Assembly (NCBI RefSeq): GCF_017901135.1 | Contig: NZ_CP072801.1 | Location: 2,787,501-2,851,500, forward strand | Direction of reading: 5' to 3' | From: Thiothrix litoralis | GTDB lineage: Bacteria; Pseudomonadota; Gammaproteobacteria; Thiotrichales; Thiotrichaceae | DNA: 64,000 nucleotides | In this document: positions 1 through 64,000 of the stretch, one piece after another | How positions within the stretch are numbered: the first letter of the stretch is position 1 | Layout: each line of letters starts with the position of its first letter | The notes under the pieces: model-generated | Databases searched by the model: none | What the model was told of the DNA's origin: nothing | What the model saw: the letters and a program-made list of their open reading frames with translations, nothing else | Program-made: the position numbers and the translations under genes

Positions 1-37
1 CAAGGGCGGCAAGCGCCATCACCGTTTTTGTATTCAT
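1..37 (-). CDS. N-terminus of a secreted protein, cut by window edge
   Basis: A minus-strand ATG at 35-37 is preceded by a good ribosome binding site (GAGGGA, 6 nt upstream). The 12 visible codons read MNTKTVMALAAL, the start of a signal peptide: a short lysine-containing n-region followed by a hydrophobic stretch. The rest lies outside the window, so no function can be given. The gene runs in the same direction as the lipoprotein gene just upstream of it (129-1118) and may be co-transcribed. Confidence 0.5.
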   Translation of the reverse strand, partial: MNTKTVMALAAL

Positions 38-128
38 GACTGATTCCCTCTTATTATTATTTTTAGGGAACTATAAGGGAAAATTGCCCGTCACGATGCA
101 TTAACCCGACGAGCGATACAAAGGACAA

Positions 129-1118
129 TTACACGCCAGGGTAGCGATAAGTATTCACCCGGTTAGACCAACCTGCCAACCAGCGGGCTTCATTGCGGGC
201 TGGCGGCGAATTCCGTATCCGTCGTACCAGCACCCGACTGGCTGCATCGGCAAAAGAATGCAAGGCTTGCTGGCCCGGTTGACTAGGCTGCATATCATCC
301 AGCACCTGTAACAAACCCCAGTTTTGACCGTTATAGCCACCGGCGTTATTCAAGCCTTCGCCCTTGAAATTGACGTAATCCACCAGTGCATACCAGCCAC
401 CCGGCGTATTGGCAATCGCATTCAGGTTTTGTGCAACACGAGTACGGGAAGCCGCCGGGGCAGCATTCACCAGTTTCGGCATGGCGCGGCGAGCGCGTTC
501 CACGATATAAGCAGCTTGCAATAAGCGCGTTTGATACAACAGGTTCTGTAATTCTTGCACTTGCCCGGTTTGTTTGGCGTGCATCAGCTCCGCCTTGGTG
601 CGCCACGGTGCGCCTTGATAACGTGCTTGCTGTACCCAAACAGGTAATGCCACACCGCTGGACTGCAAATGCCCCAGCAAGTCCGGGAAGGTATTGCCAA
701 AACGCGCCTGCCGACCCGCTGGATACCAAGTAAAGTGACCCAAACCCATCGACGCGAAGTTTTCGCCGTCATTCCAATGCACCAGCTTGTCCGGGTCGCT
801 ACCGCTTTCATTTTTGAAAATACGATCAGCAATCATCATGAGTTCGTTACTGGACATTTGCGGTAATACAAGGCCTCCAGCACTCCCCGTAGGCGCAGGC
901 GTATAAGCTGGGGTACGCGCACCTTGGCTACCGCCGTATTGCGCAACTTTGGGACGTGTTCCAGTGGTTTTTTTCGCAACGGAAACTTTTTTCTTGGCCC
1001 CGAACAGCAGTTCATCCGTTTCATCTTGCTGTGCTGAGTGGATAGTCTGTGTGCTGCACCCCGATACCCCAATCGTGACAGCAATTGCCATCAGTGTCCC
1101 CCACGCTTGAATGCGCAT
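129..1118 (-). CDS. Conserved lipoprotein, possibly lysozyme-like
   Basis: A 329-residue protein with a lipoprotein signal peptide: hydrophobic residues 6-18 followed by the lipobox VSGC, with Cys21 as the acylation site. Residues about 22-85 are a Ser/Thr/Pro/Lys-rich linker. The conserved C-terminal part carries NESG, GLGHF, YVNFKGEG and NWGLLQVL, a pattern shared by a family of uncharacterised envelope proteins in gammaproteobacteria. The early Glu in NESG followed by aromatic/Gly motifs resembles the layout of lysozyme-fold enzymes, but that is only a suggestion; no catalytic assignment is possible. It probably sits in the outer membrane facing the periplasm. It follows the gatABC terminator on the same strand, so it should have its own promoter in the AT-rich gap 1119-1229. 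Confidence 0.75.
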   Translation of the reverse strand: MRIQAWGTLMAIAVTIGVSGCSTQTIHSAQQDETDELLFGAKKKVSVAKKTTGTRPKVAQYGGSQGARTPAYTPAPTGSAGGLVLPQMSSNELMMIADRIFKNESGSDPDKLVHWNDGENFASMGLGHFTWYPAGRQARFGNTFPDLLGHLQSSGVALPVWVQQARYQGAPWRTKAELMHAKQTGQVQELQNLLYQTRLLQAAYIVERARRAMPKLVNAAPAASRTRVAQNLNAIANTPGGWYALVDYVNFKGEGLNNAGGYNGQNWGLLQVLDDMQPSQPGQQALHSFADAASRVLVRRIRNSPPARNEARWLAGWSNRVNTYRYPGV

Positions 1119-1229
1119 GTCGTTAGCCCCTTGTTATTATCAGCATTTAATTTGAATAATTGCCGCGTATTAATAATCTAGAACAACTTTACCTATGCTT
1201 AATTAGTTTATCTTATTGAGATAAATAAC

Positions 1230-1256
1230 AAAAAACCCGCAGAAAGCGGGCTTTTG
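1230..1256 (-). terminator. Rho-independent terminator after gatC
   Basis: Read on the minus strand, a stem AGCCCGC/GCGGGTT with loop TTTCT is followed at once by a run of T. It lies 30 bases past the gatC stop codon and ends the gatABC transcript. The stem can be extended by flanking A:T pairs. Confidence 0.85.
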
Positions 1257-1285
1257 GGGGAGACTGCGAGTGTAATAATCCAGCG

Positions 1286-1573
1286 TTACTCAATCACTTT
1301 TGGTACCAGATACAGCCCCTTCTCCACCTCTGGCGCGATGGCCTGATACTGTGCGCGGTGATCGGTTTCCGTCACCACGTCTTCACGCAAGCGTTGCACC
1401 ATGTCCAGCGGATGCGCCATTGGTTCAACACCCGTGGTATCCACCGCACTCAACTGATCCACCAGATTGAGGATATTGGAAAGGCTTTGGGTATAAGCCG
1501 CCAGCCGTTCCTCTGGCACGGCCAGACGCGCCAGACGGGCTACTTTTTTCACTTCATCTTCAGAAATGGCCAT
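1286..1573 (-). CDS. gatC: Asp-tRNA(Asn)/Glu-tRNA(Gln) amidotransferase subunit C
   Basis: GatC is the small stabilising subunit of the GatCAB complex, which converts Glu-tRNA(Gln) (and Asp-tRNA(Asn)) to the amidated form in the cytoplasm. The 95-residue length is normal. The N-terminal helix (EDEVKKVARLARL) and the segment VDTTGVEPMAHPLD that wraps the GatA surface are clear. The ATG is 3 bases from the gatB stop, so it is translated as part of the gatA-gatB-gatC message. It is the last gene before the terminator at 1230-1256. The gene order A-B-C differs from the common C-A-B order. Confidence 0.97.
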   Translation of the reverse strand: MAISEDEVKKVARLARLAVPEERLAAYTQSLSNILNLVDQLSAVDTTGVEPMAHPLDMVQRLREDVVTETDHRAQYQAIAPEVEKGLYLVPKVIE

Positions 1574-1575
1574 GC

Positions 1576-3006
1576 TCAGCCCTCCAGCTTTTGTTTGAGG
1601 ATGTCGTTCAAGGTGTTGGGGTTAGCCTTGCCTTTGGAAGCACGCATCGCTTGTCCCACAAAGAAACCAAACAGCTTGTCTTTACCGCTGCGGTATTCCG
1701 CTACCTGCCCCGGATTTTTGGCAATGATTTCGTCAATCATCGCTTCAATCGCGCTGGTATCGGTGATTTGCTTCAAGCCTTTCTGGTCGATGACCGCATC
1801 GGCAGAACCTTCACCTTTCCACATCGCCTCGAACACTTCGCGAGCAATCTTGTTGGACACGGTGTTGTCTTGAATGCGCTGGAGCAATTCCACCAAAGCC
1901 GCACTGCTGACTGGCGCTGCGGTAATATCCAGATCGTGATCTGCCAAGGTTTTGCTGACTTCGCCATTCACCCAGTTGGCGGCGAGCTTGGCGTCACCGC
2001 ACCCTTGCGCGACTGCCTCGAAATAATCCGCCACTTCACGGCTTTGCGTCAGCAGGCTGGCGTCATAGTCGGTCAGCGCATATTCGCTCATGAAACGCTG
2101 TTTTTTGGCATCCGGCAATTCCGGCAGCGTCGCCCGCACGGCTTCAATGTCTTCCGGGGTAATCACCACCGGCAGCAAATCAGGGTCGGGGAAGTAACGG
2201 TAGTCGTTGGCATCTTCCTTACTGCGCATCGAACGGGTTTCGTCGCGATCCGGGTCGAACAAACGGGTTTCCTGTACCACCGTGCCGCCGGACTCGACAA
2301 TGTCGATCTGGCGTTCTACTTCGTGGTTGATGGCGCGTTCAATGAACTTGAACGAGTTCAGGTTCTTGATTTCAGCGCGCGTACCAAACGGCTGACCGGG
2401 GCGGCGTACCGAGACGTTGGCATCGCAACGGAACGAACCTTCTTGCATATTGCCATCGCCGACACCGAGGTAACGCACTAGCGCGTGCAGCTTTTTCATG
2501 TAAGCCACGGCTTCTTTGGCATTGCGCATATCAGGTTCGGAGACGATTTCCAGCAATGGCGTGCCTGCCCGGTTCAAGTCGATCCCGGTTTGCCCTTGGA
2601 AATCTTCGTGCAGCGACTTGCCCGCATCTTCTTCCAGATGGGCGCGGGTAATGCCGATACGCTTGGTTTCACCATTTTCCAGTTGGATGTCCATGTGGCC
2701 TAAGCCAACGATGGGCAGCTCATACTGGCTGATTTGGTAGCCTTTGGGTGAATCCGGGTAAAAGTAGTTTTTACGCGCGAAAATCGAACGTTGGGTAATT
2801 TCAGCATCAATGGCCAGCCCCAAACGAATCGCCAGTTCCACCGCCTTTTTGTTCAAGACCGGCAAAACACCCGGCATCCCCAAATCGACCAGATTGGCCT
2901 GCGTATTGGCTTCTGCCCCGTAAGCCGTGGATGAACCCGAAAAAATTTTTGAATTGGTGGAAAGCTGGGCGTGAATTTCCAGACCAATAACGGTTTCCCA
3001 TTCCAT
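1576..3006 (-). CDS. gatB: Asp-tRNA(Asn)/Glu-tRNA(Gln) amidotransferase subunit B
   Basis: GatB binds the mischarged tRNA and activates the glutamyl side chain with ATP. The 476 residues match the family length. The N-terminal signature ([13 protein letters not shown]), the region [10 protein letters not shown] and the acidic YFPDPDLLP motif of the catalytic cradle are present, followed by the C-terminal YqeY-like tail (residues about 330-476: [40 protein letters not shown]) that contacts tRNA. A GGAGG ribosome binding site sits in the 12-base gap after gatA. The tail is intact, so the enzyme should be functional. Confidence 0.97.
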
Positions 3007-3018
3007 GAGCTTGCCTCC

Positions 3019-4497
3019 TTAGGCGAAACGGGCTGGCACTTGCGTATGCCAGTCTGTCCATTGTTGGTACTGATGCGCAATGTTCAACATCCGCGCTTCC
3101 TCGAAATAATTACCGACCAATTGCATCCCGACCGGTAAACCGTCAGCCGCAAAGCCAATCGGGAAGGTCATCCCCGGCAAACCTGCCAAACTGACCGGGA
3201 TGGTGTACAAATCTTCAAGGTACATCGAAATCGGGTCATCTTTTTTCTCGCCGATACCGAAAGCGGTTGTCGGGCAAGAAGGTCCCATGATCACATCCAC
3301 ATCTTTGAAGGCTGCTTCAAAGTCCTGTTTGATCAAGCGGCGTACTTGTTGGGCTTTCAGGTAATAAGCGTCGTAATAGCCTGCTGACAGCGCGTAAGTA
3401 CCGATCATGATGCGGCGTTTCACCTCATCACCGAAACCTTCCCAACGGCTGCGCTCGTACAGATCCATCAAATCCTTGGGATTCTCGCAACGATGCCCGA
3501 AACGCACCCCGTCAAAACGCGACAGGTTGGAGGAACATTCCGCCGGAGCCACCACGTAATACACCGGAACCGCCAGATGGCTATTCGGCAAGGTCACTTC
3601 CTTGATGATCGCGCCCTTGGCTTGAAACTGCTTGATCGCACGGTCAATCACATCAGCCACTTGCGCATCCAAGCCTTCTGCGAAGAACTCTTTCGGCAAG
3701 CCAATCCGCAAGCCTTCGATAGAACCGTTGAGGGTGGCGGTGTAATCCGGCACGGGTAAATCCATGCAGGTGGAATCGCGCCCATCCAGCCCGGCAATGA
3801 TATTCAGGGTCAGCGCACAATCTTCCGCCGACGCAGCCATTGGCCCACACTGGTCAAGACTGGAAGCAAACGCAATCATGCCGTAACGCGAAATGCGCCC
3901 GTAAGTCGGTTTAATCCCAGTGATATTACAGAACGAAGCAGGTTGACGGATCGAGCCGCCGGTATCCGTGCCCAACGTCATCGGCGCAAGCCGTGCCGCA
4001 ATCGTTGCCGCGCCACCGCCGGAACTGCCGCCCGGTACTTTGCCCACATCCCACGGGTTACACACACTGCCGAAGGCCGAGGTTTCATTGGAAGACCCCA
4101 TCGCAAACTCATCCATATTGTTCTTGCCCAGCAAGACACCGCCCGCCGCTTTGAGCTTTTCAGCCACATGCGCATCGTAAGGCGAAATGAAGTTAGCGAG
4201 CATGTTGGAAGCACAGGTGGTCAACACCCCTTCCGAACAGAACAAATCTTTGAGCGCATACGGCACGCCCGCCAGCGCCCCGGTGAGTTCACCTTTGCGG
4301 ATGCGGTTGTCAATGTCCACGGCTTGCGTTTTGGCAGCGTCGCGGGTCACGGTAATGTAGGCGTTCAATTCAGGATTGAAGCGTTCGATACGATCAAGGT
4401 AGGCATCCGTGGCTTCCATGACAGAAAATTTGCCCGTATGCACCCCGTCGTGAATGCCCTTCAAAGATAGGGTATGGATGGAATCAGCCTGCGACAT
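3019..4497 (-). CDS. gatA: Asp-tRNA(Asn)/Glu-tRNA(Gln) amidotransferase subunit A
   Basis: GatA is the glutaminase that releases ammonia from glutamine for transamidation by GatB. The 492 residues contain the amidase-signature Ser-cisSer-Lys triad: Lys in YALKDLF, the Gly/Ser-rich loop [11 protein letters not shown], and the nucleophile Ser in [11 protein letters not shown]. It is the first gene of the operon, so the promoter should lie between 4498 and 4590. The hairpin at 4533-4560 occupies much of that gap. No truncation or missing residue was seen. Confidence 0.97.
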
Positions 4498-4532
4498 GGT
4501 TTCTCCGTTCTTGCGGCTTATAGTCTTGCGAT

Positions 4533-4560
4533 AAGCGGCTTACTATAGTGTAAGCCGCTT
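4533..4560. repeat. Perfect 11-bp inverted repeat between gatA and upstream gene
   Basis: Arms AAGCGGCTTAC and GTAAGCCGCTT flank a 6-base loop (TATAGT). It lies in the 92-base gap between the stop of the large surface protein gene and the start of gatA, both on the minus strand. There is no T-run on either side, so it is either a weak or Rho-assisted terminator for the upstream gene or an element in the gatA leader. A further partial copy (GCGGCTTATAG) lies at 4513-4523. Confidence 0.6.
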
Positions 4561-4589
4561 GTTGCTGGCAACCAGCACAAACCATCCGA

Positions 4590-7500
4590 CTAACGCGGCA
4601 AGCTTCCTTGAATGATGTAATTACTGCTAAATGTCAGGTTACCCGGATGCAGCAATACATTCCCCAACAACACGTTAGTATCATTTTGGGGCCCCGTGTA
4701 CACCGCTGCACCATCCATATTCAGGTCAGTGGCATAATACCCCACCAAACGGAAAGCGGTGTTAACCAGCTTGTTATCAGGTGAAACCAGAATCGCCCCC
4801 AAAATTACATTGCTGTCACTGCCCGGCCCACTGATGATAATGGTACTGCTGTTATTGGTATCCCCCGCCCATAACAAGGCGACGGAGGAACTCAGCAAAC
4901 GGGTATTGACACCACCGTAAACCTTGGTTCCTAGGTGGGTAAAATCAATCAGTTCAGCGGATGTTTTCAAGGCAATAGGGGCATTGGTCATAACCCCTAA
5001 ATGGTTGCGGTGACGCACCACCACATAATAATCACCATCCGTTACATTGAACAGTTGCAGCGTCTTCGAGCCAGTTACCGCGTCCACGACATCGCCATCA
5101 CGTTGCAACAGCGCAGCTATTGCGGCAACCCGCACTGTAGGGTCAAACTTATCGCGTAGCTCAATCAATACCCAATCGACAGGGGCATCCTTACCTGTAG
5201 CCTTCCACACCCCCGATGCTGCTGTTTCGGTGCCATGATAATCAAACGGGGATATCGTACTACCCGAATCCACATAGCCAAATGCTGATTTCAACTCACC
5301 ATAGGGCTGCAAGAGCGGCACCAGCCCCTGGCTGAACAACTCATTGTTCATCAAACCGGTGGATTTATCGTATGGCCCTTGCAAAGCTACCCGCAGTTGT
5401 AGCGTGACCAGAAAATCTTCTTCAACATCGAGGTAAGTAGCAAGACCATTGGCGTTGTTATCAACCGCATCAGCCGGATTACCATCACCATTCGGGTCAG
5501 GCTTCTCTGTGGCAGTGGGTGAACCATCATTGTCGTCATCCGCATCCAGATAATCCGGCTTACCATCACCGTCAGTATCCCGTGCATCTGCCGGATTGCC
5601 ATCACCATTCGGGTCAGGTGCTTCGTAACGGGTCAGCACCGTATCGCCGTCGTCATCCGTATCCAGATAATCGGGTTGGCCATCCTTATCGGAATCACGG
5701 GCATCTACCGGATTGCCATCACCATTGGGGTCGGGCATTTCGTAACGGGTTGGAATACCATCGTCATCATCATCCGCATCCAGCGCATCAATAAGGCCAT
5801 CCTTGTCGTGATCCAACGGGACGGTAAAATCATGTACTTCTTGCAAATCGCCAATACCATCGCCATCGGTATCGGCTTTCCACGGATCAGTTCCGATTAT
5901 TTTTTCGACTGAATCCATCAAGCCGTCGCTGTCACTATCCTCGTCCACATCCTGTACGCTAACAATCACCACCCGATCGGCACAGCTTGCCAAGGAGTCA
6001 CACACACGGACACTAACAATGTAGGCATTATCCTTATTAGCATCCAACGGCTTTTCATAATCGGGTAGTTTATTGAAAGACAAGACCCCGGTCATCGAGT
6101 CTACCTGAAACAGCACGTCATCCAATTGCCCCGCAAAACTGTAAACCAAACCATGACCTTCCGACTCGGTTTTATGGGTAGCATTAATATCCATGACAAT
6201 AGCACTGGCATTTTCAGGGTAAAGAACCGCGCTGGGATTGATAATGCTCGGTGCCTGGTTTTCGACAACATCGGCAACCGCAACCTCCAAGGTTTGGGTG
6301 TCGCTCAGGCTGCCATCACTCGCGGTCACTTTCACTTCATATACATTGTTTTTGTCGCTGTCAGTGGGGAGTTCGTAATCAGGATCCGTCACAAAACTCA
6401 ACACACCCGTGCTGGTATTGATGGTAAACGTTGCGGCATCTACCCCACCGCTAATGCTGTAAACCGGCTTGTCACCGTTACCATCTGTCGCTATCACCAC
6501 CGTTACCAGCGTCTGATTTTCATTGATCGCAACCGCAGCACTCGCCGCACCGCCATTACTCACTATATCCGGCGGTAAGTTTTCATCCGGCAAGTTCACA
6601 ATACTCACGTAAATCATCTGCTGGTCGGTCAAACTGCCATCACTCACGGTAACCTGCACGTCGTAACGGTTGTTGCGGTCAGCATCCAGCGGCTTTTCGT
6701 AATCAGGCGCTGTCATGAAACGTAATCGACCAGAGCTAGCAATTATTTTAAATAACGCCGCATCCGCCCCACCGGTAATGCTGTAAACCAAGTCATCATT
6801 GTTGGCATCGGTAGCCTCAACATAAGTGACCTCGACCTGATTCTCTTCCGCATTCATGTAAGCTACTACGCCAGCGCCATTACTGGTAATAGTGGGCGCT
6901 ACATTCTCGGTAATATTGGTAACCTGCACCGTGATCATCTGGGTATTGGCCAGCGTACCATCACTCGCTGTCACCTGAACTTCATAGGTATTATTCAAAT
7001 CGACATCGGTTGGCACTTCATAATCCGGCGCTACCTTGAAACTCAACGCGCCCGTGGCGGTATTGATGCTGAAACGTGCCGCATCCGATCCGCCGCTAAT
7101 GCTATAGGTAATGCCCACCCCCTCCGGGTCAACCGCCTTAACTGCCGTCACTGCCGTTTGGCCTTCCGGTATCGGCAAAGTCGCCGTGGCATTACCGCCG
7201 TTACTGTTAATCACGGGCGACAAGTTCACGGGCTTATCCACCGGGTTCAAGGTAAGGCCAGCAGTATCGTCTTCATTAGGAAAGCTGCGACGGTTAAATG
7301 CGGTGGAATCAGGGTCTTCATTGAAAGCAAAGGTAATTTCACCATCCACCCGGTAGCTGCTGGCTGTGCCAACCCGTGCGCGGATTTTGAGGGTTTTCGC
7401 GCCATTCGCTGGAAGCACATCCGCATTCCACTCGCCGGTGCTGGCGTTATAACTGCCTGCCGAATCATCGCTGACCCACTCCAGCCCTGCGGGCCATTCC

Positions 7501-8447
7501 AGCCCTACCTGCACCAGACTGGTGGAGATAGATGAAGCATTTTTAAGGGTGTAACTGATTTCCACCTCACTGTTCCAGGCGGGGCTAAGGCTGCTGGCTG
7601 CTGCCTGCAAGGACAAATCCACCGGGGTTGACTGGGTACTGGTCAGCCATTTGAAAAACGCCCCGGAATCGTAGGCCGGGTCGCCTGCATCCGCCAACGC
7701 CAGCTTGACATGATAGCTCTGCCCCGGCGTCAAGCCCCCCATTGAAGCGGTTATCGGACGCGTATAGCCATCCAGTTGGCTTGAACTGCTACCGCTGCCA
7801 TTGCCGTTATCCACAAAGTAAGCAGTATTCCCCAGATTACAGGCCGCCCCATCGGCATTCACGCCCTTAGCCCCGGCATTGACGTTGTTGACCGCTATTG
7901 CATCGCCCGTATCCGGCATGAAAGCCGCATTCCTGACACCACTTAGCCCCGGCCCGGAAACAAACAACCCAAAGGCATCATTGAAACGGCTACACACATA
8001 CTCCGGGTACTCTTCCGAACCAAACGCAAACACGAAGTTAAGCCGGTCACCTTCCGGGGTAATATCGAACTCAATAATGGAGGGGTCATATTTAGCATTG
8101 GCACTGATCGTCGCCAGATCGGGGTCAAGGTATTGTACTTTGGTGTTACTGGAATACGCAGCGCTGCTGTTCGGGGCTTGAATACTCCCCAGATTACCCG
8201 TATTCAGGAATACGCCGGTACTGACACCCAGCACATCCCCGCCACTGCTAAAGATACCGTATTGCTGGTTAGCACCCTGTGTTACCGACAAATTCCTGAC
8301 TGACAAGCCAGGGCCATCAAGAATAGCTGACATCTGCGAAGGGCTGACATTAGCATTATAGGCAGGTGCTGCCTGCACAACCGTCGCCCACAAAAAAAGC
8401 AAGATAACACCTAACGGTGTTACTGCATTGTAACTCATTGGTTTCAT
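4590..8447 (-). CDS. Large secreted choice-of-anchor-L / cadherin / TSP3 repeat protein
   Basis: A 1285-residue exported protein. A signal peptide covers residues 1 to about 27 (ending VVQA). Residues about 35-270 form a choice-of-anchor-L domain (FAFGSEEYPEYVCSRFNDAFGLFVSGP is recognisable in part). Residues about 275-405 look like a DUF11-type beta domain. Four cadherin-like repeats follow to about 835, each with SGGxDAAxFxI...GxLxF...PDYExPxDxDxNNxYxVxVxxSDG. Residues about 840-1020 are Asp-rich thrombospondin type-3 calcium-binding repeats (DxDxDGxxD, DPNGDGNPxDARD). The last 260 residues hold a beta-rich domain (WVLIELRD, LLQRDGDVVD, DYYVVVRHRNHLGVMT) and an Asp/Asn-rich ending with two LGNVLL/LGAILV units. 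It is probably a calcium-stabilised surface adhesin or sheath/matrix component; the ligand is unknown. Confidence 0.85.
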   Translation of the reverse strand: MKPMSYNAVTPLGVILLFLWATVVQAAPAYNANVSPSQMSAILDGPGLSVRNLSVTQGANQQYGIFSSGGDVLGVSTGVFLNTGNLGSIQAPNSSAAYSSNTKVQYLDPDLATISANAKYDPSIIEFDITPEGDRLNFVFAFGSEEYPEYVCSRFNDAFGLFVSGPGLSGVRNAAFMPDTGDAIAVNNVNAGAKGVNADGAACNLGNTAYFVDNGNGSGSSSSQLDGYTRPITASMGGLTPGQSYHVKLALADAGDPAYDSGAFFKWLTSTQSTPVDLSLQAAASSLSPAWNSEVEISYTLKNASSISTSLVQVGLEWPAGLEWVSDDSAGSYNASTGEWNADVLPANGAKTLKIRARVGTASSYRVDGEITFAFNEDPDSTAFNRRSFPNEDDTAGLTLNPVDKPVNLSPVINSNGGNATATLPIPEGQTAVTAVKAVDPEGVGITYSISGGSDAARFSINTATGALSFKVAPDYEVPTDVDLNNTYEVQVTASDGTLANTQMITVQVTNITENVAPTITSNGAGVVAYMNAEENQVEVTYVEATDANNDDLVYSITGGADAALFKIIASSGRLRFMTAPDYEKPLDADRNNRYDVQVTVSDGSLTDQQMIYVSIVNLPDENLPPDIVSNGGAASAAVAINENQTLVTVVIATDGNGDKPVYSISGGVDAATFTINTSTGVLSFVTDPDYELPTDSDKNNVYEVKVTASDGSLSDTQTLEVAVADVVENQAPSIINPSAVLYPENASAIVMDINATHKTESEGHGLVYSFAGQLDDVLFQVDSMTGVLSFNKLPDYEKPLDANKDNAYIVSVRVCDSLASCADRVVIVSVQDVDEDSDSDGLMDSVEKIIGTDPWKADTDGDGIGDLQEVHDFTVPLDHDKDGLIDALDADDDDDGIPTRYEMPDPNGDGNPVDARDSDKDGQPDYLDTDDDGDTVLTRYEAPDPNGDGNPADARDTDGDGKPDYLDADDDNDGSPTATEKPDPNGDGNPADAVDNNANGLATYLDVEEDFLVTLQLRVALQGPYDKSTGLMNNELFSQGLVPLLQPYGELKSAFGYVDSGSTISPFDYHGTETAASGVWKATGKDAPVDWVLIELRDKFDPTVRVAAIAALLQRDGDVVDAVTGSKTLQLFNVTDGDYYVVVRHRNHLGVMTNAPIALKTSAELIDFTHLGTKVYGGVNTRLLSSSVALLWAGDTNNSSTIIISGPGSDSNVILGAILVSPDNKLVNTAFRLVGYYATDLNMDGAAVYTGPQNDTNVLLGNVLLHPGNLTFSSNYIIQGSLPR

Positions 8448-8665
8448 AGCCTTAGCGCCCCAAGCATTTTTATCATTATTTTAATCAAGTCGGATACGTA
8501 ACTTGTTATAACAAAGCATAACTCATAAAAATTATTTATTCTATCATTCGTTATCCGCTTATCTGAATATACCGTTCATGGCTTTTCGCCCCATCCCCCT
8601 CCCGCCATAATGCTGACAATCACACATACCTCATCACATAACGATAACAACTCAAGGGTGTCAAC

Positions 8666-9799
8666 ATGCTCCAACGTCATCTGGCGACTGTCTTACTGGC
8701 AGGCACGATTACAGGCTCTGCTGCACCCTCATGGGCAGATGCCCCACTATGGGAATCGTGGTCGCAACCTTATCCGCAACGTGGGGAATTTGCCCCCAGT
8801 CGCCAAGGTACATTACAGCCACGCCTGCAACTCGCGACTTATTCAGCCCCTGCGCCACTGAGCAATCCCATCCAACAAGGTTTGCTCGACCTGGCACACT
8901 CTCTGGAAGGCAAAAGCCAGTGGGAACGTGCCGCGCCACTCGGTAACAACATTGCCAACAAAACCCTGATGGAAACCGTAAAGCGCCTGCTTACCTGGCA
9001 AGACAGCCTAGAGCCTGCCGCGCTAGAACGCCAATTTGACCTGGTGTCTGTTTCTTCCAAAGCCGATAGCAAAGCACAGTTTACCGGCTATTACACGCCG
9101 GTTCTGCAAGGCAGTCGTACCCGTACCGCACAGTTCAACATACCGGTATACCGTACCCCACCCAGTAACCTCAGGCGCTTGTCGCACAATGAGATTGCCC
9201 ATGGCGCACTGACCGGTAAAGGGCTGGAGGTGGCGTGGGTGAATAATGCCTACTTGCTATACATCGCACAGGTACAAGGTGCCGCCCGCATCTATTTTAC
9301 CGACGGCAGCGTCAGCACACTGGATTATGCAAGTGACAACGGACGGGAATTCAAAGCAATCTCCACCTACCTAGCGGCAAAAGGTTACAAAATTGGCGCG
9401 TTATCGCATAACAATATTAACCGTTGGCTGCTTGACCACCCGGCAATCCTTCCTGATGCACTCCTGAGTAACCCGCGTTACATTTTTTTCAATGAAACCC
9501 AAGAGTCTCCGCAAACCGCTTCTGGTCATGGGGTCATCCCCGGTCACACCATCGCGGTGGATAGCCGTTACATTCCCCACGGCTCGGTATTATTGGCGGA
9601 ATTACCCCGGCTCGATGCACTCGGCAAGCGTCAGGGCGGCACGGAGTGGCGTATCTTGTTCGCACAGGATCACGGACGTGCCATCAAGGGTAACGGGCGT
9701 TTCGATTTGTATACTGGCGTTGGCGGGGATGCCGAATCAGCCGCCTATTCCGTCACGGGTCTGCATCGTGTTTTCATGCTGGTGCGCAAACCGGGCTAA
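8666..9799 (+). CDS. mltA: MltA-type lytic murein transglycosylase
   Basis: MltA-family enzymes cleave the MurNAc-GlcNAc bond of peptidoglycan in the periplasm, forming 1,6-anhydroMurNAc. The 377-residue protein has a signal peptide (residues 1-24, ending PSWA, no lipobox Cys), the MltA core (FTGYYTPVLQGS, GKGLEVAWVNN, IAQVQGAARI) and a C-terminal 3D domain (GHTIAVDSRYIPHGS, FAQDHGRAIKGNGRFDLYTG). Asp347 in RFDLYTG aligns with the catalytic Asp308 of E. coli MltA, so the enzyme should be active. It starts a tandem pair with the related gene at 9876. The missing lipobox suggests a soluble periplasmic enzyme rather than an outer-membrane lipoprotein. Confidence 0.93.
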   Translation: MLQRHLATVLLAGTITGSAAPSWADAPLWESWSQPYPQRGEFAPSRQGTLQPRLQLATYSAPAPLSNPIQQGLLDLAHSLEGKSQWERAAPLGNNIANKTLMETVKRLLTWQDSLEPAALERQFDLVSVSSKADSKAQFTGYYTPVLQGSRTRTAQFNIPVYRTPPSNLRRLSHNEIAHGALTGKGLEVAWVNNAYLLYIAQVQGAARIYFTDGSVSTLDYASDNGREFKAISTYLAAKGYKIGALSHNNINRWLLDHPAILPDALLSNPRYIFFNETQESPQTASGHGVIPGHTIAVDSRYIPHGSVLLAELPRLDALGKRQGGTEWRILFAQDHGRAIKGNGRFDLYTGVGGDAESAAYSVTGLHRVFMLVRKPG

Positions 9800-9814
9800 A
9801 CGCCTTGTAATACC

Positions 9815-9830
9815 GCTTGGAATTCCAAGC
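9815..9830. repeat. 16-bp perfect palindrome in the mltA-mltA gap
   Basis: GCTTGGAATTCCAAGC is fully self-complementary and sits 15 bases after the first mltA stop, just before an A-run (9845-9853). It could be an operator or part of a weak terminator for the first paralogue. There is no loop, so a simple intrinsic terminator is unlikely. Confidence 0.5.
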
Positions 9831-9875
9831 TGATCCGCCGATAATAAAAAAAAATTATCCATGCGAGGGGATCCA

Positions 9876-10967
9876 ATGCTGTTAAAATATGCATGGCTTG
9901 CAGGCATCTGCCTGTTTGCCAGCCACACCAATGCCCAAACCACCACCACGCCCCTTCCGCCAGCGTGCAACGTACAGCCTCAGGGGAAAGTCGTAACGCC
10001 CACGGAAAACTGTATCCGTAAAACCCCGGCCTTGCGCGAGGGGCTGGTGGATCTGGCGGTTTACCTGCAAACCACAACACCCTCACGGCTGATTGCACCG
10101 GAATATCAGGGAAAGCTCGATGTCAGCCAACTTCAGGATACCGCCACACAACTCATCCACTGGCTAGACAGTGCCCCGGACGCCAGACTCCCATTGGAAA
10201 AACAATTCAGCCTACAGGCACTGGGCAACACCACCGCAAAACGCCCGGTACAGTACGGTGGGTATTACACCCCCATGCTAGAAGTCAGCGCCACCCCAAC
10301 GGACACGTATCAATACCCGATTTATGACAAGCCAGCCAGCGGCCTGCTACCCTCACGACGCACCATCATGCAAGGCGCATTGCACGGCAAGGGGCTGGAA
10401 ATTGCCTGGACAAACGACCCGGTGGGTTATTATTTCATGCAAGTGCAAGGTTCCGGCCTGATCCGCTACCCGGATGGGCACACCCAACTGCTGGGCTTTG
10501 CCGGTAAAAACAGCTATCCCTACGCCAGTATTGGGCGTTACATGCAGCAGAAAGGCTATTTGCGCACCAATAACCTGTCGAACACAGCCGTCAGCGAATG
10601 GCTGAAACTAAACCCCGATAAGCTGGATGAAGTCTTGAATGCCAGCCAATCCTTCGTATTTTTTCACCCTGTCAGCGATGTGGTACGCAGTTCCTCCGGC
10701 CTGCCGGTGGTTGCCGGGCATACGGTCTCGGTCGATACCAGTCTGATCCCGCTGGGTTCCATCCTACTTGCTGAGCTGGCTTTGCGTGACAATAACGGCA
10801 AAATCGTGCAACATGAGTGGCGCTTGTTGCTGGCAACAGACCGTAGATCGGATGACAGGGGCGTCACCCGAATCGGTATCTATACTGGGGAAGGCGACGA
10901 AGGCCGTGCAGCAGCACAACACTTTTTCCCGGCAGGCAGGGCATTCATTCTACGAACTGGCTCATAA
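9876..10967 (+). CDS. MltA paralogue lacking the catalytic aspartate
   Basis: The protein (363 residues from this start) is a diverged copy of the upstream MltA: a signal peptide (MLLKYAWLAGICLFASHTNA), then YGGYYTPMLEVS, GKGLEIAWTNDP, MQVQGSGLIRYPDG and a 3D domain (GHTVSVDTSLIPLGS, LLATDRRSDDRG, RIGIYTGEGDEG). The residue equivalent to catalytic Asp308 of E. coli MltA is Gly in RIGIYTG, where the upstream copy has RFDLYTG. Loss of the only catalytic acid predicts no lytic activity; it may bind glycan strands or regulate its partner. The ATG at 9876 is chosen because GAGGGG lies 6 bases upstream; an in-frame ATG at 9861 would put that site inside the gene. Confidence 0.85.
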   Translation: MLLKYAWLAGICLFASHTNAQTTTTPLPPACNVQPQGKVVTPTENCIRKTPALREGLVDLAVYLQTTTPSRLIAPEYQGKLDVSQLQDTATQLIHWLDSAPDARLPLEKQFSLQALGNTTAKRPVQYGGYYTPMLEVSATPTDTYQYPIYDKPASGLLPSRRTIMQGALHGKGLEIAWTNDPVGYYFMQVQGSGLIRYPDGHTQLLGFAGKNSYPYASIGRYMQQKGYLRTNNLSNTAVSEWLKLNPDKLDEVLNASQSFVFFHPVSDVVRSSSGLPVVAGHTVSVDTSLIPLGSILLAELALRDNNGKIVQHEWRLLLATDRRSDDRGVTRIGIYTGEGDEGRAAAQHFFPAGRAFILRTGS

Positions 10968-11061
10968 TGTCTGCTACAGGATTGAACTGGACGGGCAATT
11001 CTGGTATCGAAAGCTATACTAGATAGAATAAATTATTGGTTTAGACACAGGGTTTTCATTT

Positions 11062-12324
11062 ATGCTGGGTTATATTGACTGGATCATCATTCTGGTTGCA
11101 CTAATGGCTGCGATAGGAGCCGTATTACTGCTGTTACCGCAAACCAATAGCAAGGAAACCCAAGGGCTGCGCGTGGTTCGCTTGCAAGCCGAAGCCGACC
11201 GCAAACGGGTTGCTGATGTACTGGAAGTGACTCAACACGGCGCACAGGATGCTGAGAGTCTACTCAGTAAACTCAAAGCCCAAGTCGAACAAACCACCCG
11301 CAGCTACGAAGCCAGTCAGGCGCGAGCCGAACAAGCCGAACGCATTATTGAACGGGTAACCACGGCCGAACAGGAAATCCGCGACATTTCCAGCCAACTC
11401 GGCGACCGTCTGCAACACCTGCAAGGCTATTGGGATGAACAACTCGGCGATTCTGTCGAAAGCGTCAAACGCATCCGCAGCAAATTGCACGAAGGGCTGA
11501 CACAGGTTGACGACAGTCTGATCCGTTTGCGCGAACAGGAAAAAATGGCGCAAGGGTTCACCCGCCGCCTGCTCAACCATCATCAGGAACAAGCGCACAA
11601 CCAGCAGGAAAATGCTCGCATGTCCGCTGAAGTCCACAACCGTCTGGAAGCCATGCTCAAGGAGTCCAGCCACTTGCTGGAACAAATGCAGCGTTACCAG
11701 CAGGATGCCGATACCGTGTTCCTGAAATTCAATACCGAAATGGAAGGACTGGAATCACAAGCCAGCGAGCATTTCAGCACCCTGTCCCAAAGCACCGATC
11801 TGGCACGCCACGAGCTGACATCTGGTCTGGAAGAAAGCCGCAAACATGTCGAAACCATGCGCCGCCGCGAAGAGCAAAGCAACGACCTGAGCCGCCGCAT
11901 CCACCAGCAATTCGAGCAGATCGACCACATCCGCGTGGAACGTATTGCCAAAACGCTGGATCTGACCGAACAAATGTCCAGCGACTTGCACAAAGGCATG
12001 GAAAATGCGCGTGATCTGCTGTTCTCACTGGAAGTAGCCGTGCAAAACGTCACTACCAGCCTGGACGCCAAACAACCCGCCGCAGCACCTGCACACGCAG
12101 ACGAATCCGAGGCACTACCGTTGATGCAGGAAACGCTCGAAGCTTCCAACTCCGATGATGCCGCCGAAATCGTTGCCGAAGTTGAAGAAATGGTAGCCTC
12201 CGCCACACCAACTCAAGATGCAGAAGTCAGCAAACTGGCTGACATCGGCAATCTGCGCCCCGTCAAAGAAAACGAAGAAGAGCCTACCCCGCATAACCTG
12301 ATGGCACTGCGGGCTTACCGTTAA
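11062..12324 (+). CDS. Membrane-anchored coiled-coil protein
   Basis: 420 residues. One N-terminal transmembrane helix (about residues 5-26, IDWIIILVALMAAIGAVLLLLP) is followed by a long charged helical region (about 35-330) rich in Glu, Gln, Arg and Leu with heptad spacing, typical of a coiled coil. The tail (about 335-420) is Ala/Glu-rich and probably disordered. No HAMP or methyl-accepting signature was found. The layout resembles RmuC-like or cell-envelope scaffold proteins, but no family is recognised. It has its own 94-base upstream gap and no obvious operon partner. It is probably anchored in the inner membrane with a cytoplasmic coiled coil. Confidence 0.75.
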   Translation: MLGYIDWIIILVALMAAIGAVLLLLPQTNSKETQGLRVVRLQAEADRKRVADVLEVTQHGAQDAESLLSKLKAQVEQTTRSYEASQARAEQAERIIERVTTAEQEIRDISSQLGDRLQHLQGYWDEQLGDSVESVKRIRSKLHEGLTQVDDSLIRLREQEKMAQGFTRRLLNHHQEQAHNQQENARMSAEVHNRLEAMLKESSHLLEQMQRYQQDADTVFLKFNTEMEGLESQASEHFSTLSQSTDLARHELTSGLEESRKHVETMRRREEQSNDLSRRIHQQFEQIDHIRVERIAKTLDLTEQMSSDLHKGMENARDLLFSLEVAVQNVTTSLDAKQPAAAPAHADESEALPLMQETLEASNSDDAAEIVAEVEEMVASATPTQDAEVSKLADIGNLRPVKENEEEPTPHNLMALRAYR

Positions 12325-12474
12325 GCAACAAATTAACGTCAGAACGTTATGCCCGCTTACCAGCAGTGAATTCAAGTGATTTCATGATGGGGATCAAGCT
12401 ATTGCTTGCTTTCTTGCCCTGATTGTTTTATTGCTTGATCTATTCATTCCTTCTGTTAGCGAGAAAACGCCTGA

Positions 12475-13248
12475 ATGCCCCCGGAACATGCCCTCGTCGT
12501 CAACAACATCAAAAAACGCTTCGGTGATTTAGCCGTCCTCAATGGTATCTCGCTGACCGCACACAAGGGCGATGTCATCTCCCTGCTGGGTTCTAGCGGT
12601 TCTGGCAAGAGCACCCTACTCCGTTGCATCAACTTGCTGGAAACCCCGGATGAAGGCGAGGTTTACGTCACGGGTGAACGCATTGAAATGACCCATGACC
12701 GCCACGGCAAAACCATTCCCAAAAGCCAGAAGCAGGTTGACCACATCCGCACCCGTTTGGGCATGGTGTTCCAAGGCTTCAACTTGTGGAGCCACCGCAC
12801 CATTCTGGACAATATTATCGAAGCGCCGGTGCATGTTCTCGGCATCCCCAAAGCCGAAGCCAAGGAATACGCATTGGAATTGCTGCACAAGGTCGGTATT
12901 GCCAGCAAAGCCGACAGTTACCCCGATCACTTGTCCGGTGGGCAGCAACAGCGCGTTGCCATTGCCCGCGCTCTGGCGATGAAACCCGCCGTGATGCTGT
13001 TTGACGAACCCACTTCCGCCCTCGACCCGGAATTGGTGGGCGAAGTGCTGCGCGTGATGCGCCAACTGGCCGACGAAGGCATGACCATGTTGGTCGTCAC
13101 CCACGAAATGGGTTTTGCGCGGGAAGTCTCCTCACAAGTCATCTTTTTGCACCAAGGGCAAATCGAGGAGCAAGGTAGCCCCGAACAAGTATTCGGCAAC
13201 CCGATATCCGAACGCTGCCAGCAATTCCTCGCCAGCCAGCTCAAATAA
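12475..13248 (+). CDS. Polar amino-acid ABC transporter ATPase (HisP type)
   Basis: This is the ATP-hydrolysing subunit of a histidine/lysine/arginine/ornithine-type importer. Walker A is [13 protein letters not shown] (about 40-52), the signature is LSGGQQQR, and Walker B is [16 protein letters not shown]. The insert [27 protein letters not shown] after the Walker A region is typical of the HisP/AotP branch. It starts a four-gene operon, ATPase - binding protein - permease - permease, with 49, 3 and -4 base spacings. Substrate (histidine, arginine, lysine or ornithine) is inferred from family and from the exporter next door. Confidence 0.92.
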
Positions 13249-13297
13249 CGTCATGAATCACCCTTCCCTACTTGCCACCCAATCACAGGAGAATTCC

Positions 13298-14077
13298 ATG
13301 AAAAAACTTACCCTTCTACTGTCCAGTACCGTACTGGCTTTGGCTGTTGCCGGTACTGCACAAGCCGCCGACAAACTGCGACTCGGCACCGAAGGCGCGT
13401 ATGCTCCGTTCAATACCGTGGATAAAGACGGCAAGCTGGCAGGCTTTGACATCGACATCGGCAACGCACTGTGCAAGGCGATGGAGACCGAATGCGAATG
13501 GGTCACCTCCGACTGGGACGGCCTGATCCCCGCGCTGGATGCGAAAAAATTTGACGCCATCGTTGCCTCCATGTCGATCACGGACGAGCGTAAGGAAAAG
13601 ATCGACTTCAGCGGCAAATACTATTCCACCCCGATCAAGTGCGCCCGCGAAACCGGCAAAACGGTTGACCCGACCCAAACCGATACTCTCAAGGGCAAAA
13701 TGATCGGCGTGCAAAGCGGCGTTGTCTCGGATAATTTTGCACGGGCAACCTTTAAAGACATTGCTGAAATCACCGCCTACAAAACCCAAGACGAAGCCAA
13801 TATGGATCTGCTTTCCGGGCGTGTCGATTTGGTGTGTGCGGATTCCGTGGTACTCGCCCCCTTCGTCAAGGATGAGAAAAACGCCGGTAAGGTCGAATTC
13901 GTCGGCGGCGATTTCGACGACAAAAAATTCATCGGTGATGGCGTCGGTATTGGCGTGCGCAAAGGCGACACCGCGCTGGCTGAAAAGCTGAACAAGGCGA
14001 TTGCCAAAATCCGGGAGGATGGCACTTACGCCGAAATCAACAAGAAATACTTCGACTTCGACCTGTACGGGGAATAA
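13298..14077 (+). CDS. Periplasmic basic amino-acid-binding protein
   Basis: 259 residues with a cleavable signal peptide (residues 1-23, ending AQA). The SBP_bac_3 fold is clear: LRLGTEGAYAPFN, GFDIDIGNALC, DWDGLIPALDAKKFDAIVASMSITDERK, GVQSGVVSDNF and DLVCADS. The pattern matches the ArgT/HisJ/AotJ branch that binds lysine, arginine, ornithine or histidine. The ATG at 13298 follows a good AGGAG site; the open frame extends further upstream, but that extension overlaps the ATPase gene and lacks a signal peptide. Transcribed with its ATPase and permeases. Confidence 0.93.
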   Translation: MKKLTLLLSSTVLALAVAGTAQAADKLRLGTEGAYAPFNTVDKDGKLAGFDIDIGNALCKAMETECEWVTSDWDGLIPALDAKKFDAIVASMSITDERKEKIDFSGKYYSTPIKCARETGKTVDPTQTDTLKGKMIGVQSGVVSDNFARATFKDIAEITAYKTQDEANMDLLSGRVDLVCADSVVLAPFVKDEKNAGKVEFVGGDFDDKKFIGDGVGIGVRKGDTALAEKLNKAIAKIREDGTYAEINKKYFDFDLYGE

Positions 14078-14080
14078 GCC

Positions 14081-14767
14081 TTGCTGGATTTACAAGGTTA
14101 CGGCTGGATGCTGTTGCAAGGTCTGCAAATGACCGTGCTGGTGGGGTTGTGCGCCATGTTGGTGGCTATCCTGTTCGGTTTGCTGGGCACGTGGGGCAAG
14201 TTCTCGCACTCACGGCTGGCGAATTGGGCGGCGGATACGTACACCACCGTGGTGCGCGGCGTGCCGGAACTGATCCTGCTGTTGCTGGTGTATTACGGCG
14301 TGCCCAAGCTGATTCAGGATGGGGCTGCCGCTCTAGGCTATGACATGCGCCTTGACCTGAACCCGTTTGTGGCGGGCTTTCTGACCATCGGTTTCATCTA
14401 CGGCGCATTTTGTACCGAAGTGCTGCGCGGGGCGTTTTTAGCCGTCCCGCGTGGGCAGATGGAAGCGGCGCGAGCAATTGGCATGAGCCGTACCCTTGCG
14501 TTCCGCCGGGTGCAATTGCCGCTGGCGATGCGCATGGCCTTGCCCGGGCTGGGCAATGTGTGGATGGTGCTGATCAAGGCCACTGCGCTGATTTCATTGA
14601 TCCAATTGGATGAATTGATGCGTAAGGCCAAACTCGCCGCCACCGCCACTCACCAGCCGTTTACCTTTTATTTCCTCGCCTCCTTACTGTTTCTGGCGAT
14701 TACGCTGGTGTCGATGCTGGTGCTGAAACGTGCCGAAACCTGGGCGAAACGCGGGGTGCGTACATGA
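14081..14767 (+). CDS. Basic amino-acid ABC transporter permease (HisQ type)
   Basis: 228 residues with five or so membrane segments and the permease EAA loop (GQMEAARAIGMSRTLAFRRVQLPLAMRMALPGLGN). HisQ-type proteins form the channel heterodimer with the next gene product. Translation appears to start at TTG 14081, 3 bases after the binding-protein stop; an ATG at 14108 would shorten the first helix. The stop overlaps the next start (ATGA), which points to coupled translation. Confidence 0.92.
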   Translation: MLDLQGYGWMLLQGLQMTVLVGLCAMLVAILFGLLGTWGKFSHSRLANWAADTYTTVVRGVPELILLLLVYYGVPKLIQDGAAALGYDMRLDLNPFVAGFLTIGFIYGAFCTEVLRGAFLAVPRGQMEAARAIGMSRTLAFRRVQLPLAMRMALPGLGNVWMVLIKATALISLIQLDELMRKAKLAATATHQPFTFYFLASLLFLAITLVSMLVLKRAETWAKRGVRT

Positions 14768-15456
14768 ATTGGGAACTGATCTGGGAAAGCCTGCCGAAAT
14801 TGCTGGAGGGCGCGGGCGTTACCGTGCAAATAACCCTGTTCAGCATTGCCATCGGTTTGCTGCTGGCTGTGCCGCTGGCGTTGGCGCGGCTCTCATCCAA
14901 CAAGCTGTTGAACTGGCCTGCCACGGGGTTTGTGTTTTATTTCCGGGGCACGCCGTTGCTGGTGCAACTGTTCCTGATCTATTACGGCAGCGGGCAATTC
15001 CGCGAGCTGTTTAGCGATCTGGGCTTGTGGACGTATTTCCGTAATGCGTGGTTTTGCGCGGTGCTGACCCTGACCTTGAATACGGCTGCGTATTCAGCGG
15101 AAATTTTCCGGGGTGCGATTCAAGCCGTGCCGCGTGGCGAAATCGAGGCGGGTAAAGCGTTTGGTATGTCGGGCTGGTTATTGTTTCGGCGCGTGACTTT
15201 GCCGAAAGCCTTCCGCATTGCCCTACCCGCTTACGGGAATGAGGTGGTGTTTTTGCTGCAAGCCACCTCACTGGTGAGCACCATTACCGTGATTGACCTG
15301 ACCGGCGCAGCGGATTTGATCCGTTCCAAAACCTTTGCGGTGTATGAAATGTACCTGACGGCGGCGGTGCTGTATCTGATCATGACCTATGTGCTGGTGT
15401 ATGGCTTCCGGCTGCTGGAAAAGCGTTTAAACGCCTATCAGCGTCGCCCCGTATAA
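14764..15456 (+). CDS. Basic amino-acid ABC transporter permease (HisM type)
   Basis: 230 residues, the second membrane subunit of the importer. Membrane segments and the EAA loop (GEIEAGKAFGMSGWLLFRRVTLPKAFRIALPAYGNE) are intact. It overlaps the preceding permease by 4 bases. Its last 30 bases overlap the 3' end of the convergent LysE/ArgO exporter gene, so the import and export operons meet tail to tail with no room for a spacer terminator. Confidence 0.92.
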   Translation: MNWELIWESLPKLLEGAGVTVQITLFSIAIGLLLAVPLALARLSSNKLLNWPATGFVFYFRGTPLLVQLFLIYYGSGQFRELFSDLGLWTYFRNAWFCAVLTLTLNTAAYSAEIFRGAIQAVPRGEIEAGKAFGMSGWLLFRRVTLPKAFRIALPAYGNEVVFLLQATSLVSTITVIDLTGAADLIRSKTFAVYEMYLTAAVLYLIMTYVLVYGFRLLEKRLNAYQRRPV

Positions 15457-16059
15457 CACCAGTTCTGCGGCAATCCACCACATGATGACGCCAATCAACA
15501 AGTCGAGGGCTTGCCATGTCCCCGGCTTTTTGAACAAGGGTGACAACAGCCTTGCGCCGTAACCCAAGCCGAAAAACCACAGGCCGGAAATGCTGATCGC
15601 CCCCAGCAAAAAGGGCAATTTTTCACTGGCTGCCAACGTGCCTGCCACACCGCCCAGCACGACCACGGTATCGAGATAGACATGCGGGTTAAGCAAGGTA
15701 ATGGCTAAAGTCGCCATGAGCACGGTTTGCAGGCTGGTTTTTGCTGCATTGCCCGCTGCGGCTTCCAGATAACCTGTCCCCTGATACGCACTGCGGAATG
15801 CCTTGAAGCCATACCAGAACAGGAACAGCGCCCCAACCAACGCAAGGCCAAACGTCGCCATGCGATTGGCGCTGATCAACGAACCCAACCCCAGCACCCC
15901 GGCACTCATTAACACTGCATCACACAGGAAGCAGGTCAAGGCCACCCAGAAAATATGGTGACGCGCCAAGCCCTGTTTAAGGACGAAGGCGTTTTGTGCG
16001 CCAATGGCGATGATCAGGCCGATGGCGATCATCGCGCCTTTTAGGAAGATTTCTAGCAT
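15427..16059 (-). CDS. argO: LysE/ArgO-family amino-acid exporter
   Basis: 210 residues with six predicted membrane helices. The N-terminal motif GLIIAIGAQNAFVLKQGL is diagnostic of LysE/ArgO exporters, which expel lysine or arginine. The start at 16059 (MLEIFLKGAM) has an AGGATG site; an open frame continues to 16116 but adds a non-hydrophobic stretch. It converges on the basic amino-acid importer and overlaps its last gene by 30 bases, which supports a role in arginine/lysine balance. No LysG/ArgP-type regulator is adjacent. The gene symbol is by family only. Confidence 0.85.
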   Translation of the reverse strand: MLEIFLKGAMIAIGLIIAIGAQNAFVLKQGLARHHIFWVALTCFLCDAVLMSAGVLGLGSLISANRMATFGLALVGALFLFWYGFKAFRSAYQGTGYLEAAAGNAAKTSLQTVLMATLAITLLNPHVYLDTVVVLGGVAGTLAASEKLPFLLGAISISGLWFFGLGYGARLLSPLFKKPGTWQALDLLIGVIMWWIAAELVLYGATLIGV

Positions 16060-16206
16060 GGGAACATCCTTGTTGTTCAGAATGACGCATTCTATGGCAT
16101 AGCCAATGACAGGCATACAAAGCGGTCATGCAAACGTGTAGAATAGATTATTTCAAAACAGCAACCCACTGATAAATATTACTTAATTAGCACTAAAGAA
16201 CCGGAC

Positions 16207-16649
16207 ATGGAAGCGGACAATATCGCGGAAGACCGAGGCGAATCCATCGGCATGATGGAGCCGCTACTGGTTTCAGGGACATCCCGTTTTCGCCCTGAAC
16301 TGGCTGACTTGGCTTTGGAACTGACCGCCAAATCTACCGCACTGCGTAAAAGCCTACCGGTAGGCATTGCACGTGCGTTGTCTGATCTGGTGCGCTCCAT
16401 GAACTGCTATTACAGCAACCTGATTGAAGGGCATGACACCCACCCGATTGACATCGAACGGGCGCTCAACGAGGACTATAGCACCGACTCCAGAAAGCGT
16501 GACCTGCAACTGGAGGCCAAAGCCCATATCGCTGTCCAGCAATGGAGCGGGGTGTACTGGCTACGGAATCGACACGCGCACCGCTGCGCTTGAATTTCCC
16601 GGCGATGTTGGCGGCACGTTGGATGCCTGGGCTGTTCCCCGAAAGGTAG
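16207..16649 (+). pseudogene. Collapsed Fic-family gene (internal deletion)
   Basis: The first about 110 codons encode a Fic N-terminal domain (LRKSLPVGIARALSDLV, YYSNLIEGHDTHPIDIERAL, LQLEAKAHIAVQQW). Shortly after, the frame ends at 16593, and another frame carries the usual Fic C-terminal ending APLRLNFPAML...RWMPGLFPER, with its stop at 16647-16649. The central Fic core with HPFxxGNGR is missing. The gene is therefore an internally deleted, frameshifted remnant. The short product would keep the inhibitory-type motif SNLIEG, matching [ST]xxxE[GN], but has no AMP-transfer site. Confidence 0.7.
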
Positions 16650-16754
16650 CGCAAACTACATGGGGAGTCCTGACCCTAAAGTGTATAAGGGCGAAAGCAA
16701 CGCAACAAAGAATAGGATACACTAACGCATTAATTGTTTACGCCCCCGGATACC

Positions 16755-19070
16755 ATGTCGCCCAACGCCAATCCCCACGTACCTCTCGCCCTGTTCGAGC
16801 ACCCCAAATACTGGGCAGAATGCTATGACACCTCGCCCTATCTCCCCATGAGTCGTGCGGAAATGGACGCGCTGGGCTGGGATTCCTGCGACATTATTAT
16901 CGTTACCGGGGATGCTTACGTCGACCACCCTTCCTTTGGCATGGCAGTGATCGGGCGGATGTTAGAAGCACAAGGTTTTCGCGTCGGCATCATTGCGCAA
17001 CCGGATTGGCATTCCAAAGACCCATTCATGGCACTGGGCGAACCCAACCTGTTCTTCGGCGTCGCGGCGGGCAATATGGACTCGATGATCAACCGCTACA
17101 CCGCCGACCGCAAGATGCGCTCCGACGACGCTTACACCCCCGGCAATGTTGGCGGCAAACGCCCCGACCGCGCCTCCTTGGTGTATTCACAACGCTGTAA
17201 GGAAGCCTACCCCGACGTACCGATCATTCTGGGCGGGATCGAAGCTTCATTGCGCCGCATTGCGCATTTCGATTACTGGCAGGAAAAAGTACGCCGATCG
17301 ATCCTGATGGATGCCGCCGCCGACCTGCTGCTGTACGGCAATGCCGAACGCGCCGTGGTCGAAATCGCCCACCGCATCGCTTCCGGCGAACCCGTTGCCA
17401 ACATTACCGACGTGCGCGGCACGGCCTTCATCCGCCGCGACACCCCAGCAGGCTGGATGGAAATCGACTCCAGCCGCGTCGACCAACCGGGCAAAATCGA
17501 CCGCATCATCAACCCCTACATCAACACCACCGAACTGTCGGAATGCGAAGTTGAAAAGCGCAATGTGCAGTGGTTTGAATACGAAGACCCGCGCAGTAAA
17601 CGCCCCGACGAACACAAACTGACCTTCCACCCGCGTGCCCGTTTGGATCGCGACCTGACCGTGATCCGCCTGCCCTCGTTTGAAAAAGTCAGCAAAGACA
17701 AGGTGCTGTACGCCCACGCCAACCGCGTGCTGCACCTGGAAACCAACCCCGGCAACGCCCGCGCCTTGGTGCAAAAACACGGCACGCAGGACATCTGGAT
17801 TAACCCGCCACCGATTCCACTGACCACGCCGGAAATGGATTTCGTGTTCGGCCTGCCCTACGCTCGTCAACCGCACCCGGCTTACGGCGGCGAACGCATC
17901 CCCGCCTATGAAATGATCCGTTTCTCGATCAACATCATGCGCGGCTGCTTTGGCGGCTGCACTTTCTGCTCGATCACCGAACACGAAGGCCGCATTATCC
18001 AGAACCGTTCGCAGGAATCCATCATCCGTGAAGTCGAGGACATCCGCGACAAAGTACCGGGATTTACCGGGGTCATTTCCGACCTCGGCGGCCCCACCGC
18101 GAACATGTACCGCCTCGCCTGCAAAGACCCGAAGGTGGAAGCTTCCTGCCGCAAACCAAGCTGCGTTTACCCCGGCATTTGCCAGAACCTCAACACCGAC
18201 CACACCGCGCTGAAAGAGCTGTACCGCACCGCCCGCAACTTGCCCGGTATCAAGAAAGTGCTGATCGGTTCCGGCCTGCGTTACGACCTCGCCATCCGCG
18301 ACCCCGAATACGTCAAGGAACTGGTCACGCACCACGTCGGCGGCTACCTCAAGATTGCCCCGGAACACACCGAAGATGCGCCGCTCTCCAAAATGATGAA
18401 ACCCGGCATCGGCGCGTATGACGAATTCAAACGCCTGTTCGAGAAATACACCAGGGAAGCGGGCAAAGAACAATATTTGATCCCGTATTTCATCGCCGCG
18501 CACCCCGGCACGTCCGACGAAGACATGCTCAACCTCGCGCTGTGGCTGAAGAAAAACGGCTTCCGCGCCGACCAAGTGCAAGCGTTTTACCCCTCGCCGA
18601 TGGCATCCGCCACCACCATGTACCACACCGACAAAAACCCGCTGCACAAAGTCACCTACAAAAGCGAAAAGGTGGAAACGGCGAAATCACCGGAACAGCG
18701 CAAGCTGCACAAAGCGTTTTTGCGCTGGCATGACCCCAAAAACTGGCCGCTGCTGCGCAAAGCAATGGCGGAGATGGGGCGGCAGGAACTGATTGGCGAT
18801 GGCGACAACCAGTTGATCCCGCATTACAAAGCGGGGGAGGAACAGTTGGTGTATGAGGCGCATCGGCGGAAGAATAAGGGCGGGGAGCATCAGAAGCGGG
18901 TGGGGAAACCTGCGCAAACGGCAGCGAGTAAACCGAATGCGGGTAAGCCGCAGGGTGGGAAGGTATTGACGCAGCATACGGGGTTGCCACCGAAGCCATT
19001 AATAAAAAATGAAAAACCCAGAAGTAATCACACACTATCAACTAAAAATAAACACCGGCCACGCCCATAG
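16755..19070 (+). CDS. ygiQ: YgiQ-family radical SAM protein, full-length copy
   Basis: A radical SAM enzyme of the YgiQ family (UPF0313); the reaction is not established. About 771 residues: the N-terminal UPF0313 domain ([32 protein letters not shown]), the radical-SAM core with CxxxCxxC at Cys398, Cys402 and Cys405 ([10 protein letters not shown]), the extra cysteines of [14 protein letters not shown], and a C-terminal YgiQ domain ending in a Lys/Gly/Pro-rich tail. The start could be ATG 16755 or TTG 16734, seven codons upstream. This is the only one of three ygiQ copies with an intact N-terminus. After HTGLPPKP the tail ([11 protein letters not shown]...) differs from the other copies because foreign sequence begins there. 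Confidence 0.92.
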
Positions 19071-19167
19071 CCCCCTATCCATAAAAATAATTAATAATTT
19101 ACATTGAAAAAAAAAACTGATTGTGGATAAAATAGTTTACTAACCAACAATCACAAGGGGCTAAATC

Positions 19168-21312
19168 ATGCCAACAACACAAAAAATCTCCCACAAATTC
19201 GTGGGAGCAGCTACCGTTTTGCTCATGACAAGTGTATCCATCCTCCATGCAGATGAAACTGTTTGGCAAGATGTTCCTCAAGCAGACATTGCCGCATCGA
19301 CCAGCACAATACGCAGCATGTTAGTTTCTGATACAATTACAGCCCAATTGGAAAAATACCGTTCACTGACATTAGATGAGAATCGTGTCAAATTACAATT
19401 ACTGTTGGCAGGCTCGGCTGCAAATGTAGTCCCCGGCACAGTTATCAGCTTACCACTGCCAGATAACACCTTTGCAAACGTAGAAATTACACCGATAGAG
19501 AATGCCTCCCCAGAAATTGCCAAACTAACCCCTAACTATCGTGCTTGGACAGTCAAGGGTACTGATGGAAAAATCATTGATGGCATTATCGACGTTAGCA
19601 ATACTGGATTCCATGCAATGCTGAACCTGTCTAATGGTGACACCACATTCATTGACCCAACTACATCAACGGGACAAAGGCAATACGCCAGCTTCAGCAA
19701 GCAAAGCAACACAAAAATGTTTGAACATCTCAATTGGACATGTGGGACACCTGATACCCAAACCGCCAGTTTTTCAACCACCGTACCAGCTTTAACAACC
19801 TCGTTAGACACAATAGACACCACCACCACATCTACTTACCGGGCTGCCGCCGCAAGCAGCCAACCACACGGAGAAAATGTCCTCATCTACGACCTAATTG
19901 TTGCTGCTACCGACGAATACACTAAGTCACATGGCGGGTCAAGGAATGCAGCACTCGAACAAATCAGACGGACTATTGACCGTGTGAATTTGGTGATGAA
20001 AACTGACCTTTCTATCCAACTGAGACTTGTGGGTGATGGTAGAATGGTCGCAGATGGCACAGGAAAAGACGGGTATTCAGATAGCAATGATACAAGTCTT
20101 ACCCATCTTAAGCAGCTACTTGATCAAAATGAAGCGGCATTTAAAGCAGCAGGTATACCATCCAGTAGCTATGACATTGGGCATTTGTTTGGGGGTATCA
20201 ATATCGGGGGCTTGGCGGATGTTGGGAGTGTATGTGACAGCTCAATATTAAGACCACATCTGAAAGCCCGTGGGTTCAGTGGCATAGGTAAGGGAGAGAT
20301 TGATGCCACCGTATCACTTGATGTAGTGGCACATGAATTAGGACATCAGTTGGGGGCAAACCACACATTCAATACTAATGGCTGTTCTTCACGGGAAGCA
20401 AAAACGGCCGTTGAACCTGGCAGCGGTAGTACGATCATGTCTTATGCTGGAAGGTGCAACCCATCAGACATCATTGTCCAGAATGCCGATGCCATGTACC
20501 ACAACAAATCCATCGCCGAAATACTCACTGCGACTCACTACGGCATCGACCGCGCCTGCGCCACGTCATATCAGATACTCAACAAGCGCACGAATAGCCA
20601 GAATAGAAATCCAACAATAACCCTCAGCAACACATCCTACCGAATTCCCCCTCAGACACCCTTCGTTCTGGATGCTGGACTTGGAAGCGATGCGGACCTT
20701 GACACCCTGAAATATTCTTGGGAACAGGAGGATACAGGTGTTGCATCAACAGCCAATGTTGACCTTGGCGGTAATGTTGTCACTGGCAATAATGCCCTGA
20801 TCCGCGCTCGCCTCCCCCAAGCAAGCCCCATACGCACAATCCCCCAAATGGCTGATCTAATGGCTGGCACGAAGAGTGCAGGCGAAGTTCTGCCCATCAC
20901 GGAAAGATCACTGACTTTCGTGTTAAATGCACGTGATGGTTACGGCGGTCTTGCCGGAAGAGTAGTAGTAGTCAATACCGTAAATCCACTTGCACCATCT
21001 GCCAGCAGACCATTCAAGGTCACTGCACCCAATACTACAAAGTTGACCCCCGGTGGTAAACAAACCGTCACGTGGGATGTAGCAGGGACTAACAATGCCA
21101 AAAATATCAACTGTCAAGCTGTAGATATTGCGGTCACCAGCGATGATGGCAAAAGCTTCACAACCCTGCTGTCTAGAGTGGCCAATAATGGTTCAGCACA
21201 GGTAACACTACCCCAAACCATTGGAACCAAAAGCCACATTAGGGTGAAGTGCAACAACAACATTTTCTTCAGCCTTTCCGCCACCACGCCACACGTGGCC
21301 AAACCTAAATAA
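19168..21312 (+). CDS. Secreted metzincin (reprolysin-like) metalloprotease
   Basis: 714 residues. A signal peptide (1-28, ending ILHA) leads into a propeptide-like region to about 230. The catalytic domain contains the zinc motif HELGHQLGANH (His389, Glu390, His393, His399) and a Met-turn (TIMSYAG) about 35 residues later, which defines a metzincin of the reprolysin-like group. Residues about 470-714 hold beta-sandwich modules (NRNPTITLSNTSY, FKVTAPNTTKLTPGGKQTVTWDVAGT) common in secreted bacterial proteases. It lies between the full and the first truncated ygiQ copy, in a segment of lower G+C than its surroundings, and is followed after 13 bases by a lipoprotein gene. Confidence 0.85.
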   Translation: MPTTQKISHKFVGAATVLLMTSVSILHADETVWQDVPQADIAASTSTIRSMLVSDTITAQLEKYRSLTLDENRVKLQLLLAGSAANVVPGTVISLPLPDNTFANVEITPIENASPEIAKLTPNYRAWTVKGTDGKIIDGIIDVSNTGFHAMLNLSNGDTTFIDPTTSTGQRQYASFSKQSNTKMFEHLNWTCGTPDTQTASFSTTVPALTTSLDTIDTTTTSTYRAAAASSQPHGENVLIYDLIVAATDEYTKSHGGSRNAALEQIRRTIDRVNLVMKTDLSIQLRLVGDGRMVADGTGKDGYSDSNDTSLTHLKQLLDQNEAAFKAAGIPSSSYDIGHLFGGINIGGLADVGSVCDSSILRPHLKARGFSGIGKGEIDATVSLDVVAHELGHQLGANHTFNTNGCSSREAKTAVEPGSGSTIMSYAGRCNPSDIIVQNADAMYHNKSIAEILTATHYGIDRACATSYQILNKRTNSQNRNPTITLSNTSYRIPPQTPFVLDAGLGSDADLDTLKYSWEQEDTGVASTANVDLGGNVVTGNNALIRARLPQASPIRTIPQMADLMAGTKSAGEVLPITERSLTFVLNARDGYGGLAGRVVVVNTVNPLAPSASRPFKVTAPNTTKLTPGGKQTVTWDVAGTNNAKNINCQAVDIAVTSDDGKSFTTLLSRVANNGSAQVTLPQTIGTKSHIRVKCNNNIFFSLSATTPHVAKPK

Positions 21313-21325
21313 CAGGACGTTAACC

Positions 21326-21934
21326 ATGAAAACTTATGCTTTTCCTCTACTCTTGCTTGGCACATTGGTATTGAATGCTTGTACTACCTATCCAACACCA
21401 CAGGACAGCAATCTGATACCTGTAAAATCTGAGTCCCAACAACCACAGGCAAAGCCACCAATATCCGTCACGCAAGGAAGTTCCCCTTTCATAGTGATCG
21501 GGTATGTCGCCTACCTTGACCCAAAACTGCGGGCGGACTACATCTCCGAGGAGGAATATCCACGGTTAATAACCTTATTGCAGAACCGGGATGCCAAGGC
21601 TGATGCCAAGGCAACTGCTGCCAAAGGAGAATATTATATTTTGTATAATGGTGCATCCAGTGACGAGGCAGTACTCCGTTATCCACCATTTGGTCGGGTT
21701 GGGTATCCCCTTGGTTATCAACCCCCTCCAAATTCTTTGGAGCGGCTAACTGATGACAAAGAGGTTGCAGAATTGGAAGATCAATCACTTTTAAGCAAAA
21801 TATTAAGTGGTTGTCCGAGCAAACATACTCAAGGATGGCCTCAACTTGGGGAGGCTTTTGGTAATTATGCAGTACATTGGAATCAAGTAATGGTGTTGGC
21901 ATGTGCTGAACGGATGGGATTAAAGAAAAAGTAG
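21326..21934 (+). CDS. Small lipoprotein paired with the metalloprotease
   Basis: 202 residues with a lipoprotein signal (LVLNAC, acyl Cys19) and a Pro/Gln-rich linker. The mature part has no recognised family; visible features are IVIGYVAYLDPKLRADYISEEEY, a Tyr/Pro/Gly-rich centre (RYPPFGRVGYPLGYQPPP) and two C-terminal cysteines (SGCPSK, VLACAERM). It starts 13 bases after the protease stop and ends just before a hairpin terminator, so the two genes form a two-gene operon. It may be an inhibitor, an anchor or a maturation partner of the protease; that is inferred from position only. Confidence 0.65.
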   Translation: MKTYAFPLLLLGTLVLNACTTYPTPQDSNLIPVKSESQQPQAKPPISVTQGSSPFIVIGYVAYLDPKLRADYISEEEYPRLITLLQNRDAKADAKATAAKGEYYILYNGASSDEAVLRYPPFGRVGYPLGYQPPPNSLERLTDDKEVAELEDQSLLSKILSGCPSKHTQGWPQLGEAFGNYAVHWNQVMVLACAERMGLKKK

Positions 21935-21953
21935 CGGTGAGAGATCATTAGTT

Positions 21954-21984
21954 CAGGGTAGCTTTTGTAGCTACCCTGTTCTTC
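21954..21984 (+). terminator. Hairpin terminator after the protease operon
   Basis: A perfect 10-bp stem (CAGGGTAGCT / AGCTACCCTG) with loop TTTGT is followed by TTCTTC. It is placed 20 bases after the lipoprotein stop and about 20 bases before the start of homology to ygiQ, so it also marks the right end of the inserted segment. Confidence 0.7.
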
Positions 21985-21996
21985 AGCTTAGCGGCA

Positions 21997-23946
21997 GGCA
22001 AACGCCCCGACCGCGCCTCGCTGGTGTACTCGCAACGCTGCAAAGAAGCCTACCCCAATGTACCGATCATTCTGGGCGGCATCGAAGCCTCGTTACGCCG
22101 CATCGCCCACTTCGATTACTGGCAGGAAAAAGTCCGCCACTCGATTCTGGTGGACGCAGCCGCTGACCTGCTGCTCTACGGCAACGCCGAACGCGCCGTG
22201 ATCGAAGTCGCCCACCGACTGTCACGCGGCGAAGCGGTGGAAACCATCACCGACGTGCGCGGCACGGCCTTCATCCGCCGCAACACCCCGGCAGGCTGGA
22301 TGGAAATCGACTCCAGCCGCGTCGACCAACCGGGCAAAATCGACCGCATCATCAACCCCTACATCAACACCACCGAACTGTCGGAATGCGAAGTCGAAAA
22401 ACGCAATGTGCAGTGGTTTGAATACGAAGACCCGCGCAGCAAACGCCCCGACGAACACAAACTGACCTTCCACCCGCGTGCCCGTTTGGATCGCGACATG
22501 ACCGTGATCCGCCTGCCCTCGTTTGAAAAAGTCAGCAAAGACAAGGTGCTGTACGCCCACGCCAACCGCGTGCTGCACTTGGAAACCAACCCCGGCAACG
22601 CCCGTGCACTGGTGCAAAAACACGGCACGCAAGACATCTGGATCACGCCACCACCGATTCCACTGACCACGCCGGAAATGGATTTCGTGTTCGGCCTGCC
22701 CTACGCTCGCCAACCGCACCCGGCTTACGGCGGCGAACGCATCCCCGCCTATGAAATGATCCGTTTCTCGGTGAACATCATGCGCGGCTGCTTTGGTGGC
22801 TGTACCTTCTGCTCGATCACCGAACACGAAGGCCGCATTATCCAAAACCGTTCCAAGGAATCCATCATCCGCGAAGTGGAAGACATCCGTGACAAAGTGC
22901 CCGGTTTCACTGGCGTCATTTCTGACCTTGGCGGGCCGACTGCGAATATGTACCGCCTCGCCTGCAAAGACCCGAAGGTAGAAGCTTCCTGCCGCAAGCC
23001 GAGTTGCGTTTACCCCGGCGTGTGCCAAAATCTCAACACTGACCATAGCGCCTTAAAAGAACTCTACCGCGAAGCCCGCGCCTTACCCGGCGTGAAAAAG
23101 GTCTTAATCAGCTCCGGCCTGCGCTACGACTTGGCTGTACTTGACCCCGAATACGTCAAGGAACTGGTCACGCACCACGTCGGCGGCTACCTCAAGATTG
23201 CCCCGGAACACACCGAAGATGCGCCGCTCTCCAAAATGATGAAACCCGGCATCGGCGCGTATGACGAATTCAAACGCCTGTTCGAGAAATACACCAAGGA
23301 GGCGGGCAAGGAACAATACCTGATCCCGTACTTCATCGCCGCGCACCCCGGCACGTCCGACGAAGACATGCTCAACCTCGCACTGTGGCTAAAGAAAAAC
23401 TGCTTCCGTGCTGATCAGGTGCAGGCGTTTTACCCCTCACCGATGGCCTCCGCCACCACCATGTACCACACCGACAAAAACCCGCTGCACAAAGTCACCT
23501 ACAAAAGCGAAAAGGTAGAAACGGCGAAATCACCGGAACAGCGCAAGCTGCACAAAGCGTTTTTGCGCTGGCACGACCCGAAAAACTGGCCGTTGCTGCG
23601 CAAAGCGATAGCGGAGATGGGGCGGCAGGAACTGATCGGCGATGGCGACAACCAGTTGATCCCGCATTACAAGGCGGGTGAGGAACAGTTGGTGTATGAG
23701 GCGCATCGGCGCAAGAATAAGGGCGGGGAGCATCAGAAGCGGGTGGGGAAACCTGTCGCGGCTGCAACGACTGGCAAACCGAATTATGGTAAACCTGCGC
23801 AAAGTGTAGCGACTGGTAAACCCAATACTGGCAAACCCGCGCAAGCAGCAGCGAGTAAATCGAATGCGGGTAAGCCGCAGGGTGGGAAAATGTTGACGCA
23901 GCATACGGGGTTGCCGCCGAAGCCATTTACAAAAAAGAAACACTAA
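21997..23946 (+). pseudogene. ygiQ: ygiQ second copy, 5'-truncated
   Basis: From 21997 the DNA matches the full ygiQ copy beginning at codon about 135 ([14 protein letters not shown]) and stays in frame to a stop at 23944-23946. The N-terminal UPF0313 segment, about 135 residues, is absent and foreign sequence precedes it, so it is a truncated copy; an internal GTG at 22024 could allow expression. The radical-SAM motif [10 protein letters not shown] and the C-terminal domain are intact. The tail has an enlarged GKP-repeat region ([20 protein letters not shown]). Identity with copy 1 is patchy: almost identical blocks alternate with clearly diverged ones. After HTGLPPKP the sequence changes to FTKKKH and stops. 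Confidence 0.85.
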
Positions 23947-23957
23947 ATAGGGAAATA

Positions 23958-25289
23958 GTGAATATGGATACTTATGCCAATATAAGCATTAATGAATACA
24001 CTATTTCGTCTTCAAAAAATAATATAAACCCTTATTTAATGATAATTTTTGTCGAATCTGAAAAGCTGCGCTCTATAGAAAAAGATAAAAATATCTTTGA
24101 TGATGAACCTGTTGAAGAAATAATAACTTGGAAATATATAACTTCCGTAGCCAAAGCTATAGATAGGCTAGAAATTATCGGCTACACACTAGATAAAATA
24201 AAAAAATCTTATAAAATTTCTTACACTGATTCAATAGATAAATTCTTAGAAAAGAGATTTCACTCCACTCTTTCAAAAACATTAAATGAAATACTAGAAG
24301 AAGGAAAGATAAGGAAAAAACTCAAAGACTTAACAGTGGATGATTTTATAGAAGCCTTTAAGCAACTAAAGGAAAATCAAATTGATTTAATAGCTTTGAA
24401 GAACTCAAGAATTCCTAATAAAGGAATTTCATTCCTTGCCAATTATATATTAGCATACAGTAGCGGAAAAGAAACATTTGACTATCCAGATAATAATCAA
24501 CGTTGTTATTTGAGATGCATTCTAGAAGCTTTTGACCCTAGCGATGTTATTAGCTTAGATTTAACATGGCTAGATCTGGCTGAAACTCTTGATTGCAAAG
24601 GTGAGATTAGAAATGATAGCATCAACGAACTAAATAAAAATATTGCCGAGAACTCTAAAATACTCATATTAACCGAAGGAAAAACAGATAAAGAAATTCT
24701 AGAGAGATCATTGCGCTTACGATATCCACACTTAGTAGATTATTATTTATTTATGCCTTTTCATTTTGGTGAGCTTGATGAAAAACATGAAATTGAGAGT
24801 TCAGCTTCTCTTCTGGTTAAAAGAATAGAAAGCTTTGTAGCTTGTTGTATAAATAATCGAGTAATTGGCTTATTGGACAATGATAAAGCAGGAATAGAAG
24901 CAGAGAGCAAAATAAATAAAAAAAATTTACCCTCCAATATAAAACTAATTCATTATCCTGATATTTCTCTAGCAAATGAGTATCCAGCACACGATAAACA
25001 GACCAATGACCAACCGTCAACAACCATGTGTAATATCAATGGCAAAGCTGCTAGTATTGAAATTTACTATGGAAATGATATTTTAACAGAAGAAAATAAT
25101 TTAATTCCAATTCAGTGGACTGAAAAAAAAGATCAAGGAAATTTCCAAAAAAATAAAAAAAAGCAACTTTTCAAAAAAATGCAAGAAAAACTTAGCATAT
25201 GCGAAAAAGATCATACGAAAATCAATAACTATGACTGGTCGGGCATTGATGCTATTTTTAAAGCCTTATTTCGATGCTTCCAAGAATAA
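23958..25289 (+). CDS. AT-rich HEPN/Toprim-type protein, putative defence protein
   Basis: 443 residues, from GTG 23958 or ATG 23964. The C-terminal half has Toprim motifs: LILTEGKTD with Glu240, and GLLDNDKAG with Asp307 and Asp309, separated by 66 residues. This is the Glu / Asp-x-Asp metal site used by OLD-type nucleases and related enzymes. The N-terminal 220 residues are helical and resemble the domain that precedes Toprim in HEPN/Toprim-associated proteins; that match is by memory of the family. Base composition is far more AT-rich than the neighbours, and codon use differs (many AAA, AAT, ATA), which indicates recent transfer. It stands alone 12 bases after a truncated ygiQ. A nuclease role in anti-phage defence is inferred, not shown. 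Confidence 0.7.
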   Translation: MNMDTYANISINEYTISSSKNNINPYLMIIFVESEKLRSIEKDKNIFDDEPVEEIITWKYITSVAKAIDRLEIIGYTLDKIKKSYKISYTDSIDKFLEKRFHSTLSKTLNEILEEGKIRKKLKDLTVDDFIEAFKQLKENQIDLIALKNSRIPNKGISFLANYILAYSSGKETFDYPDNNQRCYLRCILEAFDPSDVISLDLTWLDLAETLDCKGEIRNDSINELNKNIAENSKILILTEGKTDKEILERSLRLRYPHLVDYYLFMPFHFGELDEKHEIESSASLLVKRIESFVACCINNRVIGLLDNDKAGIEAESKINKKNLPSNIKLIHYPDISLANEYPAHDKQTNDQPSTTMCNINGKAASIEIYYGNDILTEENNLIPIQWTEKKDQGNFQKNKKKQLFKKMQEKLSICEKDHTKINNYDWSGIDAIFKALFRCFQE

Positions 25290-25309
25290 AATTACTGACT
25301 GGTGAGTAA

Positions 25310-25548
25310 CTACACCCAATCCTCCAACAACAACCCCTGCACTCTCTCAAACTCACGGACATTGTGCGTCACCAATATCGCTTTCAACGAGCGGACATGA
25401 GCAGCAATCAACGTATCATAATGCCCAATCGGTTGCCCCAACTGCATTAATTCACAGCGCACCAACGCCGCCTATTGCGATTGCTCTTCACCCCAATCCA
25501 GCACTTGAATGTATTTGAGGAAACTATTGAGAGTAAACGACTTTCATT
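25310..25548 (-). pseudogene. Dead vapC (PIN-domain toxin) remnant
   Basis: On the minus strand the reading LNSFLKYIQVLDWGEEQSQ, a stop (TAG), then AALVRCELMQLGQ, GHYDTLIAAHVRSLKAIL and VTHNVREFERVQG gives the C-terminal two-thirds of a VapC-type PIN ribonuclease ending at 25310. The first Asp and strand of the PIN fold are missing and an in-frame stop lies near 25470, so the toxin is not functional. No antitoxin gene remains beside it. Confidence 0.75.
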
Positions 25549-25620
25549 ATTCGACAACACCTGTCATCTTGTTTTAAAGTTCTCGCTATCAGCTTCTTAA
25601 CCGTAGGATGACCCCATGCC

Positions 25621-26025
25621 ATGACCACATTGCAAGTCAATTCAGCTATTGAACTGGATCAGGTGTTGCGCGGTGTTGAAATGCTCGACACGCCAGAGTT
25701 GGAACGTTTCTTTTCGCAAGTCGGTATCCTGTTGGCACGCCGCAAAGCACCCAGTATCCCGCAACGGGAAGCGGTATTGCTGCAACAAATCAATACGCCG
25801 TTGCCCGCGCAAACGCTGGCAGACTATCAGGATCTCAGCCAAAAATTGCGCGATGAGAATATTACGCCAGCCGAACATGCTCACTTACTAACCTTGGTGG
25901 ATGTTGTCGAACTGGCAGATGCCGAACGGATGCAGCATTTATTTGAGCTTGCCCAACTGCGCAACGTACCACTGGATACGCTAATGCAACAGTTAGGGAT
26001 TCAGACACCAGCACCTTATGTCTAA
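25621..26025 (+). CDS. Small helical protein, partner of HNH nuclease
   Basis: 134 residues, mainly helical, rich in Leu, Gln and Glu (LDTPELERFFSQVGILLARRKAP, LADYQDLSQKLRDENITPAEHAHLLTLVDVVELADAERMQHLFELAQLR). No domain is recognised. Its last 8 bases overlap the HNH nuclease gene, so the two are translationally coupled; such gene pairs are common beside this HNH type. An AGGATG site precedes it. A role as immunity or specificity partner is inferred from the overlap alone. Confidence 0.6.
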   Translation: MTTLQVNSAIELDQVLRGVEMLDTPELERFFSQVGILLARRKAPSIPQREAVLLQQINTPLPAQTLADYQDLSQKLRDENITPAEHAHLLTLVDVVELADAERMQHLFELAQLRNVPLDTLMQQLGIQTPAPYV

Positions 26026-26440
26026 ACGCCATCTTTCCAGCGCGGAACAAAGCGCGATTATTGAGCGTGCGGGTGGACGTTGCGAGTATTGCCAAAGCCA
26101 GATGGAATATTCGGGGCAATCGTTCGAGTTTGATCATATCGCCCCTATCAGCCGTGCGGGCGAAACATCGCTCGAAAATCTAGCCTTAGCCTGCGGTGGC
26201 TGTAATCGCCACAAATCCAATAAAGTGCAAGGCACTGATCCTGCGACAGGTGATAGGGTTGAGCTGTTTAATCCGCGCCAGCAACAATGGGAAGCCCATT
26301 TTGGTTGGACGGATGATTACACGCAAATGATTGGTTTGACAGCAATCGGGCGAGCAACCGTAGCAGCGTTAAAACTCAATCGTATGGGCTTGGTGAATAT
26401 GCGGCGTGTGCTCTGTATGGCGGGCAAGCATCCAGCGTAG
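26018..26440 (+). CDS. HNH endonuclease
   Basis: 140 residues with a standard HNH/beta-beta-alpha-metal motif: zinc-knuckle CEYC (about 27-30), [33 protein letters not shown] with the catalytic His in DHI, and the second CGGC knuckle. It is a short single-domain nuclease that would act on DNA; the target is not known. It is coupled to the 134-residue gene upstream and lies between the dead vapC and the third ygiQ fragment. The overall location suggests defence or mobile-element cargo. Confidence 0.88.
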
Positions 26441-26457
26441 GCAACAAGGATAAAGGG

Positions 26458-27030
26458 GGTAAGGAACAATACCTGATCCCGTATTTCATCGCCGCGCACC
26501 CCGGCACGTCCGACGAAGACATGCTCAACCTCGCGCTGTGGCTGAAGAAAAACGGCTTTCGCGCCGACCAAGTGCAAGCGTTTTACCCCTCACCGATGGC
26601 CTCCGCCACCACCATGTACCACACCGACAAAAACCCGCTGCACAAAGTCACCTACAAGAGCGAAAAAGTGGCAACCGCGAAATCACCGGAACAGCGCAAG
26701 CTGCACAAAGCGTTCCTGCGCTGGCACGACCCGAAAAACTGGCCGCTGCTGCGCAAAGCAATGGCGGAGATGGGGCGGCAGGAACTGATCGGCGATGGCG
26801 AGAACCAGTTGATCCCACATTACAAAGCGGGTGAGGAACAGTTGGTGTATGAGGCGCATCGGCGCAAGAATAAGGGTGGAGAGCATCAGAAGCGGGTGGG
26901 GAAACCGAATACGAAGCCGCAGGGTGGGAAAATGTTGACGCAGCATACGGGGTTGCCACCGAAGGCGCGGGCGGATATGGGCGGGAAGCCGAAGCCAACG
27001 GGGAAACCCAAACAGCGTGGTGGTAGATAG
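26458..27030 (+). pseudogene. ygiQ: ygiQ third copy, 3' fragment only
   Basis: Homology to ygiQ begins abruptly at [10 protein letters not shown] (codon about 570 of the full copy) 18 bases after the HNH stop and continues in frame to a stop at 27028-27030. Only the last about 190 residues are present, so the radical-SAM core is lost. After HTGLPPK this copy alone continues into [21 protein letters not shown], which is probably the original chromosomal end of ygiQ. Confidence 0.85.
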
Positions 27031-27085
27031 CCGCAAACCAACCAGCGTAGTATCATCATCTGACACCCTTAATAGGTAAACGATT

Positions 27086-27112
27086 ATGTACGCAGTAGAA
27101 TTTGAATCTTTC
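27086..27112 (+). pseudogene. Possible start of an antitoxin gene cut by the TnpB element
   Basis: An ATG with an AGGT site upstream begins MYAVEFESF, which resembles the start of small antitoxins of the type M-x-T-V-E-F-E-x-F. The TnpB element starts directly after codon 9 and no continuation was found on its far side. Too short for certainty. Confidence 0.35.
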
Positions 27113-28511
27113 TTGACATCCTCCCCTCCCTAAAGGAAGGGGATTCCTACTGCATTCAGCTAGATAGCTGACTTACTTCGGCGGGTTCCTGCTTCATCGA
27201 GCGGCTTAAGGCCGCATCTCCACAAGCTAACAAGCGGTATCCCCGCTCTTTGATATTGATCGCGCCGACATGATCGGCATGATTTTCATAGTGGCATTTC
27301 ACGCACACAAACCGTGCTTGCGTCTGGCGGTTATCTGCCGATACATGATGACATTCTGGGCATTCCTGACTGGTGTAATGCGGTGGCACAGCGAACAACA
27401 TGCCGCCTTTCCATGCCAGCTTGTAGTCGAGTTGCCGTCGAAATTCACCCCAGCCTTGGTCGAGAATGGCTTTGTTTAAGCCGGACTTTTGGGCAACGTT
27501 CTTGCCGGGGTTTTCTGCCGTGCCTGCCGCTGACTTCGACATATTACCGACCTGCAAATCTTCGATGAACACGAGCGCGTGGTTTTGGCTGAGCGTGGTC
27601 GTCGCCTTGTGCAGGAAATCGCGGCGGGCGTTGGCAATTTGCATGTGAATTTTTTGAACGTTGGCTTTGGCCTTTTTCCAGTTGTTGCTGAACTTTTGTT
27701 TGTGCGCCATGCGCCGTTGGTATTTGGCGAGTTTGGCGGCTTTGGTTTTGAAGCTGTTGCGCGGTTCGAGGTACGTACCGTCGGAGAACGTGGCAAAACG
27801 GGCTATACCAAGGTCGATGCCGATGGCTGTCGTGGCTTGAGAAGCGATTTTTTCCACTTCGCGCTGGGTTTGGATGCTGACAAACCATTTCCCGCTTTTG
27901 CTGGAAACCGTGACATTGCGTAGTTCTCCCAACACATCGCGGCTATTGCGGTAGCGTATCCAGCCCAGTTTCGGCAAGAAAAGTCGGCTATTGCCTGGGT
28001 CGAGCTTGATTTGTTTGGGGTCAGGATAACGGAAACTGTCACCGCTGCCTTTGCGCTTGAAACGGGGGAAGTCGGCACGTTTGGCGAAGAAGTTTTGGTA
28101 AGCCTTGTCGAGGTCTTTGAGCGCGTGTTGCAGGGGATGAACAGGGGCATCTTTCAGCCACGGGGTTTCCACACCGTTGCGCCATGCGGTCAGGTGCTTG
28201 GCCATTGCGACGTAACCGATGAATTTTTCACCTGCTTCATGATTGGCTTGCTGCAACGCTAACGCCCTGTTGTACACGAAGCGACATGACCCAGCAAAAC
28301 GGCGTAGTTGACGCTGTGTTTCACCATTGGGCATGAGTTCGTATTTGAAGGCTTGTAGTCGTTGCATCTTCGGAGTGTAGCTAAACAAGAGCGGCTTGAG
28401 TGGGTATTCTGCGTTAAACTGCGCGGATTATCCGACAAAACTACCGAACATAGGGCGGCTTCGCCACCCGCGCTATCCTCCCCGACTTGAAGGACGGGGT
28501 TTGCCGCGCAA
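27113..28511 (-). mobile_element. IS1341-type (tnpB-only) element A
   Basis: Boundaries come from comparison with the second element in this window. Both share TTGAC(A/T)TCCTCCCCTCCCT at the end downstream of tnpB and CGCGCAA at the other end. The downstream end carries a hairpin (27123-27142, CCCC...GGGG with TAAA loop) and the upstream end another (28480-28499), the subterminal imperfect palindromes of the IS200/IS605 superfamily. Only tnpB is present, so movement would need a TnpA supplied elsewhere. The transcript end around 27113-27160 is where the guide (omega) RNA of TnpB is expected. Confidence 0.85.
27156..28367 (-). CDS. tnpB: TnpB, RNA-guided nuclease of IS605/IS1341 element A
   Basis: About 403 residues from ATG 28367 (a TTG seven codons upstream is also open). 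The N-terminal OrfB helix-turn-helix region (FKYELMPNGETQRQLRRFAGSCRFVYNRAL) is followed by a RuvC domain with the catalytic acids in GIDLGIARFATFSDG, FIEDLQVGNMSKSA and NHADHVGAINIKERG, and a four-cysteine zinc finger (CPEC...CVKC). All catalytic positions are present, so it may be an active RNA-guided DNA nuclease. It shares only family-level similarity with the second TnpB in the window. Confidence 0.93.
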   Translation of the reverse strand: MQRLQAFKYELMPNGETQRQLRRFAGSCRFVYNRALALQQANHEAGEKFIGYVAMAKHLTAWRNGVETPWLKDAPVHPLQHALKDLDKAYQNFFAKRADFPRFKRKGSGDSFRYPDPKQIKLDPGNSRLFLPKLGWIRYRNSRDVLGELRNVTVSSKSGKWFVSIQTQREVEKIASQATTAIGIDLGIARFATFSDGTYLEPRNSFKTKAAKLAKYQRRMAHKQKFSNNWKKAKANVQKIHMQIANARRDFLHKATTTLSQNHALVFIEDLQVGNMSKSAAGTAENPGKNVAQKSGLNKAILDQGWGEFRRQLDYKLAWKGGMLFAVPPHYTSQECPECHHVSADNRQTQARFVCVKCHYENHADHVGAINIKERGYRLLACGDAALSRSMKQEPAEVSQLSS

Positions 28512-28584
28512 CCTGATCAATCGAATCTTCCCCCTTTGATTTAAACTAATTGTAGGTGTCATCCTGAACCGTCGGGGTGAAGCA

Positions 28585-28620
28585 GGTGGTGTTTGATGCC
28601 ATGCCTCGGCGTGTGGAAGC
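28585..28620. repeat. Inverted copy of the fdhD 3' end (36 bp perfect)
   Basis: The 36 bases from GGTGGTGTTTGATGCC to GTGTGGAAGC occur here on the plus strand and, reverse-complemented, at 29561-29596 inside the end of fdhD (codons for VVFDAMPRRVEA). Weaker similarity extends about 12 bases further upstream. The two copies flank the regulator gene 28655-29554 as an inverted pair. It is a relic of a duplication or inversion, not a gene. Confidence 0.85.
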
Positions 28621-28654
28621 CAATGCTGCCATTCAAGCACCTCCAACGTTAAAA

Positions 28655-29554
28655 TCAATCTTCCCCCCACAACAGCTTCCCCGTCTCGCTCAAATCATAG
28701 CCCTCATACGTCAGCACCATGCGCTGGGTCACATCCGAGCGCAACCGCTGCAACAGCCCCTGAAACAAATGCCGGAACCAGATATTGCGCGGCAAGGCAA
28801 TATCGAACGACTCCCACCCATAGCTAATGAAAGCCAGCCCGTTTTCCTGTGCCGCCGCCTTCGCCCCCGGGGCAATATCAGCCTCGCGCATCGACACCAG
28901 CGCCGCTGCCTCGCGTTCGGAATAGGCTATCTGGCGCATATCCAGATCGTCGACATTCAGGTTTTCGCGGCTCAGCACTTCCATCAGGAAACGTTGCGAA
29001 CCTGCCCCCTGCTGGCGTTCCACCCAGCGCAGCGGCTGGCGAAAAATCTGCTGCTTATCATCCCCAACCCGCTCCAGCGCCTCGGGGTGAATCATCAAGC
29101 CCTGTTCGCGCCGGTACAAATGCACCAACACCCACAAATCCGCCTGCCGGAACTGGCGCAACAAGGCCGGGTGACGCAAACCACTTTCCTCATTCGGCCC
29201 CCAGTGCAAGCAACAAGCATCCGCGCGGCGCATGTGCAACAGCTTCAAGCCCATGCTAGTGCCGGTCGGAAAATAGCTGACCAGCGCATTGGGTCCCACC
29301 GCATTGGTGTAAGCCATTGCCACCCGATACAACAACGGATCGTCACTACCCACAATGGAAAGCCGGTCGCTAAGCAAACCGTTATAGGACGATTCCGTCA
29401 GCCAACGATCCACCAAAGTACGCGGAAACAGCCATTTGCCGGTCACCTTGGTGGCTGGAATCTGATTATCGCGCACCAATTCGTAGACTTTCTTTTCATT
29501 CAGATGCAAGTAATCAGCGACCTGCTTGACGCTCATGTAAGTCGTCTGGTTCAT
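28655..29554 (-). CDS. Excisionase-type HTH regulator with PBP-like ligand domain
   Basis: 299 residues. Residues 7-55 form an excisionase/MerR-type winged helix (MSVKQVADYLHLNEKKVYELVRDNQIPATKVTGKWLFPRTLVDRWL). Residues about 65-290 are a periplasmic-binding-protein-like domain (LSIVGSDDPLL, NALVSYFPTGTSMGLKLLHMRRADACCLHW, RQQGAGSQRFL), as in one-component regulators linked to molybdate/tungstate and formate dehydrogenase genes. The start overlaps the fdhD stop (ATGA), so it is the third gene of moaA-fdhD-regulator. The ligand is probably an oxyanion or a cofactor-related molecule; that is inference from family and context. Confidence 0.8.
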   Translation of the reverse strand: MNQTTYMSVKQVADYLHLNEKKVYELVRDNQIPATKVTGKWLFPRTLVDRWLTESSYNGLLSDRLSIVGSDDPLLYRVAMAYTNAVGPNALVSYFPTGTSMGLKLLHMRRADACCLHWGPNEESGLRHPALLRQFRQADLWVLVHLYRREQGLMIHPEALERVGDDKQQIFRQPLRWVERQQGAGSQRFLMEVLSRENLNVDDLDMRQIAYSEREAAALVSMREADIAPGAKAAAQENGLAFISYGWESFDIALPRNIWFRHLFQGLLQRLRSDVTQRMVLTYEGYDLSETGKLLWGED

Positions 29555-30402
29555 GCATCCGCTTCCACACGCCGAGGCATGGCATCAAACACCACCCGTT
29601 CCACCCCGTTGTACACCAGAAAATGCCGCCCCTTGGCACGGGCGATGAGGATTACTCCCAACTTTTTCGCCAGCGCCAAGCCCATTTCAGTCACGCCGGA
29701 ACGCGATAACAACACCGGCACACCCATTTGCGCCACCTTGATGACCATTTCCGAAGTCAGCCGCCCGGTGGTGTAAAACAGCTTGTCGCCACCCACGATA
29801 CCGTGCAGCCACATGTGCCCGGCGATGGTATCGACCGCATTGTGCCTGCCCACGTCTTCCACAAAACTGAGGATGTCAGTGCCCGCACACAGCGCACAAC
29901 CATGCACCGCCCCCGCCCGCCGGTAGATTTCGTTGTATTCGGTGAGCGCGTGCAAGGTGTCATAAAGCTGCGACTGCTGCACCGTGACGGCGGGCAGTTG
30001 CAACTGATCCAGCCTGTCCATCAGGTTGCCAAACATGGTTCCCTGTCCGCAGCCGGTGGTGACGGTTTTGCGACCCAGTTTTTCATCCAACCCCTCCACA
30101 CCCTGAAAGGTGGTGACGGCGACTGATTCGGTTTCCCAATCCACCTGAATGGCCTTGAGCTGGGCGAGTTCGGTAATCAGGTTCTGGTTGCGTAACCAGC
30201 CTAATACCAGCAATTCTGGCTGACTGCCCATGGTCATCAGGGTGAGGATTTCGCGCTTGTCGAGGTAAATCGTCAGCGGGCGTTCCGCAGAAATGTAGCC
30301 TTCCCGCGCTTGCCCGTATTCGTCCACCGGCTGCACACAGATAGTGGTATCCAGCGAAGCATTGCTCAACTGTGGATACGGCGTAGCGGGTGGCTCAGAC
30401 AT
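29551..30402 (-). CDS. fdhD: Formate dehydrogenase accessory sulfurtransferase FdhD
   Basis: FdhD moves sulfur from a cysteine desulfurase to the bis-MGD cofactor of formate dehydrogenase in the cytoplasm. 283 residues, normal length. The catalytic CxxC loop is in HGCALCAGTDIL, and GRHNAVDTIAG and FYTTGRLTSEMV are family signatures. It sits between moaA and the regulator, with its AGGAGG site just inside the end of moaA. Its last 36 bases are repeated in inverted orientation at 28585-28620. Confidence 0.95.
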   Translation of the reverse strand: MSEPPATPYPQLSNASLDTTICVQPVDEYGQAREGYISAERPLTIYLDKREILTLMTMGSQPELLVLGWLRNQNLITELAQLKAIQVDWETESVAVTTFQGVEGLDEKLGRKTVTTGCGQGTMFGNLMDRLDQLQLPAVTVQQSQLYDTLHALTEYNEIYRRAGAVHGCALCAGTDILSFVEDVGRHNAVDTIAGHMWLHGIVGGDKLFYTTGRLTSEMVIKVAQMGVPVLLSRSGVTEMGLALAKKLGVILIARAKGRHFLVYNGVERVVFDAMPRRVEADA

Positions 30403-30404
30403 GA

Positions 30405-31412
30405 CTAACCTCCTGTAGCACTCATGTGGCGGAAAATAACCGGTTGGGCTTTCAAGTCGAAATCGTGACCCTCGGGTTTGAGCGCCATCGACGCCAGCAA
30501 GGCTTCACGCAGCTTGGCATCATCACCGGGGTTGGCACGCAATACGCGGCGTAAATCCAGCGAATGTTCCTGCCCTAGGCACAGCAGCAAACGCCCTTCC
30601 GCCGTGACCCGCACCCGGTTGCAGGTATCGCAGAAATTATGGCTATGCGGCGAAATGAACCCCACCCGGCTATCCGTACTGCCGCGCTGGAAATAGCGGG
30701 CTGGCCCGCCGGTATTCTCATCCACTCCATGCAGCTCCATCCCGGTGCGCAAATCACGGAGGATTTCATCGCTGGAATAATAAGCTTCGGCACGGTCATG
30801 ATCGCCGATCACGCCCAGCGGCATTTCTTCGATGAAACTGATGTCCATGCCGCGTTGGTGGGCAAAATTGACCAGATCGGTGACTTCATCGTGGTTACGG
30901 TGCTTCAGCACTACCGCATTCAGCTTGACCCGCTGGAAACCGGCTTCCAGTGCCGCATCAATCCCCGCCAGCACCTTGTTGATGTCGCCGAGGCGGGTGA
31001 GTTTGTGGAAACGTTCCGCATCCAGCGTATCGAGGCTGATATTGACGCGGGTCACGCCCGCCACTTTCAAGTCTTTGGCGTAACGGGTCAACTGCGTACC
31101 GTTAGTAGTCAGGGTCAGGTCACGCAAGCCCTCCAGTTGCCCCAAGTCCTCAAACAGCTTGAGGATATTGCGGCGTACCAGCGGTTCACCGCCGGTAATG
31201 CGAAGTTTATGCACGCCGAGAGCGACGAAGGCTTTGCCCAGACGCGCCATTTCCTCCAGCGTCAGCAATTGCTCGCGCGGCACAAAGGTCATGTCTTCTG
31301 ACATGCAATACACGCAGCGCAGGTCACAGCGGTCAGTGACCGACAGCCTGACATAAGTGATTTGGCGACCAAAACGGTCAACCAGTTGGGTAGGGTGGGC
31401 AGTGCTGCTCAT
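30405..31412 (-). CDS. moaA: GTP 3',8-cyclase MoaA
   Basis: MoaA is the radical-SAM enzyme that starts molybdenum cofactor synthesis by rearranging GTP. 335 residues. The SAM cluster is CxxxCxxC at Cys29, Cys33 and Cys36 (TDRCDLRCVYC); the C-terminal second cluster is in FCDTCNRVRVTAEGRLLLC; the protein ends in SATGG with the terminal Gly-Gly needed for activity. It begins the moaA-fdhD-regulator operon divergent from the formate dehydrogenase operon, with both promoters in 31413-31660. No moaC, moaD or moaE was seen in this window. Confidence 0.95.
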   Translation of the reverse strand: MSSTAHPTQLVDRFGRQITYVRLSVTDRCDLRCVYCMSEDMTFVPREQLLTLEEMARLGKAFVALGVHKLRITGGEPLVRRNILKLFEDLGQLEGLRDLTLTTNGTQLTRYAKDLKVAGVTRVNISLDTLDAERFHKLTRLGDINKVLAGIDAALEAGFQRVKLNAVVLKHRNHDEVTDLVNFAHQRGMDISFIEEMPLGVIGDHDRAEAYYSSDEILRDLRTGMELHGVDENTGGPARYFQRGSTDSRVGFISPHSHNFCDTCNRVRVTAEGRLLLCLGQEHSLDLRRVLRANPGDDAKLREALLASMALKPEGHDFDLKAQPVIFRHMSATGG

Positions 31413-31500
31413 TCAATTTTCTCCGTCTGGTGTATTGTTCCTAGCAAGAACCATACCGACTGTAACAGGCCATTCAAATCCAAGGGAATACTTTATACCC

Positions 31501-31562
31501 CAAGTACCGGGCGTAACAAATTGACCCATGTCAAGCGACTGAACCGGACAAAATGACCCAAC
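31501..31562 (-). repeat. Repeat resembling an IS21-type end, upstream of fdh operon
   Basis: Read on the minus strand this stretch has two tandem units, GGGTCATTTTGTCCGGTTCA... and GGGTCAATTTGTTACGCC..., the repeated-unit pattern seen at ends of IS21-family elements. A related stretch with GGGACATTTTGTC occurs at 34141-34192 in the same orientation. No istA/istB genes lie between them, so these would be relics. The palindrome TTGACCCATGTCAA (31521-31534) lies inside. Confidence 0.45.
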
Positions 31563-31611
31563 ACCCCCGCATTAAACACCACCAAACCGACTTATTCCCC
31601 CCTTCGCCCGC

Positions 31612-31627
31612 TGGCACGTAACTTGCT
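31612..31627 (+). promoter_or_regulatory. Sigma-54 promoter of the formate dehydrogenase operon
   Basis: TGGCACGTAACTTGCT matches the -24/-12 consensus TGGCAC-N5-TTGCW exactly, with the GG and GC 10 bases apart. The -12 element ends 33 bases before the GTG start of the DUF3305 gene, giving a short leader with a GGAGG ribosome site. It requires an enhancer-binding activator; the NtrC-type regulator at 44403-45728 is the obvious candidate. Confidence 0.85.
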
Positions 31628-31660
31628 CAAGTCTTTAAAGAACGCTTTCGGAGGAAAACC

Positions 31661-32164
31661 GTGAATCCATCAACCCTGCAAGATGCGCCCCTTTTACCCC
31701 AACGGCTGGCGGTATCCGTCATTCTGGAAAAACGTCCGTCGATCAGCCGCTGGGCTGATGCCTATTGGACAGCCACCGGCGTGGTGGTCGGTACCAATGA
31801 ACACCACACCGTTACCCTGTTGCATGAACAGGACGGCATCCAGCAATACCTTTACCCCGGCCTCAGTGTCAGCCTGCACCGCGACGAATGCGACGGTTAC
31901 TACCACAACCTGCAATCGCCGCAACCGGGCTGCTACATCATCGCCAACCTCGCGGCTGACGGCACGCCCTCCCCATACATCGTCACCCTCAGTTTCGACG
32001 AAGCCAATTCCTACCTGCAAGGCAGCGCGGAAGTGTACGCCGTACCGATTCCACCCGAACTCTACCGCTGGACAGAAGCCTACGTGCTGGAACATTACGC
32101 GCCAGAAAAAAAGAAAAAACGCCGCCTGACCGACTGGCAAAACGACAACGACCGGGGACATTAA
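31661..32164 (+). CDS. DUF3305 protein of formate dehydrogenase cluster
   Basis: 167 residues, GTG start with GGAGG 6 bases upstream. DUF3305 proteins occur almost only at the head of periplasmic formate dehydrogenase operons and are thought to help enzyme maturation; the biochemical role is unknown. Visible landmarks: LAVSVILEKRPSISRWADAYWTATGVV, LYPGLSVSLHRDECDGYYHNL and the C-terminal basic stretch EKKKKRRLTDWQND. It is a soluble cytoplasmic protein and is followed after 2 bases by the DUF3306-ferredoxin gene. Confidence 0.85.
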   Translation: MNPSTLQDAPLLPQRLAVSVILEKRPSISRWADAYWTATGVVVGTNEHHTVTLLHEQDGIQQYLYPGLSVSLHRDECDGYYHNLQSPQPGCYIIANLAADGTPSPYIVTLSFDEANSYLQGSAEVYAVPIPPELYRWTEAYVLEHYAPEKKKKRRLTDWQNDNDRGH

Positions 32165-32166
32165 CG

Positions 32167-34170
32167 ATGAGCGATGAAAACTTTCTCGGACGCTGGGCAC
32201 GCCTGAAGCGCGAAACCAAAACCGCCGACGCTGAAAAGCCAGAAGCAGAACCCGCAACGCCCCCCGCAACGCCACCCGAAGTGCCCCCCGAACTCACCGA
32301 TGCTGACATGCCCCCGTTGGAAACACTCGGTTTCGACTCCGACTACAGCGGCTTCTTTTCTGCCAAAGTCAGCGAAGCCTTACGCAACGCTGCCCTGCGC
32401 AAGCTGTTCCACCAACCCCAATTCAACGTCATCGACCCACTCGATGACTACTGCGGCGACTACACCACGTTCGCCCCACTCGGCAACCTGATCACTGCCG
32501 ACATGAAATACCACCTGCAACGCACTGCCCGCGCACAACTGGAATCCCTGATGGAAACAAACGCCATGACCCACGACACCTTACTCGCCGCCCGCCAGCA
32601 GGCGCTCGCCAGTTTGCAACAACACCCCCAAGCCGTGACCGACTCGGTTGCTTACCAGTCGCAAGGCCGGGTGCTGATTATTGGCGGGGCGGAAGCGCTG
32701 GAAATCGCGGCACAATTGCCGGAGACACTCAAGCCGCACATCCTGCTGACGGAAGCCGTGAACACAGAGCTGAAGCAAGTGGTTACGCCATTGGCTGGGC
32801 GCAGCATCGACATCAGTGGGTATTTAGGGGCTTTCAGCATCAGCTTGAACAGTGAGGATGGCAAAGGCAGCATCCTGCAAACTGACCTGATCCTCGACCT
32901 GCAACTCACACCTACCCTGCAACGCGGCATACAACCGCCCGGCTATTTCGCCCCCAGCCCGGAAACGCTGGGCGGCACACTCGCCGAACTTCCCGACCTG
33001 ATCGGCGAATTCAGCAAGCCACGTTATTTCCACTACAACCCCAGTCTTTGCGCCCACAGCAGCAGCGGCTTGAAGGGTTGCACCCGCTGCATTGACGCTT
33101 GCCCGGCGGAAGCAATCATTTCCATCGGCACAAAAATCGAAGTCAACCCGCAACTGTGTCAAGGCGGTGGCGCTTGCGCGGCGGCCTGCCCCAGCGGTGC
33201 TATCCGTTACCAGTACCCCTCCCCGGCGCACAGCGTTGACCAGTTGCGGGTCATGTTGCGCACGTACCGGGAAGCGGGTGGGGTTGCCCCCAAAATCCTG
33301 TTCCATCGCAGTGAAATGGCGGTGTCGCTGGATGCTTTACCTGCCAATATCCTGCCTTTACCGGTGGAAGAACTCGGCAGCACCAGCCCGGAACTGTGGT
33401 TCGCCGCTCTCAGTTTCGGTGCCTCGCAAGTGCTGCTCTACGACGAAGACGCCACGCCCGAATTGAGCCGCCAAACCTTGCAACAGCAACTCGCCACCGC
33501 CCACGCGCAATTGCAGGGGTTAGGCTATGCCAGCGATGCGATTCAATGGCTGGCCGTCGGCACGCCAGCGGATGGCATCAGCCCCGCCCCGGTCATGCCG
33601 ACATTCCCCTCCTCCACCCAAGGCGGCATGAATGACAAACGCCTGCAATGGACGGTAGCGCTTGACCACCTCTACCAACACGCCCCGCAACCCAGCGCCG
33701 AAATCCCGCTGCCGCAAGGCGCACCCTTCGGCCTACTCAACATCAACAAGGACGCCTGCACCCTGTGCATGGCCTGCGCCACCATTTGCCCCCTGAAAGC
33801 CATCGACGGCGGCACCAACAAGCCACAACTGCGCTTCCACCCCGACCGCTGCGTGCAATGCGGCTTGTGCGCCAATGGCTGCCCGGAACAGGCCATTACC
33901 CTACAACCACTTTACCTTGCCGACCACGCACAGCGCCGCCTGACCCGCACCCTCCACGAGGAAGAACCGTTCTGCTGTATCCGTTGCGGCAAACCCTTTG
34001 GCAGCCAAAGCGCGATCAAAATGATGCTCGGCAAACTGGCTTCCCACCCCATGTTTCAGGATCCCCGCGCCCTCAAACGGCTGGAAATGTGCGACAACTG
34101 CCGGGTGGTGGATGTGGTGCAAGACCCTGACGCGATGGGCGACACAATGTCCCGGTCATTTCGCCACTGA
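32167..34170 (+). CDS. DUF3306 / multi-cluster 4Fe-4S protein
   Basis: 667 residues. Residues 1 to about 125 are a DUF3306 domain (NFLGRWARLKRE, DYCGDYTTFAPLGNLITADMKYHL). The rest is an iron-sulfur protein with CTRCIDACPAEAI, CQGGGACAAACPSGAI, CTLCMACATICPLKAI and CVQCGLCANGCPEQAI, plus further cysteines (CCIRCGK, CDNC) near the end, so four or more clusters. In related operons DUF3306 and the ferredoxin are linked to formate dehydrogenase maturation or electron supply. The last residues (DTMSRSFRH) are encoded by repeat sequence at 34141-34192, so the native C-terminus may have been replaced. Confidence 0.85.
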   Translation: MSDENFLGRWARLKRETKTADAEKPEAEPATPPATPPEVPPELTDADMPPLETLGFDSDYSGFFSAKVSEALRNAALRKLFHQPQFNVIDPLDDYCGDYTTFAPLGNLITADMKYHLQRTARAQLESLMETNAMTHDTLLAARQQALASLQQHPQAVTDSVAYQSQGRVLIIGGAEALEIAAQLPETLKPHILLTEAVNTELKQVVTPLAGRSIDISGYLGAFSISLNSEDGKGSILQTDLILDLQLTPTLQRGIQPPGYFAPSPETLGGTLAELPDLIGEFSKPRYFHYNPSLCAHSSSGLKGCTRCIDACPAEAIISIGTKIEVNPQLCQGGGACAAACPSGAIRYQYPSPAHSVDQLRVMLRTYREAGGVAPKILFHRSEMAVSLDALPANILPLPVEELGSTSPELWFAALSFGASQVLLYDEDATPELSRQTLQQQLATAHAQLQGLGYASDAIQWLAVGTPADGISPAPVMPTFPSSTQGGMNDKRLQWTVALDHLYQHAPQPSAEIPLPQGAPFGLLNINKDACTLCMACATICPLKAIDGGTNKPQLRFHPDRCVQCGLCANGCPEQAITLQPLYLADHAQRRLTRTLHEEEPFCCIRCGKPFGSQSAIKMMLGKLASHPMFQDPRALKRLEMCDNCRVVDVVQDPDAMGDTMSRSFRH

Positions 34171-34192
34171 CACAGACAAAATGTCCCGCTAC
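34141..34192 (-). repeat. Direct repeat pair overlapping 3' end of the ferredoxin gene
   Basis: GACACAATGTCCCGG (34141-34155) and GACAAAATGTCCCGC (34176-34190) are near-identical and 35 bases apart. On the minus strand GGGACATTTTGTCTGTGTCA resembles GGGTCATTTTGTCCGGTTCA of the repeat at 31501-31562. Both are probably relics of one type of transposon end. Confidence 0.5.
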
Positions 34193-34286
34193 TGGGCAAA
34201 TGGGCAGATTTGATCTGACCCGCTGGTGTTATCGGGCAGTCTTTTACCGCCAAAGCTGGTACGGAAATTGCCCTACTAAAGAAGGA

Positions 34287-34292
34287 AAGGAG
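34287..34292 (+). promoter_or_regulatory. Orphaned ribosome binding site of torD
   Basis: AAGGAG, in the context GAAGGAAAGGAGACGCA, ends 5 bases before the inserted TnpB element. Removing the element places this site about 10 bases before the torD-like ATG at 35632. It was therefore probably the native torD ribosome site, now 1.3 kb away. Confidence 0.55.
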
Positions 34293-34297
34293 ACGCA

Positions 34298-35626
34298 TTG
34301 ACTTCCTCCCCTCCCTAAAGGAAGGGGATTCCTAATTCATCGAGAACAGGACAACGACACCGAAATGCCATCACCGCTAACATTCTCTCCAAAGGCTAAC
34401 ACCGCCAGTCCGGCGGCTAAAATGTTACGTGCTGCATTCACGTCACGGTCGTGGGTTGCGCCACATTCCGGGCATTTCCAAGACCGCACGTCCAGCGGCA
34501 TGTTTGCTTTCACGAACCCGCAGCCGTTACAGCGTTTGCTGGAAGGAAAGAAACGGTCGATCTCGACATACGTCCTGCCTGCCCAGTGGGCTTTGTATTC
34601 AAGCTGGCGGGTAAATTCCCCCCAACTCGCATCGGCAATGTGCTTGGCCAGTTTCGGGTGCTTAATCATGTTCTTCACAGCGAGGTTTTCAGCGCAGATC
34701 ACTTGGTTCTCGTTTATTAATCTGCGGGACAGTTTGTGCAAGTTGTCCGAACGGCAATCGGAAATTTTCGCGTGAACACGGACAACCTTGCGTTTAGCTT
34801 TCAGCCGGTTCTTGCTGCCGCGTTTCTTCTTGGCAAGACGGCGTTGGTATTTCGCCAGTTTAGCCGCGTGTTGGGCGGTGTGGCCGGGATTGCCGGACTT
34901 AAAACCGTCAGAGGTGACGAACAAATCCTTGATGCCCACGTCGATGCCTGCCTTTTTGTCGGTGACGGGCAACAGCGTGGGTTCAAATTCACACAAGCAA
35001 GACACGAAATAGCGTCCGGCCTGATCTTTGGAAACAGTAACGGTGGTCGGGGCAGCAGGAAGTGGCTGGCTCCATCGAATGTCCAGCGGCACATCGCACT
35101 TAGCCAGCTTCAATTCACCGTTGCGGTATGTAAAAGCACGGTAAGTAAATTCTGCCGACTGGCGGTGCTTTTTGGATTTGAAGACAGGGTATTTTGCCCT
35201 GCCCTCAAAAAAGTTCTTGAACGCGGTTTGTTGGTTCCGCAAGCATTGTTGCAGCGGAACACTGGAGACTTCATTCAAGAAAAGCAGCTCAGGCCATTGT
35301 TTGATGGCGGTCAATCGCGCATTAGCACCCAGGTAACTGACCTTTTCCTGAGTCTGATCGTAAGCATCCGTGCGGTAACGCAAGATGCTGTTGTACACGT
35401 AACGCACACAACCAAACGTCTGCGCCAGCAACTTTTCTTGTTGCGGGTCTGGGTAAAACCGGAATTTGTAGGCGCGTTTCGTTGGCATGACTCACAGTGT
35501 AGTCCATGCCGTGTTCGTTGTGCCTGTTTAACCAAAATAGCGTAAACGAAAAGAGGAGCGAGAACAGGGTCGGCTCCGCCGACGCGCTATCCCTCCCCGC
35601 CCTGAAGGACGGGGTATCTCGCGCAA
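34298..35626 (-). mobile_element. IS1341-type (tnpB-only) element B
   Basis: Same terminal features as element A: TTGACTTCCTCCCCTCCCT with a CCCC/GGGG hairpin (34308-34327) downstream of tnpB, and a hairpin (35595-35614) plus CGCGCAA at the upstream end. It carries only tnpB. It splits the formate dehydrogenase operon between the DUF3306-ferredoxin gene and torD, in the opposite direction to the operon. The ends match those of element A closely although the two TnpB proteins are distinct. Confidence 0.85.
34337..35488 (-). CDS. tnpB: TnpB, RNA-guided nuclease of element B
   Basis: 383 residues. N-terminal OrfB region (KRAYKFRFYPDPQQEKLLAQTFGCVRYVYNSIL); RuvC acids in AGIDVGIKDLFVTSDG, VICAENLAVKNM and DRDVNAARNI; zinc finger CNGCGF...CPECGA. 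All catalytic residues are present. It belongs to a different TnpB subgroup from element A but shares terminal sequence with it. The omega RNA is expected to overlap the tnpB 3' end and run to about 34298, with the guide read from the flanking operon DNA. Confidence 0.93.
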   Translation of the reverse strand: MPTKRAYKFRFYPDPQQEKLLAQTFGCVRYVYNSILRYRTDAYDQTQEKVSYLGANARLTAIKQWPELLFLNEVSSVPLQQCLRNQQTAFKNFFEGRAKYPVFKSKKHRQSAEFTYRAFTYRNGELKLAKCDVPLDIRWSQPLPAAPTTVTVSKDQAGRYFVSCLCEFEPTLLPVTDKKAGIDVGIKDLFVTSDGFKSGNPGHTAQHAAKLAKYQRRLAKKKRGSKNRLKAKRKVVRVHAKISDCRSDNLHKLSRRLINENQVICAENLAVKNMIKHPKLAKHIADASWGEFTRQLEYKAHWAGRTYVEIDRFFPSSKRCNGCGFVKANMPLDVRSWKCPECGATHDRDVNAARNILAAGLAVLAFGENVSGDGISVSLSCSR

Positions 35627-35631
35627 GATGG

Positions 35632-36237
35632 ATGAACCAGAACAGTCTGTTTGTTCGCACGCAGGAGCCGGAGCAAATTTACCGCGCCAACACCTACCGT
35701 TTATTGGCGGCGTTGTTACGTAAACCACCGGATAGCGACATCCTCGATTACGTGCAACAACTGGCCAATATGACCAATGGTAATGACGAACTGGCAACCG
35801 CGCTGATTGGGCTGGGGCTAGCCGCCCGCCACGCCGACCCGATGATGATTGATGACGAGTTCCATGCATTATTCATCGGGCTAGGCAGGGGCGAAGTGGT
35901 TCCCTACGGCTCGTGGTATTTGACCGGCTTCCTGATGGAAAAACCGCTGGGTCAGTTACGTCAGGAACTCGCCCGACTGGGGTTTGAACGTGACCCCAAC
36001 GTACACGAACCGGAAGACCACGCCGCCGCCCTGTGCGAAGTCATGGCCATGCTGATCGAAGATCAGGCCGAGTTTGCCCAGCAAGCGGGGTTCTTCCAGC
36101 GGCACATGGTGAACTGGCTGAAAAGGTTTTTCGGCGACTTGCAGGGAGCGACAGCGGCCTCGTTCTATCAGTCGGTAGCACAGACAGGCGGTGCGTTCAT
36201 CCGTTTTGAACAACAGTATTTCAATATGCAGATGTAG
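35632..36237 (+). CDS. TorD-family chaperone for formate dehydrogenase
   Basis: 201 residues from ATG 35632. TorD/DmsD-family proteins bind the Tat signal and apo-form of a molybdoenzyme until cofactor insertion. Landmarks: EQIYRANTYRLLAALLRKPP, EFHALFIGLGRGEVVPYGSWYLTGFLMEKPL and PEDHAAALCEVMAMLIED. The open frame extends upstream to 35506 but that part is inside element B. The start has only a weak ribosome site (GATGG) because element B lies 5 bases upstream. Translation may be reduced. It precedes fdhX by 10 bases. Confidence 0.85.
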   Translation: MNQNSLFVRTQEPEQIYRANTYRLLAALLRKPPDSDILDYVQQLANMTNGNDELATALIGLGLAARHADPMMIDDEFHALFIGLGRGEVVPYGSWYLTGFLMEKPLGQLRQELARLGFERDPNVHEPEDHAAALCEVMAMLIEDQAEFAQQAGFFQRHMVNWLKRFFGDLQGATAASFYQSVAQTGGAFIRFEQQYFNMQM

Positions 36238-36247
36238 GAGTCAGAGC

Positions 36248-36460
36248 ATGAAGAACAGTGATCAGAAACAGCAACCCCATACCACCCGCCGTGAATTCCT
36301 GCGTGGCACGGTTGCTGCGGGCGCGGGTGCAACCTTGCTAGCCACCCTGCCCGGCGTAGCCGAAGCTGCCACGGAAACCGTTGCCGCCAAACCAGAAGAA
36401 AAGACAGGCTACCGGCTCACTCCCCATATCGCCGCTTATTACAAAACTGCCGCACATTGA
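36248..36460 (+). CDS. fdhX: FdhX-like small Tat-signal protein
   Basis: 70 residues with a twin-arginine signal (TRREFLRGTVAAGAGATLLATLPGVAEA) and a short mature part (EKTGYRLTPHIAAYYKTAAH). Such small Tat proteins are found regularly before fdhA and are named formate dehydrogenase region Tat target; their function is not known. The RREFLR motif is the same as in FdhA. The ATG follows TAGGAG. It is 21 bases before fdhA, in operon with it. Confidence 0.85.
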   Translation: MKNSDQKQQPHTTRREFLRGTVAAGAGATLLATLPGVAEAATETVAAKPEEKTGYRLTPHIAAYYKTAAH

Positions 36461-36481
36461 TGTGGTTGGAGGATTTAGACC

Positions 36482-39379
36482 ATGAAACTACGCAAAATCA
36501 GCGACCAGCCCATCCAGCCAGCCACACAGACCCTCGGCATCAAGTCGATCAATCGCCGTGAATTCCTGCGCAATTCCAGCCTGATGGCAGGCGGAGCCAT
36601 GCTCGCCACCGGCATCAGTGCTGGCATGATGCGCAAAGCACAAGCGGAAGATGCCCCCAAAGCAGGCGGTGACACCAAAGAAGTCCGCACCATTTGTACC
36701 CACTGTTCAGTCGGCTGCGGCATTATTGCCGAAGTGAAAAACGGGGTGTGGACAGGGCAGGAACCGGCTTTCGACCACCCCTTCAACCTCGGGGCGCACT
36801 GCGCCAAAGGTGCGGCAGTCCGCGAACACGGCCACGGCGAACGCCGCCTCAAGTACCCCACCAAGCTGGTCGACGGCAAGTGGAAAAAGATTTCATGGGA
36901 TGAAGCCATCAACGAAATCGGCGACAAGCTGCTGCAAATTCGCGAAAAATCTGGCCCTGACTCGGTGTACTGGCTAGGTTCTGCCAAGCACAGCAACGAA
37001 CAGGCTTACCTGTTCCGCAAAATGGCGGCGATGTGGGGAACCAATAACGTCGACCATCAAGCACGTATCTGCCACTCGACCACCGTCGCCGGGGTAGCCA
37101 ATACCTGGGGTTACGGGGCGATGACCAACTCCTACAATGACATCCACAACTCCAAAGCGATCCTGATCATTGGGGCGAATTCAGCGGAAGCGCATCCCGT
37201 ATCCTTGCAACACATCATGCTAGCCAAGGAACAGAACAACGCCCCCGTCATCGTGATTGACCCGCGTTTCACCCGCACGGCGGCGCACGCTGATCAATAC
37301 TTGCGACTGCGCCCCGGCACGGACGTACCCTTGGTATGGGGCATGTTGTGGCACATTTTCCAGAACGGCTGGGAAGACAAGGAATTCATCCGTCAGCGCG
37401 TCTACGGCATGGATGAGATCAAGGCCGAAGTCGCCAAGTGGACACCGGAAGAAGTCGAGAAAGTCACCGGCGTACCCGAAGCGCAAGTCCTCAAGGCCGC
37501 GCAAACCATGGCTGAACACCGCCCTGGCACCTTCATCTGGTGCATGGGTGGTACACAACACACCATCGGTAACAACAACACCCGCGCCTACTGCATCTTC
37601 CAGTTGGCACTCGGCAATATGGGCGTACCCGGTGGCGGCACCAATATTTTCCGGGGGCATGACAATGTACAAGGTGCAACCGACCTCGGCGTGCTGGCTG
37701 ATACCCTGCCCGGCTATTACGGCCTGACCGGCGGTTCTTGGAAACACTGGGCGAAAGTCTGGGATCTGGATTACGACTGGATCAAAGGCCGCTTTGAACC
37801 CGGCAGCTACGAAAAAGGCAAGGACAAAGACGGCAAAGAAATCGACGTACCGGTCATGGAAACCAGCGGCATCCCGGTTTCACGCTGGATCGACGGCGTG
37901 CTCGAAGACAAGGCCAATATCGCACAAAAAGACAGTATCCACGCCATGTTCTTCTGGGGTCACGCCCCCAACAGCCAGACACGCGGAACGGAAATGAAAA
38001 CCGCGATGGAAAAGTTGGAAATGCTGGTCGTCGTCGACCCTTACCCCACCATCAGCGCCGTCATGCACGACCGTACTGATGGCGTGTACCTGCTGCCTGC
38101 TTGTACCCAGTTTGAAACCTACGGCTCGGTAACGGCTTCCAACCGTTCGCTGCAATGGCGTGACAAGGTAATCGAACCGCTGTTCGAGTCCAAACCCGAC
38201 CACAGCATCATGTACCTGTTCGCCAAGAAACTGGGTTTCGACCAGCAAATGTTCAAACACATTGAGGTCAAGGATGGCGAACCAGTGATCGAAGACCTGA
38301 CCCGCGAATTCAACCGGGGCATGTGGACGATCGGCTACACCGCACAAAGCCCTGAACGCATGAAAAAGCACCAGCAAAACTGGGGCACATTCGATTACAC
38401 CTCGCTGAAAGCCAACGGCGGCGCGTGTGACGGTGACTTCTACGGAATGCCGTGGCCGTGCTGGGGCACACCGGAAATGAACCACCCCGGTTCCCCCAAC
38501 CTCTACGACACCAGCATTCCGGTGGCGGAAGGAGGAATGCCATTCCGCGCCCGTTTCGGGGTGGAACGTGATGGCGTCAACCTGCTCGCCGAAGGTTCTT
38601 GGAGCAAGGGTTCGGAAATCACCGACGGCTACCCCGAGTTCACCGACGAATTACTGAAAAAACTCGGCTGGTGGGACGATCTGACGGCCGAGGAAAAAAC
38701 TGCTGCCGAAGGCAAAAACTGGAAAACCGACCTCTCCGGCGGCATCCAGCGGGTGGCGATCAAGCACGGTTGCGCTCCTTACGGCAACGCCAAGGCACGT
38801 GCCATTGTGTGGACATTCCCTGATCCAGTCCCCATCCACCGCGAACCGCTGTATACCTCGCGGCACGATCTGGTGGAAAAATACCCCACTTACGAAGACC
38901 GTAAATCTTTCTGGCGCTTGCCAACCCGTTACGGCTCGATTCAGGCCAAGGATTACTCGAAAGACTTCCCCATCATCCTTACCTCTGGGCGTTTGGTGGA
39001 ATACGAAGGCGGCGGCGACGAAACCCGTTCCAACCCGTGGCTGGCGGAATTGCAGCCGGACATGTTCGTGGAGCTCAACCCGCGTGACGCCAATAACGCC
39101 GGGGTCAAGGACGGTGACATGGTGTGGCTGGAAGCCCCTGAAGGCGGCAAGATTCACGTCAAGGCGCTGGTGACGCAACGGGTCGCAGCGGGCGTGGCGT
39201 TTACCCCGTTCCACTTCGGTGGTGTGTTCGAGGGCAAGGATTTACGCGCCAAATACCCGGAAGGCGCTGACCCGATTGTGCTGGGCGAAGCCTGCAACAC
39301 CGCTTTCACTTACGGTTACGACTCGGTAACACAGATGCAAGAAACCAAGTGCAGCCTGTGCCGCATCACCAAGGCTTGA
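36482..39379 (+). CDS. fdhA: Periplasmic formate dehydrogenase, catalytic alpha subunit
   Basis: 965 residues, the molybdenum- or tungsten-bis-MGD subunit that oxidises formate to CO2. A Tat signal carries Arg25-Arg26 (NRREFLRNS). The 4Fe-4S ligands are Cys72, Cys75, Cys79 and Cys107. The active-site metal ligand is Cys197 in HQARICHSTT, where E. coli FdnG has selenocysteine; the following His is present. The C-terminal molydopterin-binding domain (PIILTSGRLVEYEGGGDETRSNPWLAELQP) is intact. It is exported folded by the Tat system, works with FdhB and FdhC, and probably supplies electrons from formate to the quinone pool. Choice of W or Mo cannot be told from sequence; the tupABC genes favour tungsten. 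Confidence 0.95.
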   Translation: MKLRKISDQPIQPATQTLGIKSINRREFLRNSSLMAGGAMLATGISAGMMRKAQAEDAPKAGGDTKEVRTICTHCSVGCGIIAEVKNGVWTGQEPAFDHPFNLGAHCAKGAAVREHGHGERRLKYPTKLVDGKWKKISWDEAINEIGDKLLQIREKSGPDSVYWLGSAKHSNEQAYLFRKMAAMWGTNNVDHQARICHSTTVAGVANTWGYGAMTNSYNDIHNSKAILIIGANSAEAHPVSLQHIMLAKEQNNAPVIVIDPRFTRTAAHADQYLRLRPGTDVPLVWGMLWHIFQNGWEDKEFIRQRVYGMDEIKAEVAKWTPEEVEKVTGVPEAQVLKAAQTMAEHRPGTFIWCMGGTQHTIGNNNTRAYCIFQLALGNMGVPGGGTNIFRGHDNVQGATDLGVLADTLPGYYGLTGGSWKHWAKVWDLDYDWIKGRFEPGSYEKGKDKDGKEIDVPVMETSGIPVSRWIDGVLEDKANIAQKDSIHAMFFWGHAPNSQTRGTEMKTAMEKLEMLVVVDPYPTISAVMHDRTDGVYLLPACTQFETYGSVTASNRSLQWRDKVIEPLFESKPDHSIMYLFAKKLGFDQQMFKHIEVKDGEPVIEDLTREFNRGMWTIGYTAQSPERMKKHQQNWGTFDYTSLKANGGACDGDFYGMPWPCWGTPEMNHPGSPNLYDTSIPVAEGGMPFRARFGVERDGVNLLAEGSWSKGSEITDGYPEFTDELLKKLGWWDDLTAEEKTAAEGKNWKTDLSGGIQRVAIKHGCAPYGNAKARAIVWTFPDPVPIHREPLYTSRHDLVEKYPTYEDRKSFWRLPTRYGSIQAKDYSKDFPIILTSGRLVEYEGGGDETRSNPWLAELQPDMFVELNPRDANNAGVKDGDMVWLEAPEGGKIHVKALVTQRVAAGVAFTPFHFGGVFEGKDLRAKYPEGADPIVLGEACNTAFTYGYDSVTQMQETKCSLCRITKA

Positions 39380-39389
39380 GGATAGAATC

Positions 39390-40031
39390 ATGGCAAGAAT
39401 GAAATTTTATTGTGATGCGGAACGCTGCATTGAGTGCAATGGCTGTGTCACGGCGTGCAAAAACGCTAACGAAGTGCCGATGGGCGTTAACCGCCGCCGG
39501 GTGGTGACGATCAAAGATGGCGAGCCGGGTGAACGTTCGCTGTCGGTCGCCTGTATGCATTGTTCCGACGCGCCCTGTCAGGCAGTGTGTCCGGTGGATT
39601 GCTTCACCACCACCAAAGACGGCATCGTGCTGCACAACAAGGATACTTGTATCGGCTGTGGCTATTGCTTCTATGCTTGCCCGTTCGGTGCGCCACAATT
39701 CCCCAGCGATGGCGCATTCTCGTCACGCGGCAAAATGGACAAATGCACCTTCTGCGCCGGAGGCCCCGAAGAAGCCGACAATAGCCCGGAAGAGTTCAGA
39801 AAATACGGCAGCAACCGTATCGCTGAAGGCAAGCTGCCACTGTGTGCGGAAATGTGTTCCACCAAGGCATTGCTGGCGGGAGATGCGAATATCGTTGCCG
39901 ACATCTACCGCAAGCGAGTGGTGAACCGGGCGGCGAGCGCACTGGTTTCCAGCTCTAGCCTGCAACAAACGGGTTTCCAGCCAACGGTGGTTCCGCCAGA
40001 ACTGGAAGGTAAGGCTACGGCCACGGAGTAG
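39390..40031 (+). CDS. fdhB: Formate dehydrogenase iron-sulfur beta subunit
   Basis: 213 residues with four ferredoxin-type clusters: CIECNGCVTACKNAN, CMHCSDAPCQAVCPVDCF, CIGCGYCFYACPFGAP and CTFCAGG...CAEMCSTKALLAGD. It carries electrons from FdhA to the cytochrome b subunit. No C-terminal membrane helix is visible, unlike E. coli FdnH, so it depends on FdhA and FdhC for location. The gene starts 10 bases after fdhA. Confidence 0.95.
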   Translation: MARMKFYCDAERCIECNGCVTACKNANEVPMGVNRRRVVTIKDGEPGERSLSVACMHCSDAPCQAVCPVDCFTTTKDGIVLHNKDTCIGCGYCFYACPFGAPQFPSDGAFSSRGKMDKCTFCAGGPEEADNSPEEFRKYGSNRIAEGKLPLCAEMCSTKALLAGDANIVADIYRKRVVNRAASALVSSSSLQQTGFQPTVVPPELEGKATATE

Positions 40032-40035
40032 GGTT

Positions 40036-41046
40036 ATGAACAAAATAATGCTGCTGTTGTTGTGCCTGATGCTATTCGTGCCGGGTGTACAGGCGGCGGA
40101 TCAAACCGCAGCCCCGCCACCGTTAGCGGCGCAAAATGTACCCTCGCCGGGGGTGGATTTATGGAATGAAATCCGTGGTCGCGACGGCACGGATACCGGG
40201 CAAATTCGGACGCAGGTGCAAGGCGTCGATACGGGCGTGCTGATCAACAAGCAAGGTCAAGACTGGCGCGAATACCGGATGGAAAAACTGATTCCGAACG
40301 CGGCTATCGTGCTCGGTTTGGTGGCACTGGCGATTATCGTGTTCCGGCTGGTACGCGGTAAGATTCCGATCCGCGCCGGGCGTTCTGATCACAAGATCAA
40401 GCGTTTCAGCACCTTGCAGCGTTATGTGCATTGGACGACAGCTATCCTGTTCGTGGCACTGGCCATTACTGGCATGGTGTTGATGTTCGGGCGTCATATT
40501 GTGATTCCGGTGTTCGGGGCGGAAATCGGCGGCACGCTGACTTACCTGTTCAAGCGTATCCATGATTTTGCGGGGCCTGCGTTTGCCGTATCGTTGGTGG
40601 TGCTGGTGATTACCTTCATGAAAGGCAATATGCCCAAACTGCTCGACCTGAAATGGCTGGCAAAAGGTGGCGGCTTGTTTGGCGACAAACACGTTTCTGC
40701 TGAATGCTACAACGCGGGCGAGAAAGGCTGGTACTGGATTGCAGCCATCGTTGGCACATTTGTAGTGGTCAGCGGGCTGGTGCTGGATTTCCCCAACTTC
40801 GAGCAGGGGCGCAACGTCATGACGTGGTATCACTGGATTCACAGCATCGCAGGCGTGGTCATCATGTCAGCCGCCATGGGACACATCTACATGGGTACAG
40901 TCGCCATGGAAGGCGCGTTTGAAGCCATGGCGACCGGCTATTGCGATGCCAACTGGGCGAAGGAACACCATGATTTGTGGTACGAGGAAATGAAGGATCA
41001 AGCAGAGAGTGATGGAATGAGTGCTGCGAGGCAGAAAACGGTTTAG
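40036..41046 (+). CDS. fdhC: Formate dehydrogenase cytochrome b gamma subunit
   Basis: 336 residues. An N-terminal signal peptide (ending GVQA) and a periplasmic segment precede a Ni/Fe-hydrogenase-type cytochrome b domain with four core helices and an extra helix at about 93-110. Histidines in the helices (YVHWTTAILF, HDFAGPAF, YHWIHSIAG, MGHIYMG) are likely haem ligands. It anchors FdhAB to the periplasmic face and reduces quinone. The gene is the last of the fdh operon and is followed by a hairpin terminator. Confidence 0.93.
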   Translation: MNKIMLLLLCLMLFVPGVQAADQTAAPPPLAAQNVPSPGVDLWNEIRGRDGTDTGQIRTQVQGVDTGVLINKQGQDWREYRMEKLIPNAAIVLGLVALAIIVFRLVRGKIPIRAGRSDHKIKRFSTLQRYVHWTTAILFVALAITGMVLMFGRHIVIPVFGAEIGGTLTYLFKRIHDFAGPAFAVSLVVLVITFMKGNMPKLLDLKWLAKGGGLFGDKHVSAECYNAGEKGWYWIAAIVGTFVVVSGLVLDFPNFEQGRNVMTWYHWIHSIAGVVIMSAAMGHIYMGTVAMEGAFEAMATGYCDANWAKEHHDLWYEEMKDQAESDGMSAARQKTV

Positions 41047-41072
41047 CTCAATAGACTCCACAAAGCGTGTTG

Positions 41073-41099
41073 GGGGCGCGGAATGCGCCCCATTGTTTT
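41073..41099 (+). terminator. Terminator of the fdh operon
   Basis: A 7-bp GC stem (GGGGCGC / GCGCCCC) with loop GGAAT followed by ATTGTTTTA, 27 bases after the fdhC stop. It runs into the stop region of the convergent gene at 41098. Confidence 0.8.
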
Positions 41100-42252
41100 A
41101 TAACGCCAGAATGACCCGGAACTCTTCCCCCAACTCCATAAACTCCACCTGCTTTCCAGCCTGCACTGCTGTGCGGTACACCATCGGCAGCCCACGCCCA
41201 AGCTTGTCGATGTAGCGCATGTTTTCCATGAATTTGACGATGACTGGATTACGCCCGTAGGAAACGCCCAATTTGATTTTTTCCACCGATACAGTATTAG
41301 GCAAGCGTCCGGGGCTGATGAATTCCAGACGGTCATCAAACATGAAAACGCGGATACGTGAGCCATGAATGGCGTAATCGCGGTGGACACAGGCATTCAC
41401 CAACAGCTCACGGAACACCTTATCCGGGTACTGGAAAATCTGATCCACGGTACGACTACCTTCGATCCGACTGGGCTGGCGGATATGATTCTTGATGATG
41501 GCCAACGCGGTATCAACCTGAATATCCAACGTACCGCCAATCACCTGCTTGTCGAGTAGTTCGTCATCCAGTTCGTGACCGGCAAAGTGAGCGAAGGAAA
41601 TGCTGGCATTCGGCAAATGACGTTGCGGATTGATTCCGAATATCAGCATACCGCCAATAGTGGCGCGACCGGACTCATCCAGAATATCGGTATTGATCAA
41701 AATCCGTTCCCGATCATCCTCCTGCTCGAAATCAATGTCGTACTTGAGGAAATAGTCAGCCAACTTGCGCAAATCCAAGCTCCGCATGGAAGTGCCTTCA
41801 ACACCCTGCAAGTCATAATGAAAGACGCCACTTTGCTGGAACAGGCGCATCAATTCGGCTTGGGTAGCCACACGATTGGTTGAGCCAACCCGAATCAGAA
41901 ACTGGAATTTACGAGTCTGATAAGGTTTATCGCGCCCCTTGGGAACCTGGATCAGCAATACTGTCTTATTTTCATGGATAACTTGGGTAACAGTGACATC
42001 CAGCGCTGGAATCACGTTCTCGCGAGCGATATTCATCACCCATTCTTCGTGGTTTCTGTCATTGGGGAGGCCGGTAATGTCGCCGGAATCTTCCACACCC
42101 AGCAGCACAACACCACCGTGGGTATTGGCAAACGCCACCAGCTCACGCGCTAGCGAATCAGGATTTACCAGCGCGGATTTAAATTCCACCGCATTATTTT
42201 CACCTTGGGCGATCAATGTGCTTAGCGATGTATCAGTCAGGATTGGCTGCAT
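41098..42252 (-). CDS. AlbA_2 / GHKL-ATPase protein (Schlafen-like regulator)
   Basis: 384 residues from ATG 42252 (AGAGG site; the frame is open to 42312). Residues about 15-135 are an AlbA_2 domain (GENNAVEFKSALVNPDSLARELVAFANTHGGVVLLGVED), a putative nucleic-acid-binding unit. The C-terminal part is a degenerate GHKL ATP-binding domain (VFRELLVNACVHRDYAIHGSRIRVFMFDDRLEFISPGRLP, GRGLPMVYRTA). This pairing is common in transcription regulators and accessory proteins of uncertain role. It converges on fdhC and is not clearly part of either neighbouring operon. Confidence 0.85.
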   Translation of the reverse strand: MQPILTDTSLSTLIAQGENNAVEFKSALVNPDSLARELVAFANTHGGVVLLGVEDSGDITGLPNDRNHEEWVMNIARENVIPALDVTVTQVIHENKTVLLIQVPKGRDKPYQTRKFQFLIRVGSTNRVATQAELMRLFQQSGVFHYDLQGVEGTSMRSLDLRKLADYFLKYDIDFEQEDDRERILINTDILDESGRATIGGMLIFGINPQRHLPNASISFAHFAGHELDDELLDKQVIGGTLDIQVDTALAIIKNHIRQPSRIEGSRTVDQIFQYPDKVFRELLVNACVHRDYAIHGSRIRVFMFDDRLEFISPGRLPNTVSVEKIKLGVSYGRNPVIVKFMENMRYIDKLGRGLPMVYRTAVQAGKQVEFMELGEEFRVILAL

Positions 42253-42343
42253 GGTTGTACCTCTGCCACACATTATAGCCTGATGGCTACAAGCATGTGC
42301 CGTATATGGCATAAATCATCGCAACCAAAATTACTAACCATGT

Positions 42344-44398
42344 TTACAATGATTCGAGCTGGCTGACGCAAGCCTCATCCACCGGGCTTTCCAGCAAATA
42401 CACGCTAAACAACGCCCCCTCGCCCAACACCGATTCCACCGTGATATGCCCGCCGTAACGCTGCACCATTGCATAGCTCAACGACAGCCCCAACCCCGTA
42501 CCTTCACCGCTCGGTTTGGTGGTAAAGAACGGGTCGAAAATGCGCGGCAAGTGTTCTGGCGCAATGCCTGCACCGTTGTCGCGGACGTGGATAACAACCC
42601 CCAAAAACGCCCAGCGTTCTGTGCTGATGGTAATCAAACCACCGCTTTCCGGCAGCGCCTGAATACTATTGCGGATCAGGTTGACCAAAACTTGTTGTAA
42701 TTCCTGCGGGTTGATCGTGACCTTCAGGCTAGCACCGAAATCGGTCTTAAAACGGACATGCCGACGCTGGTGGCTATGCTTCAGCAGCTTGAAGGTTTGT
42801 GCGACCAAAACGTTCACATCCACCTGTTCCAACTGCAAATGATCAGCAGGCCGGGCGTATTGCAACAGGTTGTGGATGATGGCGCGAATCCGGTCGATCT
42901 GTTCGATAATGAGGTCGATTTCTGGCTGTACCGGCTGGGCGTGTTCCCTCAGTAATGAAGTCATCACGTCAACATTGCCGAGAATGACCGCAACCGGGTT
43001 ATTGATTTCGTGCGCCATGCCTGCGGTCAACTCGCCGAGTGCGGCCATTTTTTCGGCGGCAACCAATTGGTCGCGAGTCGTGTGCAATAAGGTAATCGTG
43101 CGACTGAGATCAGCATTTTTCTGCTGAAGTTCGGCGGTACGTTCGTCGACCTTGTGTTCCAGATGCGTCGCCCAATGGCTGATTTCATCGCTGCGTAATT
43201 GCAGTTGTTCCAGCATCAGGTCGAAACGGCTGGCGAGTTCAGCCAATTCGTCGCGGGAAGCCAGCTTGCCGATGCGCTGCTTTTCCCCCCGGCTGATAGC
43301 GCGGATAACCTCACGCATTTTTTCCAGCGGACGCAGGATAACGCCCGCGCCATGCACCACCAACACGGCGATCATCCCGGTCAGCGCCAGAAACAGCCCT
43401 ACCAGAAACAGGATGGCATCCCACAAGCGAGTACGAAACGGTTGTTCCAGATAACCGGCGTAGAGAATCCCGACCCGCTGACCGCTCGTATCCAGAATCG
43501 GTTCGTAGCCAGAAATGTACCAGTCGTTGACCACAAAGGCGCGGTCGATCCAGGTTTTCCCCTGATCCAGCACGCTATGCCGCACGCTTTCCGATACCCG
43601 CGTCCCCAGCGCACGCTCCCCCGGTTTCAGCGGCACGTTGGTGGAAATGCGCACGTCATCCAGAAAGATCGTCACCGTGCCGATACTGCCCGGCAGCAGG
43701 CTGCCCTTGCCGTACACCAAATCGCGGATGGCATCGACCAGCGCAAAATTGCCGTTGAGCAACACCCCCGCATCCATCACCGCAATGACATGCTCCTCGG
43801 TATCGCGTACCGGATACAGCACGCGGATCATCATCCCCCGGTTTTCTTGCTGCCGCTGGATGGGTCGGGCGTAAGGGGTGGAAAGTAGCGGCAAGCGTAC
43901 TTGTTCCTCCAAATGCGGGTCAACGCGGCGCAAATCTTCCGGGCTGAAAATGGCAATGCCGGTGCTGGCCTGCCCCCGAATCGCGGCTTGCAAGGCAGGC
44001 GACTGACGCCCGGATTGCGCATCCGGGAAGCCATCCAATTGCCCCAAATCCAGCAGTTGCAGGTAGGCAAGCTGTTCCTCACGACGCAAAGCATCCAGCC
44101 TTCGGGAAATACCCGCCTGATCCCCGGCATCCAGCAAGGTACGGAAAGCATACGACTCGCCGAACCGCGCCAAGCGGTTGAGGTAATCCTGTTGCAGGCG
44201 GCGGAACACATCATCCGCCACTGACAGATCGGTATTCACCTTAATAAACAACTGCTGGTAAGTGAGCTGATAGCCCCAATACACCGTCGCCCCCAACAGC
44301 AACGGCATCATCAGCAACAAGGGCAGCAACACCAGCAGCAAGACTTTGTAACGTACCGAACGCTGAATCTTGCGGAACAGCAGACGCCATAGCTTCAC
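42344..44398 (-). CDS. Sensor histidine kinase, Cache-type sensor
   Basis: 684 residues. Two membrane helices (about 18-45 and 335-362) enclose a large periplasmic Cache-like sensor domain (IRVLYPVRDTEEHVIAVMDAGVLLNG, WYISGYEPILDTSGQRVGILYAGYLEQP). A HAMP domain (LRPLEKMREVIRAISRG) and a coiled coil lead to HisKA with the phosphoacceptor in GMAHEINNPVAVILGN, then HATPase with NSIQALPESGG, DNGAGI and GTGLGLSLSYAMVQRYGG. All catalytic motifs are intact. It lies 4 bases after the sigma-54 response regulator gene, in one operon. The signal is unknown; the neighbouring genes suggest formate, tungstate or molybdate status. Confidence 0.92.
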   Translation of the reverse strand: MKLWRLLFRKIQRSVRYKVLLLVLLPLLLMMPLLLGATVYWGYQLTYQQLFIKVNTDLSVADDVFRRLQQDYLNRLARFGESYAFRTLLDAGDQAGISRRLDALRREEQLAYLQLLDLGQLDGFPDAQSGRQSPALQAAIRGQASTGIAIFSPEDLRRVDPHLEEQVRLPLLSTPYARPIQRQQENRGMMIRVLYPVRDTEEHVIAVMDAGVLLNGNFALVDAIRDLVYGKGSLLPGSIGTVTIFLDDVRISTNVPLKPGERALGTRVSESVRHSVLDQGKTWIDRAFVVNDWYISGYEPILDTSGQRVGILYAGYLEQPFRTRLWDAILFLVGLFLALTGMIAVLVVHGAGVILRPLEKMREVIRAISRGEKQRIGKLASRDELAELASRFDLMLEQLQLRSDEISHWATHLEHKVDERTAELQQKNADLSRTITLLHTTRDQLVAAEKMAALGELTAGMAHEINNPVAVILGNVDVMTSLLREHAQPVQPEIDLIIEQIDRIRAIIHNLLQYARPADHLQLEQVDVNVLVAQTFKLLKHSHQRRHVRFKTDFGASLKVTINPQELQQVLVNLIRNSIQALPESGGLITISTERWAFLGVVIHVRDNGAGIAPEHLPRIFDPFFTTKPSGEGTGLGLSLSYAMVQRYGGHITVESVLGEGALFSVYLLESPVDEACVSQLESL

Positions 44399-44402
44399 CC
44401 GA

Positions 44403-45728
44403 TCACTCCAATGCCCAGCCGTTCAACTTGCGTTCCAGCGTCTTGCGGGAGATACCCAATTGCCGCGCCGCTGCCGACTTGTTGCTGTCTTCCAACGCCA
44501 GTACACGCAGAATATGCTGCTTTTCCACATCCTCCAGCAGCAAAGCCTCTTCCTTGAGTACGGGCAGTTTTCTGCCGGATGGCGTTCCCGCCAAACACTG
44601 GCTAGGCATAATGCCCAGCAACAACGCCCGTTCGATCACGTTTTTCAGTTCGCGCACATTGCCCGGCCAGTCGTAGGCTTGTAGGCGCATGATTTCGGCT
44701 CTATCCAGCGGTAAGGCATTCACCCCAAGTTCGCCGGAAAGCCGCTTGCTGAAATGGTGTGCCAGTAAATCCACATCCTGCCCACGCTCACGCAACGGCG
44801 GCAGGCGGATGCTGAGTACATTCAGACGGTAAAACAAATCCTGACGGAACAGCCCCTCTTTAACCCGCTGCACCAGTTCGCGATTGGTGGCGGCAAGAAT
44901 ACGCACGTCAATCGGCGTTTCACGGTTGGAACCCACCGGGCGAATTCGCTGCTCTTCCAGCACCCGCAGCAAATGTACCTGCATGGTCAGCGGCATTTCA
45001 CCGATTTCATCCAGAAACAATGTCCCCCCGTTGGCGTAGGCAAACAGCCCTTCCCGCGCCTGATGCGCCCCGGTGAAAGAGCCTTTAACGTGACCGAACA
45101 GCTCGCTCTCCATCAGCTCTGCCGTCATCGCCCCGCAGTTGACCGAGACAAAATTACCTTTGCGCTGGCTGAGTTCGTGAATCGCACGGGCGGCCAGCTC
45201 CTTGCCCGTACCGGATTCACCCTCAATCAACACGGTAGACGGCATCCGCGCAACCTGTCGAATGATCTGGCAGACGCTGTGTACCGCCTCGCACTCACCA
45301 ATAATACCGCCAACCTCCAAATGCTGTTCCAGTTGGCGACGCAACACGAAGTTTTCCCGGCGTAACTGCTGGGTTTCCAGACAACGGTCAATCGCTGCGA
45401 GTATCTGCTCCAGCCGGAATGGTTTGAGGATGAAATCCATCGCCCCCACCCGCAGCGCGTCGATGGCGGTTTCCAGACTGGCGTAGGCGGTGATGAAAAT
45501 GACCGGGGTCAGGTTGCCCTTGTCGCGCAGTTCCGTTACCCATTCCACCCCGGTACGGTCTGGTAAGCGGATGTCGGAAATGATCAAGTCAAAATGGCAG
45601 CGTTCCAGCAGCGCACTCGCAGTTTTTACATCGCCCGCTGTTTCGATCAGGTCAAAGCGACTGGTTAGGCCACGCAGGAAAAAGGACTGGATACCGGGTT
45701 CATCATCAACAATCAGCACAGATTTCAT
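44403..45728 (-). CDS. NtrC-family sigma-54 response regulator
   Basis: 441 residues: receiver domain with phosphoacceptor Asp52 (IISDIRLPDRTG) and Lys in FILKPF; AAA+ domain with Walker A GESGTGKE, the sigma-54-contacting loop GSFTGA (usually GAFTGA), Walker B GGTLFLDEIGEM and the arginine-finger region; C-terminal Fis-type HTH (NKSAAARQLGISRKTLERKL). It should activate sigma-54 promoters when phosphorylated by the kinase encoded downstream. It is divergent from tupA; the shared 250-base gap holds a palindrome and a sigma-54 promoter. It is the best candidate to control both tupABC and the fdh operon. Confidence 0.94.
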   Translation of the reverse strand: MKSVLIVDDEPGIQSFFLRGLTSRFDLIETAGDVKTASALLERCHFDLIISDIRLPDRTGVEWVTELRDKGNLTPVIFITAYASLETAIDALRVGAMDFILKPFRLEQILAAIDRCLETQQLRRENFVLRRQLEQHLEVGGIIGECEAVHSVCQIIRQVARMPSTVLIEGESGTGKELAARAIHELSQRKGNFVSVNCGAMTAELMESELFGHVKGSFTGAHQAREGLFAYANGGTLFLDEIGEMPLTMQVHLLRVLEEQRIRPVGSNRETPIDVRILAATNRELVQRVKEGLFRQDLFYRLNVLSIRLPPLRERGQDVDLLAHHFSKRLSGELGVNALPLDRAEIMRLQAYDWPGNVRELKNVIERALLLGIMPSQCLAGTPSGRKLPVLKEEALLLEDVEKQHILRVLALEDSNKSAAARQLGISRKTLERKLNGWALE

Positions 45729-45770
45729 CAGGTGGGGTTACCAATGGCTTGCAATACCGGTGATTGTATC

Positions 45771-45808
45771 ATTATGACCCATAACCTGTGCAATATATGG
45801 GACATAAT
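45771..45808. promoter_or_regulatory. Inverted repeat, probable activator site between regulator and tupA
   Basis: Arms ATTATGACCCAT and ATGGGACATAAT match in 11 of 12 positions around a 14-base spacer. The centre lies about 120 bases upstream of the tupA sigma-54 promoter and about 60 bases upstream of the response-regulator start, a usual place for an NtrC-type enhancer site with possible autoregulation. Confidence 0.65.
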
Positions 45809-45910
45809 GAACCAATCAGGCAACAATCAGCGATCAGCCTTGGTGGTTTAGCGTAGTTTCAGGGTGTTTTATGCCCGCCAAAACGGCTTTTAGACCGATA
45901 AGTAGCAAGG

Positions 45911-45926
45911 TGGCATTGTTTTTGCT
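45911..45926 (+). promoter_or_regulatory. Sigma-54 promoter of tupABC-mobAB-moeA
   Basis: TGGCATTGTTTTTGCT fits TGGCAY-N5-TTGCW with the invariant GG and GC 10 bases apart. The -12 element ends 53 bases before the tupA ATG. Same class as the promoter at 31612-31627. Confidence 0.8.
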
Positions 45927-45978
45927 CTATATCTGCCAGTTGCAAACACCATGTATACCACTCACTCAAGGAGACTTC

Positions 45979-46845
45979 ATGAAAAAGCTATTATCAACCC
46001 TATTGCTGGCAAGCGCATTCCTGTGCGGCGCAGTTCATGCCGATGACAAACCTGCCAACATGACGCTGAAAATGGCCACCACCACCAGTACCGAAAACTC
46101 CGGCCTGCTCACAGATTTGCTGCCCAAATTCGAGAAAGAATCTGGCTACAGCATACAAGTCATTGCCGTCGGCACGGGCAAGGCGCTGAAAATGGGTGAA
46201 GATGGCGATGTAGATGTGGTGCTGGTACACGCCCCCGCTGCCGAAAAAGAATTCGTCGAAAAAGGCTTCGGCGACAAGCGTTACCCGGTGATGTACAACG
46301 ATTTCATCGTGCTCGGCCCCGATGCTGACCCGGCGGGCGTGCGCGACACCAAGACTGCACCTGAGTCATTCGCCAAAATCGCTGAGAAGCAAGCCATTTT
46401 CATCTCACGCGGCGATGATTCCGGCACAGACAAGAAAGAAAAGCAATTGTGGGAAACCGCAGGCATCAAGCCAGCAGGTGACTGGTACCGTGAAGCCGGA
46501 CAAGGCATGGGCAAGGTTATCCAGATGGCGGGCGAACTGGAAGGTTACACCCTCGCTGACCGGGGCACTTGGCTAGCGGGCGTTGACAAATCCCCATTGA
46601 AAATCGTCCACGAAGGCGACAAGGATTTGTTCAACCCTTATGGTGTGATTGCGGTTAGCCAAACACGTTACCCCGACATTAACCACACGGGCGCACAAGC
46701 CTTTATCGACTGGATCATCTCGGCAAAAGGCCAGCAAGCGATTGCCGATTTCAAGATCAATGGTACGCCATTGTTCACCCCGAATGCTGACACAGCGGCG
46801 CCATCTGCTGACAAACCGGCAGAAGCACCAGCGACCGCCAAATAA
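45979..46845 (+). CDS. tupA: Tungstate-binding protein TupA
   Basis: Periplasmic tungstate receptor, 288 residues. Signal peptide 1-21 (ending VHA). The oxyanion site motifs TTTSTENSGLL (about 31-41) and ISRGDDSGTDKKE are those of TupA rather than ModA. The Pro/Ala-rich tail after LFTPNADTAAPSADKP is unusual and probably disordered. AAGGAG precedes the ATG at 45979; the frame is open further upstream but lacks a signal. First gene of tupABC-mobAB-moeA. Confidence 0.93.
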   Translation: MKKLLSTLLLASAFLCGAVHADDKPANMTLKMATTTSTENSGLLTDLLPKFEKESGYSIQVIAVGTGKALKMGEDGDVDVVLVHAPAAEKEFVEKGFGDKRYPVMYNDFIVLGPDADPAGVRDTKTAPESFAKIAEKQAIFISRGDDSGTDKKEKQLWETAGIKPAGDWYREAGQGMGKVIQMAGELEGYTLADRGTWLAGVDKSPLKIVHEGDKDLFNPYGVIAVSQTRYPDINHTGAQAFIDWIISAKGQQAIADFKINGTPLFTPNADTAAPSADKPAEAPATAK

Positions 46846-46851
46846 GGGTGC

Positions 46852-47553
46852 ATGGATGCCCTGATTGACGCCAGCCTCAAAGCCCTGCACCTGCTGTTCA
46901 GCGGTGACATGGCCTTGTGGGAAATTGTCGGAATCTCCTTCCGCGTTTCCCTGCTGGCCTTACTGATCGCCACCCCGCCAGCCGTGTTGCTGGCGTTTGT
47001 GCTGGCGTATGGCAACTTTCCCGGCAGGCGGCTGATCATTGCCCTTTTCAGCACCCTGCTATCCGTGCCGACGGTCGTGATTGGCCTAACCTTGTACCTG
47101 ATCTTGTCACGGCAAGGCCCCTTAGGGGAATGGCACTTGCTGTTCACCCAAAACGCCATGATCATCGGGCAGATTGCCTTGGCCTTTCCAATGCTGGTGT
47201 CGATCGGTCATTCGGCACTTCAGGCAGCTGACCGCCGCGCGTGGGAAACGGCGCGGACACTGGGGGCTTCCCACCTGCGGGCGTTGCTGACGATTATCTA
47301 CGAAGTGCGTTTCGGCTTGCTGGCGGCAGTGCTGGCCTCGTTCGGGCGGATTATTTCGGAAGTGGGCGCGTCAATGATGTTGGGCGGCAATATTCTGCAT
47401 CACACCCGCAATATTCCGACCGCAATTGCATTGGAAACCAGCAAGGGGGAATTCGCCCAAGGCATCGCACTCGGTATGGTATTACTGGTGATGGCGGCCA
47501 CTCTCAACGTATTGTTACACCACTTTCAAGGCAAAGGATTTGTTGGCTCATGA
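46852..47553 (+). CDS. tupB: Tungstate ABC transporter permease TupB
   Basis: 233 residues, five or six membrane helices, with the permease loop WETARTLGASHLRALLTIIYEVRFGLLAAVLASFGRIISEVGASMMLGGN characteristic of TupB/WtpB-type permeases. It forms the channel of the tungstate importer. It starts 6 bases after tupA and its stop overlaps the tupC start (ATGA). Confidence 0.93.
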   Translation: MDALIDASLKALHLLFSGDMALWEIVGISFRVSLLALLIATPPAVLLAFVLAYGNFPGRRLIIALFSTLLSVPTVVIGLTLYLILSRQGPLGEWHLLFTQNAMIIGQIALAFPMLVSIGHSALQAADRRAWETARTLGASHLRALLTIIYEVRFGLLAAVLASFGRIISEVGASMMLGGNILHHTRNIPTAIALETSKGEFAQGIALGMVLLVMAATLNVLLHHFQGKGFVGS

Positions 47554-48245
47554 GTACACTGCATTTCCGCGACATCCACAAACACTACGCCCGGCGCACG
47601 ATCCTAGCGGGGCTGGAACTGTGCCTGCGTACCGGTAGCTGCACCCTGCTGACCGGCGAAAATGGCACGGGCAAAACCACCTTGCTGCGCATCCTCGGCG
47701 GTTTCGAGAAACCGGAACAATTCGCGGCCGACACCGGCCACGCACAGCTCAACTGGCGACATTACCGCAAGCTGTTGCAAAGCAGCGTGCTGTATTTGCA
47801 CCAGCAACCCTATATGTTTGAAGGCAGTGTGCGCGACAACCTCAGTTTTGCTCTTGACCGCAGCCTGCCGAAAGCCGAACGCGAACAACGCATCCACACC
47901 GCGCTGCAATGGGCAGGGCTGGAACAAATCGCGGATACCCGTGCAAAAACCCTGTCCGGCGGCGAATACCAGCGGGTGGCACTGGCACGCGCCTGGTTAC
48001 GCCAACCGCGTATCCTGCTGCTCGACGAACCCACCGCCAACATGGATAGGGAAGCCCGCAACCGCACCATCAGCCTGTTACGCCAATTACGCGACGATGG
48101 CATGGCGCTATTGGTCGCCAGCCACGACCCGGAATGTTTTTCATCATTGGTCAACGAACACCTGAATCTGAGCGCAGGCCGCCTGCAAACGGTTACACCC
48201 GCGTCCCGATTCGTTAACATGACCCTTTTACAGCAGGCATCGTGA
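47550..48245 (+). CDS. tupC: Tungstate ABC transporter ATPase TupC
   Basis: 231 residues from ATG 47550, which overlaps the tupB stop by 4 bases; the open frame continues upstream out of phase with any start signal. Walker A LLTGENGTGKTTLLR, signature LSGGEYQRVALARAW and Walker B RILLLDEPTANMD are intact. It lacks the C-terminal TOBE domain found in ModC, as expected for TupC. Its stop overlaps the GTG of the fusion gene. Confidence 0.92.
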   Translation: MSTLHFRDIHKHYARRTILAGLELCLRTGSCTLLTGENGTGKTTLLRILGGFEKPEQFAADTGHAQLNWRHYRKLLQSSVLYLHQQPYMFEGSVRDNLSFALDRSLPKAEREQRIHTALQWAGLEQIADTRAKTLSGGEYQRVALARAWLRQPRILLLDEPTANMDREARNRTISLLRQLRDDGMALLVASHDPECFSSLVNEHLNLSAGRLQTVTPASRFVNMTLLQQAS

Positions 48246-50659
48246 GTACCATCATGGAAAAGAAGCTTTCAACCACCGATATTACGGGCGTCATCCTCGC
48301 AGGCGGACGCGGCAGCCGCATGGGCGGGCAGGACAAGGGACTGATCGACTTCAACGGACTGCCGCTGGTAGAACACCTACTGAACGCACTTCAGCCACAA
48401 ACAGGCGCGGTGCTGATCAACGCAAACCGTAATCACGAGCGCTACCAGCGCTACGGCTTGCCAGTGGTTAATGATGAACTCAGCGGCTTTCAGGGGCCAT
48501 TAGCGGGCTTCGCCGCAGCGATGCAGGAAGCCAAAACGGCCTACATCATGACCGTGCCCTGCGACGGCCCCACTATCGCGCCGGACATGGCGGAACGCCT
48601 GCTACAAGCCCTGCGACAAAACGATGCTGAACTGGCCGTCGCGCATGACGGCGAACGCCTGCAACCCGTACATGCGCTGATCCCCGTCAGCCTGCTGCCC
48701 AGCCTGCTGGCCTTTCTGGAAAACGGCGACCGCAAGATCGACCTGTGGTACGCACAACACCGCATGGCACGAGCAGATTTCGCCACTTGCCGCGACATGT
48801 TCCGCAATATCAATACCCCAGAGCAGCAAGCAGAAATGGAAGGGGCGAAAATCCCCCTCCCTTCCTCCACCACCCCATTCCCCATCCTCGGCTTCTGCGC
48901 CTGGAGCGGCACTGGCAAAACCACCCTGCTCACCGAACTGATCCCCCGCCTGAAATTCGCCGGGCTGCGCCTGACGGTGATCAAACACGGCCACCACAAT
49001 ATCGAGCTGGATACACCGGGCAAAGACAGCTACCGTTTCCGCGAAGCCGGAGCCGATCAGGTACTGCTGGCTTCCCGCAAACGCATGGCGATGATGCAGG
49101 AATGCAAAACCCAGCGCGAACCGGAACTGGTCGACGTGCTGCATTTCGTCAACCCCGATTGCGCCGATCTGGTGCTGGTGGAAGGCTTCAAGCACACCGC
49201 CATTCCCAAAATCGAAGTACACCGCCCTAGCCTCGGCAAACCCTTGCTATTCCCCGACGACAGCCATGTGATTGCCTTGGCAACTGACGATATGACGCTG
49301 GAAACGCCACCACACATCACCAAACTCGACATCAACCAACCGGATCAAATCGCCGAATTTGTGCTGAACTGGATGAAGAAGGGGGAAACCCCTCCCTCCA
49401 CCCACCACATCCGTTCCGCCCCCAGTTGTGCCGACGACCTCGACCCTACCAGCCTGAGCGTCGCCGCCGCCCGCAGCCGTATCATGGATGCCCTGCAAGC
49501 GGTTTCCCCCGCGCTCAAACGTCCGTTACGCGATGCCCTCGGGCATATTCTGGCGGAAGACGTGATTTCCCCCCTCAACGTACCCAACCACGTCAATTCG
49601 GCGATGGATGGTTACGCCCTGAACGGCACTGACCTGCCGGGCGATGCCATCCGCGAATACCGGGTAATCGGTACAGCGTTCGCCGGTGTACCCTTCACTG
49701 CTAGCTGTGCTCAGGGCGAATGCGTGCGCATCATGACCGGCGCACCCATGCCAACCGGAACCGATACCGTGGTGATGCAGGAGCAAGCCGAAGCGGGCGC
49801 AGCAGGCAGGGTGCGCATCGGTGCAGGCCACCGCAGCGGGCAAAACGTGCGTCAAGCAGGTGAAGACATCGCCAAGGACAGTTGCGTTATCAGTGCTGGG
49901 CGGCGGATAAATCCGGCGGATTTGGGTGTACTCGCCTCCCTCGGTATCAGCGAACTCAGCGTCTACCGTCCGCTGCGGGTAGCGTTTTTCTCCACGGGGG
50001 ATGAACTCCGCAGCATCGGCGAAACCCTGCGCGACGGGGAAGTTTACGATAGCAACCGCTACGCCCTGTACGGCATGTTGAAACAGCTTAACGTCGACAT
50101 CCTCGACATGGGCGTGGTACGCGATGACCCAACGGCGCTGGAAGCGGCTTTCCTGCAAGCCTCGGCAATCGCCGATGTGGTCATCACCTCCGGCGGTGTC
50201 TCCGTGGGTGAAGCCGACTACACCAAGCTCATCCTCGACAAGCTCGGGCAGATCAATTTCTGGAAAATCGCCATCAAACCGGGGCGTCCGCTGGCTTTCG
50301 GTAAGCTCGGCAATGCGCTGTTCTTTGGCTTGCCGGGGAATCCGGTTGCCGTGATGGTGACATTCCTACAATTCGTCCAGCCTGCCTTGCTGAAACTTGC
50401 CGGGCAAACGGCTGACCAAGCGTTGCTGGTGGATGCCATCAGCCAAAGCCGCCTGAAAAAACGACCGGGGCGGATGGAATTCCAACGCGGCACGGTGAGT
50501 CGCGCAGCAGACGGCAAACTGGTGGTGGAAAAATCCGGCTATCAGGGTTCCGGTGTACTCAGTTCCATGAGTAAGGGGAATTGCCTGATTATTCTGCCGG
50601 AAGCATCCGCCACGGTAGAACCGGGGGATGTGGTGCAAGTACAGCTATTCGGTTGGTGA
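48242..50659 (+). CDS. MobA-MobB-MoeA triple fusion for Mo/W cofactor synthesis
   Basis: 805 residues joining three cofactor enzymes. Residues about 14-205 are MobA (VILAGGRGSRMGGQDKGL, CDGPTI), which attaches GMP to form MGD. Residues about 214-385 are MobB with P-loop AWSGTGKTTLL. Residues about 400-805 are MoeA (HVNSAMDGYAL, MTGAPMPTGTDTVVMQE, VAFFSTGDEL, VITSGGVSVGEADY, GLPGNPVAVMVT), which inserts the metal into adenylated molybdopterin. All three parts look complete. GTG 48242 overlaps the tupC stop; an ATG at 48254 is an alternative. Position after tupABC puts metal uptake, metal insertion and nucleotide attachment in one transcript. Confidence 0.93.
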   Translation: MSTIMEKKLSTTDITGVILAGGRGSRMGGQDKGLIDFNGLPLVEHLLNALQPQTGAVLINANRNHERYQRYGLPVVNDELSGFQGPLAGFAAAMQEAKTAYIMTVPCDGPTIAPDMAERLLQALRQNDAELAVAHDGERLQPVHALIPVSLLPSLLAFLENGDRKIDLWYAQHRMARADFATCRDMFRNINTPEQQAEMEGAKIPLPSSTTPFPILGFCAWSGTGKTTLLTELIPRLKFAGLRLTVIKHGHHNIELDTPGKDSYRFREAGADQVLLASRKRMAMMQECKTQREPELVDVLHFVNPDCADLVLVEGFKHTAIPKIEVHRPSLGKPLLFPDDSHVIALATDDMTLETPPHITKLDINQPDQIAEFVLNWMKKGETPPSTHHIRSAPSCADDLDPTSLSVAAARSRIMDALQAVSPALKRPLRDALGHILAEDVISPLNVPNHVNSAMDGYALNGTDLPGDAIREYRVIGTAFAGVPFTASCAQGECVRIMTGAPMPTGTDTVVMQEQAEAGAAGRVRIGAGHRSGQNVRQAGEDIAKDSCVISAGRRINPADLGVLASLGISELSVYRPLRVAFFSTGDELRSIGETLRDGEVYDSNRYALYGMLKQLNVDILDMGVVRDDPTALEAAFLQASAIADVVITSGGVSVGEADYTKLILDKLGQINFWKIAIKPGRPLAFGKLGNALFFGLPGNPVAVMVTFLQFVQPALLKLAGQTADQALLVDAISQSRLKKRPGRMEFQRGTVSRAADGKLVVEKSGYQGSGVLSSMSKGNCLIILPEASATVEPGDVVQVQLFGW

Positions 50660-50791
50660 TAGGCATGGAAATCTGTGCTACTTCCACTGTCATTGAGCTG
50701 CATCCACCCACCTTTTCCCAACCCTCGCGCTTTATCTTATTCACAAGGGAAGCAATCCCGAGTTATCAAATGGACAAGAGAGGAGACGAAC

Positions 50792-52312
50792 ATGCAATAC
50801 GCAAATCCAAATACCGAAGGCGCAGTCATCAACTTCAAAGAACGCTACGGCAACTTCATCGGCGGCGAATGGGTTGCCCCGGTAAACGGTGAATACTTCG
50901 ACAATATTTCCCCGGTCAATGGCAAGCCGTTCTGCCAGATCCCGCGCTCCAGCGCCGAAGACATCGAGCTGGCACTGGATGCCGCCCACGCCGCCAAAGA
51001 CGCGTGGGGCAGAACATCCGTCGCCGCACGCTCCAATATCCTGCTGAAAATCGCTGACCGCATCGACGCCAATCTGGAAATGCTGGCAGTCGCCGAAACC
51101 TGGGACAACGGCAAAGCCGTGCGCGAAACCCTGAACGCTGACGTGCCACTTTCCTCCGATCACTTCCGCTACTTCGCAGGCTGCTTGCGTGCGCAAGAAG
51201 GCACGATGGGTGAAATCGACGAACACACCGTCGCTTACCACTTCCATGAGCCGCTGGGCGTGGTCGGTCAAATCATCCCGTGGAACTTCCCGCTGCTGAT
51301 GGCGTGCTGGAAACTGGCGCCCGCACTCGCAGCAGGCAACTGCGTGGTACTGAAACCGGCAGAACAAACCCCCGCCTCCATTCTGGTCATGATGGAACTG
51401 ATCGCTGACTTACTGCCAGCCGGTGTCTTGAACATCGTCAACGGCTACGGCGTAGAAGCAGGCAAAGCACTGGCCACCAGCAAACGCATCGCCAAAATCG
51501 CCTTCACCGGCTCTACCCCGGTCGGCTCTCTGATTATGAAATACGCGGCGGAAAACATCATTCCCTCCACCGTAGAACTGGGCGGCAAATCCCCTAACGT
51601 CTTCTTTGCAGACGTACTGGATCATGAAGATGCGTTTGTCAGCAAAGCAGTCGAAGGCGCGGTACTGGCATTCTTCAACCAAGGCGAAGTTTGCACCTGC
51701 CCTTCACGCCTGTTGATTCAAGAATCCATCTACGAAAAATTCATCGGCATGGTGATCGAGCGTGCCGCACAAATCAAACGCGGCAACCCACTGGATACGG
51801 AAGTCATGGTCGGTGCGCAAGCCTCCCAAGAGCAGTACGAAAAAATCCTCAGCTACATCCAGATTGGCAAGGAAGAAGGCGCGGAAGTCATTACCGGCGG
51901 TGAAGTTGAAAGCATGGCGGCGGATTACTGCGAAGGTTACTACATCCAGCCTACCCTGCTGAAAGGCACCAACAATATGCGCGTGTTCCAAGAAGAAATC
52001 TTCGGGCCAGTCGTGTCGGTGGCCACCTTCAAAGACGAAGCGGAAGCGCTGGCGATTGCCAATGACACCGAGTTCGGTCTGGGTGCAGGCGTGTGGACGC
52101 GTGACATGAACCGTTCTTACCGCATGGGGCGTGGCATCCAAGCAGGCCGTGTATGGACTAACTGCTACCACCTCTACCCTGCGCACGCAGCCTTCGGTGG
52201 CTACAAAAAATCTGGCGTAGGCCGTGAAACCCACAAAATGATGCTCGACCATTATCAGCAAACCAAAAACCTGCTGGTCAGCTACGACATCAACCCGCTG
52301 GGCTTCTTCTAA
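50792..52312 (+). CDS. NAD+-dependent aldehyde dehydrogenase (AldB/ExaC type)
   Basis: 506 residues, from ATG 50792 with AGAGGAG upstream; the longer open frame has no proper start context. Cofactor and catalytic motifs: [34 protein letters not shown], the general base Glu in [11 protein letters not shown] and the nucleophile Cys in [12 protein letters not shown]. Close to the group that oxidises acetaldehyde and similar aldehydes, often found with alcohol- or acetoin-degrading genes. The GAF-domain regulator at 53983-55161, of the AcoR N-terminal type, may belong to it. A strong terminator follows. Confidence 0.94.
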
Positions 52313-52337
52313 GTTTCCTCCTCCTCGTGCGATGTGT

Positions 52338-52366
52338 GGATCGGGCTATGCCTGATCCGCTTTTTT
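52338..52366 (+). terminator. Rho-independent terminator after aldehyde dehydrogenase
   Basis: Stem GGATCGGGC / GCCTGATCC with loop TAT, one G:T pair, followed by GC and TTTTTT. It lies 25 bases after the aldehyde dehydrogenase stop. The dsbB stop codon on the other strand is in the loop. Confidence 0.9.
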
Positions 52367-52846
52367 CGGCTTACCGAACAAAGCCCACGCCGCCACAACC
52401 AACGCTGACAGGAAGGAAACCAGCGCCCAATTGGCGAGGGAAAGCCCCAGAATCACCAATTCCTCGTCTTCACACAACCCCGTTACCTCAAACAGGCCGG
52501 GAACGTGATCGCTCAGGAAGTAAACCAGTTGTTCAATCAGGTTGGGTTGCCCGCCTGCACAAGAGACTTCGCCGGGGGGCTGTAGCTGCAACCACGTTTG
52601 ATAACTGGCGGTAGCGGTTCCCACACCTGCCAGCAATAGCACCAGCCAACCCCAGACTTTCTCACCAAAACCCGTCACGGCGAGCAGGCCAAACACCCCG
52701 ATCAGCATGAACAGCAAGCGCTGGAAAATGCATAAGTAGCAAGGGTGAAGATCCAACCACGCCGTCAGCACAAAACTGCTTGCCGCAATGCTCAGCGCGA
52801 TCAGGCCAATGGCAAGCCAGAGGTTTTTACGAATGAATGTCAGCAT
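52346..52846 (-). CDS. dsbB: Disulfide bond formation protein DsbB
   Basis: 166 residues, four membrane helices. DsbB reoxidises DsbA by passing electrons to quinone. The first periplasmic loop has Cys36 and Cys39 (HPCYLCIF), and the second has the pair in GEVSCAGG and VTGLCEDEE, so all four catalytic cysteines are present. The 3' end overlaps the terminator of the convergent aldehyde dehydrogenase gene. No dsbA is adjacent. Confidence 0.95.
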   Translation of the reverse strand: MLTFIRKNLWLAIGLIALSIAASSFVLTAWLDLHPCYLCIFQRLLFMLIGVFGLLAVTGFGEKVWGWLVLLLAGVGTATASYQTWLQLQPPGEVSCAGGQPNLIEQLVYFLSDHVPGLFEVTGLCEDEELVILGLSLANWALVSFLSALVVAAWALFGKPKKADQA

Positions 52847-52971
52847 TTGTACAGGTATCCTGTGTTCATTTATTAAGTATTGCCCCCAGTCTAGTACCTA
52901 GCCATCACCAGATAAATGATAAAAGCCAGAGAACGCCAGATTTTTGCATACCCATTACCCAGGAAACCCCG

Positions 52972-54000
52972 TTGAAGCACCTGAACGACCTCACTTTCCA
53001 CAACCGCTTCCACACGCTGGGGGCGCATTTCTACAGCGAATGCCCGCCGCTGGGGCTGGAAAACCCGACCGTAGTGTGTAGCAGTGCGGCGGTATTGCAC
53101 TGGCTCAACCTGCACCCCGATGAAGCAACCACGGATTTGTTCCTGCAAGTCTTCAGCGGCAATGCCTTACTCCCCGGTATGCAACCTTTGGCGCAGGATT
53201 ATGCAGGGCATCAGTTCGGCAACTTCAACCCCTTGCTGGGCGATGGTCGCGGCCTGTTGCTGGGCGAGGTGGAAACACCCACGGGTATTCTGGATATTTA
53301 CCTCAAAGGTGCAGGCAAAACGCCCTATGCCCGCAATGCTGACGGGCGTGCCGGATTGCGCGAATGCCTGCACGAATTTCACACGACTGAACAATTGGCA
53401 GCGTTAGGTGTACCGACGGCGCGGTGTTTGTGTGTGGTTTCCGGCAGCCAGACAGTGTATCGGGGTGGCTTCGAGCCAAGCGCCATCGTAACGCGCATTG
53501 CACCCAGCCATGTGCGTTTTGGCACATTCGAGAATTATTTTTTCCAGAAAAACCGCGACGCCTTACAACAACTGGCAGACCATGTGATTACCTGCCACTA
53601 CCCGGCATGTGAGGCAGCGGGGGAACAGCGTTATGCGGCCTTTTTCCATGCAGTCGTGTTACGCACGGCACACCTAGTGGCGCACTGGCAAGCAGTCGGT
53701 TTTGTGCATGGGGTGATGAACACCGACAACCAGTCCATCCTTGGGCTGACGCTGGATGTGGGGCTGGGAACTTTTACCCTGGAACGTGACCCGGCTTATG
53801 TCTGCCACCCCGATGATGAGCACGGGCGTTATGCGTTTGGGCAACAACCCGTGGTGGGCTTGTGGAATTGCAATGTGCTGGCACGCGCCCTTTCCCCCTT
53901 GATTGCGGCACAGGATTTACGCACTGCCTTACTGGCGTATGAGCCGGAATACCTGCGCCATTACGCGGTGCTGATGTCACCATCACCGGCGCGGGCGTGA
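52972..54000 (+). CDS. selO: SelO-like protein AMPylase, C-terminally truncated
   Basis: SelO pseudokinases transfer AMP to proteins. The start is probably TTG 52972 with AGGAAA upstream, giving 342 residues; full-length family members have about 480. Present: FSGNALLPGMQPLAQDYAGHQFG, LGDGRGLLLGE, DIYLKGAGKTPYAR, RGGFEPSAIVTRIAPSHVRFGTFE and the active-site MNTDNQSILGLTLD. The usual DYGP after this is DVGLG. The reading frame ends shortly after RHYAVLMS, so the last about 140 residues of the family are missing; the GAF regulator gene overlaps the end by 18 bases. Activity is uncertain. Confidence 0.85.
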   Translation: MKHLNDLTFHNRFHTLGAHFYSECPPLGLENPTVVCSSAAVLHWLNLHPDEATTDLFLQVFSGNALLPGMQPLAQDYAGHQFGNFNPLLGDGRGLLLGEVETPTGILDIYLKGAGKTPYARNADGRAGLRECLHEFHTTEQLAALGVPTARCLCVVSGSQTVYRGGFEPSAIVTRIAPSHVRFGTFENYFFQKNRDALQQLADHVITCHYPACEAAGEQRYAAFFHAVVLRTAHLVAHWQAVGFVHGVMNTDNQSILGLTLDVGLGTFTLERDPAYVCHPDDEHGRYAFGQQPVVGLWNCNVLARALSPLIAAQDLRTALLAYEPEYLRHYAVLMSPSPARA

Positions 54001-55161
54001 TACCAGTTCTTCCAGCCGCTCGCGAACCAATTCGCTGCCTGAGGTGCTGTGGCAGAGTTTTTCCATCAAGACGGACGGGTCTTGGCAGGATTCAAGCGCC
54101 TTGCCCATCACGGCATCAATGCAATGCCGCCATTCTTCAATTTCCGGTGATTCTGATTGCGGCAAGAAACTGCCACGGTACAGTGAAAACGCTTCCTGAC
54201 TCTGCTGCTGGCGCAAGGTTTCCCAAACGCGGATAAAATCTGCCCACACCGGAACCTGCAAACGGTATGGGCGTGAACCAATCTTCCCATCCAGTAAACG
54301 GCGCAAATGCGATAACTCCGATTTCAGGGTCGCGGTAGAAACTGGCAAATCGCCGTATAATGCTGCGTGGAAGCCTTCCAACGTCAAACCTTGTGGGTTC
54401 AGCGCCAACAAGCAGAGAATTTCCACCTGACGCATCGGCAGGTTCATGGGCTTACCCCGAAACAGGATGCGCGGCTGCCCAAGGGCATGGATTTCCAGTT
54501 CGGCAAGCGGCAAATTTTGCGGCAGGCAACGCCCAATCGACCGCGCCAGTTCCGTCACCGCCGCTTGCCCCAAGGGGGTGTGCTGGTTCCAAGTAGTCGA
54601 CATATCCAGGATACCAACGCATTCACCGGATTGCGGGTGAATGATCGGTGCGCCATAACACACCCAGTCATGCACAAACGGCAAATAGTGTTCGGATGAA
54701 AACACCGTCACCGAACGCCGCAGTTTCAGCGACAGGCCAATGGCATTGGTGCCGACTGAGCGTTCATCCCAGTGCCCGCCTGCGGTGAAATTGACGGCTT
54801 CGGCACGTTTGCGCATGTGGTTGCTGGCGAATGTCCACAGCAGCCGCCCGGACGGGTCGGCAATCGCTGCCACCAGTTCGCCTTCCTTGGCGAGTTGCAT
54901 CATGGCATCCTGTTCACGCCGGGCGGCTTGGCACAGGGGGGATTCCTGCCAATGGCGGGCGGCGGTGTATTCGTCATCCGCCGGGGCATGAAGCCTCTGA
55001 GGTTTTAAATGTTGGGCACTCCGCTGCCACGAGGACATGATGTCTTCGCGAACATTATCTGTCTTGATGAACGGACTACCCGCTACGAAACGGCTCCACT
55101 GAGTCTCAATCTCAGACCGCCGTTGGGTCAAGCGGCTACCTCTTACGCTTGCCAGTGCCAT
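53983..55161 (-). CDS. GAF-domain transcriptional regulator without AAA+ domain
   Basis: 392 residues from ATG 55161 (AGGAGG 4 bases upstream). The N-terminal half matches AcoR-type activators: IMSSWQRSA, then a GAF domain (LLWTFASNHMRKRAEAVNFTAGGHWDERSVGTNAIGLSL, YLPFVHDWVCYGAPIIHPQSGECVGILDMST). The AAA+ sigma-54 domain that follows in AcoR is missing; instead there is a winged-helix-like part (MNLPMRQVEILCLLALNPQGLTLEGFHAALYG, LKSELSHLRRLLDG). It is probably a sigma-70-class regulator of the aldehyde dehydrogenase gene nearby. Its last bases overlap selO on the other strand. Confidence 0.8.
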   Translation of the reverse strand: MALASVRGSRLTQRRSEIETQWSRFVAGSPFIKTDNVREDIMSSWQRSAQHLKPQRLHAPADDEYTAARHWQESPLCQAARREQDAMMQLAKEGELVAAIADPSGRLLWTFASNHMRKRAEAVNFTAGGHWDERSVGTNAIGLSLKLRRSVTVFSSEHYLPFVHDWVCYGAPIIHPQSGECVGILDMSTTWNQHTPLGQAAVTELARSIGRCLPQNLPLAELEIHALGQPRILFRGKPMNLPMRQVEILCLLALNPQGLTLEGFHAALYGDLPVSTATLKSELSHLRRLLDGKIGSRPYRLQVPVWADFIRVWETLRQQQSQEAFSLYRGSFLPQSESPEIEEWRHCIDAVMGKALESCQDPSVLMEKLCHSTSGSELVRERLEELVSRPRR

Positions 55162-55272
55162 ACTACCTCCTGCCTCCCAAACTCTTCTCAACCTTACTAC
55201 GGTCAGCATCGACCATCTACAGGTTAATAGCATGTTTTTCAAGTCTATGCGAAAAACCAGTTTTCCCTTTAG

Positions 55273-55920
55273 TCACAACGCCTGCCGAAACGTCAGGTTA
55301 ATGCGTTCCTCACCCAAAAGCGGGTGTTGCCCCGCCTTGAGTGGCGCAATGCCGTGGAACACCAACCGTGCTGCCCCGCCCCAGACCACCACATCGCCGT
55401 GCAGCAATGGCACTTTCACCGCCTTGTCACTGCGCTGCAATCCGCCCCACAAGAACGTCGCGGGCAAACCCAACGACATCGACACAATCGGCGCGGTCAG
55501 GTCGCGTTCGTCCCGATCCTGATGCAAGGCCATTTTTGCACCTACCGGATAGCGGTTGATCAGGCAGGCATCTGGCTGGAATGCGGGGAAACCTGCCGCC
55601 AGTGCTGCGGCTTGCGCCAAGTTGCGGAAATCCGCTGGCATCGCAGGCCACGCTTGCCCACTCAGCGGGTCGGTGGTGCTGTAGCGGTAGCCTTTACGGT
55701 CGGTGATCCAGCCCGCCGTGCCGCAATTAGTCATCGCCACCGACATCGTATAGCCGCCGGGCGTTTGCATGTGCCGGAACGGGGCTTGGGCAGCAATGGC
55801 GTGGATGCCTGCCAGCAAGCTATCGGTGTGGGCGGCGGCGTATTGGCGCAATACCAGCGCACCGGGGCTTAAGGGTTCAGTCCACGGTTCGGGCGGGGTG
55901 TTGAAGATGTCGAGGTTCAT
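55273..55920 (-). CDS. alkB: AlkB-type DNA/RNA dealkylase
   Basis: 215 residues, the same size as E. coli AlkB. It removes methyl groups from 1-methyladenine and 3-methylcytosine by Fe(II)/2-oxoglutarate oxidation. The iron ligands are His133, Asp135 (LHQDRDE) and His189 (VFHGI); Arg206 and Arg212 (RINLTFR) bind 2-oxoglutarate; the N-terminal substrate region has GGYTMSVAMTNCG and GYRYSTTDP. No ada or alkA gene was seen beside it. Single-gene unit. Confidence 0.95.
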   Translation of the reverse strand: MNLDIFNTPPEPWTEPLSPGALVLRQYAAAHTDSLLAGIHAIAAQAPFRHMQTPGGYTMSVAMTNCGTAGWITDRKGYRYSTTDPLSGQAWPAMPADFRNLAQAAALAAGFPAFQPDACLINRYPVGAKMALHQDRDERDLTAPIVSMSLGLPATFLWGGLQRSDKAVKVPLLHGDVVVWGGAARLVFHGIAPLKAGQHPLLGEERINLTFRQAL

Positions 55921-56054
55921 GGGGGGATTTTAATGGTTGGGTTAGGTTGATGCAGGTAATTTTCATAATAGAAGCTACCGATAAAAGCTCTGCATAATGC
56001 TAACCTTTGACGCTATAATCTTTGGCAATCGATTGCCAAATTGGGAACTTTTCA

Positions 56055-56696
56055 ATGATAGACAGAGCCATTGGGGTATCTGGGTTAGCACTCACCATTG
56101 TTTTTGGGCTTTGGAGTATTGCCCCAACAAGGTTTCCTCTAATACCTGCATGGGTAACTTTCACTGGAGTTGGATTCGGCATATTTTTGCTTGGATTAGC
56201 AATAGGATTGCTCATATCCAACAAAAGGAGTACTTCAGAGACACAACTTTCACAGCAGCCCAATCTGATGCTATCAATGATAGGGGCTGGTGTCTTCGAC
56301 CCAGACGCAACAGACATGCGAGGAGTCTGGACAGGAATAGGGATAAACGCCAAAATTTGGAATACTGGCGCATCCAGTGTTGCAACTGAATGGCTGTTAT
56401 TTGTTATTCCAGAAAATGAAACTCCTGTTATTGCTCAACTGACTGAAATACCAGACTCTCTTCGGGTAAGCGGATCGATTAATAGCACTGTTATACGCGC
56501 ATCTGAATCTCTTGAGTCCAAAACAAAGGATATGCCAGTGGGAACTACACCAGTTGAGGGAACACTCCTGTTTTATGTTGCAATGCGACGAGAAATCATC
56601 CTAAAGCCATCAACTCGTTTGGAGTTAATTGTGAAAGATATTAACGGAAAAGAAACAAAAGTAACCAAAGTAATGGGGGATTGGATTCATCGCTAG
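56055..56696 (+). CDS. Small membrane protein of unknown function
   Basis: 213 residues from ATG 56055 (GGGAAC upstream; TTG 56022 also in frame). Two membrane helices (about 5-24 and 31-56) are followed by a soluble beta-rich domain (GVWTGIGINAKIWNTGASSVATEWLLFVIP, VEGTLLFYVAM, RLELIVKDINGKETKV) that looks like an immunoglobulin-like or carbohydrate-type sandwich. G+C is lower than in neighbouring genes, suggesting transfer. No family is recognised. Confidence 0.65.
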   Translation: MIDRAIGVSGLALTIVFGLWSIAPTRFPLIPAWVTFTGVGFGIFLLGLAIGLLISNKRSTSETQLSQQPNLMLSMIGAGVFDPDATDMRGVWTGIGINAKIWNTGASSVATEWLLFVIPENETPVIAQLTEIPDSLRVSGSINSTVIRASESLESKTKDMPVGTTPVEGTLLFYVAMRREIILKPSTRLELIVKDINGKETKVTKVMGDWIHR

Positions 56697-56916
56697 TACC
56701 AAGCAAGGTCAGCCAGCGAGTGACAAACTGGTACAATCCGCGAGTCCATTGAAAATCCAAACCAACGAACTAACTCGCCCCCATTGGGAACACCTGCTGC
56801 AACAAGGTTTTATACTCAACGTCATGAACAGTTGGTTCCTTCCAAGCGTCCTGATAGATGCATACTCGATCGCCTGTTATATATAGTTTTCGTCCAACAA
56901 ACCTTTAGGTGCTTTC

Positions 56917-57240
56917 ATGCAGCTCAAACCCGGCATTAAGTTGCTATCAGAAATCGAAGGCGTCGGTGCGACAGCAGAAAAAGGCACGCGCGTTAACGTC
57001 CGTTTGAATGGTTGGCTGAGCAAAGGTGAACCCATTGACCAAAACACCCTAAACACGTTTGTCGTTGGTGAGCGAGTGCTGATACCCGGCATCGAATACG
57101 CCGTTGAGGGTATGCGTGTTGGTGGAACGCGGAAGGTAAAAATCAGCCCTCACCTCGCGTACCAGCAGACGGGCGTTCCCGGCATCATCCCCGCCAATGC
57201 CGTACTGATCTATGAAATTGAATTGCTTGGTGTTGAGTAA
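56917..57240 (+). CDS. FKBP-type peptidyl-prolyl isomerase
   Basis: 107 residues, a single FKBP domain without signal peptide. Landmarks: KGTRVNVRLNGWLSKGEPID, VLIPGIEYAVEGMRVGGTRKVKISPHLAYQQTGVPGIIPANAVLIYEIELLGV. Active-site aromatic positions are partly changed (RLNGWL in place of the usual HYTG), so activity may be weak. Probably a cytoplasmic folding helper. A 220-base upstream gap (56697-56916) holds an AT-rich stretch but no recognised gene. Confidence 0.9.
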   Translation: MQLKPGIKLLSEIEGVGATAEKGTRVNVRLNGWLSKGEPIDQNTLNTFVVGERVLIPGIEYAVEGMRVGGTRKVKISPHLAYQQTGVPGIIPANAVLIYEIELLGVE

Positions 57241-57301
57241 AATACCGTACCCCTTATGATTGACCACCAAAAATTCCAGTCCCTAGTCAAACAGCTTTAT
57301 A

Positions 57302-57738
57302 TCAGAAATCATCCTCCACCTCCTGCCTGTCGGGGTGGGTATGTTTCGGCAACAACGCCAATAACTCGCTGGCGTGACTGATTTCCCGATTTAACTCGTC
57401 ACTATCCGCATCAACCAGACACACCGGCTTTTTACCGTTTGTCGCGGCGGCAGCCAAAGCGTTCAGCAGGTAGAGTTCAGGGTGGGTGGCAGCCTCGTTC
57501 TCACTGGTTTGGGCTGCGTTGCCCGCGACACCTGAACCCAGACCGACCAGTACTTTTGCACCGCCAGCGACCAATTCGCCACCGGGGATCAAATCCTTGC
57601 TCAGTTCCAGTATCCCGACCAGACCATCGCCCACCGTCTTGAAGCCTTCACCGACTTTTTCCTTCAGGGTTTTATTGCTCTTTTCGGATGGTTACACCAA
57701 GTGCATCAACAATGTTTCCATCCGCACTTTCAGCGGCG
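57302..57738 (-). pseudogene. Broken reading frame, remnant of an unknown protein
   Basis: A 110-residue frame (57302-57634, LSKDLIPGGELVAGGAKVLVGLGSGVAGNAAQTSENEA...) continues upstream as NKTLKEKVGEGFKTV to a stop near 57689. In another frame upstream is LIDAAESADGNIVDALGVTIRKEQ, which ends there. The two parts look like one gene with a frameshift. The start is lost at the end of the prolyl aminopeptidase gene. Function unknown; low confidence. Confidence 0.4.
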
Positions 57739-58677
57739 TCAATCAGGGAAATGTGGGCACGACGTTAGGTTGGTGTGCAATGTGGTTGCCGCTTGTTGCA
57801 GAGCTTGCTGCAAGGTAGTTTCATGCATCCCGTGTCCCGCCTCCACCGCCACCAGTTGGCAACGTGGTAAGGCATCCGCCAGCAAGTGGGCGCTGGCATA
57901 ACGGCATACCTGATCGTTGACGCCGTGTACCAGTGTGGCGGGAATGTCGCGGATAGCCTCCAGCCCCGGCAAGACACCTTGCGGGCTGAGAAAGAACTGG
58001 TGGGCGCAATAATGGCTATACACGCGGGCGCGGTGGATGCTCCGCTGCCAGCGTGCCGAGTCAGGGTTGAAGGTCGGCGCGGATAGCCCCATGACCGTGC
58101 ATTCCCACACATCCCAAGCCAGCGCGTAACGGTAAGCGTCTTCCTGACGAGTCTGCGGGTTGAGCAACTGCTGGTACAAGCTGAGGATGGGGTTTGCACC
58201 TTCCGGTGTTGCCAAGGCTTGGCGTAAGGCTTGGTACGCTGCCGGAAATTGTTGGGCAACCCCGTGTGGCGTACTAAACCATTCCCAGTCTTCTTGCCGT
58301 GCCAGAAATGCCCCGCGCAACAGCAAGCCCAATACCTGTTGTGGGTAACGTTTAGCATATTCCAGCGCCAAGCTTGCGCCCCACGAACCGCCGTAGATAA
58401 CCCATTGCGTAATATCCAAATGCTGGCGTAAGGCTTCCATGTCGCGCACCAGTGCTGCGGTACGGTTGCCTAATAAGCTGCCGCCGGGTGTGGATTGCCC
58501 GCAACCGCGCTGATCAAACTGGATAATGCGGAAGCCTTCTGGATACAACAGCTTGGCTTGCGCGGGATGACAGCCAGAGCCGGGGCCGCCGTGTACAAAC
58601 AGCAAGGGAATACCCGCCGGATGACCGAATTCGGCGTAATGCAACACATGGCCTTGGGTGACGGGCAGGTTCTTCAT
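57739..58677 (-). CDS. pip: Prolyl aminopeptidase, alpha/beta hydrolase
   Basis: 312 residues, peptidase family S33, which removes N-terminal proline. HGGPGSGCHP (oxyanion region), FDQRGCGQSTP, the nucleophile Ser in GGSWGASLALEYAKRYP, and the catalytic Asp/His in GVNDQVCRYAS and EAGHGMHE are in place. It overlaps the upstream ABC-2 ATPase gene by 4 bases, so it is the last gene of the ABC operon that begins at 61939. Why a peptidase sits in this operon is unclear. Confidence 0.9.
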   Translation of the reverse strand: MKNLPVTQGHVLHYAEFGHPAGIPLLFVHGGPGSGCHPAQAKLLYPEGFRIIQFDQRGCGQSTPGGSLLGNRTAALVRDMEALRQHLDITQWVIYGGSWGASLALEYAKRYPQQVLGLLLRGAFLARQEDWEWFSTPHGVAQQFPAAYQALRQALATPEGANPILSLYQQLLNPQTRQEDAYRYALAWDVWECTVMGLSAPTFNPDSARWQRSIHRARVYSHYCAHQFFLSPQGVLPGLEAIRDIPATLVHGVNDQVCRYASAHLLADALPRCQLVAVEAGHGMHETTLQQALQQAATTLHTNLTSCPHFPD

Positions 58678-59432
58678 AGCTGGGCTGGCGTGGTTTCTAC
58701 ACGGGATTCCCCCGACAACTGGAAGAAAGCTTCCAGCAAGGATGCGGTGTTGGTTTGGGTAATCAGGGCAGCCGGTGGGGCTTGTGCCAGCAATTTGCCC
58801 TTGTGCATGACCAGTATCTGATCCGCTTGCTCGGCTTCGTCAATCAGGTGGGTGGCCCACAAGACGCACAAGCCTTGCTCGCGGCACAAGCGGTGGACGT
58901 AAGCCAGCAAGGTGGCGCGGGAAGCGGGGTCAAGGCCGACGGTGGCTTCATCCATCAACAGCAATTTCGGTTCGGTTAAGAGCGCCCGCGCCAGTTCCAC
59001 CTTGCGGCGATTGCCACCGCTGAGGTTGCGACAAGGCGTGGGGGCAAGGTCGGCGATTTCCAGTTGGGTGAGGACGTGGGTACTGCGGGCGCGGATGTCG
59101 GCTTTACCCATGCCATGCAAACGCCCGTAAAAGTCCAGATTGGTTTGCACGCTGAGGTCAAGATCAAGCGCGGGTTGCTGGAACACCACGCCCATCTGCG
59201 CCAGTGCTTGCGGCAAGTGTTGGCGAATGCTGATGCTGTTGAGGTGAATATCGCCCTGATCTGGCGCGAATAGCCCGGTCAACAGTTGGAAGAGGGTGGA
59301 TTTCCCCGCTCCATTGGGTCCCAGCAAGGCATGAAAGCCGCTGCCAAGCTGGAAACTCACCTGATTCACAGCACACAGTTTGCCGTAGTGCTTGCTGATC
59401 GCAGCGACGGACAGGATAGGTAATTCAGGCAT
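58674..59432 (-). CDS. ABC-2 type transporter ATPase
   Basis: 252 residues from ATG 59432, with GAGGAA upstream. Walker A LLGPNGAGKSTLF, signature LSGGNRRKVELARALL and Walker B KLLLMDEATVGLDPASR. It resembles ATPases paired with ABC-2 permeases, including a type often found with PQQ-dependent alcohol oxidation genes. Its permease is most likely the ABC-2 gene at 62838-63644, 3.4 kb upstream, separated by the sulfonate-type operon and vapBC. It overlaps the preceding ATPase gene by 8 bases. Confidence 0.85.
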   Translation of the reverse strand: MPELPILSVAAISKHYGKLCAVNQVSFQLGSGFHALLGPNGAGKSTLFQLLTGLFAPDQGDIHLNSISIRQHLPQALAQMGVVFQQPALDLDLSVQTNLDFYGRLHGMGKADIRARSTHVLTQLEIADLAPTPCRNLSGGNRRKVELARALLTEPKLLLMDEATVGLDPASRATLLAYVHRLCREQGLCVLWATHLIDEAEQADQILVMHKGKLLAQAPPAALITQTNTASLLEAFFQLSGESRVETTPAQL

Positions 59433-60192
59433 GTGGAAATTCCTCAGAAGTCCGGTCAAGCAGGCCGGAAAGCAGTGCCGGGTATTGTTGCAGCAGTTCA
59501 GCCTGCAAGGGTTGTAAGGCGCTGGTATTCAGTGGGCGCGGGCGTTGCAGCGGCACGCGGTAATCCAGAATCACCTTGGCAGGGCGTGGCGATAAGAATA
59601 GCACTCTATCCGCCAGCAACAAGGCTTCGTTCAAACTGTGGGTGACAAACAGCACGGTCGGCTGGCTTTCTGCCCACAGCTTCAGCAGCAACTGGCGTAA
59701 GTCTTGTGCGGTGGGTTCATCCAGCGACTGAAAGGGTTCATCCATCAGCAACAGGCTGGGCTGGGTCACGAAGGCGCGTACCAGTGCGGCGCGGCGTTTC
59801 ATTCCGCCCGACAGTTGATTGGGGAAGCTGTCACGGAAATCCTGCAAACCGAGTTGCTGCAACAGCGTCTCCATGCGGGCAAAGCGTGCGTTGTCGTGCT
59901 GGCGTTGCGGCGCCTCCAGCACCAGCCGGATGTTATCCGCGACACTTAGCCAAGGCAGCAAACGCGGTTCCTGAAACATGAAACTTAAGGTGGTGTCCGG
60001 CGGGGAGTGGATTTGCCCGGTGAAATCGGTATCCAGCCCTGCAATCATATTCAACAAGGTGCTTTTGCCCGTCCCCGAAGGCCCCACTAGCGCGATGAAT
60101 TCGCCTTGATTGGCACTAAAACGCAAATCCTGCACCGCACAGACGCCGTTTGGGTAGATTTTGCGTTGTAAATCAATGGATAGAAGACTCAT
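59425..60192 (-). CDS. Nitrate/sulfonate-type ABC transporter ATPase
   Basis: 255 residues from ATG 60192, which overlaps the permease stop (ATGA). Walker A LVGPSGTGKSTLLNMIAG, FQEPRLLPWLSV after the Q-loop, signature LSGGMKRRAALVRAF and Walker B LLLMDEPFQSLD place it in the SsuB/TauB/NrtD group. It energises the permease encoded just upstream. The protein has a normal length; the substrate is not defined. Confidence 0.9.
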   Translation of the reverse strand: MSLLSIDLQRKIYPNGVCAVQDLRFSANQGEFIALVGPSGTGKSTLLNMIAGLDTDFTGQIHSPPDTTLSFMFQEPRLLPWLSVADNIRLVLEAPQRQHDNARFARMETLLQQLGLQDFRDSFPNQLSGGMKRRAALVRAFVTQPSLLLMDEPFQSLDEPTAQDLRQLLLKLWAESQPTVLFVTHSLNEALLLADRVLFLSPRPAKVILDYRVPLQRPRPLNTSALQPLQAELLQQYPALLSGLLDRTSEEFPHA

Positions 60193-60944
60193 GTGCGCCA
60201 CCGATTCAAATGCCGCTCCAGCGGGCGTAGCAGCAAGGCTTCCAGCGCCAGCACGATCAGCGCAAACGCCAGTGTGTAGGCCAGAATCCCGCTAATGTCG
60301 AAAAAGTGGAAGTAATTGCCCAATTGGAAACCGACACCATTACTACGCCCCAACAGTTCCACCACCAGCACGATTTTCCAGATCAGCGCCAGCCCGTTAC
60401 GCGCTGCGCCGAACAAATAGGGGTAAAGTTGTGGCAGGTAGACGCTGCGGAAGGTTTGCCAGCGTGACAGCCGATAGACTTGCGCGACTTGCAGCAAGTC
60501 GTGGTCGATGGCGCGAGCGCCTTCGCGCAGGGTGACAATCACCATCGGGATTTTGTTCAAGGCTACCGCCAGCACCGCTGCGGTTTCGCCCAAGCCCAGC
60601 CAGATGTAGCAGAGGATAATGGTGACGAGCGCGGGAATATTGAGGCCGAGGATCAGCAGCACATCCAGCGCATTATCCCACGCTTTGCGGCTGCCCATGA
60701 GAATGCCGATGGCGACCCCGACCAGCATCGCCAGCGTGAAACTGACGATAACCCGCAGCAGGGTGATGCCGAGATGAAACAGTAATTCACCGTTGACGAG
60801 CTGTTGCCACAAGGTTTCCAGCACTGCCAGCGGGCTGGGCAGGGAACGGCTGGCTAGCAGTAACGCGAGCAGTTGCCAAACCAGCAAAAAGCCGCCTAGC
60901 ACTAGCACCCGCACGTAACGCTGATTCAGCTTCACTTCGCGCAA
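60189..60944 (-). CDS. Nitrate/sulfonate-type ABC transporter permease
   Basis: 251 residues with about six membrane helices and the EAA-type loop (DHDLLQVAQVYRLSRWQTFRSVYLPQLYPYLFGAARNGLALIWKIVLVVELLGRSNGVG) of the SsuC/TauC family. It overlaps the binding-protein gene by 13 bases and the ATPase gene by 4 bases, so translation is coupled. Confidence 0.9.
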   Translation of the reverse strand: MREVKLNQRYVRVLVLGGFLLVWQLLALLLASRSLPSPLAVLETLWQQLVNGELLFHLGITLLRVIVSFTLAMLVGVAIGILMGSRKAWDNALDVLLILGLNIPALVTIILCYIWLGLGETAAVLAVALNKIPMVIVTLREGARAIDHDLLQVAQVYRLSRWQTFRSVYLPQLYPYLFGAARNGLALIWKIVLVVELLGRSNGVGFQLGNYFHFFDISGILAYTLAFALIVLALEALLLRPLERHLNRWRT

Positions 60945-61939
60945 GCAGGCAGGCTGAAGTCAGGCCAGAACACGCCTGTGTCCAACGCGGTTGCGGTGCC
61001 GACCAGCTTTTCGCCGCCGACTTCAGCCAGAATGCGGAAGGTATCCGCCGCCGCCTGCTTTTCCTTGTCGCCAAAACAGGTGGGGATGCCCGCGCGGAAA
61101 CCGTCGCGCAGGGCGGTAAACACGGCGTCGTCATCGGCTTTCAGGCGCGGGCGCAGGCGTACCCATTCGGCATCGTCGTCTTGCATGATGTGCTTGGCGG
61201 CATACGAGGCTTTGAGGAAACCGTTGACGCTGGCGGCGTGTTCCTTTGCCCATTTTTCGCTGAAGACCCAGCCAAGCAGCGGTAGGTCACGCGGGATGCC
61301 TAAGCCTTCCAGCGTATCGGGCACGGTGATGATGCTGCGTAGCCCGGCGGCCTTGAGGCGGGCGGCGTAGTTCCAGAAGTTCAGCACTGCATCCAAATCG
61401 CCGCGTTGCATCAGCGCATTCAGCAGCGGGGGCGCGGCGTATTGCGGCTCGGTGTCGGCTTGCAAATCCAGCGCCTGTTGTTGCTGGGCAAAGGCGCGTA
61501 ACAGCAGCCAGCTTTTGTCGGACGCGCCGCCCGCCACGCCGAGTTTTTTGCCTTTGAGGTCGGCTAGCGTTTTGATGGGGCTATCGGCCTTGACCAGCAA
61601 TTCGCCGACCGCGTTGGAGTAGGGGAATAGGGTGTAATCAACATCGGCAGCGCGTTGGCGGGCGACCCATACCCAGTCAGAGACAATGATGTCGACCGCG
61701 CCACCTTGTAGCGCCACGGTGGAGGCATCGGCGGAAGCGAGCGGCACGATTTCTAGATCAATGCCTTGTTGTTCGGCGAGTTTGTGGGTTTGGATCACGT
61801 CCATTTCCCAGTTGACCGTGCCGAATTCCAGCACGCCAACGCGGACTTTTTCCAGCGCGAAGGCGGGTGATGTTAGCCCTGCGAGTAAACCCAAAACGGC
61901 GACACAGCGCACCCAGTAAAGACGGTATGAACCCGACAT
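60932..61939 (-). CDS. Nitrate/sulfonate-type ABC transporter binding protein
   Basis: 335 residues from ATG 61939 with a strong GGAGGAGG site; the frame is open to 62005. Signal peptide ends SPAFA (about residue 28). The fold is NMT1/SsuA-like: VRVGVLEFGTVNWEMDVIQTHKLAEQQGIDLEIVPLAS, LQGGAVDIIVSDWVWVARQR, LADLKGKKLGVAGG. Close relatives accompany PQQ- or alcohol-oxidising systems, so the ligand need not be a sulfonate. Its upstream region (61971-62018) is duplicated before the ABC-2 permease gene. Confidence 0.88.
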   Translation of the reverse strand: MSGSYRLYWVRCVAVLGLLAGLTSPAFALEKVRVGVLEFGTVNWEMDVIQTHKLAEQQGIDLEIVPLASADASTVALQGGAVDIIVSDWVWVARQRAADVDYTLFPYSNAVGELLVKADSPIKTLADLKGKKLGVAGGASDKSWLLLRAFAQQQQALDLQADTEPQYAAPPLLNALMQRGDLDAVLNFWNYAARLKAAGLRSIITVPDTLEGLGIPRDLPLLGWVFSEKWAKEHAASVNGFLKASYAAKHIMQDDDAEWVRLRPRLKADDDAVFTALRDGFRAGIPTCFGDKEKQAAADTFRILAEVGGEKLVGTATALDTGVFWPDFSLPACAK

Positions 61940-61970
61940 AATGTCCTCCTCCACGATGACATGAAGGCTT

Positions 61971-62018
61971 CTTGATACCGCAAAGCAGGGGGGAATACTA
62001 CCCACCTTTTACCAACCT
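61971..62018 (-). promoter_or_regulatory. Duplicated promoter/operator region, copy 1
   Basis: Aligned without gaps with 63671-63718, 40 of 48 positions are identical. On the minus strand it reads AGGTTGGTAAAAGGTGGGTA, then a variable stretch, then TTTGCGGTATCAAG. The GGTTGGTA half-site is repeated 11 bases apart, a direct-repeat operator pattern. It lies 32 bases upstream of the binding-protein ATG. Confidence 0.7.
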
Positions 62019-62091
62019 GCGGGGATCCAGAACAATTGTGGAATGGCTTTATTTGATTTGAGGAAAATGGTTATTGTGCATATCCCCATCT

Positions 62092-62532
62092 TCAGGGATG
62101 CTTTGTTCCTCTGACCCGCAGTGCACCACTATCAAAGCTGTAAACAGCCTCAATTGGCTCACCCCATTGCTTGGCAGTCTGTTTGGCTTTGTAAATGATC
62201 AAGGTGTCAGGAAAATCGGGCAGTTTGAGCTTCTTGCCTGTTTCATCTTGGGTAGGGCGTTCTGTGCGGAATTCACTTAAAGCTGCCCACACAGCTTGTG
62301 GATTTTCAAACACGATATTGGGTTCACTCAGCAAGTCACTGATCAGTTTGATAATATCGTCACGGCTGGCTTGGTACTTTTTACCACTCAATGTCCAGAC
62401 CGTTTCGATCAACACAACATCTGTCACCAATACCTTGGCGTGTCGCTCAATTAACTGGGTTGCTAATGGAGATTGTTGTTCATCATCCTGTAACACATGG
62501 CGCAATAACACATTGGTATCAATGGCAATCAT
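62092..62532 (-). CDS. vapC: VapC-type PIN-domain toxin
   Basis: 146 residues from ATG 62532. PIN ribonuclease with the acidic residues in IAIDTNVLLRH (Asp5), VLIETVWTLSG and LPDFPDTLIIYKAKQ. VapC toxins cleave tRNA or rRNA to stop growth until blocked by VapB. The gene overlaps vapB by 14 bases, the standard layout. The active site looks intact, unlike the dead vapC at 25310. Confidence 0.9.
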   Translation of the reverse strand: MIAIDTNVLLRHVLQDDEQQSPLATQLIERHAKVLVTDVVLIETVWTLSGKKYQASRDDIIKLISDLLSEPNIVFENPQAVWAALSEFRTERPTQDETGKKLKLPDFPDTLIIYKAKQTAKQWGEPIEAVYSFDSGALRVRGTKHP

Positions 62533-62743
62533 GCAGCGCATCCTGTAAGGATTCATTATCACGAATAGCTATGCGGGGCTTGAGGTGTTGCAGGCTGCCA
62601 GCACTGCTACCCACAACCTTTTTAATCACGGTTAGCTTGCCGTTGAATTCAAAGATTTCCACGTAATCACCGGGAAAAATACCGGTTTGATCACACAAGT
62701 CTTTGGGTAAGGTGACTTGGCGTTTACTGCTTACTTTGTGCAT
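62519..62743 (-). CDS. vapB: VapB-type AbrB-fold antitoxin
   Basis: 74 residues. The N-terminal swapped-hairpin AbrB domain (KVSSKRQVTLPKDLCDQTGIFPGDYVEIFEFNGKLTVIKK) binds DNA, and the C-terminal tail wraps the toxin. It is translated first and is likely to repress its own operon through the palindrome at 62764-62789. Inserted between the two duplicated promoter regions. Confidence 0.9.
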   Translation of the reverse strand: MHKVSSKRQVTLPKDLCDQTGIFPGDYVEIFEFNGKLTVIKKVVGSSAGSLQHLKPRIAIRDNESLQDALHDCH

Positions 62744-62763
62744 GATCGGTAGCCTCTAATAAA

Positions 62764-62789
62764 GTTTTACTATTCGATTATAGTAAAAC
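62764..62789. promoter_or_regulatory. VapB operator palindrome
   Basis: Perfect 10-bp arms GTTTTACTAT and ATAGTAAAAC around a 6-base spacer, 21 bases upstream of the vapB ATG. It overlaps the expected -10 region, fitting autoregulation by the VapBC complex. Confidence 0.75.
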
Positions 62790-62837
62790 CAAGTGGCTCA
62801 GCAAGCAAATGAAAGATATTGCTGGTGAGCATCGGCC

Positions 62838-63644
62838 TCAAGCCTGCCGCGCTTTCTTCACCAACCCATGCTGCGGGTCATACCCCCACACCGCCAGCAG
62901 GAAAAACAGGATCAAAGCGCCCAATACGACCAGAGAGGAGAGGAGGTTGAATTGGCCGTAAAGGGCAAAACGGATCATTTCCACCGCATGGGTGAACGGG
63001 TTGAAGCGTGTCAGCGTATACACAATGACTGCCCCCGACTCCTGCAATTTCCATAACGGATACAGTGCGGTGGAAAGAAAAAACATCGGGAAAATCACGA
63101 AATTCATCGTCCCCGCGAAGTTTTCCAATTGGCGCACGGATACCGACAGCAGCAGCCCCAACGCACCCAACATCAAACCGCCCAGCACCAGCGCAGGCAA
63201 GGCATACAGCCACCCCGACCACGGAATATCCACCTTGAACACCGCGCACAAGGCCAAGAAAGCATAGGCTTGCAACACCGACAACACTGTTCCCGCGACC
63301 AGCTTGCTCAACAGCAAAAACCAGCGCGGTTGCGGCGCAATCAGCAACAAACGCATCAAGCCCATTTCGCGGTCATACACCATGGCCAGCGACGACTGCA
63401 TCCCATTAAACAGCAACACCATTCCCAGCAACCCGGGTACGACGTAGACCTGATATTCAATATACGTGTCGTAAGGTGGGATAATCGACACCCCGAAAAT
63501 ATTCTGGAATCCGGCAGCGAACACCATCAACCATAAGGCCGGGCGTACCAGTGCCGACAACAAGCGTCCGCGCTGATGCCAGAATTTGATGGTTTCGCGC
63601 TGACTGATTGCCAGCATTGCAGGCCAATGCCTTGTGGTTGCCAT
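62838..63644 (-). CDS. ABC-2 type transporter permease
   Basis: 268 residues from ATG 63644 (GGAGG upstream; GTG 63647 also possible). Six membrane helices and ABC-2 motifs (YVVPGLLGMVLLFNGMQSSLAMVYDREMGLMRLLLIAPQPRWFLLLSKLVAGT, FPMFFLSTALYPLW). It is of the kind found with PQQ-dependent alcohol oxidation clusters. Its ATPase partner is probably encoded at 58674-59432. The same regulatory repeat stands before this gene and the binding-protein operon, which supports joint control. Confidence 0.87.
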   Translation of the reverse strand: MATTRHWPAMLAISQRETIKFWHQRGRLLSALVRPALWLMVFAAGFQNIFGVSIIPPYDTYIEYQVYVVPGLLGMVLLFNGMQSSLAMVYDREMGLMRLLLIAPQPRWFLLLSKLVAGTVLSVLQAYAFLALCAVFKVDIPWSGWLYALPALVLGGLMLGALGLLLSVSVRQLENFAGTMNFVIFPMFFLSTALYPLWKLQESGAVIVYTLTRFNPFTHAVEMIRFALYGQFNLLSSLVVLGALILFFLLAVWGYDPQHGLVKKARQA

Positions 63645-63670
63645 CACCGCCTCCCGTTGATTTGCTTATC

Positions 63671-63718
63671 CTTGATACCGCAAAGCGGGCGGTTTATCTA
63701 CCAACCTTTTACCAACCT
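63671..63718 (-). promoter_or_regulatory. Duplicated promoter/operator region, copy 2
   Basis: Partner of 61971-62018. On the minus strand it reads AGGTTGGTAAAAGGTTGGTA ... TTTGCGGTATCAAG, 27 bases upstream of the ABC-2 permease start. Here the two GGTTGGTA half-sites are perfect. It overlaps the stop codon of the gene further upstream. Confidence 0.7.
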
Positions 63719-64000
63719 AAGCCTCTAAATCCGCCAGCGAAAACCCCCGATAGGTGATCGCATAACCTGACAAACGTTGTTCCAGCCGCTGCGCTTTGGC
63801 TTTGAGATGGCTCAAACGTAAGTTATCGGGGTTACGTTTCACTTCGGCAATCAGCGCGGTTTTGCTGAAGTCGTTGACCGCCACAATGTCGATTTCGTTT
63901 TTGTTGCCCGCTTCCCAGTAATTGCCAATCAGGTTGTACTCGCCCGTGGCGGCAAGCTGGGCGCGGAACAGTTGCTCCAGCCATGCGCCGCTGTAGGTGG
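63717..64000 (-). CDS. C-terminal part of a DUF234-type ATPase, cut by window edge
   Basis: An open minus-strand frame enters at the window edge and ends with TAG at 63717-63719. The 90 or so visible residues (YSGAWLEQLFRAQL, YNLIGNYWEAGNKNEIDIVAVNDFSKTALIAEVKRN, LEQRLSGYAITYRGFSLADLEA) match the C-terminal nuclease-like DUF234 domain of archaeal/bacterial AAA ATPases of the ATP-binding-protein family (E-x-K motif in IAEVKRN). Start and ATPase part lie outside. Function of such proteins is unknown. Confidence 0.7.
   Translation of the reverse strand, partial: TYSGAWLEQLFRAQLAATGEYNLIGNYWEAGNKNEIDIVAVNDFSKTALIAEVKRNPDNLRLSHLKAKAQRLEQRLSGYAITYRGFSLADLEA

Follow-up and report, generated by a model that had tools for sequence, protein, structure and literature searches.

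A divergent HEPN/Toprim-NTD1 protein in a ygiQ array of Thiothrix litoralis: a candidate one-gene phage-defence nuclease

An AT-rich open reading frame (23958-25289, + strand) in a 64,000-nucleotide stretch of the Thiothrix litoralis genome, referred to here as the window, raises the question of what its product is and what it might do for its host. A first-pass annotation of this DNA had proposed a solitary protein of the HEPN/Toprim type and a candidate defence gene. Residues are numbered here from the ATG at 23964, so that each number is two lower than in that annotation (240/307/309 become 238/305/307). The gene and its parts are as follows.

23964..25289, + strand: NTD1-Toprim gene (P0001, 441 aa; alternative GTG start at 23958)
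23964..24641, + strand: N-terminal domain, residues 1-226 (alpha+beta; Pfam PF18871 HEPN_Toprim_N match at residues 1-199)
24654..25289, + strand: Toprim nuclease domain and C-terminal extension, residues 231-441 (from alignments, AlphaFold and fold search)
24675-24677, + strand: codon of E238, Toprim site
24687-24689, + strand: codon of D242, Toprim site
24876-24878, + strand: codon of D305, Toprim site
24882-24884, + strand: codon of D307, Toprim site
25053-25061, + strand: codons of S364 to E366, candidate metal B residues
25158-25160, + strand: codon of K399, candidate catalytic lysine

The ATG at 23964 was taken as the start because most relatives begin at the column of M1 (M in 94 of 99 aligned rows), the start of each relative in the alignment being the first start codon of its ORF. 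The gene is real: 500 shuffles of the segment never gave an open run above 124 codons, whereas the actual sequence reaches 445, and the protein shares 30 invariant columns with seven diverse relatives aligned to it. Its GC content is 29.9% (GC3 23.1%) compared with 54.2% for the window and 58.0% for the full-length ygiQ gene described below, in agreement with the foreign base composition remarked upon at first pass; the gene is foreign and AT-rich, with a frame intact over 441 codons. A scan for promoters and terminators gave a result no better than chance.

The N-terminal domain was assigned by a Pfam scan to HEPN_Toprim_N (PF18871; residues 1-199, E 7.5e-9, 36.3 bits with a curated gathering cut-off of 25). 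This is the HEPN/Toprim-NTD1 defined by Anantharaman et al. (2013) as an alpha+beta domain of ~240 aa, for which the fusion partners given are two HEPN families, TOPRIM or an Mrr-like nuclease, and the architecture NTD1+TOPRIM already appears in Table 2 of that paper (PMC3710099). The AlphaFold models contain a domain of this size and class: strands at 4-9, 12-18, 34-40 and 52-61 and several helices were obtained both for the whole protein and for residues 1-226, and the domain modelled alone (pLDDT 86.5, pTM 0.85) was mixed alpha/beta and not the simply helical domain supposed at first pass. The HEPN-type label is likewise unsupported, since 'HEPN/Toprim' denotes a domain that stands beside HEPN or beside Toprim and implies no HEPN for the T. 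litoralis protein, and since the sole R-x4-6-H found by motif scan in the protein is RLRYPH at 251, inside the Toprim half. A HEPN domain in the N-terminus was rejected on this motif, the R-x4-6-H of the HEPN RNase superfamily being absent from the N-terminal domain.

The best PDB sequence match of the single protein was the HEPN toxin 7ae6_A, covering residues 67-156 but without significance (E 0.52); the N-terminal domain may have a remote link to HEPN. A profile search of the PDB with this domain returned nothing significant (best E 0.41), and comparison with solved folds gave no convincing match. Foldseek reached E 0.55 at best and VIA a Z of 3.6 over 64 residues, with no HEPN chain among the listed matches of either, whose scores were weak throughout. 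Matches of this strength to a predicted model would establish neither that the fold is new nor that HEPN is absent. The comparison of the N-terminal part with profiles and structures that had been suggested at first pass thus yielded the PF18871 match and no listed HEPN fold.

The protein resembles HEPN/Toprim-NTD1 (PF18871) in an N-terminal domain scoring above the cut-off and in the fusion to Toprim, and its length of 441 aa compares with a family median of 432 aa (range 183-548, partial rows included). It differs in its divergence, with identity to relatives of at most ~36% and unusual residues at four conserved positions. It counts as a divergent representative of a family already known and named, and a new kind of system is unsupported at present. 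No model of PADLOC, NCBIfam or PHROGs matched it. A housekeeping Toprim protein (topoisomerase, DnaG, RecR or RNase M5) was considered and rejected, as no such profile matched in Pfam or NCBIfam and the distribution is sporadic; a housekeeping Toprim match, which at first pass was held to tell against a defence gene, was found in none of Pfam, PADLOC, NCBIfam and PHROGs. The family name was found in the open-access literature only in the 2013 paper (PMC3710099), although papers writing it only with a slash could be missed, and no experiment or activity was found there for any NTD1-Toprim family member, in keeping with the earlier remark that the single-gene version is little studied.

Two adjoining PF18871 proteins of 307 and 267 aa were observed in genome G604 (L014:551-1474 and 1384-2187). 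As these are too small to hold the Toprim half, the N-terminal domain seems to occur without Toprim as well. The family set used here omits four window-derived duplicates, and L014-L016 fall below the family profile cut.

The Toprim half carries the EGxxD motif as TEGKTD (237-242) and the DxD motif as DND (305-307). In the alignment with 98 other rows, E238, D305 and D307 are each conserved in 98 of the 99 and D242 in all 99. The complete metal site claimed at first pass (E238, D305 and D307) is therefore present, together with D242. I365 and E366 are each found in 98 of 99 rows, W385 in 97 and K399 in 90 (3 R, 6 gaps), and position 364 is S in 35 of the 36 rows of clade A, to which the T. litoralis protein belongs, and A in 57 of the 63 other rows. 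The genome scan by which relatives were collected used the pattern [ND][IV]NG[RKL]A..IE, which selected for both I365 and E366, so that the conservation at 357-366 arises partly by construction; EGxxD, DND and K399 were unselected in the 80 kept relatives.

Toprim_2 appeared in the Pfam scan at E 0.033, below cut-off and so only as a hint, and a whole-family profile found no significant relative in the PDB (best E 0.1, T7 primase). The whole protein was modelled with AlphaFold from 70 sequences (pLDDT 89.0, pTM 0.90), the alignments for structure prediction using 69 of the 79 eligible relatives, with near duplicates making up most of those omitted. The top solved matches to residues 231-441 were three retron-Eco2 chains, at Z 8.7 (157 residues aligned, 3.5 Å), 8.3 and 8.1. 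Behind these, within one Z unit of each other, came the PARIS chain 8ux9_A (6.7; 306 residues, which we take to be AriB), T7 primase (6.4), OLD 6p74 (6.1) and a small Toprim protein (6.0), and RNase M5 (6tpq) scored 5.6. The Eco2 value of 8.7 stands out only modestly, barely exceeding the 7-8 common for models without clear relatives, and is strengthened by its agreement with the residue pattern. Foldseek with the whole model found nothing in the PDB at E <= 0.001, retron Eco2 being first at 3.9e-3, and the best match among viral structures was a DnaG Toprim protein (E 0.063).

The residue pattern itself can be set beside two described sites. In the retron-Eco2 (Ec67) RT-Toprim effector, whose Toprim is an RNase, the residues given are E374/D460/D462, D378/S513/E515 and K562 (PMC12405507); in Bp OLD, of the class 2 group that cleaves DNA, they are E400/D455/D457, E404/T506/E508 and K562 (PMC6755086). 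By residue order and spacing, E238/D305/D307, D242/S364/E366 and K399 of the T. litoralis protein appear to parallel both. With Eco2 the protein shares the Toprim domain and C-terminal extension and the same order of metal and lysine residues; it differs in having an unrelated N-terminal domain where Eco2 has a reverse transcriptase and msDNA. No reverse transcriptase domain was found in it by Pfam scan, and no Rfam match reached the gathering score in 15000-32000. With class 2 OLD and Gabija GajA it shares the two-metal set of E, E/D+4, DxD, [S/T]xE and Lys; OLD differs in its N-terminal ABC ATPase and is the weaker structural match (6p74, Z 6.1), and no ATPase family was found in the T. litoralis protein by Pfam scan at E up to 1. 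PARIS AriB, which cuts tRNA and is held by the ATPase AriA (PMC12409363), shares the Toprim nuclease fold (Z 6.7 to 8ux9_A). No AriA-like ATPase partner was found in 23926-25314 or among seven nearby scanned proteins; the sole scanned ABC ATPase (12475-13248) lies 11 kb away among transporter genes.

The likeness to the OLD group seen at first pass holds insofar as an OLD chain with the same site pattern is among the matches, although the Eco2 RNase is nearest and PARIS, T7 primase and OLD are tied behind it. Because the catalytic part is structurally nearest to the Eco2 RNase effector, an RNA substrate is no less likely than a DNA one; with the PARIS and OLD chains tied and the Z gaps small, the fold alone does not decide between the two. 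A defence nuclease that has DNA as its target, cutting or nicking it on the model of OLD or GajA, would account for the shared metal A, metal B and lysine set, which in class 2 OLD serves DNA cleavage (PMC6755086), and for the place of OLD 6p74 (Z 6.1) among the structural matches, tied with the PARIS chain. We consider it a somewhat unlikely alternative, given that the Eco2 RNase chains come first at Z 8.1-8.7, a gap which in itself settles no substrate, and that an OLD-like ABC ATPase is absent.

Our preferred reading, to which we give a probability of roughly 0.55, is that this single gene encodes an abortive-infection or phage-defence nuclease, probably RNA-cutting, whose nuclease activity, RNA substrate, gating and anti-phage action we infer. 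The Toprim half would act as a two-metal nuclease, with E238/D305/D307 binding metal A, D242 and S364/E366 binding metal B; K399 is the candidate for the catalytic lysine. The N-terminal half would most likely restrain this nuclease until it senses some consequence of phage infection, upon which the nuclease would be released. Once freed, the nuclease might cut RNA, probably tRNA or mRNA, and so stop the infected cell before the phage is completed.

Relatives of the protein were sought in several collections of genomes and mobile elements. Matches were found by tblastn in 47 of 72,556 plasmid records and in 1 of 50,697 phage records, and the pattern scan covered genomes of 84,980 species and gave 138 confirmed relatives, 80 of which were kept (alignment-based). 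A scan of viral contigs gave five loci, for which a DND-type pattern was also used, and the scan of genome contigs with the single protein as query found no relative. PF18871 occurs in 9 of 398 genomes of the phylum (8 over cut-off) and in 3 of 274 genomes of the class, T. litoralis included in both counts, and within the genus the other 15 genomes gave no NTD1-Toprim match. One clade-B query matched 13 of 5426 E. coli genomes, 5 of these over >80% of the query length. The sampled loci carry 15 phylum labels, many of them from MAGs. The homologues are sporadic in occurrence, with a mobile distribution.

In a tree of 94 rows (five rows under 350 aa being omitted) the protein lies within a 36-row multi-phylum clade (100/100), while the other 58 rows form a separate clade that is mostly proteobacterial. 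Rows from Bacillota and Bdellovibrionota stand closest to it (85/88), and its own branch has 1.51 changes per column, which makes its exact place unsure. Four family-conserved positions are altered in it: 265 is P where 88 of 99 rows have D, 344 is D (95 have G), 345 is K (94 have P) and 352 is S (94 have G), some of them adjoining insertions where the alignment is unsure. The long branch and these four changes, together with the decayed pieces that the gene adjoins (the VapC-like relic and truncated ygiQ copies listed below), would be compatible with a decaying or repurposed relic without present function. We regard a relic as very unlikely here, since the reading frame runs unbroken for 441 codons at 30% GC, the catalytic residues, S364 and K399 are kept, and the fold is predicted with confidence (pLDDT 89).

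The neighbourhoods of relatives were surveyed in 23 annotated stretches, comprising 18 plasmid records (8 kb each side where possible) and five E. coli chromosomes (10 kb), in which genes were counted by feature name only, as anti-phage, restriction, abortive-infection or toxin-antitoxin. The phage record that matched carries no annotation. At least one such named gene was present in 11 of the 23 stretches, a raw count with no matched control, and in 8 of 19 after removal of near copies. Plasmids and islands are rich in toxin-antitoxin genes in any case. The genes concerned were qatABCD, beside the homologue in two E. coli stretches (near copies); Shedu, Swt1 HEPN and three-component ABC in one plasmid stretch; SIR2 and three-component ABC in one plasmid stretch; AbiE in three plasmid stretches, two of them near copies; a restriction endonuclease with RelBE in one plasmid stretch and RelBE in another; and HipA in two E. 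coli stretches (near copies). Fic, DUF2326, an AbrB/MazE-like gene, and DUF1016 and Rpn nucleases were left uncounted. A lack of defence neighbours among homologues, which according to the first-pass annotation would speak against a defence gene, was thus not what these stretches displayed. The 12 stretches without a named gene include both clade-A plasmid records in the tree and a near twin of the first, and the neighbourhood evidence is thinner within the subfamily of the T. litoralis protein.

PADLOC comparison of 134 neighbour proteins from 35 clade-A loci gave matches to 320 families, and 125 of 139 proteins from 18 of 20 arbitrarily placed stretches in the relatives' genomes gave 133; no enrichment is drawn from these tallies, because overlapping models inflate both (reverse transcriptases; Dnd- and Pbe-named models). 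Among the Pfam matches listed for the same 134 neighbours, in raw and uncontrolled counts, were Eco57I and TIR_2 (2 each) and DpnI, HSDR_N, SWI2_SNF2, AbiJ_NTD3 and Cap4_nuclease (1 each), as well as integrases, transposases and metabolic families. A PDB search with the protein encoded upstream of one Bacillota relative gave no match. One E. coli homologue lies inside a prophage between intE and icd, and in the Aeromonas record NZ_CP077204.1 (L190:7329-8621) a homologue is embedded among Mu-like structural genes but on the strand opposite to theirs. The latter stands directly after the tape measure gene, with two hypothetical genes separating it from a Gp36-type gene of the Mu-like prophage, which is a typical site for a phage-carried extra gene.

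Over 108 loci the commonest neighbour clusters within 4 kb were AbiEii (10) and AbiEi (8), and with no cluster exceeding 10 loci the gene is usually solitary. Seven Rhizobiales loci (L082, L090, L091, L093, L097, L099 and L136) have the order abiEi, abiEii, NTD1-Toprim, with abiEii ending three bases before the last; this arrangement is possibly a regulated form of the same effector. A toxin belonging to a toxin-antitoxin or plasmid-addiction module, serving maintenance of a mobile element rather than phage defence, would be compatible with this operon-like AbiEi/AbiEii arrangement recurring in one subclade (AbiEii 10 of 108 loci, AbiEi 8 of 108) and with the 47 of 72,556 plasmid records matched. 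It is distinctly unlikely in our estimation, as no neighbour cluster is common to more than 10 of the 108 loci, the 1.39 kb segment of the T. litoralis gene contains no partner ORF of at least 80 aa, and homologues adjoin Qat and Shedu genes and occur in prophages.

The local setting of the phage-defence candidate is an array of ygiQ copies with cargo between them, laid out as follows; the ygiQ label is presumptive and rests in part on the DUF3362 match of the third copy, and the VapC/PIN label is likewise presumptive, given by motif.

16734..19070, + strand: full-length ygiQ, array head (YgiQ-like radical-SAM protein)
19168..21312, + strand: first cargo, reprolysin-like metallopeptidase (Reprolysin_4, E 1e-26)
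21326..21934, + strand: first cargo, 202-aa protein (lipoprotein-like start by eye; no Pfam match)
21993..23946, + strand: second, 5'-truncated ygiQ copy (query residues ~139-760)
23926..25314, no strand: ~1.39 kb segment from the last shared ygiQ base to the VapC-like relic (homology boundaries)
25315..25531, - strand: C-terminal relic of a VapC-like PIN toxin gene (matched by two L170 stretches at 93.5% and 91.2% identity)
25621..26025, + strand: 134-aa protein (no convincing Pfam match; identical in two congeners)
26018..26440, + strand: HNH endonuclease, 140 aa (PF01844, E 1.5e-13)
26453..27030, + strand: third ygiQ copy with DUF3362 (query residues ~575-754)
27156-28388, - strand: IS605 OrfB/TnpB gene, directly behind the last ygiQ piece (Pfam scan)

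Homology to ygiQ ends at 23922-23925 and homology to congener L170 resumes at 25315, and the NTD1-Toprim ORF is the only ORF of at least 80 aa within 23926-25314. The location inside a ygiQ cargo array had been recognised at first pass, and the array is real and recurs in the genus. The accompanying statement that the gene lies next to toxin and nuclease genes stood in part: the HNH nuclease at 26018-26440 is real, whereas the 'toxin' is the C-terminal relic of a VapC-like gene, for which matching ORFs are present in a congener.

An extra ygiQ piece of at least 100 residues was found in 8 of 16 genomes of the genus, one more having small pieces only, and in the arrays (window 16734-27030; L166-L175) cargo lies between 5'-truncated ygiQ copies, the majority of them with a common 3' end. 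Outside the genus, no ygiQ array on one contig was found in the 37 ygiQ-bearing genomes among 47 of the family, many assemblies being fragmented, and three of these genomes had two ygiQ pieces resembling frame or contig breaks. The 134-aa and HNH pair recurs in G003, G004 and G010 at 98-100% and 91-99% identity, before a ygiQ piece starting at residue 575, with other ORFs separating it from the preceding ygiQ piece. Its occurrences (window 25621-26440; L168:10712-11531, L170:6397-7217, L172:4028-4847 and L175:5024-5840) extend at ~80% identity to a fourth congener, and it is possibly a nuclease/immunity pair or a recent transfer.

Congener cargo, sampled as 22 proteins chosen by size from six congeners (20 per library), comprised a DrmD-like helicase and a Sacsin-domain giant, a TIR protein and an nSTAND1-WD40 protein, and also DUF6402 proteins, a subtilase, transposases, metabolic enzymes and several matchless proteins. 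In genome G008 (L171:3035-13155) the 2494-aa Sacsin-domain protein was observed as ygiQ cargo beside the 880-aa DrmD-like helicase (PADLOC E 3.1e-267), and the two are possibly an unusual DISARM-like pair. As the array is a general accessory site with mixed cargo that includes some defence genes, membership of it is weak evidence for defence.

In a weakly supported tree of the ygiQ 3' copies (6 of 28 inner branches starred) only those of G014 group together, which would fit import from relatives. No integrase was found among the scanned cargo proteins of the window; IS605-, IS66- and DDE_3-type transposase genes lie in or beside some arrays. A wider proposal, which we put forward tentatively and hold with less confidence than the phage-defence reading of the gene itself, is that NTD1-Toprim proteins constitute a widespread one-gene immunity, in which a sensor or gate of a fold unseen in solved structures would control an RNase of the Eco2/AriB type without ATPase, reverse transcriptase or antitoxin. 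According to the same proposal, the genus would collect such genes and other accessory genes behind ygiQ by repeated ygiQ recombination, each event leaving a 5'-truncated copy and requiring no dedicated integrase.

The family occurs in loci of 15 phylum labels, some beside defence systems or in prophages, yet no experiment on it was found in the open-access literature. Retrons, PARIS, Gabija and OLD are known to employ Toprim effectors, with sensing performed by an ATPase or a retron (PMC12405507, PMC12409363). If the phage-defence reading is true, a stand-alone, self-gated Toprim protein encoded by a 1.3 kb gene would be a very simple such system, with the AbiE link in one subclade providing a second testable clue. 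The ygiQ arrays of the genus would be a tractable case of a housekeeping gene serving as an accumulation site for accessory genes.
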